Virus record (IMG/VR): IMGVR_UViG_3300030117_006024 | Span: 1-40,110 of that record | DNA: 40,110 nucleotides | Source of the DNA: a virus | Strand: one strand, 5' to 3' | Part shown: positions 1 through 40,110 of the stretch, piece by piece | How the letters are laid out: each line of letters begins with the position of its first letter | Position numbering within the stretch: the stretch's first letter is position 1 | Program-made: the position numbers and the translations under genes | The notes under the pieces: generated by a model | The model's input: the letters and a program-made list of their open reading frames with translations, nothing else | Told to the model about the DNA's origin: nothing | The model's database searches: none

Positions 1-1
1 G

Positions 2-232
2 GGCCTGGACGATGGACAGCGCTTCACGGCGACGGCGAGAGCTGGCACGTCACGATGGGCAGGCAACGTCCTGCTCGATCTAGACTTGGGTGAAGGCGCT
101 GCAAAGTCGGTGCTGCGAGCGTGGTTAAAGAGCGGCGCGCTGTTCACTGATCAGTACAAAAACCCCGTCCGGCGACGTGACGAAAAGGGACTGTTTGTTG
201 ATTTCTCAAAGATGCCTGGAGGTGAAATATGA
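2..232 (+). CDS. Primase-helicase, C-terminal 76 residues (gene continues from the right edge)
   Basis: An open frame from base 2 to the TGA at 230-232 with no start of its own. It encodes a RecA/RepA-type ATPase tail (AGTSRWAGNV, then a KGLFVD stretch near the end), as found at the C-termini of phage AAA-type replicative ATPases. It joins exactly in frame to the gene that runs off the right edge at 40110: the leftover AT plus base 1 (G) makes ATG. The two parts then give one protein of about 617 residues. The stop overlaps the next possible start by ATGA at 229-232. The join is seen in the sequence; physical circularity is inferred from it. Confidence 0.85.
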   Translation, partial: GLDDGQRFTATARAGTSRWAGNVLLDLDLGEGAAKSVLRAWLKSGALFTDQYKNPVRRRDEKGLFVDFSKMPGGEI

Positions 233-492
233 GCCAAATATGGGGTTGTTTTGAGAAGTGCGATAGCGCGCGCTTTGCGCGCAGAAAGTGCGCAAAAATG
301 GGTGCGCGCAAAGATTCCCGTACTAGTATAGTGCGCACGCGCACGCCAAGTGCTTTTGTGCGCACTTGGCGCGCAGTTAGCGCGCACACTATCCCTACAC
401 GAGCGCCTTTGAGCGCAGTGAAATATAGGCCCTGCAGGGTCGCGGCTCCGGCTGTTTTCTCACCTCTCCGGCCGGAGCCGCACCATGAATAA
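229..492 (+). CDS. Doubtful 87-residue ORF over a palindromic region
   Basis: The ATG at 229 overlaps the helicase stop (ATGA) and the frame closes 8 bases into the next gene, a spacing that fits translational coupling. However, the predicted protein is Arg/Ala/Thr/Pro-rich with no recognisable domain, and its sequence largely reflects repeated GCGC and TGCGCA motifs in the DNA. Frames on the opposite strand are also open here (144-389 and 151-387), as expected for low-stop, GC-rich repeats. I regard the DNA structure as the more likely function and list the ORF only because of its coupled start. Confidence 0.25.
   Translation: MSQIWGCFEKCDSARFARRKCAKMGARKDSRTSIVRTRTPSAFVRTWRAVSAHTIPTRAPLSAVKYRPCRVAAPAVFSPLRPEPHHE
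274..312. repeat. 10-bp perfect inverted repeat (TTTGCGCGCA)
   Basis: TTTGCGCGCA at 274-283 is matched by its exact reverse complement at 303-312, across a 19-base spacer that itself contains AAAGTGCGCAAAA. It lies in a 170-base stretch unusually dense in GCGC palindromes directly after the primase-helicase gene. It could be a protein-binding site, an origin element or an RNA hairpin. Confidence 0.6.
328..392. repeat. Large imperfect cruciform / hairpin
   Basis: The core is a perfect 10-bp inverted repeat, CGCCAAGTGC at 344-353 and GCACTTGGCG at 362-371, with an 8-base loop. The arms extend imperfectly outwards through GTGCGC/GCGCAC blocks to ATAGTG (328-333) and CACTAT (387-392). Together with the neighbouring repeat at 274-312 this makes a compact, highly structured element. 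Function unknown; a replication origin, partition-like site or structured RNA are the obvious options. Confidence 0.6.
443..480 (+). promoter_or_regulatory. Stem-loop overlapping the ribosome-binding site of the 485 gene
   Basis: CGGCTCCGGC at 443-452 pairs perfectly with GCCGGAGCCG at 471-480 over an 18-base loop. The GGAG that would serve as Shine-Dalgarno for the ATG at 485 lies inside the right arm. Folding of the mRNA would therefore hide the ribosome-binding site unless the upstream ORF is translated. There is no T-run, so this is not an intrinsic terminator. Confidence 0.5.
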
Positions 493-889
493 ATTAGACT
501 TGAGTGAGGTTAGTCAGGAGCCGTTTGCATTTGCGACCAGGGAGACGCTGCAGCGGTCGCGACCGGAGCCGTTGCTCGTTTGGGCGCAGGATAAGCAGCT
601 CAACTCGGTGCTGCTGGAGAGCGCTCATATGATCCGCAAGGCTGTTACTTATCTGCGAGCTGATGTTGCACAGACGGGTGTTGATTATATGAGCCTCGAT
701 GTTCCTGGCGGGACGCGGCGTAGCGTTAGTGATGAGAGGGAGCCGCGTGAGGTTAAACGGTATTTAGTCTGGACGAGAGAAATGCTAGAGAGGCGTGGGA
801 GCGGCGCACATGCGCTTGTCGTTAATTGTATCATGGAGGGTAGCGCGTGCCCGTTGGCGCTAATGAGGAGCGCTTTAAAGAGGTTCTGA
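485..889 (+). CDS. Hypothetical 134-residue protein upstream of terminase
   Basis: ATG at 485 follows GGAG at a sensible distance. The product is charged and mostly helical in appearance, with no transmembrane segment, no cysteine motif and no family that I recognise. A hydrophobic patch near the C-terminus (ALVVNCIMEG) precedes a basic tail. The gene lies between the helicase/palindrome region and the terminase promoter. It could be the last gene of the replication operon or a regulator of late genes; nothing in the sequence decides this. The coding call rests on length, start context and the stop-free frame. Confidence 0.6.
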   Translation: MNKLDLSEVSQEPFAFATRETLQRSRPEPLLVWAQDKQLNSVLLESAHMIRKAVTYLRADVAQTGVDYMSLDVPGGTRRSVSDEREPREVKRYLVWTREMLERRGSGAHALVVNCIMEGSACPLALMRSALKRF

Positions 890-953
890 GGCATATGGAT
901 ATCATCGTACTGCTAGTTAAGCTCATACAACATATTGTGTGACATATAACCAT

Positions 954-983
954 TTGACACCATATCTGGTATTGGGGTAGGAT
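954..983 (+). promoter_or_regulatory. Sigma70-like promoter ahead of the terminase genes
   Basis: TTGACA at 954-959 is a perfect -35 box. TAGGAT at 978-983 matches 4 of 6 positions of the -10 box, with an 18-base spacer. Transcription would begin near 990, only a few bases before an intrinsic terminator at 994-1024. It would drive the packaging and structural genes if read-through occurs. Confidence 0.5.
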
Positions 984-993
984 CGTGGCCGAG

Positions 994-1024
994 GACGTGC
1001 GTCTAAAACGCGCGTCTTTTTTTT
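994..1024 (+). terminator. Intrinsic terminator in the terS leader
   Basis: GACGTGCG (994-1001) pairs with CGCGCGTC (1009-1016) with one G-U wobble and a 7-base loop, followed by eight T residues (1017-1024). It stops transcription arriving from the left. Because it lies downstream of the TTGACA promoter, it may also act as an attenuator or antitermination target. Its presence argues against the GTG at 985 being the terS start. Confidence 0.75.
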
Positions 1025-1035
1025 ATGGAGTGATG

Positions 1036-1506
1036 ATGCCGAGACCAACCAAACGCACGCCTGAGATAGTCGCCAAGATCCTTGAGCGCTTTGGCGCTGG
1101 TGAGGCGCTTGTCCACATCTGCAACGGCCAGGGCGATTACCCTGACCAGAAGCGTTTCTGGGCGTGGCGGCAGGAAGACATCGAGCTGCAAATTCGGTAT
1201 CAGGATGCTCTTTTATTAAATGTCGAGGCGCAGTTGGAGAAAAGCGAGCAGTTGATGGAGGCTGCGACAACGCGGGATGAGATTCTGAAGGCCGACAAGA
1301 CGCTAAACCATTATCGGTGGAAGAGTGAGAAGCTGCTCAAGGCGTTTAAGCCGGAGCTGAAGTCGAGCGTGGAGCTGAGCGGAGCTGTCGGACAGTTTAC
1401 GATTGGTTGGGCCGACGACAAGGACGACGAAGAGAAGCCGGTCGAGGCTACCGAAAATCATACACATCAAACGCCAGCCTCGCGCGCGAACCTTGCAATT
1501 AACTGA
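1036..1506 (+). CDS. terS: Terminase small subunit (TerS)
   Basis: A 156-residue protein placed directly before terL, with the usual TerS plan. The N-terminal part has an HTH-like stretch (TPEIVAKILERFGAGEALVHICN) of the type used to recognise packaging sites. A central helical, charged oligomerisation region follows, then an acidic, low-complexity C-terminus. TerS binds concatemer DNA and hands it to the large subunit. I start at the second of two adjacent ATGs (1036) because GGAG at 1027-1030 is 5 bases upstream; the frame is open back to a GTG at 985, but that start would include the T8 terminator. The terL gap of 197 bases is longer than usual. Assignment is by position and architecture more than by strong motifs. 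Confidence 0.8.
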   Translation: MPRPTKRTPEIVAKILERFGAGEALVHICNGQGDYPDQKRFWAWRQEDIELQIRYQDALLLNVEAQLEKSEQLMEAATTRDEILKADKTLNHYRWKSEKLLKAFKPELKSSVELSGAVGQFTIGWADDKDDEEKPVEATENHTHQTPASRANLAIN

Positions 1507-1522
1507 CCCGATTGAGCTGCAT

Positions 1523-1537
1523 CAGATAAACTATCTG
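1523..1537. repeat. Operator-like inverted repeat CAGATA-AAC-TATCTG
   Basis: A perfect 6-bp inverted repeat with a 3-base centre in the gap between terS and terL. It is short enough to occur by chance, but it lies in a non-coding stretch that also has a tandem repeat. Possible binding site for a packaging or regulatory protein. Confidence 0.35.
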
Positions 1538-1573
1538 GCGCACTGCCAATGATATCAATGACTTAGATGGTTT

Positions 1574-1595
1574 GAGTCTGCTCGGAGTCTGCTCG
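1574..1595. repeat. Tandem direct repeat, 2 x GAGTCTGCTCG
   Basis: Two perfect, adjacent 11-base copies (1574-1584 and 1585-1595) in the terS-terL gap. The GAGTCTG core also occurs three times in the attP region (25321, 25587, 25613), where it looks like an integrase arm site. A pac/cos-type recognition element is another reading. The rest of the gap (to 1703) is C/G-rich and has no gene. Confidence 0.55.
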
Positions 1596-1703
1596 ATCGG
1601 GAGAAACTGAGGATTCGGCCCCCCCTTTCGCGATCGGCACCCCCTGCAGCGGCGCGGCTGGGGGCAGCGCTAACGGTAGGATACAAACGGACTCGTCAAA
1701 CAC

Positions 1704-3026
1704 ATGGCCCCAACGCACATAACGATCCCATATAAGCCGCGCCCGTTTCAAAAGCAGTTCCATGAGAACGCACGCCGCTGGAACGTCGCCGTATGCCACC
1801 GGCGCGCAGGCAAAACATACATGGCGGTCCACTGGCTCATACGCGGCCTTGTGGAGTGCCCGCACCCCAACCCGATTGGCTGTTATATCGCGCCGACGTT
1901 TAGCCAAGCGGAACGCATTGCATTTGAGTATGTACGCCAAGCGACCGAGATGTTCCCAGGCGTCAAATACAACAAAGCGAAATTACGGGTTGAGATCCCG
2001 ATAGGCGACCGAAACAAGATCACGATCCACCTGCTCAGCGGCTCCAACGACTCCAGCGAACAGATTCGCGGCTTGGCGCTCGATCAGGTCATATTTGACG
2101 AATATGCGGACATCCCCGCAAAAGTGTTCCCACAGATCGTGAGACCAGCTCTGGCAGATCGGCGTGGCAATTGCCTCTGGATCGGCACCCCCAAGGGTGA
2201 TGACGCGTTTAAGGCGATATACGACAAGGCGGTTAAAGAGGTCGCTGCTAAAAACCCTGATTGGCACTGCGTTTACCTGCCAGCCGACAAAACGAACAGT
2301 TTGAGCAAAGCGGAGCTGAAAGAGCTGCGCGACCAAATGTCGGACAACGAATATAGAGCCGAGCTGCTATGCGATTGGGGTGCCCACATCACCGGCGCAT
2401 ACTACGGCGAGCAGCTCAGTAAGGCAGAAGCCGAGGGAAGAATAGGCAACATCCCGCACGACGAGACCATGCTGGTAAATACGAGCTGGGATCTCGGCGT
2501 CAGAGACAAAACCAGCATCATCTTTTGGCAAGAATCGGCAGGCGCGAGCATCCGGCTTATCGACTGCTACCAAGCCTCCGGCGAGGGTCTCGCACACTAT
2601 GTGCAAGTGCTGCAGCAGCGCGCATTCGATAAAGGGTACAGTTACGGCGACCACCTGTTCCCACACGACACCGACACCCGTGTCCTGGCAGCAACCGCCC
2701 AACGCCGCAGCGACATATTAAGGCAGCTCGGCATCATGCCAACCATCGTGCCCATGCGAAAGGTGGCCGAGGGCATCGAGGCCGTGCGAGCGATACTGCC
2801 GAGAACGTGGATTGATGAGGAAAATTGCAAAGAGGCGCTCAGCGCCCTTAAACAGTACCGCGTGAAGGAGAGCAGCGGCCTGCCGCTGCACGACGTGAAC
2901 AGCCATTTCGCCGACGCCATGCGCTACTTAGCAATCGGCTATCGCGAGGGCATGAGCAGTTTCGGCAGCTATAGAAAACCCTGGGATCAACCGCTGGAAT
3001 ATGAGAATCCGGCCCAATTTGTTTGA
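1704..3026 (+). CDS. terL: Terminase large subunit (TerL)
   Basis: The 440-residue packaging motor cuts and pumps DNA into the prohead. ATPase domain: Walker A CHRRAGKT (about residues 31-38), Walker B VIFDE (129-133) and coupling motif GTPKG (161-165). RNase H-like nuclease domain: the first acidic residue in SWDLGVRD (D263), a middle HDTDTR and a C-terminal HFADAMRYLAIG supply the metal-binding acids. Length is normal for the family and both domains look intact. The frame is closed by TAG at 1677, so the ATG at 1704 is the practical start, although no good Shine-Dalgarno precedes it. Head of the structural operon together with terS. Confidence 0.95.
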   Translation: MAPTHITIPYKPRPFQKQFHENARRWNVAVCHRRAGKTYMAVHWLIRGLVECPHPNPIGCYIAPTFSQAERIAFEYVRQATEMFPGVKYNKAKLRVEIPIGDRNKITIHLLSGSNDSSEQIRGLALDQVIFDEYADIPAKVFPQIVRPALADRRGNCLWIGTPKGDDAFKAIYDKAVKEVAAKNPDWHCVYLPADKTNSLSKAELKELRDQMSDNEYRAELLCDWGAHITGAYYGEQLSKAEAEGRIGNIPHDETMLVNTSWDLGVRDKTSIIFWQESAGASIRLIDCYQASGEGLAHYVQVLQQRAFDKGYSYGDHLFPHDTDTRVLAATAQRRSDILRQLGIMPTIVPMRKVAEGIEAVRAILPRTWIDEENCKEALSALKQYRVKESSGLPLHDVNSHFADAMRYLAIGYREGMSSFGSYRKPWDQPLEYENPAQFV

Positions 3027-3036
3027 GGAAAGACAC

Positions 3037-3144
3037 ATGCCAAAAGTAGGTGGAAAGTCATTTGCGTACACGGCCAAGGGTAAAAAAGCTGCCAAAGCGT
3101 ATGCCAAAAAGAAGACTAAGAAGAAAACCGCAAAGCGAGCGTAA
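3037..3144 (+). CDS. Lysine-rich 35-residue basic peptide
   Basis: A short gene with a GAGGAAAG ribosome-binding site upstream of ATG 3037, ending in TAATG so that its stop overlaps the next start. The peptide begins MPKVGGKSFAYT and is then almost entirely Lys and Ala. Similar tiny Lys/Ala-rich proteins often accompany terminase or portal genes in marine podoviruses. A DNA- or RNA-binding or DNA-condensing role inside the capsid is plausible but is inferred from composition only. Confidence 0.75.
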   Translation: MPKVGGKSFAYTAKGKKAAKAYAKKKTKKKTAKRA

Positions 3145-4463
3145 TGGCGGGCCTGCTATCTGACCATTTTGAGGATCTGCAGTATCGCGGCGCGATATTG
3201 CCATTTGGCAGAACGAAAAAGGGTAGCACAGTATTTGCGACGCCAGGGCTGCTAGTAGACGCCATCAAGTCTATGGAGCTGCCAGGGCGCGCGCTGCGCG
3301 GCGAAAACATATCGGCCGACGACGTCACAAAAATGGCAATGGACACGATGGGCGGTGGCGGTTTGTTGAGCCGCGCAGTACCGACCGGCGACGTTGGCGG
3401 GCTGTTAGGCATCAACGTCTTCCACGGCGGGCCAAATAGATGGGCACCAGAGCCAGGGTTTCCGCAAGGCCGTCCACGTCTAGACAAGATGGGAACCGGC
3501 GAAGGCGCTCAAGCGTATGGGCATGGGTTTTATAGTGCGGAAGCGCCTGGAGTTGCAACGGGGTATAGGGACGCATTGCAACGCATGGGCAACCCATCTG
3601 TTAAAGACAGAACAGGCAGTTTTAGTGAACTATTGTCAAAGTATTACCCCGCAAGTGAAGGTAAATATTCACAACAAGTTGAGGTTAATGGGCTTGTCTT
3701 TCAAGGACCAGATCAGGTTGTTGATGGGATCAAAGGCGGTTTAATAAAAAAGGGCGACGTGCCAGATGAAATATTTAGCGCGGCACAAACATTTTTAGAA
3801 CCTGGCACCCTCTACAAACTCGACATCCCCGACGCCGACGCCGCTAAATTTTTAGATTATGACGCGCGGATAAAAGATCAGCCGAAAGAATTGCGGGACG
3901 CTTTATTTGGCGCGTTAGAGGATTTGCAGGGTTTCAAACAATTAATACCTGCCGAAAAATCAACATTAACAGGGCAACAGCTTTATCAAAAAATTGTAGA
4001 TGCTGCCGAGAGTGCAATAAGTTCACACCCCGACGCCTGGCTACCATCTGCCAAACGAGCTTTACAGCAGGAAGCCGCATCCGAAGCTCTTCGCAAAGCT
4101 GGCATCCCTGGCCTCAAGTATTTCGACCAAGGCAGTCGCAGTGGTTCAAATAAATCAGTATTTGTGGATGGCGCAGACGTTAGAGATTCGAGGTTTGTTA
4201 GTGAGCAATCAGCGGCAGACATTTATTTAAAACACGATGGCAATATCGAAAAAGCATTAAATGAAGCAAAACAAAAATTTGCTGATTTAAATGCTAATGC
4301 CAAAGACACGCCGCAGTGGTTTAGTGCGAGAGACACGATGCGTGTTTTAGAGAGCTGGGGTGATGATCCTGGCGTCTTAACAATTAAAGATGTCGGCACC
4401 CGCAACTACGTCACCTGGGACCAAGACGTCCTAGACCGCACCAAAATTTTGGAACGACAATGA
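3144..4463 (+). CDS. Polyvalent virion-type protein with ADP-ribosyltransferase-like domain
   Basis: A 439-residue protein. Residues about 91-145 carry the signature of ART domains in phage polyvalent proteins: a VFHGGPNRW strand with the His of the H-Y-E type, then GTGEGAQAYGHGFYSAE (about 117-133) and YRDAL. The second half has the matching GIPGLKYFDQGSR (about 320-332) and, after an insertion of roughly 85 residues, RNYVTWD near the C-terminus (420-426). Such enzymes transfer ADP-ribose from NAD+ to proteins or nucleic acids. Phage ARTs delivered with the DNA (T4 Alt is the classic case) modify host RNA polymerase. The N-terminal 80 residues are Gly-rich and lack a known fold. The position between terL and portal suggests a packaged protein; the target is unknown. 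Confidence 0.65.
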   Translation: MAGLLSDHFEDLQYRGAILPFGRTKKGSTVFATPGLLVDAIKSMELPGRALRGENISADDVTKMAMDTMGGGGLLSRAVPTGDVGGLLGINVFHGGPNRWAPEPGFPQGRPRLDKMGTGEGAQAYGHGFYSAEAPGVATGYRDALQRMGNPSVKDRTGSFSELLSKYYPASEGKYSQQVEVNGLVFQGPDQVVDGIKGGLIKKGDVPDEIFSAAQTFLEPGTLYKLDIPDADAAKFLDYDARIKDQPKELRDALFGALEDLQGFKQLIPAEKSTLTGQQLYQKIVDAAESAISSHPDAWLPSAKRALQQEAASEALRKAGIPGLKYFDQGSRSGSNKSVFVDGADVRDSRFVSEQSAADIYLKHDGNIEKALNEAKQKFADLNANAKDTPQWFSARDTMRVLESWGDDPGVLTIKDVGTRNYVTWDQDVLDRTKILERQ

Positions 4464-4681
4464 AAACCCGCATTCACGTCAATCAGCATGTCGTAAAAGC
4501 AAATCGCAAGACAGGTGCGTGTGATCCGGTGCTTACGGTAAAAACCTACAAAGAAAATAATTATGCGCATGAGGTCTCAATCGATGGACCTAGCAAGGTA
4601 ATTTATCGACCAGACAAGCCGCTAAGTTGTGGTGCCCACGTTTGGATCGAAACCGAGAATAACGTGGAAATTATAGATTAA
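4460..4681 (+). CDS. Small conserved-looking phage protein, 73 residues
   Basis: Starts in the ATGA overlap with the ART-like gene and ends in TAATG with the next gene, so it is translationally coupled on both sides. The product starts MKTRIHVNQHVVKANRK and ends with a CGAHVWIETEN segment. It looks like a compact beta-rich protein, and I recall similar short proteins scattered through phage genomes with no assigned role. No membrane segment or metal motif. It could be a partner or immunity-like factor for the ART-domain protein because of the tight coupling, but that is guesswork. Confidence 0.7.
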   Translation: MKTRIHVNQHVVKANRKTGACDPVLTVKTYKENNYAHEVSIDGPSKVIYRPDKPLSCGAHVWIETENNVEIID

Positions 4682-6891
4682 TGCCCAACATTTATGACCG
4701 ATACTTACCGACCGGCCTGCTCGATATGGCACGCGATGCCTATCAAAAGCCAAGTACCTTTTTTAAAAAGGCAACCGGCCCATTAGGTGGATTGTTGGGG
4801 ACCATACCCGAGTTTTTGCCAGGAGCTGGCATGTATGAGAGCCAAGGGTACGGCAGGCAAGCGGAAGATCAGTTTAGAAGGAATAATTACCTTACCGCTC
4901 TAGGTCTATTAGCCACGGGCATGGGCACGGCAGCGCTTGAGCTGGTGCCAGGGGGCGCAGCAGCCGGTGGAGCTGCAAGAGTAGCCCGACGCGGCGCACG
5001 CCAGCAGCAGCCAACGATGCCAAGCGCTATGATGAGGGAAGAGACGGGCGGCGGTTATCAAGGTAGCCCACCGCCGGTGCCAAACGAGTCAGCGACGCGT
5101 GGAATATTAGGTACGCCTGATTTGCGTGAACTAACCAGCAAGGAAGCTGTTGTTGCAGCGCGATCCGAGCCTCATCTAATGCAAGATAAAACCGGTCAAT
5201 ATATTGGCGCTCCGCGAGGCGTAAGAACGCGCAAACAGATCGAAGAGATGCGCAAAAAATTCGATGCCGAGGTTGAAAAAGGCATGGCGGGGGCAAATTG
5301 GTACACAAGGGCACGCGCCTTTAACAGAGAAATTGCAGGTCCATCAGCAGACAGGCAGAGTCTTGCAGCATCTGAGGAAGCTCTCTGGTCTGCGCAGGCT
5401 AACCCAGATACCAACATGGGTTTCATGTTGCTAGGCCATAATGCTTATGAGGCGGGTGTGCCCTTGTCGCAGGTACGCACGGGCGCTCAAGCGCGCAATT
5501 ACAATGAGGCGCGAGCGCAGGGTGTTAACCCCAGGTTGGGCAAAAAAACTGGTATCTATGGTCAACATCTAGATCCTACAAGAGTAGAAGCGACGACCGG
5601 CACCAATGATATTTGGCACGCGCGGCAGTTTGGTTACACAAATTCGGATGGCAGCACGTTCTCACGCGCGTTAAGTCCACAGGAGCATCGTTTCTTAGAT
5701 TATGAGACGATGCTTGCCGTAGATAGGGCACAGAAACGCGGTATGGGCGGCAGGAAAGATTGGCGCGCATCTGAAATACAAGCCGCGCCTTGGGTATCAG
5801 GAAAGGGAAAAGCAGAGGCCGCGCGTCGCAATTTAAGCGAGGAAGAGGGCGTGGCAATCGCGTCAAAAACCTATCCAGATTATGGGCCAAAATATACAGC
5901 CTATGGCACGTCTGAGCAGGTGCCTGGAAAATCCACCGGATTGCTGGACGAAGTCCAGGCGTCGAGTTATCCAGCAAAAGAAAAATTTTCGGAAAAGGCA
6001 AGCTGGGTTGATGAGACGGGCAGAGACCCAATTTATTCAGACCTGGGGATGTATGTGCGGCGCTCTGATCAGGGGCCAGGATATTATATAAATTCCGAGG
6101 GCAAGCCGGAAATTAATCCGGTTACGGTAAGTAAGCCGCTTGTTTCTTACAGAAAAGACGCAGAAGGTCTTTTAGAAATTCCTAAAACTGACACGGCAGC
6201 AATGGACGCCGGAGAGGCTGTGCGCGGTCTGCTTGATATGCAAGAGGGTGCGGCGTGGAATAAAATCATTACCCACGACGTCAAGGGCCCAGATCGGTCG
6301 TCTCTTGATATAAACATGGGCCGCTTGCTCAATAAAAAGGAATTGGCAGCAGCAAACGAGGTAGCGTCCAAACACGGCTTTGGCATGGCTAATACCGAAA
6401 ACGGTGTAGCATTTTTAGATTTTGAAGACCGGACCTTTAGTGAGGTTGGTAAAATATTAAAAGGTGGCCTTGCTGATGAAATCAATAAAGCCTTACCAGG
6501 GGCAGAGGTTCTGCGCGGCAGATTGCAAAGCGGGTATATTGATCAAGCAGAAAATTTAGCCAAGGAGCTGGAAGGCAGCGGCCGCGCCACCAAACAAATG
6601 GTTTCTTATCTAGAGGAGCTAAAAAAGGTAGCGCCGGAATATTTTGAAAAAATACTCGACAGCGAGGGCGTATCTAAAAAAGCCCAGGCCAACCTTGACC
6701 GCTTAATTGAGTATGGCGGTAAAGGTCAGCGCAAGGACTATGAAGAACTGCTTAAAATTGTAAGCAAAGGTAAGCTAAGAGGCTTGTTGAAACGCATTGC
6801 CTCTAGCGGTTATCGAGGTCTTCCGGTAGTTGGTGGGGCTGCAGTAACGGGAAGCTTGATGGCCGGAGGCGACGATACTGCTCCAGAGTGA
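4681..6891 (+). CDS. Large polyvalent / putative ejected virion protein, 736 residues
   Basis: The N-terminus has a Gly/Ala-rich, weakly hydrophobic region (about residues 68-105), as in proteins that insert into the host envelope. Residues about 205-290 (NWYTRARAFNREI ... SQVRTGAQARNYNEAR) resemble a helical domain recurring in virion polyvalent proteins. A middle region with tyrosines and PVTV/PLVSY segments follows, and the last 200 residues are helical and charged, ending in VVGGAAVTGSLMAGG, a possible membrane helix. I infer a packaged protein delivered with DNA, coupled to the ART-like protein two genes upstream. No enzymatic motif is evident. The 3' end overlaps a minus-strand gene by 89 bases. 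Confidence 0.6.
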   Translation: MPNIYDRYLPTGLLDMARDAYQKPSTFFKKATGPLGGLLGTIPEFLPGAGMYESQGYGRQAEDQFRRNNYLTALGLLATGMGTAALELVPGGAAAGGAARVARRGARQQQPTMPSAMMREETGGGYQGSPPPVPNESATRGILGTPDLRELTSKEAVVAARSEPHLMQDKTGQYIGAPRGVRTRKQIEEMRKKFDAEVEKGMAGANWYTRARAFNREIAGPSADRQSLAASEEALWSAQANPDTNMGFMLLGHNAYEAGVPLSQVRTGAQARNYNEARAQGVNPRLGKKTGIYGQHLDPTRVEATTGTNDIWHARQFGYTNSDGSTFSRALSPQEHRFLDYETMLAVDRAQKRGMGGRKDWRASEIQAAPWVSGKGKAEAARRNLSEEEGVAIASKTYPDYGPKYTAYGTSEQVPGKSTGLLDEVQASSYPAKEKFSEKASWVDETGRDPIYSDLGMYVRRSDQGPGYYINSEGKPEINPVTVSKPLVSYRKDAEGLLEIPKTDTAAMDAGEAVRGLLDMQEGAAWNKIITHDVKGPDRSSLDINMGRLLNKKELAAANEVASKHGFGMANTENGVAFLDFEDRTFSEVGKILKGGLADEINKALPGAEVLRGRLQSGYIDQAENLAKELEGSGRATKQMVSYLEELKKVAPEYFEKILDSEGVSKKAQANLDRLIEYGGKGQRKDYEELLKIVSKGKLRGLLKRIASSGYRGLPVVGGAAVTGSLMAGGDDTAPE

Positions 6892-7063
6892 GCCTCTCGC
6901 CTTCTTTGAGCCAAAAACGAGCCACGTCGCCATCTTCATTTAAATGCACGAACATGCCCTTTTCATATCTGTCTGGGTATGCTCTGCGGTGCCACTTATT
7001 ATACTTTTCGATCATTTCGCGGCTCATCCGCGAACTGACAAAAGCAGGTCCATCATCACTCAT
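6803..7063 (-). CDS. Antisense small gene inside the structural module
   Basis: An 86-residue ORF read from the minus strand, tail-to-tail with the 736-residue gene and overlapping it by 89 bases. The ATG at 7063 has a strong AGAGGAGA ribosome-binding site of the same type used by the early/lysogeny genes; a longer frame starting with GTG at 7111 is less likely. The protein has a natural-looking composition (Trp, Tyr, Arg-rich helix followed by GMFVHLNEDGDVARFW), unlike a shadow ORF. Function unknown. Its strand and ribosome-binding site suggest expression apart from the late genes, for example from the prophage (a moron-type gene) or early in infection. Confidence 0.6.
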   Translation of the reverse strand: MSDDGPAFVSSRMSREMIEKYNKWHRRAYPDRYEKGMFVHLNEDGDVARFWLKEGERLTLEQYRRLRPSSFPLLQPHQLPEDLDNR

Positions 7064-7064
7064 T

Positions 7065-7076
7065 AGGAGATCTCCT
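7065..7076. promoter_or_regulatory. 12-bp perfect palindrome AGGAGATCTCCT at a ribosome-binding site
   Basis: The Shine-Dalgarno of the minus-strand gene starting at 7063 is embedded in a perfect palindrome. In RNA the AGGAG could pair with CUCCU next to the start codon, which would lower translation; as DNA it could be an operator. Confidence 0.45.
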
Positions 7077-7171
7077 CTCTTTAGTGCTTTAGGCGGGATG
7101 CCAAGGCGCACAAGCTGAAGTTCAAATGCCTGCGTAATTTATACCTGACCCCAACCTAAAAGGAAACACCC

Positions 7172-7375
7172 ATGAGCCTACGAATGGAAGCGGCAATACA
7201 AGACCTGACCCGACGCATTGAGGCGCTCGAAGCCGCCGCACGACCGGCCAAGATCGTAAAGCCAAAGCACCTGGGGTTCGGTAAGTGGGGCCTGCAGGAC
7301 AACAGCGGCCAGCTCATAGACAGTGGTCCATATAGCAAGGAAGCCGCCCAAAAGGCAGCGCAAGTCGAGGCATAA
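7172..7375 (+). CDS. Small coiled-coil protein upstream of portal, 67 residues
   Basis: AAAGGAAA precedes ATG 7172, and the TAA is followed immediately by the portal ATG. Residues 1-25 form a heptad-like helix (MEAAIQDLTRRIEALEAAA). The rest (GFGKWGLQDNSGQLIDSGPYSKEAAQKAA) looks like a small alpha/beta unit. Probably a portal-associated or assembly factor; no function can be read from the sequence. Confidence 0.65.
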   Translation: MSLRMEAAIQDLTRRIEALEAAARPAKIVKPKHLGFGKWGLQDNSGQLIDSGPYSKEAAQKAAQVEA

Positions 7376-9535
7376 ATGGCAAGACGCAAGAAGGTAACAA
7401 CGCAGGCACTTAAAGCTATCATCAGCGACGGCCTGCGAAATAGCGCTGGCTACTATGGCGGCGAGCTGCAGCGGCGCAGAGAGAAGGCGCTTGAGTATTA
7501 TCTCGGCTACCCGATGGGCAACGAGATCGAGGGCCGCAGCCGCGTAATTAGCACTGATGTCATGGACACGGTTGAGAGCATGTTACCCAGCCTGCTCAAA
7601 GCATTTACTAGCACAAACGACGTTGTGAAGTTTGAGCCGGTCGGCCCCGAGGATGAAGCCGCCGCAGGCGTGGTCAGCGACTACTGCAACCACATATTTT
7701 TAAAAGACAACCCAGGCGTCATGCTGCTGCATGAGGTGTTTAAAGACGCGCTACTTTCCGGCTTTGGATGTCTCAAGACGCAATGGGTGGAAAAGACAGA
7801 CGTCACGACCGAGATGTATGAGGGCCTGACCGATGAGGAAATGGTCCTTATGCTCGCGGATAGAGAGGTCGAGGCGGTTGAGCATACAGTAACCGAGGAG
7901 CAAGTTAGCCTGGGGTCAGACGACTTGAGCCTCGAAGCTCCCGCCTCGCGCTCACACGATCTGAAGATCCGGCGCAAAAAGAACACCGGTCGCGTGGTCA
8001 TTGAATCAGTTGCGCCCGAGGACTTCTTTATCGAGCGCCGCGCACGCACTTTAGAGGAAGCTAATTTCGTTGCGCACCGCGCACGCTACACGGCCAGTGA
8101 CCTCGTCGCGATGGGCTACAAGAAATCAATTATCGACAACATCCCGTCGGTAAGTGATGAGCATCTCGGAACCGAGCAGCTCCTGCGAGAGGGCTTAGAC
8201 GATAGTGACTTTGGCAACTACCAAGGCGGCGAAGACGCACACGACCCCAGCCGCAGAGAGATTTATCTATACGACACATATGTGAAGGTAGATAGAAACG
8301 GCGATGGTATCGCCGAATGGGTGAGGGTACTGGCTGCAGGTTCAGGTGCTTACGAGATATTAGATGAAGAAGAAGTCGCGGAACCGCCTTTCAGTTGCCT
8401 CATTCCTATCCCAATGCCGCACCGGTTTTTCGGCATGTCTCTCGCAGACCAGCTCTTCACGATCCAAGACATCAAGACCAGCCTTTGGCGCAACTATCTA
8501 GACAGCGTCTATATCGGCAATAACCACCGTCATGAGGTGGTAGAGGGCATGGTCAACATGGACGACATGTTGAACAGCCGCCCAGGCGGTATCGTGCGCG
8601 TCAAACAGCCTGGGATGGTGCGCGAGCTGCAGCATTCGCCGGTCGGCCCGAGTGTGCTTGAGGCCATGCGTTATGCTGATGAGGTTAAAGAAGTGCGCAC
8701 GGGCGTGACAAAGAACGCCCAAGGTATCCACCAAGATCAGCTCAACCCCAACGCGACCGCGACCGGCGTCAAGCTCATGCTTGGTATGGCGCAGCAGCGC
8801 ATCGAGATGATCGGCCGCATCTTCGCAGAGGGCGGCGTCAAAGATCTGTTTAGCAAGATCCTCAAGTGCGTTGTCATGCACCAGCAGCAGGAGCGCATGG
8901 TCAGGATTCATAATCAGTGGGTGCCAATGGACCCAAGAAACTGGGACACACAATACGACGTCACCATCCAAGTCGGTCTAGGGTATGGCAATGATGAGAA
9001 ACGCGCCTTGGCCCTGACCAACGTCATCAATGCGCAAAAAGAGCTGGCCGGAAACATGGGCTTTGGCCCTGGCTCAATCGTCAGCAGGCAGAACGTATAC
9101 GCCAGCCTCACAGATCTGACCAAAGAGGGCGGCATCGATGGTGCCAAGTATTTCACCCAGCCTGCGCCCGACGGCTCAGACATGCCGCAGCCACAGCCTG
9201 ATCCAAACCAGACGTTTATGGAGAACCAGCTCAAGATCGAGGGCGAGAAGTTAAACGTGCGACGCGAAGAGATCCAGGCCGAGCAGGCGCGGAAGATGCA
9301 GGAGCTGGAAGCTGAGATGCAGATGAAAGCGCAGGAGCTGGAGATGAAGATGGCCGAGATGAACCAGCGCCTAGCTATCGAGCGTGAGAAGATAGCGGCC
9401 AACATCGAGCAGACCGCAGCCAAGATTGCGGCTGACGCGGAAGCCGGTGCCAGCAAGCTGGCCGTCGAGGCTGAGATGGCACGCGAGCGCTTAGAGCATG
9501 AAACTTTCGAGGGTGATAAGGACCGTCTATCATGA
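7376..9535 (+). CDS. Portal protein (P22-like)
   Basis: A 719-residue protein forming the dodecameric ring at the capsid vertex through which DNA is packaged and released. The start (MARRKKVTTQALKAIISDGL ... RRREKALEYYLG) and the body with VIESVAPEDFFIERRA, FGMSLADQLFTIQDIKTSLWRNYLD and NPNATATGVKLMLGMAQQRIEMIGR follow the P22-type portal pattern. The last 120 residues are a long Gln/Glu/Met-rich coiled coil (the barrel/tail of large portals). No truncation. Position after terminase and before scaffold and capsid genes is canonical. Confidence 0.93.
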   Translation: MARRKKVTTQALKAIISDGLRNSAGYYGGELQRRREKALEYYLGYPMGNEIEGRSRVISTDVMDTVESMLPSLLKAFTSTNDVVKFEPVGPEDEAAAGVVSDYCNHIFLKDNPGVMLLHEVFKDALLSGFGCLKTQWVEKTDVTTEMYEGLTDEEMVLMLADREVEAVEHTVTEEQVSLGSDDLSLEAPASRSHDLKIRRKKNTGRVVIESVAPEDFFIERRARTLEEANFVAHRARYTASDLVAMGYKKSIIDNIPSVSDEHLGTEQLLREGLDDSDFGNYQGGEDAHDPSRREIYLYDTYVKVDRNGDGIAEWVRVLAAGSGAYEILDEEEVAEPPFSCLIPIPMPHRFFGMSLADQLFTIQDIKTSLWRNYLDSVYIGNNHRHEVVEGMVNMDDMLNSRPGGIVRVKQPGMVRELQHSPVGPSVLEAMRYADEVKEVRTGVTKNAQGIHQDQLNPNATATGVKLMLGMAQQRIEMIGRIFAEGGVKDLFSKILKCVVMHQQQERMVRIHNQWVPMDPRNWDTQYDVTIQVGLGYGNDEKRALALTNVINAQKELAGNMGFGPGSIVSRQNVYASLTDLTKEGGIDGAKYFTQPAPDGSDMPQPQPDPNQTFMENQLKIEGEKLNVRREEIQAEQARKMQELEAEMQMKAQELEMKMAEMNQRLAIEREKIAANIEQTAAKIAADAEAGASKLAVEAEMARERLEHETFEGDKDRLS

Positions 9536-11067
9536 GCCTACTCGATCCCTGGCGGCAAGCACGCGCCGACATAATCGCATCACGTCCGACCTATACGCCG
9601 TTCTACACCCCTGGTGACTACGCCGTCACCGTCGGCAACCCAGACACCGACATGGTCGATCAGGTTTCCCCAGAAGTCTTGCCGCAAGTGGTGCAGCGAC
9701 AGAATGAGGTAATGGACGACGGCGGCATTGATGGGCCATCACTGTACGACGTACACGGCCGAGGCATTGCAGTTGATCCGAGGCCAGATCAAAAATTAGG
9801 CGTTGCAGCAGTTGACAGGTTTCCTACGCCAGCCGGATTGTTAGATGAGCCAAATAACCCTGGCTACGGCATGACCTACGGTACAGGGCAGGGGCCGGTC
9901 AATGATTATGCGCAGGAAGATTTAACGTCATACTACGAAGCGGCACCAGGGCCTGTCGGCGGTTACGGCGTTCCTGGCGCAATGACGATGGCAAATATGA
10001 CCCCTAGCGGCGTTACCTACGACGAAAGTGGCCGCGCATACGCGCCAGCTCTTGACCCAAGAGATGAGCCGCCAAGCCTACTAGAAAGCATGGGTCTGGT
10101 TGCATCAAAAGACACGCGCGGCGGTGAATTTGACACACTGGGCCAAAGCCTTCTTGATCCAGAAATCGCAGACGCGCGCAATTTGCGCGACGGTGCCTCT
10201 TTCTTGGCCCAAGGGCTTCCTATGGGCACCTTATTTTCTCACATGATTGGCAGCAGTCGCGCCGGTGATTTATCTGAGGTTGGCCCCTACGGTCGCGACT
10301 CATTTGGCAATTATCGATTCAACGCCTCCGGCCCGATGGGCACGTTAATGGCACCGCTCGGCGAGCTTATGGACAACAACGATTTCTCTGGCCGCTATGG
10401 TTTGGGCACCGTCGGCAATACCGGCATCTCAGCAACGCCAGCAATGTTTAATGACGACGGCACGCCCAAGGGCGGCGCATTTGGCTACGGGCTAGGATTT
10501 AAACTCGACGGCACCTTTGGAAGCCTTAACGCCGTGGATGCAAATGATCAGCTAGGCATCGATGACCAAATGGGCCGCGCTGGTTTTGAAGGCGACGATA
10601 CCGGCACCGCAACCGGCACCACCGCGATGGGCGATACTTATAGCGCATCCGGCATGACCGGCGGCATTGAAGACCATTTTGGCGATGACGGCGACGGCGG
10701 CGGTGGTGGCGGCGATGGGTGTGTAATCGCAACTCACGGCGTCAAGACTGGCGGCTTTTCGGAGCGCGACAAGGCCAAAGCCGAGGTTTGGTGCCAGAAA
10801 AAATATCACGGCAAATGGTGGGGCGAAATTTTCCGCAAGGGTTATCAATACCTGGGCAATCGCGCCATCGAGCGTGGCAAAGCCCAAAAATATTATGGCG
10901 AATTTAAGGCGTTCATTGCCTACGGTCGCGGCCTTAAGCCAGGGCTAAAACACGCCATCAATTACTACCTGCGCACCGTGCAATTCTTTACCACCGGCGC
11001 AGCTCTGACCGGCGTGGAACAGTTTCAGAAACTGCGAAAGAAAATAAATGACCTTAGAAACGGATAG
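9532..11067 (+). CDS. Structural protein with CFI-box-like C-terminal domain, 511 residues
   Basis: Starts in an ATGA overlap with portal. Residues 1-400 are Gly/Asp/Pro-rich, repetitive and probably disordered, ending in an Asp/Gly run (GDDGDGGGGGGDG). The C-terminal about 115 residues are distinct: CVIATHGVKTGGF, then AEVWCQKKYHGKWWGEIFRKGYQYLG and a basic helix rich in Tyr and Lys. CVIATHG recalls the CFI-box C-terminal domain, whose function is not known to me. The low-complexity arm plus compact tail suggests a virion or scaffold-associated protein. No enzyme motif is certain. Confidence 0.6.
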   Translation: MSLLDPWRQARADIIASRPTYTPFYTPGDYAVTVGNPDTDMVDQVSPEVLPQVVQRQNEVMDDGGIDGPSLYDVHGRGIAVDPRPDQKLGVAAVDRFPTPAGLLDEPNNPGYGMTYGTGQGPVNDYAQEDLTSYYEAAPGPVGGYGVPGAMTMANMTPSGVTYDESGRAYAPALDPRDEPPSLLESMGLVASKDTRGGEFDTLGQSLLDPEIADARNLRDGASFLAQGLPMGTLFSHMIGSSRAGDLSEVGPYGRDSFGNYRFNASGPMGTLMAPLGELMDNNDFSGRYGLGTVGNTGISATPAMFNDDGTPKGGAFGYGLGFKLDGTFGSLNAVDANDQLGIDDQMGRAGFEGDDTGTATGTTAMGDTYSASGMTGGIEDHFGDDGDGGGGGGDGCVIATHGVKTGGFSERDKAKAEVWCQKKYHGKWWGEIFRKGYQYLGNRAIERGKAQKYYGEFKAFIAYGRGLKPGLKHAINYYLRTVQFFTTGAALTGVEQFQKLRKKINDLRNG

Positions 11068-11296
11068 ACGGCGCGGCGACGCTGCGCGATTGGTGCTGGA
11101 AAATGAGGTTTTCCAAGAAGCCTTTGCAGATCTAGAACAGGCCATCTTTGAAGAATGGAAAACAAGCGACGACGTGGACGTGCGCGAGAGCCTTTGGCTC
11201 ATGCTGCAGATCGTGCCGCGCTTTCAATCAGTGTTTATCAGTGCCGTGAGCAACGGAGCTGTCGCGAATAAGGAATTACAAAGGTTCATGAACTAG
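11048..11296 (+). CDS. Small acidic protein between portal and scaffold, 82 residues
   Basis: Begins 20 bases inside the preceding gene and ends 10 bases before the scaffold start. The product is all-helical in appearance (FQEAFADLEQAIFEEWK ... ESLWLMLQIVPRFQSVF) and acidic. Small proteins of this type are common between portal and scaffold genes and may assist head assembly. No assigned function. Confidence 0.7.
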   Translation: MTLETDRRRGDAARLVLENEVFQEAFADLEQAIFEEWKTSDDVDVRESLWLMLQIVPRFQSVFISAVSNGAVANKELQRFMN

Positions 11297-11306
11297 GAGA
11301 TTTAAT

Positions 11307-12347
11307 ATGACCGATGAAACGGTGACACCGGCCCAGCCGGAAGCTGTGGAGGTAACCGACGTCCAAACGGCGTCAAACGCGTTACAGAGTCTACTGGATT
11401 TTGGCGGTGAGCCAGAGCAACCCAACGACGATGGCGCGCCTGCGGAGCAAAGCGAAGAGACCGCCACACCGGAACCGGAAGCGGACGAAAGTGAAGCTCC
11501 TGTCGCTGACGAAAGCGACTATTCTGCTGACAACGAAGAAACCGAGGTGCAAGCCGCCGAGGAGCCTGCCGAGTTCTACGAAGTCACTCTCCCAGGTGGC
11601 GAGAAAGCGGAGGTCACCCTCGATGAATTGCAGCGAGGCTATTCGCGTGAGCAGGATTATACTCGCAAGACTGAAGACCTTGCGGGCCAACGCCGAGCGT
11701 TGGCGGCTGAGCGCGAACAGGCGCAACAAGCCGTCGAACAGAACCGGCAGCAATATGCCCAGCGTCTGCACGAACTAGCGCAGACGGTTGGGGTTAACTT
11801 ACAGGCCGAGCAGAGTACGGACTGGGATCAGCTCAAAGAGGAAGATCCGGTCGAGTTTGCGACGCGATGGGCAGACCATCAGCGCAAGCAAGAACAGTTC
11901 CGCACAGCTCAAGCTGAGCTGCAGCACTTTCAACAGGAAGAGCAGCAGAAAATGGCGCAGCAACATCAGCAAGTATTGGCAGAGCAAAGCCGACGTCTTG
12001 CCGAGGCGCTGCCTCAGTATGCGGATGAGGAAAAAGGTGAGCAGTTCAGAAATGACCTGCGCAGCTTCCTCAAAAATAACTACGGTGGATTTAATGACAA
12101 CGAGATTGGCTCGGTCGTCGATGCCCGTCACGTTCAATTGATCCATGATGCCATGCAGTGGCGCAAGCTGCAGGATGGCAAGACAACGACCGAGAAGAAG
12201 GTGCGGCCGTTGCCAAAAGTGGTTAAGCCGTCAGCACAGGCCCAAAAGGTTGACACCGACGCCGAGCAAATTGCTGCTAAAATGAAACGGGCAAGGAAGT
12301 CAGGAAGCGTCAGAGACGCTGCCGACGCTCTTGCCGATATACTTTAG
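11307..12347 (+). CDS. Capsid assembly scaffolding protein
   Basis: 346 residues with an AGGAG ribosome-binding site. The N-terminal 90 residues are very acidic and disordered (many Glu, Pro, Ala). A short folded patch follows (FYEVTLPGGEKAEVTLDELQRGY), then a long Gln/Glu coiled coil (about 125-240), and finally a basic C-terminal helix (KMKRARKSGSVRDAADALADIL). This order matches scaffolding proteins, whose basic C-terminus contacts the capsid protein. It lies directly upstream of the major capsid gene, as expected. The protein would leave or be cleaved from the prohead during maturation. Confidence 0.88.
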   Translation: MTDETVTPAQPEAVEVTDVQTASNALQSLLDFGGEPEQPNDDGAPAEQSEETATPEPEADESEAPVADESDYSADNEETEVQAAEEPAEFYEVTLPGGEKAEVTLDELQRGYSREQDYTRKTEDLAGQRRALAAEREQAQQAVEQNRQQYAQRLHELAQTVGVNLQAEQSTDWDQLKEEDPVEFATRWADHQRKQEQFRTAQAELQHFQQEEQQKMAQQHQQVLAEQSRRLAEALPQYADEEKGEQFRNDLRSFLKNNYGGFNDNEIGSVVDARHVQLIHDAMQWRKLQDGKTTTEKKVRPLPKVVKPSAQAQKVDTDAEQIAAKMKRARKSGSVRDAADALADIL

Positions 12348-12359
12348 GAGTAAAGTGTT

Positions 12360-13307
12360 ATGGCTCAACCCAGTAACGCTTTCGACACATATGATTCAAA
12401 GGGGAACAGAGAGTCGCTCTCCGACATCATTACGTCGATCTCGCCGATGGACACGCCGTTCATGTCCATGTGCAAACAAGCTAAAGCCACTGCAACTTAT
12501 GAGGAGTGGATGACAGATACCCTCGCTTCCGCAAGCACGTCGAATGCGGTAATCGAAGGTGATGAAGCAACCCTGGACGCCTCAGTCGCAACTGTTCGCG
12601 TCGGAAATTACACACAAATTTCTGACAAAACAGTTGTCACGACCGGCACTCAGGAAGTCATTTCCAAGGCAGGCCGCAAATCAGAGCTGGCCTACCAAGT
12701 CGCGAAAAAAGGCAAAGAACTCAAGCGCGACATGGAAGCGACCTTGACTGCGAACCAAGCCCAAGTTGCGGGTAACGCAACAACCGCTCGTAAGATCGGT
12801 TCTTTGGGATCTTGGATTGCAACCAACGACGTGCTTGGCACCGGCTCAGCCGCCAGCCCCACGGGCGACGGTACGGACGCCAGGACCGACGGCACGCAGC
12901 GTGCCTTGACGGAAAGCCTTCTCAAAACAGCAATTCAAAACTGCTGGACCGAGGGCGGCGAGCCATCAATGGTCATGGTTGGACCGCACAACAAAACTGT
13001 GATCAGTGGTTTCACTGGTAACAGCACGCGGTTCGATGTTGGGGAAGACAAGAAACTGACGGCGTCGATTGACGTGTATGAGTCAGACTTCGGTGCGCTA
13101 GATATTGTTCCTAACAGGTTCAGTCGCGAGCGGGACGTTTGGGTGTTGGATAAGGACCATTGGGAAATCTCTTATCTCCGGCCCTTTAGCCAGCATGAAC
13201 TCAGCAAGACCGGCGATTCCGAGAAGCGCCAGATGCTTGTCGAGTACACCCTGATCTCACGTCAGGAAAAAGCAAGCGGCATGGTTGCCGATTGCACGAC
13301 CAGCTAA
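12360..13307 (+). CDS. Major capsid protein (SU10 / DUF5309-like)
   Basis: 315 residues with TAGGAG upstream. The N-terminus (SNAFDTYDSKGNRESLSDIITSISPMDTPFMS) and the segment VGNYTQISDKTVVTTGTQEVISKAG match the SU10/DUF5309 family of HK97-fold head proteins. The pattern ELAYQVAKKGKELKRDME followed by a variable loop (GSAASPTGDGTDA) and a C-terminal beta domain (DIVPNRFSRERDVWVLDKDHWEISYLRPF) completes the fold. Length is typical. Followed by a strong terminator, which may let capsid mRNA accumulate above that of tail genes. Confidence 0.92.
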   Translation: MAQPSNAFDTYDSKGNRESLSDIITSISPMDTPFMSMCKQAKATATYEEWMTDTLASASTSNAVIEGDEATLDASVATVRVGNYTQISDKTVVTTGTQEVISKAGRKSELAYQVAKKGKELKRDMEATLTANQAQVAGNATTARKIGSLGSWIATNDVLGTGSAASPTGDGTDARTDGTQRALTESLLKTAIQNCWTEGGEPSMVMVGPHNKTVISGFTGNSTRFDVGEDKKLTASIDVYESDFGALDIVPNRFSRERDVWVLDKDHWEISYLRPFSQHELSKTGDSEKRQMLVEYTLISRQEKASGMVADCTTS

Positions 13308-13331
13308 TAGCTGATCACAACCAACCGAGAG

Positions 13332-13361
13332 GGGCGGTCCTAGTGACCGCCCTTTTCTTTT
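13332..13361 (+). terminator. Intrinsic terminator after the major capsid gene
   Basis: GGGCGGTC (13332-13339) and GACCGCCC (13345-13352) form a perfect 8-bp stem with a 5-base loop, followed by TTTTCTTTT. It separates head from tail genes. Partial read-through or an antiterminator would be needed for tail expression, since no clear promoter is visible in the 100-base gap. Confidence 0.88.
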
Positions 13362-13408
13362 AAGCAGCCAGAACGCCCAGGCGTGGGTGACGGCCATAGG
13401 AGATTATC

Positions 13409-13756
13409 ATGCGCACGCTAAACGACTATTTCATTCCTTTTAAAATCACTGACGTCTCAACCGCTGGTCAGGTATATGTGCCTGTTCCCGACGGGGGAAA
13501 GATCGTCAAAGTCATCACCGCTCTCAACGGCGCTATCGGTACAGCCGACGCTGTCCTGACGCTCAAGATTGGCGGCACCGCCGTCACCGGCGGCACAGTG
13601 ACAATCACGCAATCCGGTTCCGCAGCGGGTGACGTGGACAGTTGTGTCCCGACAGCAGCCAATGAGGTGCTGGAAGACGGCTCCATTGAAATTGAAACAA
13701 ACGGTGCCAGCTCCAACGCAATTAGCGTTGACGGCGTCATCATTGTAAGACGCTAG
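13409..13756 (+). CDS. Putative capsid decoration / small virion protein
   Basis: 115 residues; AGGAG 7 bases before ATG 13409. Almost entirely beta-strand with many Val, Thr, Gly and Ile (VYVPVPDGGKIVKVITALNG ... ISVDGVIIVRR), like the small beta-rich proteins after the capsid gene in podoviruses that decorate the head. No membrane segment. Function inferred from position and composition. Confidence 0.6.
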   Translation: MRTLNDYFIPFKITDVSTAGQVYVPVPDGGKIVKVITALNGAIGTADAVLTLKIGGTAVTGGTVTITQSGSAAGDVDSCVPTAANEVLEDGSIEIETNGASSNAISVDGVIIVRR

Positions 13757-13765
13757 GAGCAAGAT

Positions 13766-14065
13766 ATGCACCCGTTTCACTCTTTCTCAAATGGCGCGGC
13801 TGGCGTATCAGTCACGTCAGGCGGTTCAAGTGCTGAAACGGCAATTCCAAATGATGCGAGCGGGTCAACCGCTCGCGTTGTTCGGATTGCTGCTAACGGC
13901 ACTTGTCATGTTAAGCCGGTGCTTACTGGCACGGCTGCGACCGCCAATGACATTTTGATCCAGCCTGGAGACGCCATCTTCTTACACGTCCAAGGGTTCA
14001 CGCACATTGCATACATTCAACGTGCGGCCGGTTCAGTCATAACAATTACACCGGTCGAAGTATGA
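13766..14065 (+). CDS. Small beta-rich virion protein, 99 residues
   Basis: Preceded by AGGAGCAAG. Rich in Ala, Thr, Gly and Val, with likely beta strands (ARVVRIAANGTCHVKPVLTG, DAIFLHVQGFTHIAYIQ). It is probably structural; a head-fibre or decoration role fits its place between the capsid and connector genes. Its stop overlaps the next start by 4 bases (ATGA). Confidence 0.55.
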   Translation: MHPFHSFSNGAAGVSVTSGGSSAETAIPNDASGSTARVVRIAANGTCHVKPVLTGTAATANDILIQPGDAIFLHVQGFTHIAYIQRAAGSVITITPVEV

Positions 14066-14376
14066 CCAACGATTGGGTCCAAACACGCTGGCACGAAGAC
14101 GAGTCAGCCGGACAGGTAACCGTCGAGCGAGTGCAAGATGTTGAAGATATTATCAACAACAACAAGCGCTCGCTCAACGACGGCACGAATGGCTATAGCA
14201 AGTCCAAGGATCTAAAACGCGTCGCGTCGATCCCATTAGTCGTCATCGAGCAGTGGATGAAAGAAGACGGCGTCAATTTTTTGTCGCTGCAAGGAACAGA
14301 TCGTCAAAAGTATTTGCGAAAGAAATTAAACGACCCCAACAACAGATGGCTGCGGACAAGCAGCGGCCGCATGTAG
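14062..14376 (+). CDS. Conserved-type small protein before the adaptor gene, 104 residues
   Basis: Starts in ATGA with the preceding gene. Charged alpha-helical protein with a motif typical of phage head-completion neighbours (LKRVASIPLVVIEQWMKEDGVNF) and a C-terminal LRTSSGRM tail. Proteins like this often lie directly upstream of the gp4-like adaptor. A role in head completion or tail attachment is inferred from synteny only. Confidence 0.6.
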   Translation: MTNDWVQTRWHEDESAGQVTVERVQDVEDIINNNKRSLNDGTNGYSKSKDLKRVASIPLVVIEQWMKEDGVNFLSLQGTDRQKYLRKKLNDPNNRWLRTSSGRM

Positions 14377-14385
14377 GAGCTGACA

Positions 14386-15000
14386 GTGGCGCTCAACAAT
14401 TACACCAACATCAAAGCGGCGGTTGCTGACTATCTCGACCGGTCGGATCTCACAAACCAGATCACCGACTTTTTAACGATGGCCGAAAACCGTATTTATC
14501 GCGACCTGCGCGTTGCTGATATGGAAACCGCACTTAGCGCTACGATCAGCAGCGGCACGATTAGTGTGCCGTCGGGTTATGTTGAGGCCAAATACTTTTA
14601 CATCGACACCAGCCCAGCTCAACCGCTGCAGCGTAAAAGTGTGTCATACATTTATGAGAACTATCCGACCCGCAGCTCGGACGCCAAGCCGGTGTATTAC
14701 GCCAGGGAGGGTGCGAGCTTTATCTTTGGCCCGTTCCCCAACAGCGACTATACCGTCAAAGGCACTTACTATAAAAAGCTGACAGCTCTCGCGGCATCAA
14801 GCAACGAAACCAATTTCATAACTGAGGATCTCCCAGGCGCGCTGTTGTTCGGCGCACTGGTCGAAGCCGAGCCTTTTTTGCAAAACGATGAGCGTCTCGC
14901 CGTCTGGCAGTCGCGCTATGCCGAGATCATTCAAGAGGTGCAGGCCCAGGATGATGCAGAGGCGCTGAGCGGCTCACCGTTAGCGGTGACCGCGACGTGA
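14386..15000 (+). CDS. Head-to-tail adaptor (P22 gp4-like)
   Basis: 204 residues from a GTG at 14386 with TAGGAG 7 bases upstream. N-terminal pattern NIKAAVADYLDRSDLTNQITDFLTMAENRIYRDLRV, followed by SGYVEAKYFYI and a C-terminal helical region (LPGALLFGALVEAEPFLQNDERL), is that of phage adaptor proteins that bind under the portal ring. Length is normal. The gene ends in GTGA overlapping the GTG start of the hub gene. Confidence 0.8.
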   Translation: MALNNYTNIKAAVADYLDRSDLTNQITDFLTMAENRIYRDLRVADMETALSATISSGTISVPSGYVEAKYFYIDTSPAQPLQRKSVSYIYENYPTRSSDAKPVYYAREGASFIFGPFPNSDYTVKGTYYKKLTALAASSNETNFITEDLPGALLFGALVEAEPFLQNDERLAVWQSRYAEIIQEVQAQDDAEALSGSPLAVTAT

Positions 15001-16466
15001 TCAGGTTTGGAGAATATCTCCCCGACCAGCCAGCATTCGGCAATCCAGGCGCAACCGTAGCCAACAACGTCATCCCGACGGCGATGGGCTATCGCGAGCT
15101 GAGCGCTATATCGGCGTTCAGCACGACGCCTCTCAATGCACGGGCACGCGGAGCTGGGTCAGGACAAGCGAGTGACGGCGCGGTGTATCTGTTCGCCGGT
15201 GACGGCACCAGCTTGTACCGGCTAAACGGCGCAGTGTTTGATGAGACCAACGACAGCTACACGCTGGCCGAGGATACCAATTGGCAATTCGCGCAGTTCG
15301 GCGACACCATGATAGCCGTGTGCCGCGATGAAGCGCCGCAGAAGTGGACCTTGGGCAGCAGCACGAGTTGGTCGGCCCTTGGCGGCTCACCGCCCAAAGC
15401 GAGGCACGTCGCAGTCGTGCGCGGCTTTGTCATGCTGGGCGACGCGGAATCAGGCGGCACGTCCTATCAGAACCGCGTCTATTGGTCAGGTCTCGATAAC
15501 GCCGAGACGTGGACGCCAAGCCAAACGACGCAGGCTGATTTCAACGACTTTGTCGGCGGCGGCGGTGCCGTTACTGGGCTAGTCGGTGGTGAATTTGGGC
15601 TGGTGTTTCAAGACCGCTCAATCTTCCGCTTAGACTATCAAGGCACGCCACTAATATTTAGTTCTAATGAGGTGTCACAAAGTCGAGGCACCCAGGTCTC
15701 GGGCAGTATCGCAGCGCTCGGCCGCATGGTTTTCTTTTGGTCGGATGACGGCTTTTACATGCTGGAAGACGGCACTAAGACGACCGCAATCGGGGCCAAT
15801 AAAGTAGACAAAACATTCGCAAATGATTTCGATCAGGCGTACCTGTCACGGGTTACAAGCGCCATCGATCCAATCAATCACTTATACATCGTCAGCTACC
15901 CAGGCAGCGGCCACACCAGTGGCACGCCCAACAAGCTGATTATGTACGATTGGGTCAATAATAAGTGGTCTACTGGCAGCTTTAGTCATGAGATAATCGC
16001 ACGCACGCTGACAAGCGGTTATACCCTTGAAGGGTTAGACGCGATTGTCGACTCATCGACGGGTATCGATGGCATGGCCTTTTCGCTCGACAGTCGCGCC
16101 TGGATGGGCGGTCGGCTGCAGCTCACCGCATTTGATACAAGCCACAACCTAGCGCGATTTACCGGCACCGGCTTGGCGGCGACTATTGAGACGTCGGAGT
16201 TTCAGCCTCTGCCAGGGCGACGGTCATTTATAAATAAAGTGCGGCCCGTCATCGAGGGATCTGACGCCGTTGCTACGGTGCAAATGGCGAACCGAAATAA
16301 GGGCACCGAAACAGCTAGTTTTGGCAGTGCTGTGTCACTCAACACCTCCGGCGACGCGCCTGTGCGCGAAGACAATCGCTATCACCGCGTCAGGGTCAAT
16401 ATTAGTGGTGGGTTCGATCACGCTCAAGGGTGTGACGTTACCTGGAAGGGCCGAGGCGCTCGATGA
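14997..16466 (+). CDS. Tail hub / packaged-DNA stabilisation protein (P22 gp10-like)
   Basis: 489 residues starting with GTG inside the adaptor stop. A beta-propeller-like series of repeats is visible (DGAVYLFAGDGTSLYRL, WQFAQFGDTMIAVCRDEAPQKW, ARHVAVVRGFVMLGDAE, YQNRVYWSGLDNAETW, FFWSDDGFYML, LIMYDWVNNKWSTG), as in gp10-type hubs that plug the portal-adaptor tube. N-terminal FGEYLPDQPAFGNPGATVANNVIP is typical of the family. It would close the head after packaging and carry tail appendages. Confidence 0.82.
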   Translation: MIRFGEYLPDQPAFGNPGATVANNVIPTAMGYRELSAISAFSTTPLNARARGAGSGQASDGAVYLFAGDGTSLYRLNGAVFDETNDSYTLAEDTNWQFAQFGDTMIAVCRDEAPQKWTLGSSTSWSALGGSPPKARHVAVVRGFVMLGDAESGGTSYQNRVYWSGLDNAETWTPSQTTQADFNDFVGGGGAVTGLVGGEFGLVFQDRSIFRLDYQGTPLIFSSNEVSQSRGTQVSGSIAALGRMVFFWSDDGFYMLEDGTKTTAIGANKVDKTFANDFDQAYLSRVTSAIDPINHLYIVSYPGSGHTSGTPNKLIMYDWVNNKWSTGSFSHEIIARTLTSGYTLEGLDAIVDSSTGIDGMAFSLDSRAWMGGRLQLTAFDTSHNLARFTGTGLAATIETSEFQPLPGRRSFINKVRPVIEGSDAVATVQMANRNKGTETASFGSAVSLNTSGDAPVREDNRYHRVRVNISGGFDHAQGCDVTWKGRGAR

Positions 16467-16798
16467 GCAACCAGGGTTTCCTACCAGTACCGGTTTCGCA
16501 TGGCAGCGACGTCGAACACCGACGCGTTATGAGCAATGCCATCAACGAGCTGCGCGACGGCAAGATCAACGCGACCGGCAGCGTCACGCTGACGGCCTCT
16601 GCGGCCTCTACAGCGGTGACTGATGCCAGGGTAGGCGGCAATAGCATGGTGCTTTTTATGCCCTCCACGGCTAACGCAGCGGCCGAGCAGGGGGCAGGCA
16701 CCATGTATGTGAGCAGTGTGGGCAAGCAGACGTTCACGATTACGCACGCCAATAATGGTCAAACCGACCGGACCTTCAGTTATGCCGTTTTCGGCTGA
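16463..16798 (+). CDS. Small tail protein with C-terminal beta domain, 111 residues
   Basis: ATGA overlap with the hub gene. An N-terminal helix (RRVMSNAINELRDGKIN) is followed by a beta-rich Ala/Thr domain ending TFTITHANNGQTDRTFSYAVFG, a motif seen in small tail proteins of marine podoviruses. Probably structural; exact role unknown. Confidence 0.6.
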   Translation: MSNQGFLPVPVSHGSDVEHRRVMSNAINELRDGKINATGSVTLTASAASTAVTDARVGGNSMVLFMPSTANAAAEQGAGTMYVSSVGKQTFTITHANNGQTDRTFSYAVFG

Positions 16799-17231
16799 CG
16801 AGGAGCATGAGCTTTATGTGAAGTGGTGCAAAGGCGAGATGCAGGCCGTCAAGTTTTTGCACGACATCAGCGAGATCTCGCAGATAGCCGATGACTTTGT
16901 AGACGGCGACGTGAGTGACTCAGAGAGCATGACGCGGTTGCTGCACCTGTCACTGGTGGAGCTGCCAAAAAACATGTTTTTCATTCGTTACTCAAATTGG
17001 CTGGTGCCGGTTATGAGCAGTTCAATGATGCTCTGGAATGCCAGCAACAACTGGAAAAATGAATTTGGGTTTGTGTATCGCGAGGCGCTTGAGCAGATCG
17101 TGGGCATCGTCGCGCAGATATGCGGCGGTCACGAACACGCCGTGCAGGTCACGAAAGAATTAAACGAGTTCTATCACCAGAAGCACGGTGAGGAATATAG
17201 CAATTGGTTAAAGGAAGTGAATCATGAGTAG
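16782..17231 (+). CDS. Hypothetical tail-module protein, 149 residues
   Basis: The frame is open back to 16716, but the likely start is ATG 16782 (MPFSADEEHELYVKW), overlapping the previous gene by 17 bases. The protein is helical, with hydrophobic aromatic segments (NMFFIRYSNWLVPVMSSSMMLWNASNNW) and a VYREALEQIVGIVAQICGG helix. This resembles small accessory proteins near tail hubs. No catalytic motif; function unknown. The stop overlaps the next ATG by 8 bases. Confidence 0.6.
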   Translation: MPFSADEEHELYVKWCKGEMQAVKFLHDISEISQIADDFVDGDVSDSESMTRLLHLSLVELPKNMFFIRYSNWLVPVMSSSMMLWNASNNWKNEFGFVYREALEQIVGIVAQICGGHEHAVQVTKELNEFYHQKHGEEYSNWLKEVNHE

Positions 17232-18102
17232 TGTTGGTGGGGGCAGTCCACGTCCACAATATGTGACACAGACAACAAGCAGCGCGCCGTGGGATAAGCA
17301 GCAGCCCTATTTAGAACAAGGTTTTGAGGAAGCCAAGAAACTCTTGGAATCAGATGCGCCTCAATATTACGAAGGCGCAACCGTCGCACCCTTTAGCACG
17401 CAAACGCAAACTGCACTCGATCTGCAGGAGCAGCGCGCTGAGATGGGTAGCCCGTTACTAAATACTGCCCAAGACCAATTGATGAACACGATGCAGGGCA
17501 ACTACCTCAACAACAACCCTTACCTGCAGTCAGCCATCGACGCGGCCAGCTCCGGCATCACGCGCAATTATCAGGAAGCAATACGCCCTGGCATTGACTC
17601 TACATTTGAGCGAGCAGGCCGGTACGGCTCAAACGCGTATCAAACCATGCAGGATCAAGCGCAGGACACGCTCGCAAAGAACCTCGGCAACGTGGCGAGC
17701 CAGCTCTCATATGCAGACTATGGTCGGGAGCGTCAGTTGCAGGATCAAGCCATGCAGCTCGCACCGGCGTTTGCGCAAGCTGACTATGACGACATTAAAC
17801 AGCTCGGTGACGTTGGCTCGATTTATGACGCGCAGGCGCAAGCAGAGCTGAGTTCCGACATAGACAGATTTAATTTTGAACAGACCAAACCATACAACAA
17901 ACTCGGCCAGTATTTGGCAATGATCCAAGGCGGCTATGGCGGCACGCAAAGTCAGACCACGCCCTATTTTAGTAATCGCGGAGCCAACATGTTGGCTGGC
18001 GGTCTCGGCGGTCTCGGCGCAGCCGGTCGGCTGGGCATGGGTGCTGGTAACTTCGGCACCTGGGCATTGGGCGGTCTCGGCGCGCTTGGAGGGCTGCTGT
18101 AA
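17224..18102 (+). CDS. DNA ejection / internal virion protein A (P22 gp7-like position)
   Basis: 292 residues, Gln/Ala-rich and helical, with an N-terminal PYLEQGFEEAKKLLE pattern and NPYLQSAIDAASSGITRNYQEAIRPGIDSTFERAG, commonly seen in the first ejection protein of podoviruses. The C-terminus is a Gly-rich hydrophobic tail (about 45 residues, with LAGGLGGLGAAG) that could insert into membranes. Three consecutive genes of this kind match the gp7-gp20-gp16 arrangement of P22. Function inferred from architecture and order. Confidence 0.7.
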   Translation: MSSVGGGSPRPQYVTQTTSSAPWDKQQPYLEQGFEEAKKLLESDAPQYYEGATVAPFSTQTQTALDLQEQRAEMGSPLLNTAQDQLMNTMQGNYLNNNPYLQSAIDAASSGITRNYQEAIRPGIDSTFERAGRYGSNAYQTMQDQAQDTLAKNLGNVASQLSYADYGRERQLQDQAMQLAPAFAQADYDDIKQLGDVGSIYDAQAQAELSSDIDRFNFEQTKPYNKLGQYLAMIQGGYGGTQSQTTPYFSNRGANMLAGGLGGLGAAGRLGMGAGNFGTWALGGLGALGGLL

Positions 18103-19289
18103 TGGCGAGAATGGCTCCAATTTATCTAGATGACTTGCGTCCACCATTAGGCGCAACGCGCAGCATGAGCAGCATTACGACACCTCGCATGATCCCTGGC
18201 GCAGTAAAGCCGCGCTCTGTGCCCATGAGCGCAGCGCCGGTGTTTCCAGGCCAGCCACGGCCACCGATGCCAACGGCCGCACCGCAGATCGAACCCATGC
18301 CGCAGCGTCAGCCAATGGCGCAGGTAAAACCGGCCGCTGCGCCCTCGATGGCCGCTGCAGCTCCGGCCGCAGGCGGCGGGTTATTGAATGCTAACGTCGG
18401 TGCAGGATTGTTAGGAGCTGCCAGCAAGATCGGCGGCGGTCCTACGCGCTTGCCCGTGTCGCTCGGATCTCAGATCGGCCCCGCATTAAATCAATTTGCG
18501 ACCGATTACCAAGCGTCGCAATTGGCCGCTGAGAAGAAAGCGCGAGAAAATGCGTTAATTCAAAAGTACGGGCCGGAGGCGTTAGTGCCTGGGGCCATTG
18601 GAGAGATAATTAAGGGCAGAGAAGCGCAACGCGCACGGGACGCTTTAATGACAAGCCTTGGCGGTTCTTTGGAAGATAGTGCTAAAGCGCAAGTTGAGAA
18701 AAGCCTGGGCATGAGATTAACAGACGCGGAATTTCAGCAGATCAGAGTATCTATGGCGTCGGGTGACCCAAAAGTGGTCAGAACTGCTTTAGCTGGTATC
18801 GGTGACGATAAACGCAGCAATGAGAGAACATTGCGCACTGAATATTCGCGCAAGGTTGAGACAACAGGCAAAATTATCGGCGCTGCTAATGAAGCAAAAC
18901 GAATGCTTGCTGAAAAAAGCAAGAAAGGCGTCGATGACCTTGCAACCCTCTATAACCTTATCACAGCATTAGATCCTGGCAGTGTGGTTAGAGAGGGTGA
19001 AATAGCACTTGGGCGGCAGATTATATCTCTAACTGATATGCTAAAATTGCGCATTGAGTCAGTTAAAGCGGGTCGCGTTTTGGCAGATACCGTTGCCAAA
19101 GAAATGCGCACAATGATTGTTGCTTTGGGTGAAAAGGCAGAGCAACGCGCAAAAGCTAACGAAGATTTTTATGGTTCTGAAGCTGATCGGTTAGCCATAG
19201 CGCGATCTGCTATTCTCGCGCCACGTCGCAGGTTATCTGGGACAGTATCGGAACGTAGTGGGATTCCTAAAGGCACTTTTAGCAGGTAA
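18102..19289 (+). CDS. DNA ejection / internal virion protein B (P22 gp20-like position)
   Basis: 395 residues; TAATGG junction with the previous gene. The N-terminal 90 residues are Pro/Ala/Met-rich and disordered. A helical body follows with LRTEYSRKVETTGKIIGAANE and LATLYNLITALDPGSVVREG (about 275-300), a pattern I associate with phage injection proteins. A basic C-terminus ends the protein. Probably ejected into the periplasm to help build the DNA channel. Confidence 0.72.
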   Translation: MARMAPIYLDDLRPPLGATRSMSSITTPRMIPGAVKPRSVPMSAAPVFPGQPRPPMPTAAPQIEPMPQRQPMAQVKPAAAPSMAAAAPAAGGGLLNANVGAGLLGAASKIGGGPTRLPVSLGSQIGPALNQFATDYQASQLAAEKKARENALIQKYGPEALVPGAIGEIIKGREAQRARDALMTSLGGSLEDSAKAQVEKSLGMRLTDAEFQQIRVSMASGDPKVVRTALAGIGDDKRSNERTLRTEYSRKVETTGKIIGAANEAKRMLAEKSKKGVDDLATLYNLITALDPGSVVREGEIALGRQIISLTDMLKLRIESVKAGRVLADTVAKEMRTMIVALGEKAEQRAKANEDFYGSEADRLAIARSAILAPRRRLSGTVSERSGIPKGTFSR

Positions 19290-19293
19290 TAAA

Positions 19294-21255
19294 ATGAAAT
19301 TAAGCGCAACAAAAGCTCTCGAACATTTGCAAAAGGTGCAAGAACTTCGAGCTGATGATTATTCTGATGACCAGATCAACGCAGCTTTAAAAGCCGATGG
19401 CATCCAAGTAACGGTGCAGGATTTAGATGATCACGCATCGTCTTGGAGCAATTTTTTCCGCACAATGGGTCAAGGTCTGTCATTTGGTTTTGGTGATGAA
19501 GCGATTGCTGGCTTGCGCTCAGCGTTTACAGACGAGACCTATGCAGACGCCCTAGCGCAAGAGCGAGCTGGCGTTGAGGGCTATCGAGCGGCAAACCCTG
19601 GTAAAGCGATAGCTGCCGAGGTGGCAGGCGCGTTGCCGATGGCACTTATACCAGGGCTAGGAGCTGCACGCGCTGCGTCGCTTGGTGGTCGTCTGGGGCA
19701 GGCTGCACTTAGGGGCACCGGTGAGGGCGCACTTTATGGTGCTGGTGTTAGTGGTACGTCTGAAACAGCCGGAAAAGACACGCTTGCAGATGATATCCGC
19801 TCTGCAAGTCAAAATGCTCTGATGGGCGCGGCTGGCGGCACTGTCATGCGCGCGGGTACAGAGGTTCTGGGACCAACACTGCGAAAAGGTGCAGCTCGGC
19901 TGTTGGGTACTAATGAGGCGCAACAAACAGCGCGCGACATTGTGCGAGACACCGCGCGGATGGACGGTAGTGACGTCGTGGAGCAACGCATAGATGACGT
20001 TTCACCTATTAATCGCCAAGACGTGCGGCTCGGCGATCTTACCGAGGGGCTGCAGGAACAAACTGCTGCCGCTAATTTTATGGGCGGCCCAGGCGCGCAA
20101 GTTATTAGGCCACAACTAAAAGCGCGCGAGGCCGGAGCGGGTGCGAGAATAGACGACGCGTTGACACGGGCAATGCGCACTCAAATGTCATTTAAAAAAT
20201 ACATGGCATTTGAGCTTAACGATATTTCCAAATATCAGCAGCTTGCGTCGCCAATGTATAACGACGCTTTTGATAATATGACACTGCTGCCGATTATGGA
20301 TCAGCTCAAAAAACTTGCCAAAGATCCGCTTATAGCCAGCAAAGCTGTTAACAAAGCAAAACTGTTATCGGGCTTAGATGACTTTGACTTGGGTGCAAAC
20401 GCTACGCCTCGAACATGGGAGATGATAAGGCGGGGTCTCGGCGACGTCATTGGCGATGAGACGGACTCACTTACGGGTAAAACCAGCGCGGTCGGTCAGC
20501 GAGCTGCTGCATTAAAGCGTGAAATTACGGATCTTATGGATAGGCCAGAAGTAGACACGGCAGGGCTTTTTAAAACAGCGCGTAACACTTTTGCTGATCC
20601 CGCAGCTCTTAAATCAGCAATGGAAAAAGGTCACAAATTATTTCGCACGCAGGATACTACAAAATTAGGATATGGGTTAGCTGACATCGAGCAGATGACG
20701 CGCGGGGAGAAAGACGCTGTTTTAAAAGGCGTCGCCTATTCAATTAAAGATTTATTGAACAAAGACAACAAAGCACCCCGCATCATGCGTCAAATAACGA
20801 CCGGTGGACGTGCTGATATATTGCGCGCGCTATTACCTGATGAGGGCGCATATAATCAATTTATGGCTAAGCTCGATGACGAGCTGATGATGCTGGAGAC
20901 CTCCGGCGACATACTGCGCGGATCACGTACTGAACCGTTACGCCAAGCTATTCAGCGCGTGCAAAAACAAGCAGGCGGTCTTACCGCAATGTCGCCGCAG
21001 GGTTTTATCAGCTCCCTGGTGTCCCGATTGCGTGATGATGGCGAACAGGCAACGCGAGAGAACGTGACACGGTATATGGCAGAGATGCTGATGACACCGG
21101 TTGCTGATGCCAAGAAGATATCCAGTATTTTAAAAGGCAACAAAGTAGACCGTATCTATGAAGCGGTGCGCTCTGTATCTGCTGCAATGTCAGAAAAGGT
21201 CGGGCGTGTTACGCCGACAATAGCTGAACAGCAATTTCAATTATCACCGTTTTAG
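19294..21255 (+). CDS. DNA ejection / internal virion protein C (P22 gp16-like position)
   Basis: 653 residues from ATG 19294 (AGGTAATAAA upstream); the frame opens at GTG 19258 but that would overlap the preceding gene and lacks a ribosome-binding site. N-terminal helix, then NFFRTMGQGLSFGFGDEAIAG, then an Ala/Gly-rich hydrophobic region (about 105-185: AAEVAGALPMALIPGLGAARA) likely to be membrane-active, and a long helical C-terminus. The FGFGDEAxAG pattern recurs in large podovirus ejection proteins. I infer that it follows the DNA into the host envelope. Confidence 0.7.
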   Translation: MKLSATKALEHLQKVQELRADDYSDDQINAALKADGIQVTVQDLDDHASSWSNFFRTMGQGLSFGFGDEAIAGLRSAFTDETYADALAQERAGVEGYRAANPGKAIAAEVAGALPMALIPGLGAARAASLGGRLGQAALRGTGEGALYGAGVSGTSETAGKDTLADDIRSASQNALMGAAGGTVMRAGTEVLGPTLRKGAARLLGTNEAQQTARDIVRDTARMDGSDVVEQRIDDVSPINRQDVRLGDLTEGLQEQTAAANFMGGPGAQVIRPQLKAREAGAGARIDDALTRAMRTQMSFKKYMAFELNDISKYQQLASPMYNDAFDNMTLLPIMDQLKKLAKDPLIASKAVNKAKLLSGLDDFDLGANATPRTWEMIRRGLGDVIGDETDSLTGKTSAVGQRAAALKREITDLMDRPEVDTAGLFKTARNTFADPAALKSAMEKGHKLFRTQDTTKLGYGLADIEQMTRGEKDAVLKGVAYSIKDLLNKDNKAPRIMRQITTGGRADILRALLPDEGAYNQFMAKLDDELMMLETSGDILRGSRTEPLRQAIQRVQKQAGGLTAMSPQGFISSLVSRLRDDGEQATRENVTRYMAEMLMTPVADAKKISSILKGNKVDRIYEAVRSVSAAMSEKVGRVTPTIAEQQFQLSPF

Positions 21256-21264
21256 GATTAGCAC

Positions 21265-21732
21265 ATGGCCGAAATTGTAGATCTCAACGTCACCGACGGC
21301 AGCAATACTGCCCGTTTCCCAGAGAACCAGCTACCGAGTACCGTGAACAATGGTGCGCGTGCGCTGGAGGGTATGATTGCCAGATGGCACAAGGACACCA
21401 ACGGCTCGGTCGCTGTCGCAGGCACAAATACATACACCGCAACTATGAACCACGACACCGGCACAGCTCTTTATGACGGCCTGGAGTTCGTCGGCGACTT
21501 TGCAAACGCCAACACGGGAGCTGCGACCATCAACCTAACGCCACACGGCGGCTCGGCGCTTGGTGCGAAGGCAATTGTGAAGAACGGTTCGAGCGCGCTT
21601 AGCGCCGGTGATATCGCGGCTGGCGCGAAAGTCGCGTTGATCTACGACGGAACTAATTTTCAAATGATGTCGCCATCTGCTGTTACGACTACGGTCGAAG
21701 ACCCTGTGGTTATGGCAATAGCTCTAGGATAG
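21265..21732 (+). CDS. Tail fibre / tail-associated protein, N-terminal type
   Basis: 155 residues, AGGATTAGCAC before the ATG. N-terminal FPENQLPSTVNNGARALEGMIARWHKDTNG is the conserved head-binding type segment of many podovirus tail fibres, followed by a beta-rich domain (ALYDGLEFVGDFANANTGAATINLTP ... VALIYDGTNFQMMSP). It is short for a full fibre, so receptor contact is probably shared with the next genes. Confidence 0.68.
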   Translation: MAEIVDLNVTDGSNTARFPENQLPSTVNNGARALEGMIARWHKDTNGSVAVAGTNTYTATMNHDTGTALYDGLEFVGDFANANTGAATINLTPHGGSALGAKAIVKNGSSALSAGDIAAGAKVALIYDGTNFQMMSPSAVTTTVEDPVVMAIALG

Positions 21733-21741
21733 GAAAAAATC

Positions 21742-22089
21742 ATGGCAAATACTTTTAAAGTGGTCACCAAGGCGGGGGTCACAAGCGCAGACGTTATTTA
21801 CACGGTGGCATCATCGACCACCACGATCATTTTGGGGCTGATGCTGGGCAATACCACAAGCGGCTCGGTCAATGCGACCGTCACCCTGGGATCCGATACG
21901 GCCAACAGAGCTGGAGCCAACGACGAGGCTAACCAGGATGTGGAGTTGATTACTACTACTGCAATACCTGGAAATACCACGCTTGATTTGTTGAGCGGCA
22001 ATAAGGTCGTTATGGAAACAACAGATACCTTGAGCGTCACAGGATCAGGTGCGCTGGATGTGGCATTGTCGGTTATGGAGATTACATAA
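21742..22089 (+). CDS. Small beta-rich tail protein, 115 residues
   Basis: Almost all beta-strand by composition (Thr, Val, Ala, Gly), including TTTIILGLMLGNTTSGSVNATVTLG. No helix, no cysteine. Located between two fibre-like genes; probably a fibre subunit or decoration. Its stop shares a base with the next start (TAATGA). Confidence 0.55.
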   Translation: MANTFKVVTKAGVTSADVIYTVASSTTTIILGLMLGNTTSGSVNATVTLGSDTANRAGANDEANQDVELITTTAIPGNTTLDLLSGNKVVMETTDTLSVTGSGALDVALSVMEIT

Positions 22090-22754
22090 TGAGATTAATT
22101 GGACCAGCACCAATTACGGGGCAAGTCAGCACTAGCCAGATTGAGGCCAATGCTATTGACGGCACGAAAACGAAAGATGCCCTCATTGGCGATTATTCAG
22201 ACACGACGATTACATCTTCAGACCTGCTCATGTTCGGCGATCAATCGGACTCAAATAATACCAAGCGCGATACTGTCCAGGGCATATTGGACTTGGCGAG
22301 TGCGGGCGATTTTTTGCTGTACCATCACACCGCCGCATCTAACACGGCTGGCGATACTTATGCCAACGGTGCGTGGCGTACCGTAACATTAGACACAGAA
22401 GTCTATGATACTGGAAATCATGGCTCGCTTAGTACAAATGTGATTACGTTGGCGGCTGGTACATACCGCGTTACTGGGTATCACGTTATCGCATCTGCAA
22501 GTAGTACCGCATACATGGCAGTAAGATTTAGAAATACTTCAGATTCGTCAACTGTCGCCACCAGTGGCGTTATTGCCATCGAACAAGATCGGCCAGTGAT
22601 CCCTATATGTCGCAATCGGTTTACTATTTCTGGCTCAAAGAACTTTGAACTCCAAGTGTTCCCAGGAAGTAACAACGGATACGAATCAGCGGGTGGGCCG
22701 GTAGATAACGGTGAGGCAAATATTTTCGGCGTTGTCTACTTGGAGAAAGAGTGA
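22089..22754 (+). CDS. Tail fibre protein with C1q/TNF-like C-terminal jelly roll
   Basis: 221 residues. The N-terminal 70 residues hold an ITGQVSTSQIEANAIDGTKTKDALIGD stretch typical of phage fibre stems. The C-terminal 145 residues look like a C1q-type jelly roll: AWRTVTLDTEVYDTGN, then ITLAAGTYRVTGYHVIAS, AYMAVRFRNTSDSS and FELQVFPGSNNGYESAGG. Such trimeric heads bind surface sugars or proteins. A likely host-range determinant, last in the fibre group. Confidence 0.68.
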   Translation: MRLIGPAPITGQVSTSQIEANAIDGTKTKDALIGDYSDTTITSSDLLMFGDQSDSNNTKRDTVQGILDLASAGDFLLYHHTAASNTAGDTYANGAWRTVTLDTEVYDTGNHGSLSTNVITLAAGTYRVTGYHVIASASSTAYMAVRFRNTSDSSTVATSGVIAIEQDRPVIPICRNRFTISGSKNFELQVFPGSNNGYESAGGPVDNGEANIFGVVYLEKE

Positions 22755-22936
22755 TGAAGATTCAGTATTCCCTTTGTTTGCAAGAATTATTTCCTGATCA
22801 AGTTTTAACTTACCGAGACGCAAGCAGTTATGCGCGGCTTGTTGAGACATGGGGCGCGGGCGATCCAGACATCCCCACCGAGGATGAAATTAAAGCTAAG
22901 TGGCCTGACGCATTGAAAAAGTGGGAAGCGAGATAA
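22754..22936 (+). CDS. Small protein after the fibre gene, 60 residues
   Basis: ATG at 22754 overlaps the fibre stop; an in-frame GTG lies one codon earlier. The C-terminal part (DPDIPTEDEIKAKWPDALKKWEAR) resembles the tails of fibre-assembly or fibre-associated small proteins. Too short for a firm call. Confidence 0.55.
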   Translation: MKIQYSLCLQELFPDQVLTYRDASSYARLVETWGAGDPDIPTEDEIKAKWPDALKKWEAR

Positions 22937-22941
22937 GGATA

Positions 22942-23253
22942 ATGGCTTTGCGAGCCGCTCTAATAGTCGCCTTCGTGGCGGCTTTTTTTGTGCCTCGCGC
23001 ACAGGCAATGGTCTGCTTTGATCAGAGTGGCTACGAGAAATTTAAACGACAGTTTGAAGAGCGCGAGATTGCGAGGGGCACGCTCGGCAAAGGTGACGAA
23101 TTGCGGATGCTGCTTTTGTCCAACCACGACACGGGCACCTGGACAATGGTCATTGTGCGAAAGGACGGGCTGATGTGCCCGTTTTCAAGTGGGAATGAGT
23201 TTGAATTAATTAGACCGCGTATTGAAGGTAAGCAGGTAAAATGGACGCTCTGA
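22942..23253 (+). CDS. Exported small protein with signal peptide, 103 residues
   Basis: ATG 22942 follows AAGGATA; the longer frame from 22921 adds seven residues of the previous gene overlap. Residues 1-22 (MALRAALIVAFVAAFFVPRA) are a classic Sec signal peptide with an AQA cleavage motif. The mature part (about 80 residues) has two cysteines (MVCFDQ, LMCPF) and a beta-rich middle (WTMVIVRKDG). It sits at the front of the lysis module: a spanin-related, periplasmic or superinfection-exclusion role is possible, but there is no family match that I can name. An intrinsic-terminator-like hairpin lies within the signal-peptide codons. Confidence 0.62.
   Translation: MALRAALIVAFVAAFFVPRAQAMVCFDQSGYEKFKRQFEEREIARGTLGKGDELRMLLLSNHDTGTWTMVIVRKDGLMCPFSSGNEFELIRPRIEGKQVKWTL
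22966..22989 (+). terminator. Terminator-like hairpin inside the signal-peptide codons
   Basis: GTCGCC (22966-22971) pairs with GGCGGC (22977-22982) with one G-U wobble and a TTCGT loop, followed by seven T residues (22983-22989). The T-run encodes Phe-Phe of the signal peptide. It may terminate structural-operon transcripts or act only when ribosomes are absent. Confidence 0.45.
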
Positions 23254-23810
23254 CAATTGCCGCAATCGGCGGCAGCATATCTGCCGTCAGCAAGGCAATA
23301 TCTGTCGTGAAGCAATCCATTGATGCAGGAAAGGACATATCCGAAATAGCTGGCAGCATTGACCGGCTTATGAGCAGCCACGATCAGGCTGAAAAAGCTC
23401 TGAGGGCAAAGGCCAAAGCAAAGGCAAAACCAAAATCTATTTGGGACAAGCTTATACGATCTAAACTTGGTGATGACGATTCTGATACATCACTAGCGTC
23501 TGCTGCAAGTCTTGAAATAGCCGAGCGCAAAATGAAGCAGCAGATGCGCTCACTAGAAATTCAACTGAATAAATCTTTCGGGGCCGACACGTGGCAATCC
23601 ATATTGGACCGGCAAGCCAAAGCGAAAGAGGCTAAACGGGTTATGCTTGAGAAGGGCAAAAAGTTGGCTGATGAGCGCAAGGCCAGAGAGGCTCTACAGC
23701 AACGCTCGCTGTTCAAGAAGATAGCCATTGAGTTTGGCAAGGTCATTATCGTGGGTCTTTTCTTGGTCGGCATGGTTCTGTTGTTAATGCACTTAAAGGC
23801 ATCCAACTGA
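23241..23810 (+). CDS. Membrane-anchored coiled-coil protein, 189 residues
   Basis: Overlaps the previous gene by 13 bases. N-terminal Ala/Ser/Ile region, then a Lys/Ala run (ALRAKAKAKAKPKS), a long charged helix (about 90-160) and one transmembrane helix near the C-terminus (VIIVGLFLVGMVLLLMHL). Positively charged residues before this helix predict the N-terminus in the cytoplasm. Probably part of the lysis or DNA-entry apparatus; no family recognised. Confidence 0.6.
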   Translation: MDALTIAAIGGSISAVSKAISVVKQSIDAGKDISEIAGSIDRLMSSHDQAEKALRAKAKAKAKPKSIWDKLIRSKLGDDDSDTSLASAASLEIAERKMKQQMRSLEIQLNKSFGADTWQSILDRQAKAKEAKRVMLEKGKKLADERKAREALQQRSLFKKIAIEFGKVIIVGLFLVGMVLLLMHLKASN

Positions 23811-24160
23811 TGGACGGCACTGTCGATTTAAAGCTGATCATAACGCTCTTGGGCGTAGCGGCCTCAGTGTTTGGTGGAGCTGCCGTAGCCAAAGCGAATA
23901 TCAAGCAAGCGCTCGACCAAATTAAAGATCTCGAATCTCGTGTACGCGATTTAGACTCGCGAGCTGATCGAGCGACGACACAGATCGAGACCCAGGCGCA
24001 ACGAGTATCGATCTTGTCGGGGATGGCAAGTCCTGAAAACCTCCGACGAGATCACATGGAGCTGGCGCGGCTAATTTCGGTCACAGAACAAAACACCGCG
24101 GACATCAAAACACTCGCATCAATGCATAACGGCTCACATCCCAGTGTGAAGGAGACATAA
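23810..24160 (+). CDS. Spanin-like inner-membrane protein, 116 residues
   Basis: The start codon shares a base with the previous stop (TGATGG). One N-terminal transmembrane helix (LIITLLGVAASVFGGAAVA), then a coiled coil (IKQALDQIKDLESRVRDLDSRADRATTQIETQ) and a soluble tail. This is the layout of an i-spanin (Rz) or of small phage membrane coiled-coil proteins next to holins. No separate o-spanin lipobox was seen nearby, so the spanin call is tentative. Confidence 0.55.
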   Translation: MDGTVDLKLIITLLGVAASVFGGAAVAKANIKQALDQIKDLESRVRDLDSRADRATTQIETQAQRVSILSGMASPENLRRDHMELARLISVTEQNTADIKTLASMHNGSHPSVKET

Positions 24161-24570
24161 TGCTTGGACTTGTAGACAGCGTTGTCGGGGTGGCCGGCAA
24201 GGTCTTAGATAAATTCGTTGAGGACAAAGATCTCAAAACCAAACTAAACGCCGAGCTAAAGAGCCAGATGATCAGTCTCGATTTTGCACAGGCTCAGGCC
24301 AACATCGAGCAAGCGAAGTCGCCTTCCGTTTTTATTGCTGGTGCTCGTCCCGCCATCATGTGGATATGCGCGTTCGGCTTGGCGTGGCAGTTCGTGCTGC
24401 AGCCAGTCGCAGTGTGGGGCATCGCTCTATCAGGTGCCGACATTGACCTGCCATTTATTCAAACAGAGGGACTGATGTCATTGACCCTTGCACTTCTGGG
24501 TCTCGGCGGCATGAGGTCAGCAGAAAAATGGAAAGGCGTGTCACGGGAAAATATGAAGAGGTCACGATGA
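24160..24570 (+). CDS. Holin, GTA-type 3TM family
   Basis: 136 residues; the start shares a base with the previous stop (TAATG). An amphipathic charged N-terminus (VLDKFVEDKDLKTKLNAELKSQM), then QAKSPSVFIAGARPAIMWICAFGLAWQF, a second hydrophobic stretch and a third (MSLTLALLGLGGMRSAEKW) match the 3TM holins found in gene transfer agents and alphaproteobacterial phages. It would open the inner membrane for the endolysin encoded next. The stop overlaps the endolysin ATG. Confidence 0.82.
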   Translation: MLGLVDSVVGVAGKVLDKFVEDKDLKTKLNAELKSQMISLDFAQAQANIEQAKSPSVFIAGARPAIMWICAFGLAWQFVLQPVAVWGIALSGADIDLPFIQTEGLMSLTLALLGLGGMRSAEKWKGVSRENMKRSR

Positions 24571-24992
24571 TCACACAGGATTTAATCGACTCGGTTAAAT
24601 TAGGGGAAGGGTTTAGCCGGACTGTATACACGGATTCTCTGGGCCACCTTACAGTGGGATACGGCAAGCTGGTAGATCCAAATGTTGCTGGTGCTGGTCT
24701 GACGGAAGAACAGGCCGAGCAATTGCTAAGAAGTGACCTCGAAGTTTTTGAGGAAGCGGCCGAGCGTGTCGTCGGCTCGGAGGTGTGGAGCTGGCTCAGC
24801 CAACGCCGTCGCGACGTCCTGACCGAAATGGCGTTTAACATGGGGCCAGGAAACCTTGCCAAATTCACCAACATGATCGCAGCGCTTGAGGAACAGGACT
24901 ACGACCTTGCCGCTTCCGAGGCCCTCGACAGCCGGTGGGCTAAACAAGTAGGCCAGAGGGCCGAAAGACTTGCCCAAAGACTTCGCGGATGA
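24567..24992 (+). CDS. Endolysin, T4-lysozyme type (GH24 muramidase)
   Basis: 141 residues from ATG 24567, in ATGA overlap with the holin; GAAGAGG precedes it, so the longer frame from 24528 is not needed. The catalytic triad spacing equals that of T4 lysozyme: E14 in LGEGF, D23 in YTDSLGHLT and T29 in LTVGYG (+9 and +15). Later conserved segments: LTEEQAEQLLRSDL, MAFNMGPGNLAKFTN and SRWAKQVGQRAERLAQRL. It cleaves peptidoglycan. No signal or SAR helix at the N-terminus, so it needs the holin for export. Confidence 0.93.
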   Translation: MITQDLIDSVKLGEGFSRTVYTDSLGHLTVGYGKLVDPNVAGAGLTEEQAEQLLRSDLEVFEEAAERVVGSEVWSWLSQRRRDVLTEMAFNMGPGNLAKFTNMIAALEEQDYDLAASEALDSRWAKQVGQRAERLAQRLRG

Positions 24993-25287
24993 ACGCAGAT
25001 TTACCGGCGCGCTCTGCGAGCTGCGCCTTGCCCAGTGGTTATTAGAAAACCAGTATTGGGCATTCTCCCCCGTAATCAATCACGACTCCCCCATCGACCT
25101 AGTCGCCGTCGGTCAAGACGGCGAGGTCTTGCTGCTCGATAGCAAGGCAGACAACATGCGTGTCAACAAAGGTCGCATTTCCCCCTCGCGAATCTACCGC
25201 CCAAGATCTGAGCTGCAGAAGCGACTCGGTGTTAAAATTGCCTACGTTGCAGCCGACGGCACGGTCTCAATCACCGACCACGATTGA
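24970..25287 (+). CDS. PD-(D/E)XK nuclease-like protein, 105 residues
   Basis: Starts with TTG 24970 inside the endolysin gene (23-base overlap); no in-frame ATG is suitable. Features of the restriction-endonuclease fold: an early Glu in a helix (GALCELRLAQWLLE, E17), HDSPIDLVAV with D43 and LLLDSKAD with D57 and K59. A basic segment follows (RVNKGRISPSRIYRPRSELQKRLG). The family of short, Hjc-like or PDDEXK proteins acts on DNA junctions or nicks. Beside attP it could serve recombination, or be a stray accessory gene. Catalytic activity is not certain from the motifs alone. Confidence 0.5.
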   Translation: MPKDFADERRFTGALCELRLAQWLLENQYWAFSPVINHDSPIDLVAVGQDGEVLLLDSKADNMRVNKGRISPSRIYRPRSELQKRLGVKIAYVAADGTVSITDHD

Positions 25288-25291
25288 TGTT

Positions 25292-25309
25292 GCCAGATTA
25301 TTTGCAGAC
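25292..25309 (+). repeat. attP arm: left half of an 18-bp inverted repeat
   Basis: The 18 bases here are the exact reverse complement of those at 25614-25631. The inner end reads TTTGCAGAC, the reverse complement of GTCTGCAAA. Probable integrase or Xis arm-type site. Confidence 0.65.
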
Positions 25310-25310
25310 G

Positions 25311-25332
25311 GGTCTGCGATGAGTCTGTAAAC
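25311..25332 (+). repeat. attP arm: left copy of a 22-bp direct repeat
   Basis: Identical to 25576-25597 except for one base (GCGATG versus GCGGTG). It contains GAGTCTGTAAAC. Flanks the tRNA-derived core on the left at about 145 bases. Confidence 0.65.
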
Positions 25333-25477
25333 GGTCTCCGAGGTCTTGGTGCCTTGTTGACTGAATTGGTTTTTTTTAGTAGGAATTATCAGCGCTGTTT
25401 TTGGTGGGTGACGCCAGTAAAAACCGCTAACTTGTTGAAAATATTGGGTAATATCAAAACGCCCAAGATGGTGAAAG

Positions 25478-25526
25478 TCAGATTTTCATTCTGGCAACAC
25501 GGGTTCGAATCCCGTAGGGGTCACCA
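25478..25526 (+). other. attP core: 3' half of tRNA-Glu(UUC)
   Basis: The anticodon stem-loop TCAGA-TTTTCAT-TCTGG has anticodon TTC (Glu, GAA codons). It is followed by a 5-base variable loop, a perfect T-arm ACGGG-TTCGAAT-CCCGT, the acceptor 3' strand AGGGGTC, discriminator A and an encoded CCA. No D-arm or matching 5' acceptor strand (GACCCCT) lies upstream, so this is not a functional tRNA gene. It would rebuild the host tRNA gene after integration. Confidence 0.85.
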
Positions 25527-25575
25527 TTTCTTTTCAATGACTTAGCAGGTTTTTACCTCCCCCCTCAAGCAGCGG

Positions 25576-25597
25576 GGTCTGCGGTGAGTCTGTAAAC
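25576..25597 (+). repeat. attP arm: right copy of the 22-bp direct repeat
   Basis: Matches 25311-25332 at 21 of 22 bases, same orientation, about 50 bases right of the tRNA-derived core. Contains GAGTCTGTAAAC. Confidence 0.65.
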
Positions 25598-25613
25598 TCG
25601 CGCAGATTCGTGA

Positions 25614-25631
25614 GTCTGCAAATAATCTGGC
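25614..25631 (+). repeat. attP arm: right half of the 18-bp inverted repeat
   Basis: Reads GTCTGCAAATAATCTGGC, the perfect reverse complement of 25292-25309. It lies 13 bases upstream of the early promoter's -35 box, so integrase or Xis binding here could also affect that promoter. Confidence 0.65.
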
Positions 25632-25643
25632 GGCATATTTTGT

Positions 25644-25672
25644 TTGCAATAGTAAGTAAAAATTACTAATAT
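25644..25672 (+). promoter_or_regulatory. Early operon promoter candidate
   Basis: TTGCAA (25644-25649) and TAATAT (25667-25672) are separated by exactly 17 bases; each matches 4 of 6 consensus positions. The spacer and surroundings are AT-rich with AGTAA/TTACT half-sites that could bind a regulator. It would drive the zinc-ribbon gene and the following early genes. Confidence 0.45.
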
Positions 25673-25682
25673 CTTACTTGTC

Positions 25683-25705
25683 AGCGGCGCTGTTGCCGCT
25701 TTTTT
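25683..25705 (+). terminator. Intrinsic terminator in the early operon leader
   Basis: AGCGGC (25683-25688) pairs with GCCGCT (25695-25700), 6-base loop, followed by a T-run to 25705. It lies between the promoter candidate and the ribosome-binding site of the first early gene, so early transcription may need antitermination. It may also insulate the operon from host transcription in the prophage. Confidence 0.7.
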
Positions 25706-25720
25706 GAGAGGAGAGACACA

Positions 25721-26329
25721 ATGGAACAATTATTTTTTAGAGACGGTACACCGGCTGAGCCGCAAGAATTTACTTCAAAAGGCAAGCCGCTTGCTTTGAA
25801 CACTTGCCGCCGCTGCGGCGGTGGAGGTCGCTTTGGCCCAGAGGTTATTTTTTCGGGCAAGTGTTTTGAGTGCGAAGGACTTGGCAAATCATTGGTTCGC
25901 ATTCGCACTGCTAAAGAAAACGCAGCTATGGATCGTGCAAACGACCGCCGCCGAGCCAAAAAAATTGCTCAGCAAAAAACTGATGCCGAGATCCGCAAGA
26001 TCAAGAAAATGCGGCACGATGTGCGGCGCGGGTTTTGGGCCATCGAGGAACTTCACGCCAAAGCCGACCGCCCAAACAATTGGATCGGTGAGAAGGGCGA
26101 GCGTCGTGACTTCACCGGCACGGTTCGTTTTATCGCGAGTGGCGAGGGCAACTGGGGAACTTGGTTTCTTACTGTCATCGACACTGACCAGGGTGCAGTC
26201 CTTTGGTGGAACGCTTTTGCTGACGTGTCCAAAGGCGACGCAATCAAATTTAAAGCCACCATCAAAGATCACACTGAGCGTGACGGCGAAAAGCAGACCG
26301 TCGTTAACAGAGCAAAGGCGGTGGCCTAA
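25721..26329 (+). CDS. Zinc-ribbon plus OB-like nucleic-acid-binding protein, 202 residues
   Basis: The GAGAGGAGAGACACA leader sits directly before ATG 25721. Cysteines C29-x2-C32 and C48-x2-C51 (CRRCGGGG ... CFECEGLG) form a DnaJ-like zinc ribbon. A basic helix of about 50 residues follows (RANDRRRAKKIAQQKT). The C-terminal 75 residues (DFTGTVRFIASGEGNWGTWFLTV ... GDAIKFKATIKDHTERDGEKQTVVNRAK) look like a five-stranded OB domain. The combination suggests single-stranded DNA or RNA binding early in infection. First gene of the rightward early operon. Confidence 0.7.
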   Translation: MEQLFFRDGTPAEPQEFTSKGKPLALNTCRRCGGGGRFGPEVIFSGKCFECEGLGKSLVRIRTAKENAAMDRANDRRRAKKIAQQKTDAEIRKIKKMRHDVRRGFWAIEELHAKADRPNNWIGEKGERRDFTGTVRFIASGEGNWGTWFLTVIDTDQGAVLWWNAFADVSKGDAIKFKATIKDHTERDGEKQTVVNRAKAVA

Positions 26330-26359
26330 CGGCCCCGCCCAGAGAGGAGAGACACAATG
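26323..26359 (+). repeat. Intergenic linker repeat, copy 1
   Basis: GGCCTAACGGCCCCGCC followed by the GAGAGGAGAGACACAATG leader. The TAA stop lies in the loop of a GGCC/GGCC hairpin. Two near-identical linkers follow at 26710 and 27649. Confidence 0.7.
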
Positions 26360-26716
26360 GCTAAATACAAAATTTTTCAAATTCACTTGACCAATAACGA
26401 GGTCGCCCACGTCAACGCGCACGGCCACGACTCGGTCGATAAACAAGTGGCGCGGCTCGACCTTATGTCACCTTATCGTCACGACGACGTTTTGCCACTG
26501 GTGCGGGACGCTTTCGACAAAAATTATTTCAAGCACGTCGCAAACATCACGGCCTCGGGCCTGGAAGACGTTTTTACCATTGGCAACGGTTATGGCGACA
26601 AGGAAGATGTCGAGCTTCTCGACAGAATGCACAGCCTTAGCGTCGGCGATGTAGTCGAGGACGACACAGGCACGCGGTATTTCGTAAACACTTCTGGTTT
26701 TTTAGCGGTGGCTTAA
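26357..26716 (+). CDS. Early phage protein with SVGDVVED motif, 119 residues
   Basis: Preceded by the conserved early leader. N-terminal KYKIFQIHLTNNEVAHVNAHG, a middle YFKHVANITASGLEDVFTIGN, and a C-terminal MHSLSVGDVVEDDTGTRYFV that recurs in many small phage and plasmid proteins of unknown role. Predicted alpha/beta, soluble, acidic. No catalytic residues can be singled out. Confidence 0.65.
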   Translation: MAKYKIFQIHLTNNEVAHVNAHGHDSVDKQVARLDLMSPYRHDDVLPLVRDAFDKNYFKHVANITASGLEDVFTIGNGYGDKEDVELLDRMHSLSVGDVVEDDTGTRYFVNTSGFLAVA

Positions 26717-26747
26717 CGGCCCCGCTATTGAGAGGAGAGACACAATG
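26710..26747 (+). repeat. Intergenic linker repeat, copy 2
   Basis: GGCTTAACGGCCCCGC, then GAGAGGAGAGACACAATG. Same arrangement as copy 1, again including the stop of one gene and the start of the next. Confidence 0.7.
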
Positions 26748-27656
26748 ACAAAACGAGTAGTTCACGGTTTACCGATAAGCGGCATCGATCCAGAAACTGA
26801 CAAGCCTGCCATCGACAGCTTGGCTGGCGGTAGCTTCCTCGCGACGTATTACTACACCCGCCCTGGTCAAAAGAAGATCAGCGACGAGCAGATCGACCGC
26901 GCCATCGAGCTGGTCGGTGACGACGAGGTGTTTTTCTTGGACAACGGCGCTTTCACCGCATACCGCTCCGGTGAGCCAATCCACGAAGATCCCGATTACA
27001 TCGACGGCTTTTACGATTGGGCCGAGAGCGTCATGGACCGCTGCCCCCAAGCCGTCGCGATTGTGCCTGACGTCATTGGCGGCACTGCCGAGCAAAACTG
27101 GGAGCTGGCATCTCAGTTGCCTTGGGATCCAATGCGGTCCTGCTACGTCTGGCACTTGCATGAGCCGCTGGAAGTATTGAAGCGCATCATTGAGGAAGGC
27201 TACGCCTATATCGGGTTCGGCAGCTCCGAAGAATATTGGAAGGTCAACAGCCCAATCTGGCAGGACCGCATCGACGCTGCCTTCGCATATTTGGATGAGC
27301 TGTTCGCCGACGAGGATTTCGCTCAGACATATGTGCGCCCACAGATCCACATGCTGCGCGGCATCAGCGTGCAACATGCTTACCGGTTCGACAGCGCTGA
27401 CAGCGTCAACCTTGCGATCAACTGGAACCGTCAGCGCAAGAAGTCTAACGAGCAGCTCGGTGCCTTCCGCGCTCGCGTCGAGAGCAAGGCGAGCCAAGGC
27501 GACGTCTTTGGTGATCAATCAGCCTGGGGTACGCCCGCCGACGCCGGTCGATATGCCGGTTACCGCAACGCGCAGCTCCACTTGTTAGCCTATCAGGCTG
27601 AGCTGCGCGCTAACGATCTAACCTTCATACCCCAACAATTCCGGCGCGCGGCCTAA
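26745..27656 (+). CDS. TIM-barrel protein resembling DpdA-type DNA transglycosylases
   Basis: 303 residues with the early leader. Segments in order: VFFLDNGAFTAYRSGEP (about 62-78, with the FLDNGAF Asp where TGT enzymes have their DSGGF Asp), VAIVPDVIGG (104-113), CYVWHLHEP (133-141), YAYIGFGSS (153-161) and near the end MLRG ... FDSADSVNLAINW (about 205-226). This strand-end pattern matches TIM-barrel tRNA-guanine transglycosylase relatives, including the phage DpdA group that exchanges DNA guanine for 7-deazaguanines. No preQ0 synthesis genes (folE, queD, queE, queC) occur here, so a base would have to come from the host. The zinc site of tRNA TGTs is not evident. An unrelated TIM-barrel enzyme remains possible. 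Confidence 0.5.
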   Translation: MTKRVVHGLPISGIDPETDKPAIDSLAGGSFLATYYYTRPGQKKISDEQIDRAIELVGDDEVFFLDNGAFTAYRSGEPIHEDPDYIDGFYDWAESVMDRCPQAVAIVPDVIGGTAEQNWELASQLPWDPMRSCYVWHLHEPLEVLKRIIEEGYAYIGFGSSEEYWKVNSPIWQDRIDAAFAYLDELFADEDFAQTYVRPQIHMLRGISVQHAYRFDSADSVNLAINWNRQRKKSNEQLGAFRARVESKASQGDVFGDQSAWGTPADAGRYAGYRNAQLHLLAYQAELRANDLTFIPQQFRRAA

Positions 27657-27687
27657 CGGCCCCGCCACTGAGAGGAGAGACAAAATG
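27649..27687 (+). repeat. Intergenic linker repeat, copy 3
   Basis: CGGCCTAACGGCCCCGCC, then GAGAGGAGAGACAAAATG. Third copy of the stop-hairpin-leader-start linker in the early operon. Confidence 0.7.
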
Positions 27688-27954
27688 ACTAACCCAATTC
27701 AAACCCCCGCCGAATATGCCGCAACTCTGTACGAGGATGGCTACCGCGCCACAAGCCGCAGCGACTCTGACTTAATCGTTGAAGGTTTAAAAGCAGAATT
27801 GAAATTTCATTTGGGCTACGCGCTGGAAGTGCTGAACGAATTGGAAGAGATCGAATTTAAAAACGAGGCAACCAGCCCCACATGCCGCCAGAATACTTTT
27901 GCAATTATGCAGACCAAAAATGCGCTCGACACCGAGACACCGGATAAGAGTTAG
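27685..27954 (+). CDS. Small early protein, 89 residues
   Basis: Conserved early leader before ATG 27685. Acidic, helical in the middle (LIVEGLKAELKFHLGYALEVLNELEEIEF) with a less ordered tail. No recognised family. It is followed by a good terminator, so it closes the first early transcription unit. Confidence 0.6.
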   Translation: MTNPIQTPAEYAATLYEDGYRATSRSDSDLIVEGLKAELKFHLGYALEVLNELEEIEFKNEATSPTCRQNTFAIMQTKNALDTETPDKS

Positions 27955-27975
27955 GTAAATCTCGCATATCCCACC

Positions 27976-28007
27976 AGCCCCTGGCGATTAAATTCGCAGG
28001 GGCTTTT
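27976..28007 (+). terminator. Intrinsic terminator after the 27685 gene
   Basis: AGCCCC-TGGCG (27976-27986) pairs with CGC-A-GGGGCT (27995-28004) with a small bulge, then TTTT. The T-run is short, so partial read-through to the next gene is likely. Confidence 0.65.
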
Positions 28008-28037
28008 GGGGTGTCTACTTTATGAGAGGAGAGACAC

Positions 28038-28292
28038 ATGAACCCACAAGACCTCACCGCTCGCATTGTCGAAGTGGTCGCCGCCATCGAGGCGTCTGCC
28101 GCGACGGTCGAGCAAGCCGATGCAGCTCACGCCGAATGGACTGAGCTGCAGCAGCGTAACTGCAGCCACTTCGGAGATCCGGCGCGCGCCAAGCGTCTGG
28201 TCGCCGGAGCGGCGATGCAACTTTACCTCGACCGGCGTGAGCTGGTCAGCTTGCAGCGGCTGCTGGGCACGCACCTCGATCTAGCAGCTTAG
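28038..28292 (+). CDS. Small helical early protein, 84 residues
   Basis: Leader GAGAGGAGAGACAC before ATG 28038. Heptad-like Ala/Val/Glu-rich helix over most of its length (ARIVEVVAAIEASAATVEQAD ... LVSLQRLLGTHLDLAA). Likely an oligomeric helical protein; function unknown. Confidence 0.6.
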   Translation: MNPQDLTARIVEVVAAIEASAATVEQADAAHAEWTELQQRNCSHFGDPARAKRLVAGAAMQLYLDRRELVSLQRLLGTHLDLAA

Positions 28293-28304
28293 AGGAGAGA
28301 GCTA

Positions 28305-28565
28305 ATGTTCATAAGGAAACCAACAAGCATTCGGAAACCGCACAATCATTTAGCGGGGTATGTTTTCGAGAGAAAACATCCTGCCGGTCACATTGTTTGT
28401 TTTGTTGCCGAGGCGGCTGGCATCGATGCCGACCATAAATATGTTGTTACCCTGGAGTCGGACGATCCTCGCATTGGCCCGTCTTTCACGTCGCTGCCCA
28501 AAGCAAGGTTGTTTGTCCATAAAGAACTAGCAGGAAGGAGCGGTTGGGATTGGCAACTTAATTAA
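28305..28565 (+). CDS. Small early protein, 86 residues
   Basis: Leader AGAGGAGAGAGCTA, a variant of the early motif. Mixed alpha/beta, with NHLAGYVFERKHPAGHIVCFVAEAAG and a C-terminal WDWQ. Basic N-terminus. No family recognised. Confidence 0.6.
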   Translation: MFIRKPTSIRKPHNHLAGYVFERKHPAGHIVCFVAEAAGIDADHKYVVTLESDDPRIGPSFTSLPKARLFVHKELAGRSGWDWQLN

Positions 28566-28583
28566 TTTCTGTTTAACAAAAGT

Positions 28584-28613
28584 GCCCAGGCCGCGCGCAA
28601 ACGCGACCTGGGC
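28584..28613. other. Strong hairpin without a T-run
   Basis: GCCCAGGCCGCG (28584-28595) and CGCGACCTGGGC (28602-28613) pair with one mismatch over a 6-base loop. No U-tract follows, so it is more likely a processing, pausing or stability element between early genes than an intrinsic terminator. Confidence 0.5.
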
Positions 28614-28652
28614 GTGTCACCAATTATCAACCTTTGAGAGGAGAGACAAAAG

Positions 28653-28745
28653 ATGACGACAGAAGACTTACTTGAGATTCCCGACTTTTTAAACCGTAAA
28701 CTTTGGTCGCCGGAGCGGTGTCAATACGCGGCGGGAGCGGCGTGA
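28653..28745 (+). CDS. 30-residue peptide before the acetyltransferase gene
   Basis: The GAGAGGAGAGACA leader stands before ATG 28653, and its TGA overlaps the next ATG (TGATG at 28743-28747). The peptide reads MTTEDLLEIPDFLNRKLW at its start. The tight coupling and strong leader suggest that it is translated, either as a product or to deliver ribosomes to the next gene, which has no leader of its own. Confidence 0.55.
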   Translation: MTTEDLLEIPDFLNRKLWSPERCQYAAGAA

Positions 28746-29293
28746 TGGCAAAGCTCGAACACAAGCGCATCAAGCTAGATGAGGTAGCTCGATTTATCGA
28801 GCTGTATCATCATCACAGCAAGCCGCTTAAGCGTCACTTCTTTGCTATTGGCGCAACGGCTGAAGTATCGCCCTACTGGCCTCCCCACGATTTTTGTTTA
28901 GTCGGTGTGGCGCAGGTAGACAATTGCACGTCTGCATGGTCACGGCGCTATGACCACCTAGAGCTGCGTCGCCTCTGCATTGCACCGCACGCACCACCTA
29001 ACACTGCCAGCTTTCTTATTGGCAAAGTAACGCGCGCTTGCTGGGCAATGGGTGCAGAGGTGCTTGTCACTTACACACAACCTTATGAGAAGGGCACCGC
29101 CCTGGTTGCCAGCGGCTGGTGGATACAGCAGCGCGCCAAGATGGTGAAGTATGAAAGCGGCCGCATGGAGGGTGGCCTGATGAGATGGGTCACAGCGCGC
29201 AGCGTTGGGCCAGACAAGCGCGACCGAGAAAACACCAAACGAATTATTTCCGAGACTAACCAATGGTGGGCTGAGAACAGTCAGGCCGCTTAA
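28745..29293 (+). CDS. GNAT-like acetyltransferase, XF1762-type
   Basis: 182 residues starting with ATG 28745 (the frame is open back to 28703, but that would overlap the coupled peptide). N-terminal ARFIELYHHHSKPLKRHFFAIGA, then FCLVGVAQVDNCTSAW, a central LELRRLCIAPHAPPNTASFLIGKVTRACWAMGAEVLVTYT and C-terminal GTALVASGWW follow the XF1762 family, whose fold is GNAT-like. GNAT enzymes transfer acetyl groups from acetyl-CoA; the phage target is unknown (protein, nucleotide or modified base). It lies in the early operon, next to the DpdA-like gene region. Confidence 0.7.
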   Translation: MAKLEHKRIKLDEVARFIELYHHHSKPLKRHFFAIGATAEVSPYWPPHDFCLVGVAQVDNCTSAWSRRYDHLELRRLCIAPHAPPNTASFLIGKVTRACWAMGAEVLVTYTQPYEKGTALVASGWWIQQRAKMVKYESGRMEGGLMRWVTARSVGPDKRDRENTKRIISETNQWWAENSQAA

Positions 29294-29312
29294 TTATTGA
29301 GAGGAGAGACAA

Positions 29313-30500
29313 ATGTTATCAATGAGAACCTACACATCGAGATCAAAGAAACGTGCGCTTTGTGTAAGCGGCCCAGAGCTGCAGCTTGTCGAAGGGCAGA
29401 AGACAAAGTGGTTTCCCAATACCCAAGCAGGGCAGCGAGAGGCAATGGCGTTCATGGAAATCTGCTATGAGCAAGCTGCTGAAAAAAAGCAGTGGACTGA
29501 CCACAGCGACACACCGCTATTTGGATCACCCGACGAGCCAGGAAGTTTCTGTCACAAGTTTATTGAGTACGAGACCAGTCGCACGCTGCCGAGCATTGGC
29601 GACCTTTCTATGGTTGAGGTCAGAGAAAAGGCGTGCGCGCTACGCCAGATCGGTGAGTTCAAGCATGACGGTGTCAAGCTGCGCGATGTAAAAATTGGAG
29701 ACGTGCAGCGCGGCGTGATCATGTCCGACATCGTGCAAAAGATAGCGGCGTTGGGTGCCAAGGCGACGGTCAAACGAAAGTGGACCTATTTTAAGCAGCT
29801 CTTCGACTACGCGGTTGCTTGTGATCAAATTAAGCAAAACCCGTGCGCATTTAAAAATGGCAAAATGCCATTTCACGGTAACACGGTCTCTCACACTGAG
29901 CGGCTCAACGATCTAGATGAGGTCATTGCTAAAGTCCTTGAACATGCACCAGAGCGCTACAAACTTGCTATGATTTTTGCAGCATACACTGGCTTGCGAG
30001 CGGGGGAACAAATTGCCCTCACTTGGGATGATATTGATTTTAAGCGCAAGAAAATCAACGTCGATAAGGCTAAGAAAAAGACTGGATTGATTGGTTGTCC
30101 AAAAAGCACGCGCGGAAGGCGCAAGGTTGATTTGCCGCCTAACCTCGCGTTGCTGCTAAAAAAATGGGAAGTCAATCAATCACCGGCTGAGCGTCAAAAA
30201 CATAATTTGGTTTTCCCGACGCAGTTCGGTGACTATGCCAGTACAGAGACTTGGCGGCGCAGCGGCTTGCACAAAGCTTGCAAGAGTGCTGGAGTAGAAA
30301 ACATACGATGGCATGATTTTAGACACTTTTATGCCTCAACGGTGATTTTTAAATTTAACACGTCGCCGCAAAAGGTTTGTCGGTCAATGGGTCATCACGA
30401 CTTTTCGTTCACGCTGAGACAGTATGGTCACTGGTTTGATCAGTTGCAGGACGATAGCGAACTTGGCGATCAGATTTCGGCATTAATGGGAGGAATGTAA
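29313..30500 (+). CDS. int: Tyrosine integrase
   Basis: 395 residues with the early leader. N-terminal arm-binding type region (first about 90 residues, beta-rich), a core-binding helical domain (about 95-190) and a catalytic domain. Catalytic residues: R229 in YTGLRAGE, Lys in the beta-hairpin (about K264, GCPKSTRGRRKV), H334-x2-R337 in WHDFRH, H361 in SMGHHD, Y371 in LRQYGHWF. All are present, so the enzyme should be active. It would recombine the attP at 25.3-25.6 kb with the 3' end of a host tRNA-Glu gene. Confidence 0.92.
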   Translation: MLSMRTYTSRSKKRALCVSGPELQLVEGQKTKWFPNTQAGQREAMAFMEICYEQAAEKKQWTDHSDTPLFGSPDEPGSFCHKFIEYETSRTLPSIGDLSMVEVREKACALRQIGEFKHDGVKLRDVKIGDVQRGVIMSDIVQKIAALGAKATVKRKWTYFKQLFDYAVACDQIKQNPCAFKNGKMPFHGNTVSHTERLNDLDEVIAKVLEHAPERYKLAMIFAAYTGLRAGEQIALTWDDIDFKRKKINVDKAKKKTGLIGCPKSTRGRRKVDLPPNLALLLKKWEVNQSPAERQKHNLVFPTQFGDYASTETWRRSGLHKACKSAGVENIRWHDFRHFYASTVIFKFNTSPQKVCRSMGHHDFSFTLRQYGHWFDQLQDDSELGDQISALMGGM

Positions 30501-30501
30501 G

Positions 30502-31125
30502 ATGACCAAAAAAAGTGAGTCTGATTATAAACGCAATTTTCCGCACCACGCTGAATTGCTGCTCAATGATCAGGATGTCCGATTGAGATTGACGCAAGTC
30601 TTTGCCTTGTCGCAAACTTTTTTAAGTTTGCTGACGGCGAAAAAAAAGGGCGATGCAATGCATGCCTATTTCGCTCGAAGCGCAACGCATCGGGCTATGT
30701 TCCATACTCTCTCCAAAGAGTTTGCAAGCACGATGCTCGGCGGTGAGAAGGACAAGCCTTGGCAATCAATCGTCAGCCCTTATTCGATAGGAGTGCCGCT
30801 AAACGTGCTGTTGTTGAATATGGAATTAGCGGAGGGCAAAAAGTTACGCGCATGCCAAAATATTATAAAGGATGGCGTTGCGTTGAAATTTTTATTTCAG
30901 GCAGTAAATCGATTTGATAGTCGGGAAAAACTGATTTATGTCAGCCCACACGCCTTCACCAAATATTTGCTTAAAGAGACCGCCATGATTGATGAAATCG
31001 TTGAGCGCTCTGGAATTGCTGAGGCTGAGCAGAAAATTGCGGCGAGAAATCAAGCCCATCCGTCGTGGAAAACCGAGATCGAAAACAAACTGAATGCCGC
31101 GCTGGCGGCCGATGACGCGAGATAG
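30502..31125 (+). CDS. Hypothetical protein downstream of integrase, 207 residues
   Basis: GGGAGGAATGTAAG ribosome-binding region; starts 2 bases after the int stop, so co-transcribed. Helical protein with hydrophobic segments but no clear transmembrane helix (VPLNVLLLNMELAEG; ALKFLFQAVNRF) and a basic N-terminus. No family recognised. Possible roles include prophage maintenance or defence; nothing in the sequence decides. Confidence 0.6.
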   Translation: MTKKSESDYKRNFPHHAELLLNDQDVRLRLTQVFALSQTFLSLLTAKKKGDAMHAYFARSATHRAMFHTLSKEFASTMLGGEKDKPWQSIVSPYSIGVPLNVLLLNMELAEGKKLRACQNIIKDGVALKFLFQAVNRFDSREKLIYVSPHAFTKYLLKETAMIDEIVERSGIAEAEQKIAARNQAHPSWKTEIENKLNAALAADDAR

Positions 31126-31139
31126 GTGCAGAGATGCAT

Positions 31140-31163
31140 GCAAAAAATACATGTATATTTTGC
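31140..31163. promoter_or_regulatory. 24-bp near-perfect palindrome (operator candidate)
   Basis: Outer half-sites GCAAAA (31140-31145) and TTTTGC (31158-31163) flank a perfect central palindrome ATACATGTAT (31147-31156). Only positions 7 and 18 break the symmetry. It lies 60 bases upstream of the 31225 gene in AT-rich DNA and looks like a binding site for a dimeric repressor. Confidence 0.55.
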
Positions 31164-31224
31164 CGACGATAATTGTTTGTTAAAAAATAAAAGTGTGGTC
31201 TCTTGATAGTGAGAGGAGAGACCA

Positions 31225-31398
31225 ATGCAAATAACAAACAAATTTTTGCGGGAGGTATCTCAAAACGAATTAGATCTAATGGACTTGTACGACGAGCTAA
31301 TTTCCATCCGGCGACTTGATGCAGATTATCCAGCGTGTGACCACATTTTAGATTTGTTACGAGATACGCTCAGCAGCGAAATTGAAACGCCCCTTTAA
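31225..31398 (+). CDS. 57-residue acidic protein at the end of the early operon
   Basis: The GAGAGGAGAGACCA leader before ATG 31225 supports translation. The product is acidic and helical (NELDLMDLYDELISIRRLDADYPACDHILDLLRDTL). The TAA stop (31396-31398) lies in the loop of a terminator hairpin and overlaps the stop of the convergent DUF3310 gene by four bases. No function assignable. Confidence 0.65.
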   Translation: MQITNKFLREVSQNELDLMDLYDELISIRRLDADYPACDHILDLLRDTLSSEIETPL

Positions 31399-31415
31399 CG
31401 GGGCGTCTCTTTTTT
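31387..31415. terminator. Terminator between convergent operons
   Basis: ACGCCCC (31387-31393) and GGGGCGT (31400-31406) form a 7-bp stem with loop TTTAAC; CTCTTTTTT follows on the plus strand. The minus strand continues TTCAATTT, less U-rich but usable, so it may act in both directions. Stop codons of both convergent genes lie in the loop. Confidence 0.78.
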
Positions 31416-31697
31416 CAATTCAGCTTGGATCAGAAAGTCGATGTATTGTCGAGCCTTGTTTAGATCGACAACGCCGCCCTTGTCCTGGTATCGGGAAATA
31501 TATTTGACGACGTTACCCTCACAATAACCAAGCTCATTAGACATGATGAAATCAATTGGCTCGATGCCGCCTCGACTTACGTAATGCTTCGGCCGTGTGA
31601 TCGGGTCATAGTCAGGCGTGACGCATTCATCACACAGCTCGGTCGAGTCGCCCACGCGGATGAAGTGATTGCCGCCGCACTTTGCGCATTCACTCAT
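31395..31697 (-). CDS. DUF3310 protein with N-terminal zinc ribbon, 100 residues
   Basis: Starts at ATG 31697, 8 bases inside the upstream HTH gene. N-terminal C4-x2-C7 and C22-x2-C25 form a zinc ribbon. The C-terminal 55 residues are the DUF3310 pattern: RPKHYVSRGGIEPIDFI, then LGYCEGNVVKYISRYQDKGG, DLNKARQYIDFLI. DUF3310 includes the T7 gp1.7-type proteins linked to nucleotide metabolism. It is odd to find it at the end of a repressor operon rather than among replication genes. Length with the added ribbon is typical. Confidence 0.85.
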   Translation of the reverse strand: MSECAKCGGNHFIRVGDSTELCDECVTPDYDPITRPKHYVSRGGIEPIDFIMSNELGYCEGNVVKYISRYQDKGGVVDLNKARQYIDFLIQAELKKETPR

Positions 31698-31878
31698 CTT
31701 CTGCGCTCTCAAACTGTTTGAGATCCGCGCGGCGAATGTAAAACTTTTTGCCATCTTTGAAGATATGGACGTTGTTGCACTTGAGCAGCTCGACCGTGCG
31801 GTTGCGGCTTGTCCGGTTTTCGTTGCCCCATAGCAGTTGCGCGGCCTCTTTGAGGCTTACTAGTACACCGGCGCTCAT
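31690..31878 (-). CDS. Excisionase-like HTH protein, 62 residues
   Basis: ATG 31878 overlaps the stop of the 352-residue gene (ATGA). The pattern VSLKEAAQLLWGNENRTSRNRTVELLKCNNVHIFKDGKKFYIRRADLKQF is a winged-helix MerR/AlpA/Xis-type domain: HTH, then a beta-wing, then the final helix. Size is that of recombination directionality factors. It may set integrase direction or regulate promoters. If it is Xis, expression from the repressor transcript would be unusual. Confidence 0.65.
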   Translation of the reverse strand: MSAGVLVSLKEAAQLLWGNENRTSRNRTVELLKCNNVHIFKDGKKFYIRRADLKQFESAEDE

Positions 31879-32933
31879 GCCGCCACCCGATAGTCGTGGG
31901 TTACAGATCCGGCCTCGGGCGAGCCAACAAAGCAACCTCTGACCCAAGTCTTCTGACCGTTTTTAAATCGTCGCACATGGCCGCGCCTAAAATGGTATCG
32001 CTTTGGCGTGTATTCCTCTCGCGGCCCACTGTGACCAAGCGTCTCGCGGACAGGGGCAACCTTAACAACAGTGTGAGACACTAATGGCTCTTTGCCCTTG
32101 CGCACGCGGCTTTTATTTAAGCGGTCAGGTGCCTCAATATACTCTCTCTCAATGCCTTTAGAATCTAACCGGCCAAGTGCGCAAAGCATAAAATGGTACA
32201 TACGCAATCCGACTTCCCCCCAATCCATTGTTATTTCTTTTTTTGAATCGGGGATTTTAGCTAGGTTAATGCAAGCCTCGCGTCCCTGTTGCAGAGCTTC
32301 CGCATAATGTTTTGAGGTAAATGACTCAGTTTGGTTGTTTTGCAAATGGTGGAGTTTGAGCCAATCTTTCCGCAAAACCATATCAACGTCATTTTTCAAA
32401 TGATATTTAGCCAGTGATTCAGCGTCTCGGGGAAATTCAATAACCCATCCATTTGTTGTCCATGCTTTGAACTGCTCAATGTCAATAAATTCTAAAGCAA
32501 AAATGCCATTGGCCTCGTCGCGAACTGTCCAAGGGAGCTGTGAGGCTGTTCCAGACACCATGCTATTAATCGGTATTTGAGCAAGCCAAAGAACAATCTT
32601 TAACATTCCCCCACTTGCATCAAAGGTTTGGCATTCGAAAACGCTAATGGGTGCAGGCAAGTGTAAAAATTTTTCATAAAATGGCTCAACAGCAACCATC
32701 GACTCTTCATGCACTTGTTCCCAATCCATAAAACCAAAATCAAAGAATTGAGGTTTCCAATCAACTATTTCATTTGAGCCTGTTTTAACGTCTTGCATTC
32801 CGCTCAATAAATTTAGCATTTGGGAGCGGACATCGTCTTTTAACTTAAACGGTTCAGCCGAATAAAATTGAGGCTCAGTGTCTGACTCTGGATTTTTATT
32901 AAGCAGCGCCTGCCGGAGATTATGTATCTGCAT
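31875..32933 (-). CDS. 352-residue protein of the lysogeny operon, basic C-terminus
   Basis: ATG 32933 overlaps the stop of the membrane peptide (TGATG); the longer frame to 33074 is not needed. N-terminal two thirds mixed alpha/beta with many Trp and Phe (DWKPQFFDFGFMDWEQVHEE, GGMLKIVLWLAQIP). The C-terminal 50 residues are basic: YTPKRYHFRRGHVRRFKNGQKTWVRGCFVG, a motif that I recall from phage and mobile-element proteins of unknown function and which may bind nucleic acid. Translation is coupled to the 32-residue peptide. A superinfection-exclusion or abortive-infection role is suggested by this setting but not shown. Confidence 0.65.
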   Translation of the reverse strand: MQIHNLRQALLNKNPESDTEPQFYSAEPFKLKDDVRSQMLNLLSGMQDVKTGSNEIVDWKPQFFDFGFMDWEQVHEESMVAVEPFYEKFLHLPAPISVFECQTFDASGGMLKIVLWLAQIPINSMVSGTASQLPWTVRDEANGIFALEFIDIEQFKAWTTNGWVIEFPRDAESLAKYHLKNDVDMVLRKDWLKLHHLQNNQTESFTSKHYAEALQQGREACINLAKIPDSKKEITMDWGEVGLRMYHFMLCALGRLDSKGIEREYIEAPDRLNKSRVRKGKEPLVSHTVVKVAPVRETLGHSGPREEYTPKRYHFRRGHVRRFKNGQKTWVRGCFVGSPEAGSVTHDYRVAA

Positions 32934-33031
32934 CAGTAAAACTCCGGCATAGAAGCTAGAAATATGTAAACAACAAATAGCCCCGCAACCAAAAAGGCTA
33001 GGGCTAAGCATTCTAGAAAACCTTGGATCAT
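32933..33031 (-). CDS. 32-residue single-pass membrane peptide
   Basis: The early-type leader GAGAGGAGAGATCG lies before ATG 33031 on the minus strand. The peptide is one hydrophobic helix (LECLALAFLVAGLFVVYIFL) with a short SMPEFY tail. Its TGA overlaps the ATG of the 352-residue gene. It is the only member of the operon besides the repressor with its own strong ribosome-binding site. Expressed with the repressor, it could act at the membrane in superinfection exclusion or couple translation to the next gene. Confidence 0.65.
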   Translation of the reverse strand: MIQGFLECLALAFLVAGLFVVYIFLASMPEFY

Positions 33032-33092
33032 CGATCTCTCCTCTCAATTGGTAAGACAGACCGATTACTCTCATCTGATGACAAGATCAACC

Positions 33093-33111
33093 AAAAACTT
33101 ACGAAACGTAA
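33093..33111. promoter_or_regulatory. AAAAACTTACG repeat and TTACG-AAA-CGTAA palindrome
   Basis: The 11-mer AAAAACTTACG at 33093-33103 recurs exactly at 33810-33820 just before the cro-like gene. Here it overlaps an inverted repeat TTACG-AAA-CGTAA (33099-33111). The location between the repressor stop and the membrane-peptide leader suggests an extra operator or internal promoter element. Confidence 0.4.
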
Positions 33112-33121
33112 TTTTATTAAA

Positions 33122-33736
33122 TCAGTAAAGGCGGGAGCCGACCACTTTGTGGATGTTGAGGATGGTCTCTGATTCGAACTCCAGCTCGCGCTCTGGGTTA
33201 AATTGAGAGCATATGACGTCGCCGTTTTTACGACGCTCGAATCTTTTAACAAGCGCCTCGATGCGGTCTTCCCGCTCTAGCTGGATGACAATGTCGTCAC
33301 CTGGGCGCACGGGCACCCCAGGCTGTACCAAAAGGGTCTCACCTGCGCGGAAGCGCGGCTCCATCGACTCGCCGGATACCATGACCGCATAGGCGTCGGG
33401 GCTGTTCATTAGGTCGGTGGGGCAATTCATGAAATCGATGGGTGAGCTGACGTCGGTTATGTCAAAGCCAGCGCCACCTTGCGCTGAACCGTACACGGGC
33501 AGCTTGCGCCCAGGCGCGACCTGCGTCGGGCCGTTCTCTATCTGCGTGCCCAGCACTTCATTGACAGTGACGCCGAGCGCAGCGGCGATCTTCTCGGCCA
33601 GCTCCAGGCGCGGCTGCGCTTCCTGGCGCGTGTACCGGCGCAGGTTATGCGGCTGCACATTAGCGCGTCGAGCCAGCTCGCTCACGCTCATGGCGTGTTC
33701 AGCGGCCAGGATGGCAATACGATTTTGTCGTTTCAT
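33122..33736 (-). CDS. CI-like repressor, HTH plus S24 (LexA-like) domain
   Basis: 204 residues from ATG 33736 (GAAAGGGAAAAC upstream; the frame extends to 33784 without a better site). N-terminal XRE HTH (AILAAEHAMSVSELARRANVQPHNLRRY, residues 9-35), a hinge, then an S24 peptidase domain: S124 in VSGESMEPRF and K164 in ALVKRF. A89-G90 in QGGAGF is 35 residues before S124, the same spacing as the LexA cleavage site, so RecA-stimulated self-cleavage and induction are plausible. It is divergent from the cro-like gene, which fits a lambda-type switch. Confidence 0.92.
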   Translation of the reverse strand: MKRQNRIAILAAEHAMSVSELARRANVQPHNLRRYTRQEAQPRLELAEKIAAALGVTVNEVLGTQIENGPTQVAPGRKLPVYGSAQGGAGFDITDVSSPIDFMNCPTDLMNSPDAYAVMVSGESMEPRFRAGETLLVQPGVPVRPGDDIVIQLEREDRIEALVKRFERRKNGDVICSQFNPERELEFESETILNIHKVVGSRLY

Positions 33737-33745
33737 GTTTTCCCT

Positions 33746-33776
33746 TTCGGTGCGTTTTCGCACGAATTGGCACGAA
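33746..33776. promoter_or_regulatory. Operator cluster between repressor and cro-like gene
   Basis: A near-perfect 21-base inverted repeat (33746-33766) has half-sites TTCG-G-TGCG and CGCACGAA around TTTT. A further GCACGAA copy at 33770-33776 is spaced 10 bases, about one helical turn, from the one at 33760-33766. Three related half-sites within 31 bases immediately upstream of the repressor start are expected for an autoregulated operator. Confidence 0.65.
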
Positions 33777-33806
33777 CCATACACACTTTGGTCATTGATT
33801 GAAAGT

Positions 33807-33828
33807 CAGAAAAACTTACGTTGTTCTG
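33807..33828. promoter_or_regulatory. Inverted repeat CAGAA-N12-TTCTG before the cro-like start
   Basis: CAGAA (33807-33811) and TTCTG (33824-33828) flank AAACTTACGTTG and abut the ATG at 33829. No Shine-Dalgarno is visible, so the gene may be translated from a leaderless or very short-leader mRNA, with this repeat acting at DNA level. Confidence 0.4.
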
Positions 33829-34038
33829 ATGCTATTGAAAGACTACCTGACCGATTCTGAAATGACTGCTGCGGAGCTGGCGAGGCTGCTGAATTGCACG
33901 CATGTCAGTGCAAGCTACTGGCTGTCCGGCCGCACGCGGCCGTCGCCGAAACACACCGCACAAATCTATGACCTGACTGAAGGCAAGGTAACGGCCGACG
34001 ATCTACAGCGCGGCTGGGAGCTGGCGAATGAGCGCTAG
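33829..34038 (+). CDS. Cro-like HTH regulator, 69 residues
   Basis: Divergent from the repressor. HTH pattern MTAAELARLLNCTHVSASYWLSGRTRPSPKHTAQIYDLTEG, close to YdaS/Cro-type proteins. I use ATG 33829; the frame extends to a TTG at 33799, and an ATG at 33862 is also possible. No clear ribosome-binding site is present at any of these. It overlaps the resolvase gene by 11 bases and heads the rightward replication operon. Expected to repress the repressor promoter or its own promoter in lytic growth. Confidence 0.78.
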   Translation: MLLKDYLTDSEMTAAELARLLNCTHVSASYWLSGRTRPSPKHTAQIYDLTEGKVTADDLQRGWELANER

Positions 34039-34354
34039 GAACAAGCAGCGCGGCTATGAGCTGGAACGTGAGGTTGTGGTTGCGGCCGAGGCTGCAGGGT
34101 TCGAGGCCAAACGCGTCTTTGGCAGCGGCCAGCACAAGCTGCAGCTTGGTGATGAGTTCGCCGGAGACGTGGTGATTGAGAAACTGCGCGTCGAGTGCAA
34201 GCGCCGGAAGTCAGGGTTCAAGGTCATCTATGACGCATTCATGCAGGACGACGCCGACGTTGTGGTCGTTCGAGCAGATCGAGCTGAGCGACTCTATGTC
34301 GTGAAGGAAACGACATTTCACAAACTATTGAGAGGAGAGACCAATGGCACTTAA
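34028..34354 (+). CDS. PD-(D/E)XK endonuclease / Holliday-junction resolvase-like
   Basis: 108 residues. E13 in a helical RGYELEREVVVAAEAAGF, then GDEFAGDVVI (D47) and RVECKRRKSG (E56-x-K58) give the E...D...ExK signature of the Hjc-like family. Size is that of single-domain resolvases. It lies directly before the Sak4-like ATPase, fitting a role in resolving recombination or replication intermediates. Overlaps both neighbours by 11 bases. Confidence 0.75.
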   Translation: MSARNKQRGYELEREVVVAAEAAGFEAKRVFGSGQHKLQLGDEFAGDVVIEKLRVECKRRKSGFKVIYDAFMQDDADVVVVRADRAERLYVVKETTFHKLLRGETNGT

Positions 34355-35096
34355 TGTTGTGCAAGGGACGGCGCTCGCGCCGCCTCGCATTCTGATCTAT
34401 GGACCCCCAGGCGTCGGTAAGACAACGTTTGCTGCCGGAGCTGGTAAGGGGGTTATCTGCCTGCCGACCGAGGAAGGGGCCGACGTTGTCGGCATGGACC
34501 GCTTCCCGTTAGCGCAGTCGGTGCCCGACGTGATGGGGCACCTCGACCAGCTCATTAAAGAAAAGCACGACTACTCTGTGCTGGCGCTCGACAGCTTGGA
34601 TTGGCTGGAGACACTGACCTGGGATCAAGCGTGCGCCGACGCTGGCGTTAAAAGCATCGAAGAAATCGGCGGCGGGTATGGCAAAGGCTATCTGGCCGCG
34701 CTTGCTTATCACCGAGCGTTGCTGGGTAAGATTACTATCTTGCGCAAAGAGAAAAACATGGCGTGCGTCTTGCTGGCGCATTCCCAAGTAAGGCGCTTTG
34801 AAGATCCGACGACCGAGGCATTTGATCGTTTTGAGATCAAACTGCACAAGCGCGCGTCGGATCTTTACACCGAGTTCTGCGACATCGTTGGGTTCGCCAA
34901 TGTGAAAACGACGACGCGCGAAACGACCGGCGACTTTGGCAAGAAAAAGGTCAAGCCGGTGTCGAGCGGCGAGCGCGTCCTGCGCACGGCGTCGCGCCCC
35001 AATTTTGTAGCCAAAACTCGATACGCAATCCCCGACGAGCTGCCGCTCGATTGGAGCGCTTTAATCAATGCAATTAAAGGAAAGAAAAATGGTTGA
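34344..35096 (+). CDS. Sak4-like RecA-family ATPase (AAA_24)
   Basis: 250 residues with the GAGAGGAGAGACCA leader. Walker A GPPGVGKTTF (about 20-29), Walker B VLALDSLDWLE (about 78-88), then CVLLAHSQV (RecA-type motif) and a C-terminal region without a RecA-like second domain. This matches the Sak4/Rad51-core family, single-strand annealing proteins that work with an SSB-like partner. The partner (DUF669) is next. Function: annealing of DNA in phage recombination. Confidence 0.85.
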   Translation: MALNVVQGTALAPPRILIYGPPGVGKTTFAAGAGKGVICLPTEEGADVVGMDRFPLAQSVPDVMGHLDQLIKEKHDYSVLALDSLDWLETLTWDQACADAGVKSIEEIGGGYGKGYLAALAYHRALLGKITILRKEKNMACVLLAHSQVRRFEDPTTEAFDRFEIKLHKRASDLYTEFCDIVGFANVKTTTRETTGDFGKKKVKPVSSGERVLRTASRPNFVAKTRYAIPDELPLDWSALINAIKGKKNG

Positions 35097-35544
35097 GATT
35101 AATTTTGAAGTAGACACGGAAGCCGCGAGCGACAGCAGCTTTGGACCTATCACCCCAGGCGATTATCTGGGCCGCATCATTGCGGTCGATCAGAAGACGT
35201 CTACCTCGGGCAACGAATATTTGTCGGTCGAGATTCAAACTGACAAGGGCCGCGTGTGGGACAACTTAAACCTGTGGCACAGCAACCCAAAGGCCGTGGA
35301 CATTGCCAAGCGCAAGCTGAGCGAAATCGGCGTAGCTGTCGGCATACGCGTAATCAAGGACACCGAGGAACTGCTCGCCAAAGAGCTGACCGTTAAAGTC
35401 GGGTTACGGAAAGACGATCCCAATAAAAACGAGGTAATCACCTACGCATCTGCATCAGCGGCTGGCCTCCCTGCAGCCGCCCCGTCGGCCCCGCCGCCTA
35501 GTGCCCCTGCTATCGGCACGTCGCAAGCGGCTTGGAACGGCTGA
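35089..35544 (+). CDS. DUF669 single-stranded-DNA-binding-like protein
   Basis: 151 residues from ATG 35089 (AAAGGAAAG upstream); starts 8 bases before the end of the Sak4-like gene. N-terminal beta-rich core (FGPITPGDYLGRIIAVDQKTSTSGNEYLSVEIQT; WDNLNLWHSNPKAVDIAKRKL) is the DUF669 pattern, related to SSB proteins in Sak4 loci. The C-terminal tail is Ala/Pro-rich and disordered, ending QAAWNG, like SSB tails. It should coat ssDNA and aid the annealing ATPase. Confidence 0.85.
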   Translation: MVEINFEVDTEAASDSSFGPITPGDYLGRIIAVDQKTSTSGNEYLSVEIQTDKGRVWDNLNLWHSNPKAVDIAKRKLSEIGVAVGIRVIKDTEELLAKELTVKVGLRKDDPNKNEVITYASASAAGLPAAAPSAPPPSAPAIGTSQAAWNG

Positions 35545-35552
35545 CGAAACTT

Positions 35553-35590
35553 GCCGGTCGCTTACTCCATCGGGCGACCGGCGCTTTTTT
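35553..35590 (+). terminator. Intrinsic terminator after the DUF669 gene
   Basis: A perfect 9-bp stem, GCCGGTCGC (35553-35561) and GCGACCGGC (35574-35582), 12-base loop, followed by GCTTTTTT. It lies 4 bases before the next ATG, so the nuclease and downstream genes are reached only by read-through or antitermination. Confidence 0.88.
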
Positions 35591-35593
35591 ATT

Positions 35594-36478
35594 ATGGTAA
35601 AAATTGACATTGAACAATTTGACCCCGCGCTCTCGGCCGCACAGGCAGAGATGGAGCGGCGGGAAGCTGCGCGGCCGCGCCGCCTTCATCTTGGAATGAG
35701 CGGTGGCGGCATGTGTGCGCGGCGGCAGTGGTACGGCTGGCTATGGGCAGCAGCTCGCGCAATTCCATTTAAAGGTCTGAGCGCCATCGATGACGGTAAT
35801 CGAGGTGAGGACGTCATTGCTGCGCGCATTCAAGGCGTACCGGATTTAATATTGCAGACCAGTGACCCTGAGACCGGTCGGCAGTTTGAGGTGACAGATG
35901 CCGGTGGTCATGTGCGCGGCCACTTTGACGGTATTGTATTTAATCACCCGACAGCTCCCAAGACGTGGCACGTCTGGGAATGCAAGGTGGTCAATGAAAA
36001 GAAATTCGCCGCGTTTAAAAAACTCAAAAGTGACCTAGGCGAGAAGGCCGCGCTAAAGGCGTGGGACTTTGTCTACTGGGTCCAGGCCCAACTTTACATG
36101 CTTTACGGCGGGTACAAGCGGCATTGGATTGTTGTGGCGTCTGCAGGGTGCCGCGATTGGGATTCGGCGCGCACCGAGCTTGATCGGAGCGAAGCGGAGT
36201 TCCTGGCCGAGCGGATGCGCACAATGGTTGAGAACGTGGACGAGCTGCCAGCTCGCGTCTCGGATAATCCCAAAGCATTTGATTGCCGGTGGTGCGACTT
36301 TAAAGCGGTGTGTCACGAGGATGCGCCGGTTGAACATAACTGCCGCACCTGTCGCTTTAGTAGCCCCGTGGACGGTCCTCAGTGGGTCTGTGAGCGCTTC
36401 GAGAAAACCCTGACACCGGACGAGCAGGTGTCGGGCTGCAGCTCGTGGACGGGGCGGGAGGTGCTTTGTGCGGCGTGA
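35594..36478 (+). CDS. Cas4/RecB-like exonuclease with iron-sulphur cysteines
   Basis: 294 residues from ATG 35594; the frame is open to 35501 but that part overlaps DUF669 and the terminator. RecB-type motifs: GHFDGIVF (D112), WECKV (E129-x-K131) and QAQLY (Q164-x3-Y168). C41 near the N-terminus plus C231, C234 and C240 (CRWCDFKAVC) match the four-cysteine Fe-S cluster of Cas4/AddB nucleases. Two more CxxC-like pairs follow in a C-terminal extension (NCRTCRFS, VCERF, GCSSW), possibly a zinc site. Likely 5'-end resection feeding the Sak4 system. No Shine-Dalgarno: the start lies just after the terminator T-run, which is odd. Confidence 0.85.
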   Translation: MVKIDIEQFDPALSAAQAEMERREAARPRRLHLGMSGGGMCARRQWYGWLWAAARAIPFKGLSAIDDGNRGEDVIAARIQGVPDLILQTSDPETGRQFEVTDAGGHVRGHFDGIVFNHPTAPKTWHVWECKVVNEKKFAAFKKLKSDLGEKAALKAWDFVYWVQAQLYMLYGGYKRHWIVVASAGCRDWDSARTELDRSEAEFLAERMRTMVENVDELPARVSDNPKAFDCRWCDFKAVCHEDAPVEHNCRTCRFSSPVDGPQWVCERFEKTLTPDEQVSGCSSWTGREVLCAA

Positions 36479-36959
36479 AAATGATTTTTACCCGACGCCG
36501 CAGGCAATCGTGGATCGGATTGTACGCCAGTTCAATTTTGTGGGTGACGTATGGGAGCCGTGCGCCGGTGATGGTCGTTTTGTTGAGGCGTTGGTGCCCA
36601 AGGTGCGCACGGTGATCTGCGGGGATATCGCGAGCGGCCAAAACTTCTTTCACTATGAGCGCGCACGGGCCGCGACCCTGGTGACCAACCCACCGTTCAA
36701 AGACATTCGACCTTTTATTGATCACGCGTTTCAGATCGGCGTGACGACAATGGTGCTGGTGTGCCCCGAGCGCCTCTGGGCGTGCAAGAAGGGTCATGAG
36801 CAGTGGAAGCGCCACCGGCCCACCGTGTGGGCCAACATGGATTGGCGCGAGGATTACCTGGGTAAGGGCGGCGCGCCTGATCGAGCGCTGGCTGTCGCCT
36901 ATTGGGCAGCTCCACACAGTGCCGTTTGTGATTATCAGATCTGGGGGCGGGATGATTAA
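36468..36959 (+). CDS. Small DNA adenine-type methyltransferase
   Basis: 163 residues from GTG 36468, overlapping the nuclease by 11 bases. Motif I-like VWEPCAGDGRF (about 28-38), CGDI at strand 2, and catalytic motif IV NPPF (74-77) show a class I SAM-dependent N6-adenine or N4-cytosine methyltransferase of the NPPF type. N-terminal DFYPTP is shared with phage Dam-like enzymes. Short for a full MTase with a target-recognition domain, so specificity may be low. Probably protects phage DNA from restriction. Confidence 0.78.
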   Translation: MRRENDFYPTPQAIVDRIVRQFNFVGDVWEPCAGDGRFVEALVPKVRTVICGDIASGQNFFHYERARAATLVTNPPFKDIRPFIDHAFQIGVTTMVLVCPERLWACKKGHEQWKRHRPTVWANMDWREDYLGKGGAPDRALAVAYWAAPHSAVCDYQIWGRDD

Positions 36960-37110
36960 GTGTCCCGAATGCATGGGCGTGGGCCGCGTCGAGGAAGAAT
37001 ATGAGGTCGGCGGCTATTCGCCCGACCGGTGGATGGAAATACGCGTGCAGGAGGTTGAGTGCCCCCGCTGCCGTGGATGGGGCGCTTTATTGGGTGAGGT
37101 CGAGGAATGA
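36952..37110 (+). CDS. 52-residue zinc-ribbon protein
   Basis: ATG 36952 lies inside the methyltransferase gene (8-base overlap, GGGGGCGG before it). Two CxxC pairs, CPECMGVGR and CPRCRGWGAL, separated by about 30 residues, make a DnaJ-type zinc ribbon. Stop overlaps next start (ATGA). Likely binds nucleic acid or a protein partner. Confidence 0.65.
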   Translation: MIKCPECMGVGRVEEEYEVGGYSPDRWMEIRVQEVECPRCRGWGALLGEVEE

Positions 37111-37286
37111 GCTGCTGGCGGCATGATTGGCAATATATCGGTAATGGCAACGAATTCTGCAACCGCTGCGGTGAGCTGCGGCGCTGGAGACCGTTTTATG
37201 AGCGTCATTATGTCGGCCTCGTTTTCTTTAGCTTGGTGGCCGTTCTAATTCTGAGCGTTGTCACAAAAATCATAATGGGATCGTGA
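37107..37286 (+). CDS. 59-residue zinc-knuckle plus membrane-helix protein
   Basis: Starts in ATGA with the previous gene. An N-terminal CWRHDWQYIGNGNEFCNRCGE (C3 with C18/C21, and H6) could bind zinc, then a C-terminal transmembrane helix YVGLVFFSLVAVLILSVV. A membrane-tethered small metal protein of unknown role; the following ATG is one base beyond its stop. Confidence 0.62.
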   Translation: MSCWRHDWQYIGNGNEFCNRCGELRRWRPFYERHYVGLVFFSLVAVLILSVVTKIIMGS

Positions 37287-37287
37287 G

Positions 37288-37515
37288 ATGGAATTTTTGA
37301 CAGAGAGCTGGTTGCCGGTGGGCGTTAAAAAAATTGTGCGGCATCTGCACGGCCCCAAGTGGGAGTGGAACGCTACCGACCTCAACCCTTATCAAGACAC
37401 CAGTAATCCCTGGAAGCCGCTGCGGGACGCCGAGCGACGCGGCGACATTTTGATGGCGCAGCGCAAGGTGGGGCCGTGGCATTACGAGCTGGTGGTAAAG
37501 GCGCGGCAGAAGTGA
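37288..37515 (+). CDS. Hypothetical 75-residue early protein
   Basis: Follows the previous stop by one base. Basic, with WLPVGVKKIVRHLHGPKWEWN and a C-terminal WHYELVVKARQK. Soluble, alpha/beta in appearance. No family recognised. The stop overlaps the GTG start of the next gene. Confidence 0.55.
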   Translation: MEFLTESWLPVGVKKIVRHLHGPKWEWNATDLNPYQDTSNPWKPLRDAERRGDILMAQRKVGPWHYELVVKARQK

Positions 37516-37853
37516 CGCGAGCGCTTTGTTGGATTTGTTATCGAGGAGAGCGCGGCTTTGGATTTGATCCGGCGGTAGCCGGTAGGAGGGGGAAGAGGAG
37601 ATGGTTTTGCAGTCGAGGGCACCAACTGATCGTGGAAAGGAAATCACTTATGGCTGATTGGACTGAAGCCGAGGAGGCTCATATTTGGGAGGGCATCAAG
37701 TCGGGCGGTCAGTACCTCGATGAGCTGGGCGAGACTGACTTAGCCAAGCTGACGCGCGAGCAGCTCGTTGCGTTTCAGAAATGCGTGCTTGCGACCGTCG
37801 TCGAGGAGCGGTTTCGCGGCGTTGACGACATGGATGACGAGATTCCGTTTTGA
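37512..37853 (+). CDS. DUF6511-like cysteine-containing protein, 113 residues
   Basis: GTG 37512 inside the previous stop (GTGA); the frame also opens at 37476. N-terminal LCWICYRGERGFGFDP and then WFCSRGHQL give C-x2-C and C-x3-H metal ligands. The C-terminal half is helical and acidic (WTEAEEAHIWEGIKSGG). This matches the DUF6511 pattern of phage proteins (CWxCxRxARGFG). Role unknown; likely zinc-stabilised. Confidence 0.68.
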   Translation: MTRALCWICYRGERGFGFDPAVAGRRGKRRWFCSRGHQLIVERKSLMADWTEAEEAHIWEGIKSGGQYLDELGETDLAKLTREQLVAFQKCVLATVVEERFRGVDDMDDEIPF

Positions 37854-37945
37854 CCTACTTTCTCATTTTATCTGTGGGTAGCGCCGTCGTGACGGCCGTG
37901 CTGCTCGGGTTGATCGTGGCTTATTTTGTGTGGATGAAAAAATGA
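37850..37945 (+). CDS. 31-residue membrane peptide with TTG start
   Basis: TTG 37850 overlaps the previous stop (TTGA) and the TGA overlaps the next start (ATGA), the same spacing as its neighbours. The peptide is a single transmembrane helix (LSVGSAVVTAVLLGLIVAYF) ending WMKK, a typical stop-transfer sequence. The tight coupling on both sides argues that it is real despite its length and rare start. Confidence 0.5.
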   Translation: MTYFLILSVGSAVVTAVLLGLIVAYFVWMKK

Positions 37946-38172
37946 AATTCTCAATTTTGATTATTCTTTTTTGGTGGAACCCGCTCGATGACGACGGTCG
38001 CGGTCATTTGATTAGTCACGAGGACGGCTTGCCGCTTTTCTTTAAATCTGAAGCGGCGTGCGTGGATCACGTTGAGGAAAATTACAACGGGCTGAAAAAA
38101 TACATTGAGAAATATTACAGCGGCAAGGCGACGATCAGCGAGGTGCGCTGTGTGAGAAAGACCAAGCAGTGA
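37942..38172 (+). CDS. Small protein with hydrophobic N-terminus, 76 residues
   Basis: ATG 37942 (a GTG at 37930 is in frame). The first 12 residues (MKFSILIILFWW) are hydrophobic, perhaps a short membrane anchor or non-cleaved signal. The remainder is charged (SEAACVDHVEENYNGLKKYIEKYYSG). No family recognised. Its stop overlaps the GTG of the next gene. Confidence 0.55.
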   Translation: MKFSILIILFWWNPLDDDGRGHLISHEDGLPLFFKSEAACVDHVEENYNGLKKYIEKYYSGKATISEVRCVRKTKQ

Positions 38173-38327
38173 TACCGCCAGCCGACTGCCCCTGGTGCGG
38201 TGAGCATACGCACTTCAATTTTGTGAGGGGTCATTACGAGTGCCCGAGGTGTAAGCGGCCAGTGGCCGATTGTTGTGACGGAGAGAGGGAAGATGAGCAG
38301 ACGACACTGCCTGACGAAAAAAGTTGA
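38169..38327 (+). CDS. 52-residue zinc-ribbon protein, second type
   Basis: GTG 38169 in a GTGA overlap. CPWCGEHTHF, then ECPRCKRPVADCCDG: two CxxC pairs plus a CC that is common in small phage zinc proteins. Overlaps the next gene by 35 bases in another frame. Possibly a nucleic-acid-binding accessory to replication. Confidence 0.6.
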   Translation: MIPPADCPWCGEHTHFNFVRGHYECPRCKRPVADCCDGEREDEQTTLPDEKS

Positions 38328-38499
38328 GACCGGTTTTGGCTCAGTGTTCTGTCACGTTGACGTGAGCGAGAATGCCAACGTGAAAGGCGTGCATATGTCG
38401 TGGCGTGCGAAGGATGAGAACAGCGCCTTAAGTGAGGCTTTGACTGATATCTCTCAGGCATTCCGCGAGCTAATCGATCAGGTGCATAGTGACGATTGA
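38293..38499 (+). CDS. Small protein, TSCPD-like pattern, 68 residues
   Basis: ATG 38293 has GAGAGAGGGAAG upstream; the frame also opens at GTG 38275. CLTKKVETGFGSVFCHVDVSENANVKGVHMSW then a helix (SALSEALTDISQAFRELIDQV) recalls the short TSCPD domains linked to ribonucleotide reductase-type proteins. This is a weak resemblance from spacing only. It ends 11 bases into the primase-helicase gene. Confidence 0.55.
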   Translation: MSRRHCLTKKVETGFGSVFCHVDVSENANVKGVHMSWRAKDENSALSEALTDISQAFRELIDQVHSDD

Positions 38500-40110
38500 A
38501 TCCCAGGCATTTGATCGGTGGGGCGAGCCGAATAGGCGGCTGTCTACACGATCGGAGCTGCGGTTCGGCCGGCAGGGATCTGTGGCCGTGCAGGTGTCCG
38601 GTGAAAAGGCGGGGGCATGGTTCGACTTTGAGGAAGGCGAGGGCGGTCACTTGGACGACGCTGTTGAGGTGCAGGAGCCAGCGCCCAATGCGCCTCGGTT
38701 GATTGTTAAAAAGTATGACTATGTGTCGCTGGATGGCGAGGTCGTGTACCGGCAGCGGCGATACATGCCCAAAGATTTTAGGCCAGACCGGCCCGACGGT
38801 AATGGCGGTTGGGTAGAGGGCCAGGGCTGTCTCGATGGTATCGAGCGCGTGCCTTATCGATTGCTGGACGTTGTCGATGCTAGTGACGTCATTATTGTTG
38901 AAGGCGAGAAAGACTGCGACGCCCTTGCGGAGCTGGGTTTCGTCGCCTCGTTCAATGGACCCGCAAAGTGGAGCGAGGTAGCGCATTACTTTGCAGGCAA
39001 GCGCGTCTATGTCGTGCCAGACAACGACCGAGCTGGCCTGCGCAAGGCGACAGATTGTTTAAACGCGCTTGATGGCGTGGCGGCCAGTGTCATTTGGTGC
39101 CCTATCTGCGAGGACATGGGCGAGAAGGCCGACATAAGTAATTGGCTGGCACGAAATGACAGCGACCGCCTCATGGCCCTGCTGCAGTCATATGACCAAG
39201 TGCGGCCGGTGCGCGCGTCAGGCTTCCGGCGTGCGGATATGGAAAGCGTCCCTGGCCGGAGCTGGCTGTATGGAAAGCACCTCATACGCGGCTATGTGTC
39301 TGCCACAGTGTCTCCAGGCGGCGTGGGTAAGACCACCTTGGAGCTGATCGAAGCTGTGGCACTGGCAACCGGTCGAGACCTGCTAGGGAAGCCCGTGCGT
39401 GAGCGTGTGCGCGTGTGGCACTACAACCTCGAAGATCCCAGAGACGAGCTGCTGCGGCGCGTGTGGGCCATCTGTGAGCATTTTAAGATAGACCCTGCGG
39501 AGCTGGAGGGGTGGCTGTATTTAGACTCGGGGCGCGACTGCAAGATGATCGTGGCCGAGCCTAAGAAAAGCATTGTTGTTGCGACCGCTGCGGTTGACCA
39601 AGTGATTGCCGAAATGCAGCAGAATAAAATCTCAGTGCTGCAGGTAGATCCATTTGTGAAATCACATTGGGCAGAGGAAAACGACAACAAGCAGATCGAC
39701 GCCGTGCTTGACGTGTTCGGAGACATTGCCAAGCAGTGCAATGCGGCCGTCGATCTTGTCCACCACACCCGCAAGCCGCCGAGCGGCTTTGTCGCGACTG
39801 CCGGTGACATCAACACCGCACGCGGTGCAGGCGCTCTGACTAACGCAATGCGCTCAGCACGCACAGTGACACCTATGAGCGAGAAGGAAGCGACCTCGTT
39901 TGATATAGATCCGGCGCGGCGCGGCTGGTACGTGCGCGTCGATGACGCCAAGGGCAACATGAGCGCACCGGCAACCGAGGCCAATTGGTATGAGCGCGAG
40001 TCTGTCGAGCTAAGCAATGGCGACTATGTGGGCGTCATGGCTCCCTGGTCGCCACCAGACCCTTTTGAGGGGCTGGGCGTCGAGCGTGCCAAGTTTGCCC
40101 TCAACATGAT
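38489..40110 (+). CDS. Primase-helicase, N-terminal 540 residues (TOPRIM + RecA/RepA-type ATPase)
   Basis: Starts with GTG 38489, overlapping the previous gene by 11 bases, and runs off the right edge in frame; the rest is at 2-232. N-terminal about 70 residues (LSTRSELRFGRQGSVAV ... WFDFEEGEGG) resemble a primase region without the CHC2 zinc finger. The TOPRIM domain has IIVEGEKD (about 136-142) and VVPDNDRAG (about 175-183). The ATPase domain follows with Walker A SPGGVGKTTL (275-284), WHYNLEDP (310-317), ISVLQVDPF (Walker B) and LVHHTRKP. It would unwind phage DNA and perhaps prime it; priming activity is uncertain because only TOPRIM, not a full primase core, is clear. Confidence 0.9.
   Translation, partial: MTIESQAFDRWGEPNRRLSTRSELRFGRQGSVAVQVSGEKAGAWFDFEEGEGGHLDDAVEVQEPAPNAPRLIVKKYDYVSLDGEVVYRQRRYMPKDFRPDRPDGNGGWVEGQGCLDGIERVPYRLLDVVDASDVIIVEGEKDCDALAELGFVASFNGPAKWSEVAHYFAGKRVYVVPDNDRAGLRKATDCLNALDGVAASVIWCPICEDMGEKADISNWLARNDSDRLMALLQSYDQVRPVRASGFRRADMESVPGRSWLYGKHLIRGYVSATVSPGGVGKTTLELIEAVALATGRDLLGKPVRERVRVWHYNLEDPRDELLRRVWAICEHFKIDPAELEGWLYLDSGRDCKMIVAEPKKSIVVATAAVDQVIAEMQQNKISVLQVDPFVKSHWAEENDNKQIDAVLDVFGDIAKQCNAAVDLVHHTRKPPSGFVATAGDINTARGAGALTNAMRSARTVTPMSEKEATSFDIDPARRGWYVRVDDAKGNMSAPATEANWYERESVELSNGDYVGVMAPWSPPDPFEGLGVERAKFALNM

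Follow-up and report, generated by a model that had tools for sequence, protein, structure and literature searches.

A predicted anticodon-class attP with composite outer sites in a temperate, podovirus-like marine phage

The IMG/VR virus record IMGVR_UViG_3300030117_006024 (40,110 nucleotides, all of which was analysed and is referred to here as the window) carries a piece of a tRNA-Glu(UUC) gene set among short repeats at positions 25292–25631, and this arrangement raises the question of whether the region is an integration site and what its outermost repeats are for. Judged by sequence comparison, it is confirmed as a complete tyrosine-integrase attP of the anticodon class, with the coordinates given in the original prediction exact. 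It is highly probable that the attP belongs to a temperate, podovirus-like phage whose hosts are marine Rhodospirillaceae and whose integrase is of the lambda type, and that the outer sites of the attP are composite.

The gene content of the window is temperate and podovirus-like, with genes for portal, scaffold, major head protein, terminase, ejection protein and endolysin, together with an S24 repressor, RusA, Sak4 and an integrase. A sister virus (IMGVR_UViG_3300030098_004965), with an integrase 93% identical and the core, arms and spacing kept, joins the two ends of the window (window 40110 to 8089, and window 1 to 8082), and the record is therefore a circularly permuted, near-complete map from which the predicted gene order follows. 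The prophage would read tRNA-Glu, early genes, integrase, repressor, packaging, structure, lysis and tRNA fragment. The claim that the prophage ends part the lysis genes from the early genes follows from this map, but such an order is ordinary for temperate phages; a Bradyrhizobium prophage has its integrase at one end and its lysozymes toward the other. The sister record also contains two diverged copies of window 3255–4456, one near each end (L060 2920–3923 and the end of L062), which reflect either gene duplication or a mixed-strain assembly.

The attP region sits between ORFs at 24970–25287 and 25721–26329, and has the following elements, with the putative promoter that follows it.

25292–25309, − strand: left outer composite, core-type-like half-site GCCAGATT (25292–25299, inverted) plus arm-type TTTGCAGAC (25301–25309, inverted)
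25312–25331, + strand: left pair of arm-type sites, GTCTGCGAT at 25312 and GTCTGTAAA at 25323, 11 bp apart
25428–25440, − strand: left IHF-like site, TTTCAACAAGTTA, centre −52 from crossover
25479–25526, + strand: attP core, CAGATTTTCATTCTGGCAACACGGGTTCGAATCCCGTAGGGGTCACCA, 48 bp identical to positions 31–78 of host tRNA-Glu(UUC)
25532–25544, + strand: right IHF-like site, TTTCAATGACTTA, centre +52 from crossover
25577–25596, + strand: right pair of arm-type sites, GTCTGCGGT at 25577 and GTCTGTAAA at 25588, 11 bp apart
25614–25631, + strand: right outer composite, arm-type GTCTGCAAA (25614–25622) plus core-type-like half-site AATCTGGC (25624–25631)
25644–25700, + strand: promoter-like TTGCAA-17-TAATAT and hairpin, directly before the first early gene

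The tRNA-Glu(UUC) 3′ half is present at 25479–25526 without a 5′ half, as had been proposed, and no tRNA is called by ARAGORN in the window. The proposed match to a host tRNA 3′ end is likewise exact, but the base preceding the core is T in the phage and C in the hosts, so that identity to real tRNA-Glu(UUC) genes extends over 48 bp and not 49. Because identity to the host tRNA starts inside the 5′ strand of the anticodon stem, the crossover most likely lies in the 7 bp anticodon loop TTTTCAT (25483–25489). The predicted repeats are also borne out. The 18 bp inverted repeat (25292–25309 and 25614–25631) is perfect, extends to 23 bp at 91% identity, and is longer than any in 200 shuffles of the region (maximum 16, mean 8.7). 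The direct repeat (25304–25332 and 25569–25597) covers 29 bp at 90% identity, the inner 23 bp having the expected single mismatch, and the longest direct repeat measures 13 as against a maximum of 11 in 200 shuffles of the region. The sequence that they share, GTCTGYAAA, has five copies in 40 kb, and four of the five are in the attP region. The symmetric arm sites that were predicted do include arm-type sites, but the distal half of the inverted repeat copies the target tRNA, a feature missed earlier.

Measured from the crossover centre (the anticodon loop, 25486), the paired arm-type sites are at −174/−163 and +91/+102, and outer arm-type copies are at −184 (inverted) and +128. Candidate arm sites are thus found on both sides, with candidate IHF-like sites between the arms and the core, in the layout of the lambda type. 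Both IHF-like sites are one mismatch from WATCAANNNNTTR, and two are observed where 0.39 are expected per region. This count is only suggestive, but in relatives with a tRNA-Arg core (Arg types, see below) the specified bases persist while unspecified ones change: the left site keeps TTTCAA and TTA with the NNNN changed, and the right site is identical between Glu and Arg types. In relatives with a tRNA-Met core (Met types), a site at −31 matches the IHF consensus perfectly.

Two genes are of immediate relevance.

29313–30500, + strand: tyrosine integrase, 395 aa, carrying the catalytic residues R, K, HxxR, H and Y
31690–31944, − strand: possible excisionase, weak TIGR01764 match (E 0.02, below cut-off)

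The catalytic domain of the integrase matches PF00589 (E 6.5e-20), and the R, K, HxxR, H and Y residues are invariant in six relatives. A low-confidence structure model (mean pLDDT 58.6), on which the domain boundaries depend, places a likely arm-binding part at about aa 1–60, the core-binding part from about aa 79 and the catalytic part from about aa 194; its N-terminus has strands at 4–9, 14–19 and 31–35 and a helix at 38–57, and a three-strand, one-helix N-terminal fold has been described for integrases with an arm-binding domain (PMC8138268). The phages collection contains no DNA match to the attP, and its integrases are about 23–27% identical among the matches listed.

When one genome per species is scanned for exact copies, the 48-mer turns up in three contigs, each from a marine Rhodospirillaceae MAG (SI036_bin45, SP18 and ARS31) with a complete 78-nt tRNA-Glu(UUC) gene. 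A sample of 297 genomes of the host order yields the same three, along with eight genomes in which the match has one mismatch. All of these matches are full tRNA genes or assembly-cut copies, the tRNA of one genome being cut by contig ends. When host and phage flanks are joined in silico, ARAGORN finds an intact tRNA-Glu rebuilt at one junction only. The search originally recommended, for genomes with the same tRNA-Glu 3′ end, thus produced three MAGs with 48/48 identity, and the host-site prediction stands in so far as such Rhodospirillaceae exist; we infer integration at this tRNA-Glu from the sequence match. The companion search for prophages joined there gave none: no prophage, attL or attR is seen at tRNA-Glu among the 297 genomes, a small sample in which absence is no disproof, and membership of the attP class does not require one. 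These genomes also contain no core fragment lacking its 5′ half, save for one contig-end case (G073), and their integrases are at most 36% identical to that of the phage among the matches listed. In G073 the tRNA-Glu lies exactly at two contig ends (L054 5–52 and L059 4–51) that share a short overlap; these look like assembly branching, and an element may occupy tRNA-Glu in some members of the population. In the host order, prophage-like MCP loci (G237 and G240) have no tRNA in the stretches examined and no similarity to the phage integrase, and MCP relatives in IMG/VR are mostly partial contigs with neither integrase nor tRNA fragment.

Searching with the gene to the left of attP identified relatives that have other cores at the same place. 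L160 and L162 have the tRNA-Arg(UCU) 3′ half as the core, and L164, L165 and L180 have a tRNA-Met(CAU) core, as does L166 by alignment with L165. The neighboring genes of the window and L160 are nearly identical (98% for the 24970 ORF and 99% for a queuine tRNA-ribosyltransferase-like, or TGT-like, gene), but their integrases are 90% identical over aa 1–60, 64% over aa 61–120 and 48% over aa 121–200 (87–90% and 48–49% for the first and last of these in L160 and L162 together), and nucleotide identity drops at 29553 (aa 80), the modelled start of the core-binding part. The attP follows the same pattern, with identity lowest at 25370–25569 (67–72%) and higher in both arms (82–88%), and with arm sites kept in register around a different core in L160 and L162. 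What the Glu/Arg switch has altered is the core together with the core-binding/catalytic part of the integrase; the arm sites and N-terminal domain have stayed. Two Met-type phages present the reverse: L164 and L165 have different arm sites and are 50% identical over the initial 120 nt of int, whereas the core and central region are kept, as is most of the integrase, and the outer half-sites AACCTGAC are identical. The comparison is of six attPs, which fall into three types and come from related phages, and so covers few independent events. It amounts to a natural domain-swap series in which integrase halves and att sub-sites have changed independently and reciprocally; it distinguishes arm-type from core-type contacts with no need for mutants, and suggests further core-type sites at the ends of the attP. 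All three cores (Glu, Arg and Met) are matched exactly in the MAG SP18, which has complete tRNA-Arg and tRNA-Met genes, and having all three target tRNAs in one MAG provides a host link for this group of uncultured marine temperate phages.

The distal part of the outer repeats is AATCTGGC in the Glu type, AATCCGAC in the Arg type and AACCTGAC in the Met type, identical in both arms of each phage, and it corresponds to the right half of the core carried by the same phage (TCTGGCAACA for the left arm of the window and TAATCCGACG for the Arg-type right arm; about 14/16 core bases are copied in the Met type). From Glu to Arg, the change of the core from TCTGGC to TCCGAC is accompanied by a change of AATCTGGC to AATCCGAC in each arm. 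The half-sites therefore change along with the core and the C-terminal part of the integrase, and are kept when the arm sites and N-terminal part change. In a test devised after the pattern was noticed, and resting on few independent events, the combined-arm match to the core was reached by 5/400 shuffles for the window, 0/400 for the sister, the Arg types and L165, and 1/400 for L164; each arm alone gives weak p-values, and both arms with local scoring are clearer. These half-sites are best read as extra core-type sites that the C-terminal part of the integrase would bind. They are absent from distant integrases with nearby tRNA ends (L019 and L028–L047), and the feature is therefore not general. 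L019 has a tRNA-Lys(UUU) 3′ half at 8577–8626, about 0.1 kb from an integrase match (a 27% relative).

The integrase (29313–30500) is most likely hetero-bivalent and of the lambda type. Its N-terminal domain would bind the GTCTGYAAA arm sites, while the core-binding/catalytic part would pair the 48 bp core with the host tRNA-Glu(UUC) 3′ half, with an IHF-like protein bending the spacers and strand exchange taking place in the anticodon loop. Integration would replace the tRNA 3′ end with an identical phage copy, by which the tRNA-Glu gene would be preserved. At the outermost inverted repeats, an arm-type site appears to abut a target-matched core-type half-site, and these half-sites may hold, until tRNA capture, the two integrase protomers meant for attB. 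We suggest tentatively, as a possibility that is less likely than not, that the attP carries its own mock attB on the outer half-sites, such that a change of target needs matching changes in three attP places and in the integrase, which is separated from them by kilobases. How the lambda attP complex recruits a bare attB is a long-standing question (PMC4880445), and parked half-sites, if real, would be one testable answer to it.

Alternative roles for the outer half-sites deserve consideration. They could be operators, with integrase on both composites forming a loop that represses its own early operon. The right composite (25614–25631) is about 13 bp upstream of a promoter-like −35 at 25644, and autoregulation by att-bound integrase is established for KplE1 IntS (PMC2951348); however, the promoter-like sequence (25644–25672) was read by eye and was not returned by a consensus scan, none was identified beside the left copy, and autorepression alone needs no copy of the target tRNA, so that we regard this as rather unlikely. 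It is less likely still that the half-sites are fossils or coincidence, either remnants of an earlier core or part of a longer arm-type motif. The remaining arm-type copies have no such extension, the Met type copies about 14/16 core bases, and the half-sites change together with the core when the arm sites and N-terminal domain are conserved, yet persist through arm-site turnover; the shortness of the Glu-type right-arm copy (6–8 bp) and the weakness of the single-arm tests are what speak for it.

A further alternative is that the tRNA piece is left over from the decay of a tRNA gene carried by the phage and plays no part in integration. Phages do have tRNA genes, and none of the 297 genomes has a prophage at this tRNA, but the 3′ half is intact and exact with the 5′ half absent, the piece lies between arm repeats, and relatives have the 3′ halves of other tRNAs there, each with a different integrase core-binding part; the probability of this explanation is negligible. 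Integration through the tRNA fragment, with the outer half-sites as core-type contacts, is the reading that we prefer.

The type of attP is a familiar one. Islander lists 2083 islands in site class A, the anticodon type (PMC4383910), and these likewise have a tRNA 3′ fragment in attP, a restored tRNA and a crossover inferred in the anticodon loop; the present case differs in involving tRNA-Glu of uncultured marine Rhodospirillaceae, an attP of about 340 bp and outer target-matched half-sites. Marine metagenomic phages have been linked to hosts through an exact 36–46 bp tRNA fragment plus integrase (Mizuno et al. 2013, PMC3861242), with other hosts and other tRNAs, and arm sites and target switching are outside the analysis in the portion of that report considered here. 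Lambda and HK022 have the same hetero-bivalent design and a conserved N-terminal domain with a diverged core/catalytic part (100% identity over aa 1–55, 69% over aa 65–169 and 73% over aa 170–356). In lambda, by contrast, int adjoins attP, and the same test reveals no significant outer copies of the core half-sites in its attP (116/400 and 53/400). HP1 attP shares the anticodon-type tRNA core and has copies of core half-sites in both arms (0/400 in the same test, the direct match being AT-rich), fusion to arm-type sites and symmetry being features of the outer sites seen in the window. The HP1 integrase is described as having two types of binding site, and HP1 may be a precedent for outer core-type sites. 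The target-following half-sites thus suggest a little-described extra integrase contact within a well-known type of tRNA-targeting attP.

The separation of attP from int, put at 3.7 kb and considered an uncommon trait in the original prediction, is not fixed. The integrase gene lies 3.8 kb from the core in the window and 1.3 kb from it in the sister; the corresponding figures are 2.4 kb (L160), 2.5 kb (L162), 0.9 kb (L164) and 0.2 kb (L165), a range of 0.2–2.5 kb among the relatives, and the difference consists of whole inserted genes. The variation comes from gene cassettes that enter at a repeated leader, GAGAGGAGAGACACAATG, where gaps between the window and its relatives begin and finish and which occurs at ten places in the early region versus 0.04 expected.

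25706–25723, + strand: first leader copy, GAGAGGAGAGACACAATG, the boundary where attP–int cassettes differ among relatives
25706, 26342, 26730, 27670, 28024, 28290, 28636, 29299, 31211 and 34330: leader copies

From these comparisons the separation appears to be variable cargo behind the first leader and not a fixed design. In the cluster K mycobacteriophages, many start codons are likewise immediately preceded by a repeated sequence (PMC3203893), in that case a different sequence in a different host, and the copies here also mark cassette boundaries. The promoter-like sequence and a terminator-like hairpin (25683–25700, with a T run) right behind it are mostly kept in relatives (25644–25709), and in the prophage the hairpin region could shield the early genes from the tRNA-Glu promoter. 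The Met-type L164 has its own leader version, AGGAGCACCCCAATG. Among the cargo is the queuine tRNA-ribosyltransferase-like gene (26745–27656, phrog_887), which is 99–100% identical in L160 and L162 and whose product has no match to solved structures by sequence, and a Mom-like/XF1762-family gene (28742–29293); the two are possibly DNA modification cargo.

Follow-up and report, generated by a model that had tools for sequence, protein, structure and literature searches.

A putative compact DpdA-type DNA transglycosylase in a leader-bounded accessory cassette of a temperate phage

By homology and modelled fold, the gene at positions 26745-27656 (plus strand) of the virus record IMGVR_UViG_3300030117_006024 belongs to the DpdA/TGT family, with a predicted transglycosylase activity; the whole record, 40,110 nucleotides long, was analysed and is called the window below. 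We consider it probable, though by no means certain, that this gene encodes a compact DpdA swapping guanine in DNA for a host-derived 7-deazaguanine, and that a temperate phage carries it as an accessory cassette. In the proposed mechanism, the TIM-barrel transglycosylase would cut the glycosidic bond of selected DNA guanines with an aspartate, probably Asp219, as the nucleophile, and preQ0 or one of its derivatives, a 7-deazaguanine base, would be inserted in place of guanine. The base would be taken from the host queuosine pathway or from salvage rather than made by the phage, whose genome would end up modified at few positions, probably as protection from restriction. The cassette itself was apparently exchanged through repeated 14-nt leaders located at gene starts. 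Phages with dpdA as their only such gene are a published class; the new elements are a separate clade without linked supply genes, a temperate setting near an integrase, a leader-bounded cassette, and a natural empty site in a sister phage.

The open reading frame starts with ATG and specifies a 303-aa protein, in which all motifs quoted in the original prediction were confirmed: FLDNGAF (residues 64-70), PDVIGG (108-113), VWHLHEP (135-141), IGFGS (156-160), and FDSADSVNL (215-223). These motifs are not due to chance, because the protein matched phrog_887 (queuine tRNA-ribosyltransferase) with an E-value of 4.7e-27 and a tblastn search with it (E <= 1e-5) retrieved 77 phage records, each with less than 60% identity, among them those of Pantoea phage MED16 and of 7-11-type Salmonella phages. 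Fifteen residues (H7, G8, P10, D66, N67, G68, P108, D109, H137, G159, H202, L204, R205, D219, and S220) are invariant across 15 aligned phage proteins, and the catalytic core of this pattern was still kept when 37 sequences were aligned. Scans against Pfam and NCBIfam gave no match above noise, including no match to the Pfam TGT family PF01702 up to an E-value of 1, and phmmer and profile searches against PDB sequences revealed no relative. A DNA search with window positions 20000-40110 against named phages returned no match. One of the homologous genes, in phage PKM.Lu.22.1 (34093-34857), is labelled as a putative Co/Zn/Cd efflux system membrane fusion protein, which is probably a misannotation.

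Structure prediction had been proposed as a check of the assignment, and it produced a TGT-type TIM barrel. The AlphaFold2 model has a confident barrel (pLDDT 86 overall, pTM 0.81), with pLDDT values of 84-98 in 10-residue blocks over residues 1-250. After structural realignment of the top-ranked PDB chains from Foldseek, all 50 entries listed were members of the TGT family, with Z-scores of 14.0-15.4 and rmsd of 3.4-4.9 over 221-236 residues: Cap10 scored 15.4, the archaeal TGT 1iq8 15.1, and the Zymomonas mobilis TGT 14.8. Another TIM-barrel family is not favoured by this realignment, in which the 50 entries listed are TGT-family members only. The order of Foldseek E-values places TrpA and other TIM barrels on top and 1iq8 at rank 19, and the sequence homology to DpdA therefore matters for the assignment. 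Several of the named structure matches in BFVD are phage queuine tRNA-ribosyltransferases.

Three invariant aspartates are proposed to form the active site: Asp66 in DNGAF (codon at 26940-26942) as the general base, Asp109 in PDVIGG (27069-27071) as the base-binding residue, and Asp219 in SADS on the last barrel strand (27399-27401) as the nucleophile, all encoded on the plus strand. In the model each is positioned at, or close to, the end of a barrel strand, and their order matches that of Asp102, Asp156, and Asp280 of the Z. mobilis TGT, to which they would correspond. This equivalence was drawn from motif and strand order rather than from superposition, because the profile alignment of the protein to seven host tRNA TGTs gave no sequence-level match, a result that itself speaks against the main reading. 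The tRNA TGTs possess a C-terminal zinc site, CxCxxC..H; the 303-aa protein has only two cysteines, Cys100 and Cys133, and thus no such site.

The modified nucleoside known from related phages is 2'-deoxy-7-amido-7-deazaguanosine (dADG), and Cap10 of type IV CBASS is an enzyme of the same fold that uses a protein as acceptor. With these bacterial and archaeal TGTs and Cap10 the window protein shares the fold (Z 14-15) and the succession of Asp motifs in the barrel; it differs in the missing zinc site, in having no sequence-level match to them, and in its gene neighbourhood. Hutinet et al. 2019 described 76 phages with dpdA and without synthesis genes (PMC6884629), and the window resembles this class in carrying dpdA with no preQ0 or archaeosine synthesis genes. 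By LC-MS, virion DNA of Salmonella phage 7-11 contains 50 dADG per million nucleotides, about 0.02% of G (PMC6884629), and that of Pantoea phage MED16 contains 354 per million, about 0.13% of G (PMC8306585); no modification was measured in Orion, another DpdA-only phage (PMC6884629). Thus, the positive DpdA-only relatives show trace modification only, which counts against the main reading. The window protein is 30% identical to the MED16 DpdA (AZS06278.1) over about 79% of the query and has the same invariant motifs, and both phages lack preQ0 synthesis genes. However, it is longer (303 aa versus 261) and belongs to another clade, and MED16, whose DNA has been measured, was described without integration genes. 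Identity to the DpdA of 7-11, likewise a DpdA-only phage, is 31%, but 7-11 is a 90-kb phage, while the window phage, at 40 kb, has integrase and repressor genes. The alignments with both DpdAs span most of the barrel. Taken together, sequence family, predicted fold, and homology to DpdAs of phages with measured dADG support the predicted DpdA/TGT type.

Comparison of the gene with its counterparts in two related contigs, L002 and L003, gave dN of 0.001-0.004 and dS of 0.06-0.15. The resulting dN/dS of 0.02-0.03 across the three contigs corresponds to strong purifying selection, and therefore the gene is kept functional. It is nevertheless dispensable: the sister phage L244 (IMGVR_UViG_3300030098_004965), with DNA about 90% identical, lacks the three-gene block 25721-27656. 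Since L244 reads across both window ends, the window is approximately a complete genome, that of a temperate phage.

The block is delimited by copies of a 14-nt leader, TGAGAGGAGAGACA, one of which (26729-26742, plus strand) precedes the dpdA-like gene. With up to two mismatches allowed, the window contains 10 copies versus 0.23 expected, nearly all of them a few bases 5' of gene starts; exact or one-mismatch copies begin at 25705, 26341, 26729, 27669, 28023, 28635, 29298, 31210, and 34329. The copies at 25705-25718 and 27669-27682, both on the plus strand, are the left and right junctions of the block: in L244, the sequence to the left of the former runs straight into the sequence to the right of the latter. 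L244 thus represents the naturally occurring empty site of the dpdA cassette, joined exactly at the leader. The exact pattern followed by ATG was found in only 34 IMG/VR stretches, and in multiple copies only in this phage group (L003, L004, L223, which is the L002 contig, and L244). The leader seems to mark swappable gene cassettes, and we infer that the genes are exchanged by recombination at the leaders; such recombination fits the data because the L244 join falls at the leader and because the cassette DNA is 97-98% identical in L002 and L003 versus 68-92% for the neighbouring segments. Start-associated sequences were described in Cluster K mycobacteriophages (PMC3203893), which likewise have a short identical sequence just 5' of several accessory-gene starts. 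The window leader differs from them in sequence, the phages are unrelated, and the window phage has an empty site joined at the repeat.

The same cassette block encodes two proteins of unknown function, of 202 aa (25721-26329, with a phrog_2319-like C-terminus) and 119 aa (26357-26716, with a sub-threshold YodL match). It is followed by a gene for an unknown 89-aa protein (27685-27954), which is present in L244 and absent after dpdA in L002 and L004. The cassette sits between the lysis and integrase genes, and the tyrosine integrase (29313-30500; PF00589, E 6.5e-20) adjoins the cassette array; all these genes are on the plus strand. A DNA methyltransferase-like gene with an NPPF motif (36468-36959, plus strand; phrog_799, E 1.3e-23) is a third candidate DNA-modifying gene, and the phage may thus encode three such enzymes: the DpdA, an XF1762-type acyltransferase described below, and the methyltransferase-like protein.

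The absence of preQ0 pathway genes, which had been noted from the open reading frames, held up in profile scans: no QueC, QueD/PTPS, or YhhQ was found in the whole window record, and the window ORFs scanned against Pfam included neither FolE nor QueE. Reliance on host or environmental 7-deazaguanine would follow from this absence. YhhQ (DUF165) is a putative preQ0 transporter. In the phylogenetic tree, the window DpdA falls in a long-branched clade of 18 rows (support 100/100) that excludes MED16 and 7-11; all 14 clade members tested match phrog_887, and the clade is often found near an integrase. Unlike this clade, in which none of the 18 records carries YhhQ, QueC, or QueD, many of the homologues sampled do: 22 of the 29 other IMG/VR dpdA records (Fisher p 1e-7), a count that includes some sub-cut-off matches. 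With contigs of at least 10 kb only, the numbers are 0/14 and 20/27 (p 4e-6); both p-values overstate the case, as they were computed on related records, some of them fragmentary. The wider dpdA family is thereby tied to preQ0, while the substrate of the window clade is less certain than that of the rest of the family, and the main reading is less sure on this point. Four genome bins holding clade relatives have a TGT and no clear QueC, and one bin with a clade relative has a strong YhhQ match; short phage contigs cannot be binned reliably, and this is weak evidence.

Close dpdA genes were found in none of the 385 Alphaproteobacteria and 369 Gammaproteobacteria genomes sampled. Capsid relatives of the window phage with up to 57% identity occur in Alphaproteobacteria, which makes this class a plausible host only. 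Several further gene associations were observed. A YhhQ gene adjoins dpdA in L006, L012, L013, and many IMG/VR loci without preQ0 synthesis genes. A small protein with the motif DW(D/N)xAKGPCCGVLACA recurs 5' of the clade's dpdA in L029, L030, L031, and L191. PAPS-reductase-type genes occur near dpdA in L108 (5435-6226, judged by sequence only) and L013 (1-663, as annotated).

An XF1762-type acetyltransferase gene had been noted 1.1 kb downstream of dpdA, and it was found at 1.05 kb. This XF1762/Mom-like gene (28745-29293, plus strand; the mechanical ORF starts at TTG 28703) specifies 182 aa from its ATG and matches NF045478 with 79 bits, above the cut-off of 50, as well as phrog_1384 (E 6e-20). 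The model of the protein (pLDDT 75) has a GNAT fold; Mu Mom (8bv8) aligns with Z 14.9 over 146 residues, level with other GNATs. The likeness to the Mu Mom/XF1762 family thus comprises the fold, the NF045478 score, and a match to the Mom profile, but the score for Pfam Mom PF25680 (E 1e-4, 22 bits) is below the curated gathering score of 27.1, and the substrate is putative. The gene is a recent replacement in the window, because a remnant of about 22-30 codons of a 135-aa gene lies immediately 5' of it (28653-28745, plus strand, with a TAATG end overlapping the Mom-like start), and the 135-aa gene is intact at this position in L002, L003, L004, and L244. This small pre-integrase gene has the motif DLLxIPxFLxR at its N-terminus, and the DpdA of L022 (2548-3525) has it at its C-terminus.

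The original prediction also suggested that the XF1762 protein further modifies the base. In such a two-step pathway, DpdA would install an aminated 7-deazaguanine, which the Mom-like GNAT would then acylate. Tight operons of the two genes in three other phages point in this direction: dpdA-YhhQ-small gene-XF1762 in L038 (4725-6554), XF1762-dpdA-QueE with 4-nt ATGA-type overlaps in L093 (7549-9292), and YhhQ-small gene-dpdA-XF1762 with an ATGA overlap between the last two genes in L108 (3541-5447). However, in 79 of 80 XF1762 loci the fetched flanks contain no dpdA, L002, L003, and L004 keep the same dpdA (DNA 97-98% identical) with no XF1762 gene, and the target of Mu Mom is adenine. We also considered and rejected a dedicated DpdA-linked XF1762 lineage, as the dpdA-linked XF1762 proteins occupy dispersed positions in the tree. 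Chemical coupling of the two enzymes is therefore possible in principle and improbable for the window phage; the two genes were brought together repeatedly and independently, which points to shared anti-restriction islands rather than to a single pathway. Modification of host tRNA by a phage-borne tRNA-guanine transglycosylase appears somewhat less probable still. The TGT fold and the PHROG name agree with it, but the zinc-site cysteines and a PF01702 match are absent, and the DpdA of phage 9g failed to rescue an E. coli strain deleted for tgt (PMC6884629). The least probable alternative, and a very improbable one, is a passenger gene that is decaying or already inactive: its absence from L244 would allow this, but the low dN/dS and the full set of proposed catalytic residues argue the opposite.

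The strongest competitor, although unlikely, is functional divergence of the clade, with the TGT fold and catalytic Asp kept and another free base or acceptor, e.g. a protein, being used. It gains from the long, fully supported branch with no supply gene and from Cap10 being among the closest folds. It loses from D66, D109, and D219 being invariant both inside and outside the clade; Cap10 and the TGTs are tied in Z, so that the fold does not discriminate, and no linked supply gene would be needed in a host that produces preQ0 itself. A version in which the diverged TGT lineage, with a non-preQ0 base or non-DNA acceptor, possibly counters or mimics a deazaguanine-based defence is marginally less likely. 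Exchange of DNA guanine for a host-derived 7-deazaguanine by a compact DpdA remains the preferred explanation.

The DpdA-only phages leave two questions open, the source of the base and the role of trace modification. The window clade offers a clean test of both, as no synthesis or import gene was found together with its dpdA, and natural near-isogenic pairs exist: the window phage or L003 with dpdA, and L244 without it. To judge by the XF1762-dpdA operons of other phages, Mom-like acyltransferases may in some cases cooperate with 7-deazaguanine modification or move together with it, and the operons of L093 and L108 deserve attention despite their interpretation as islands.
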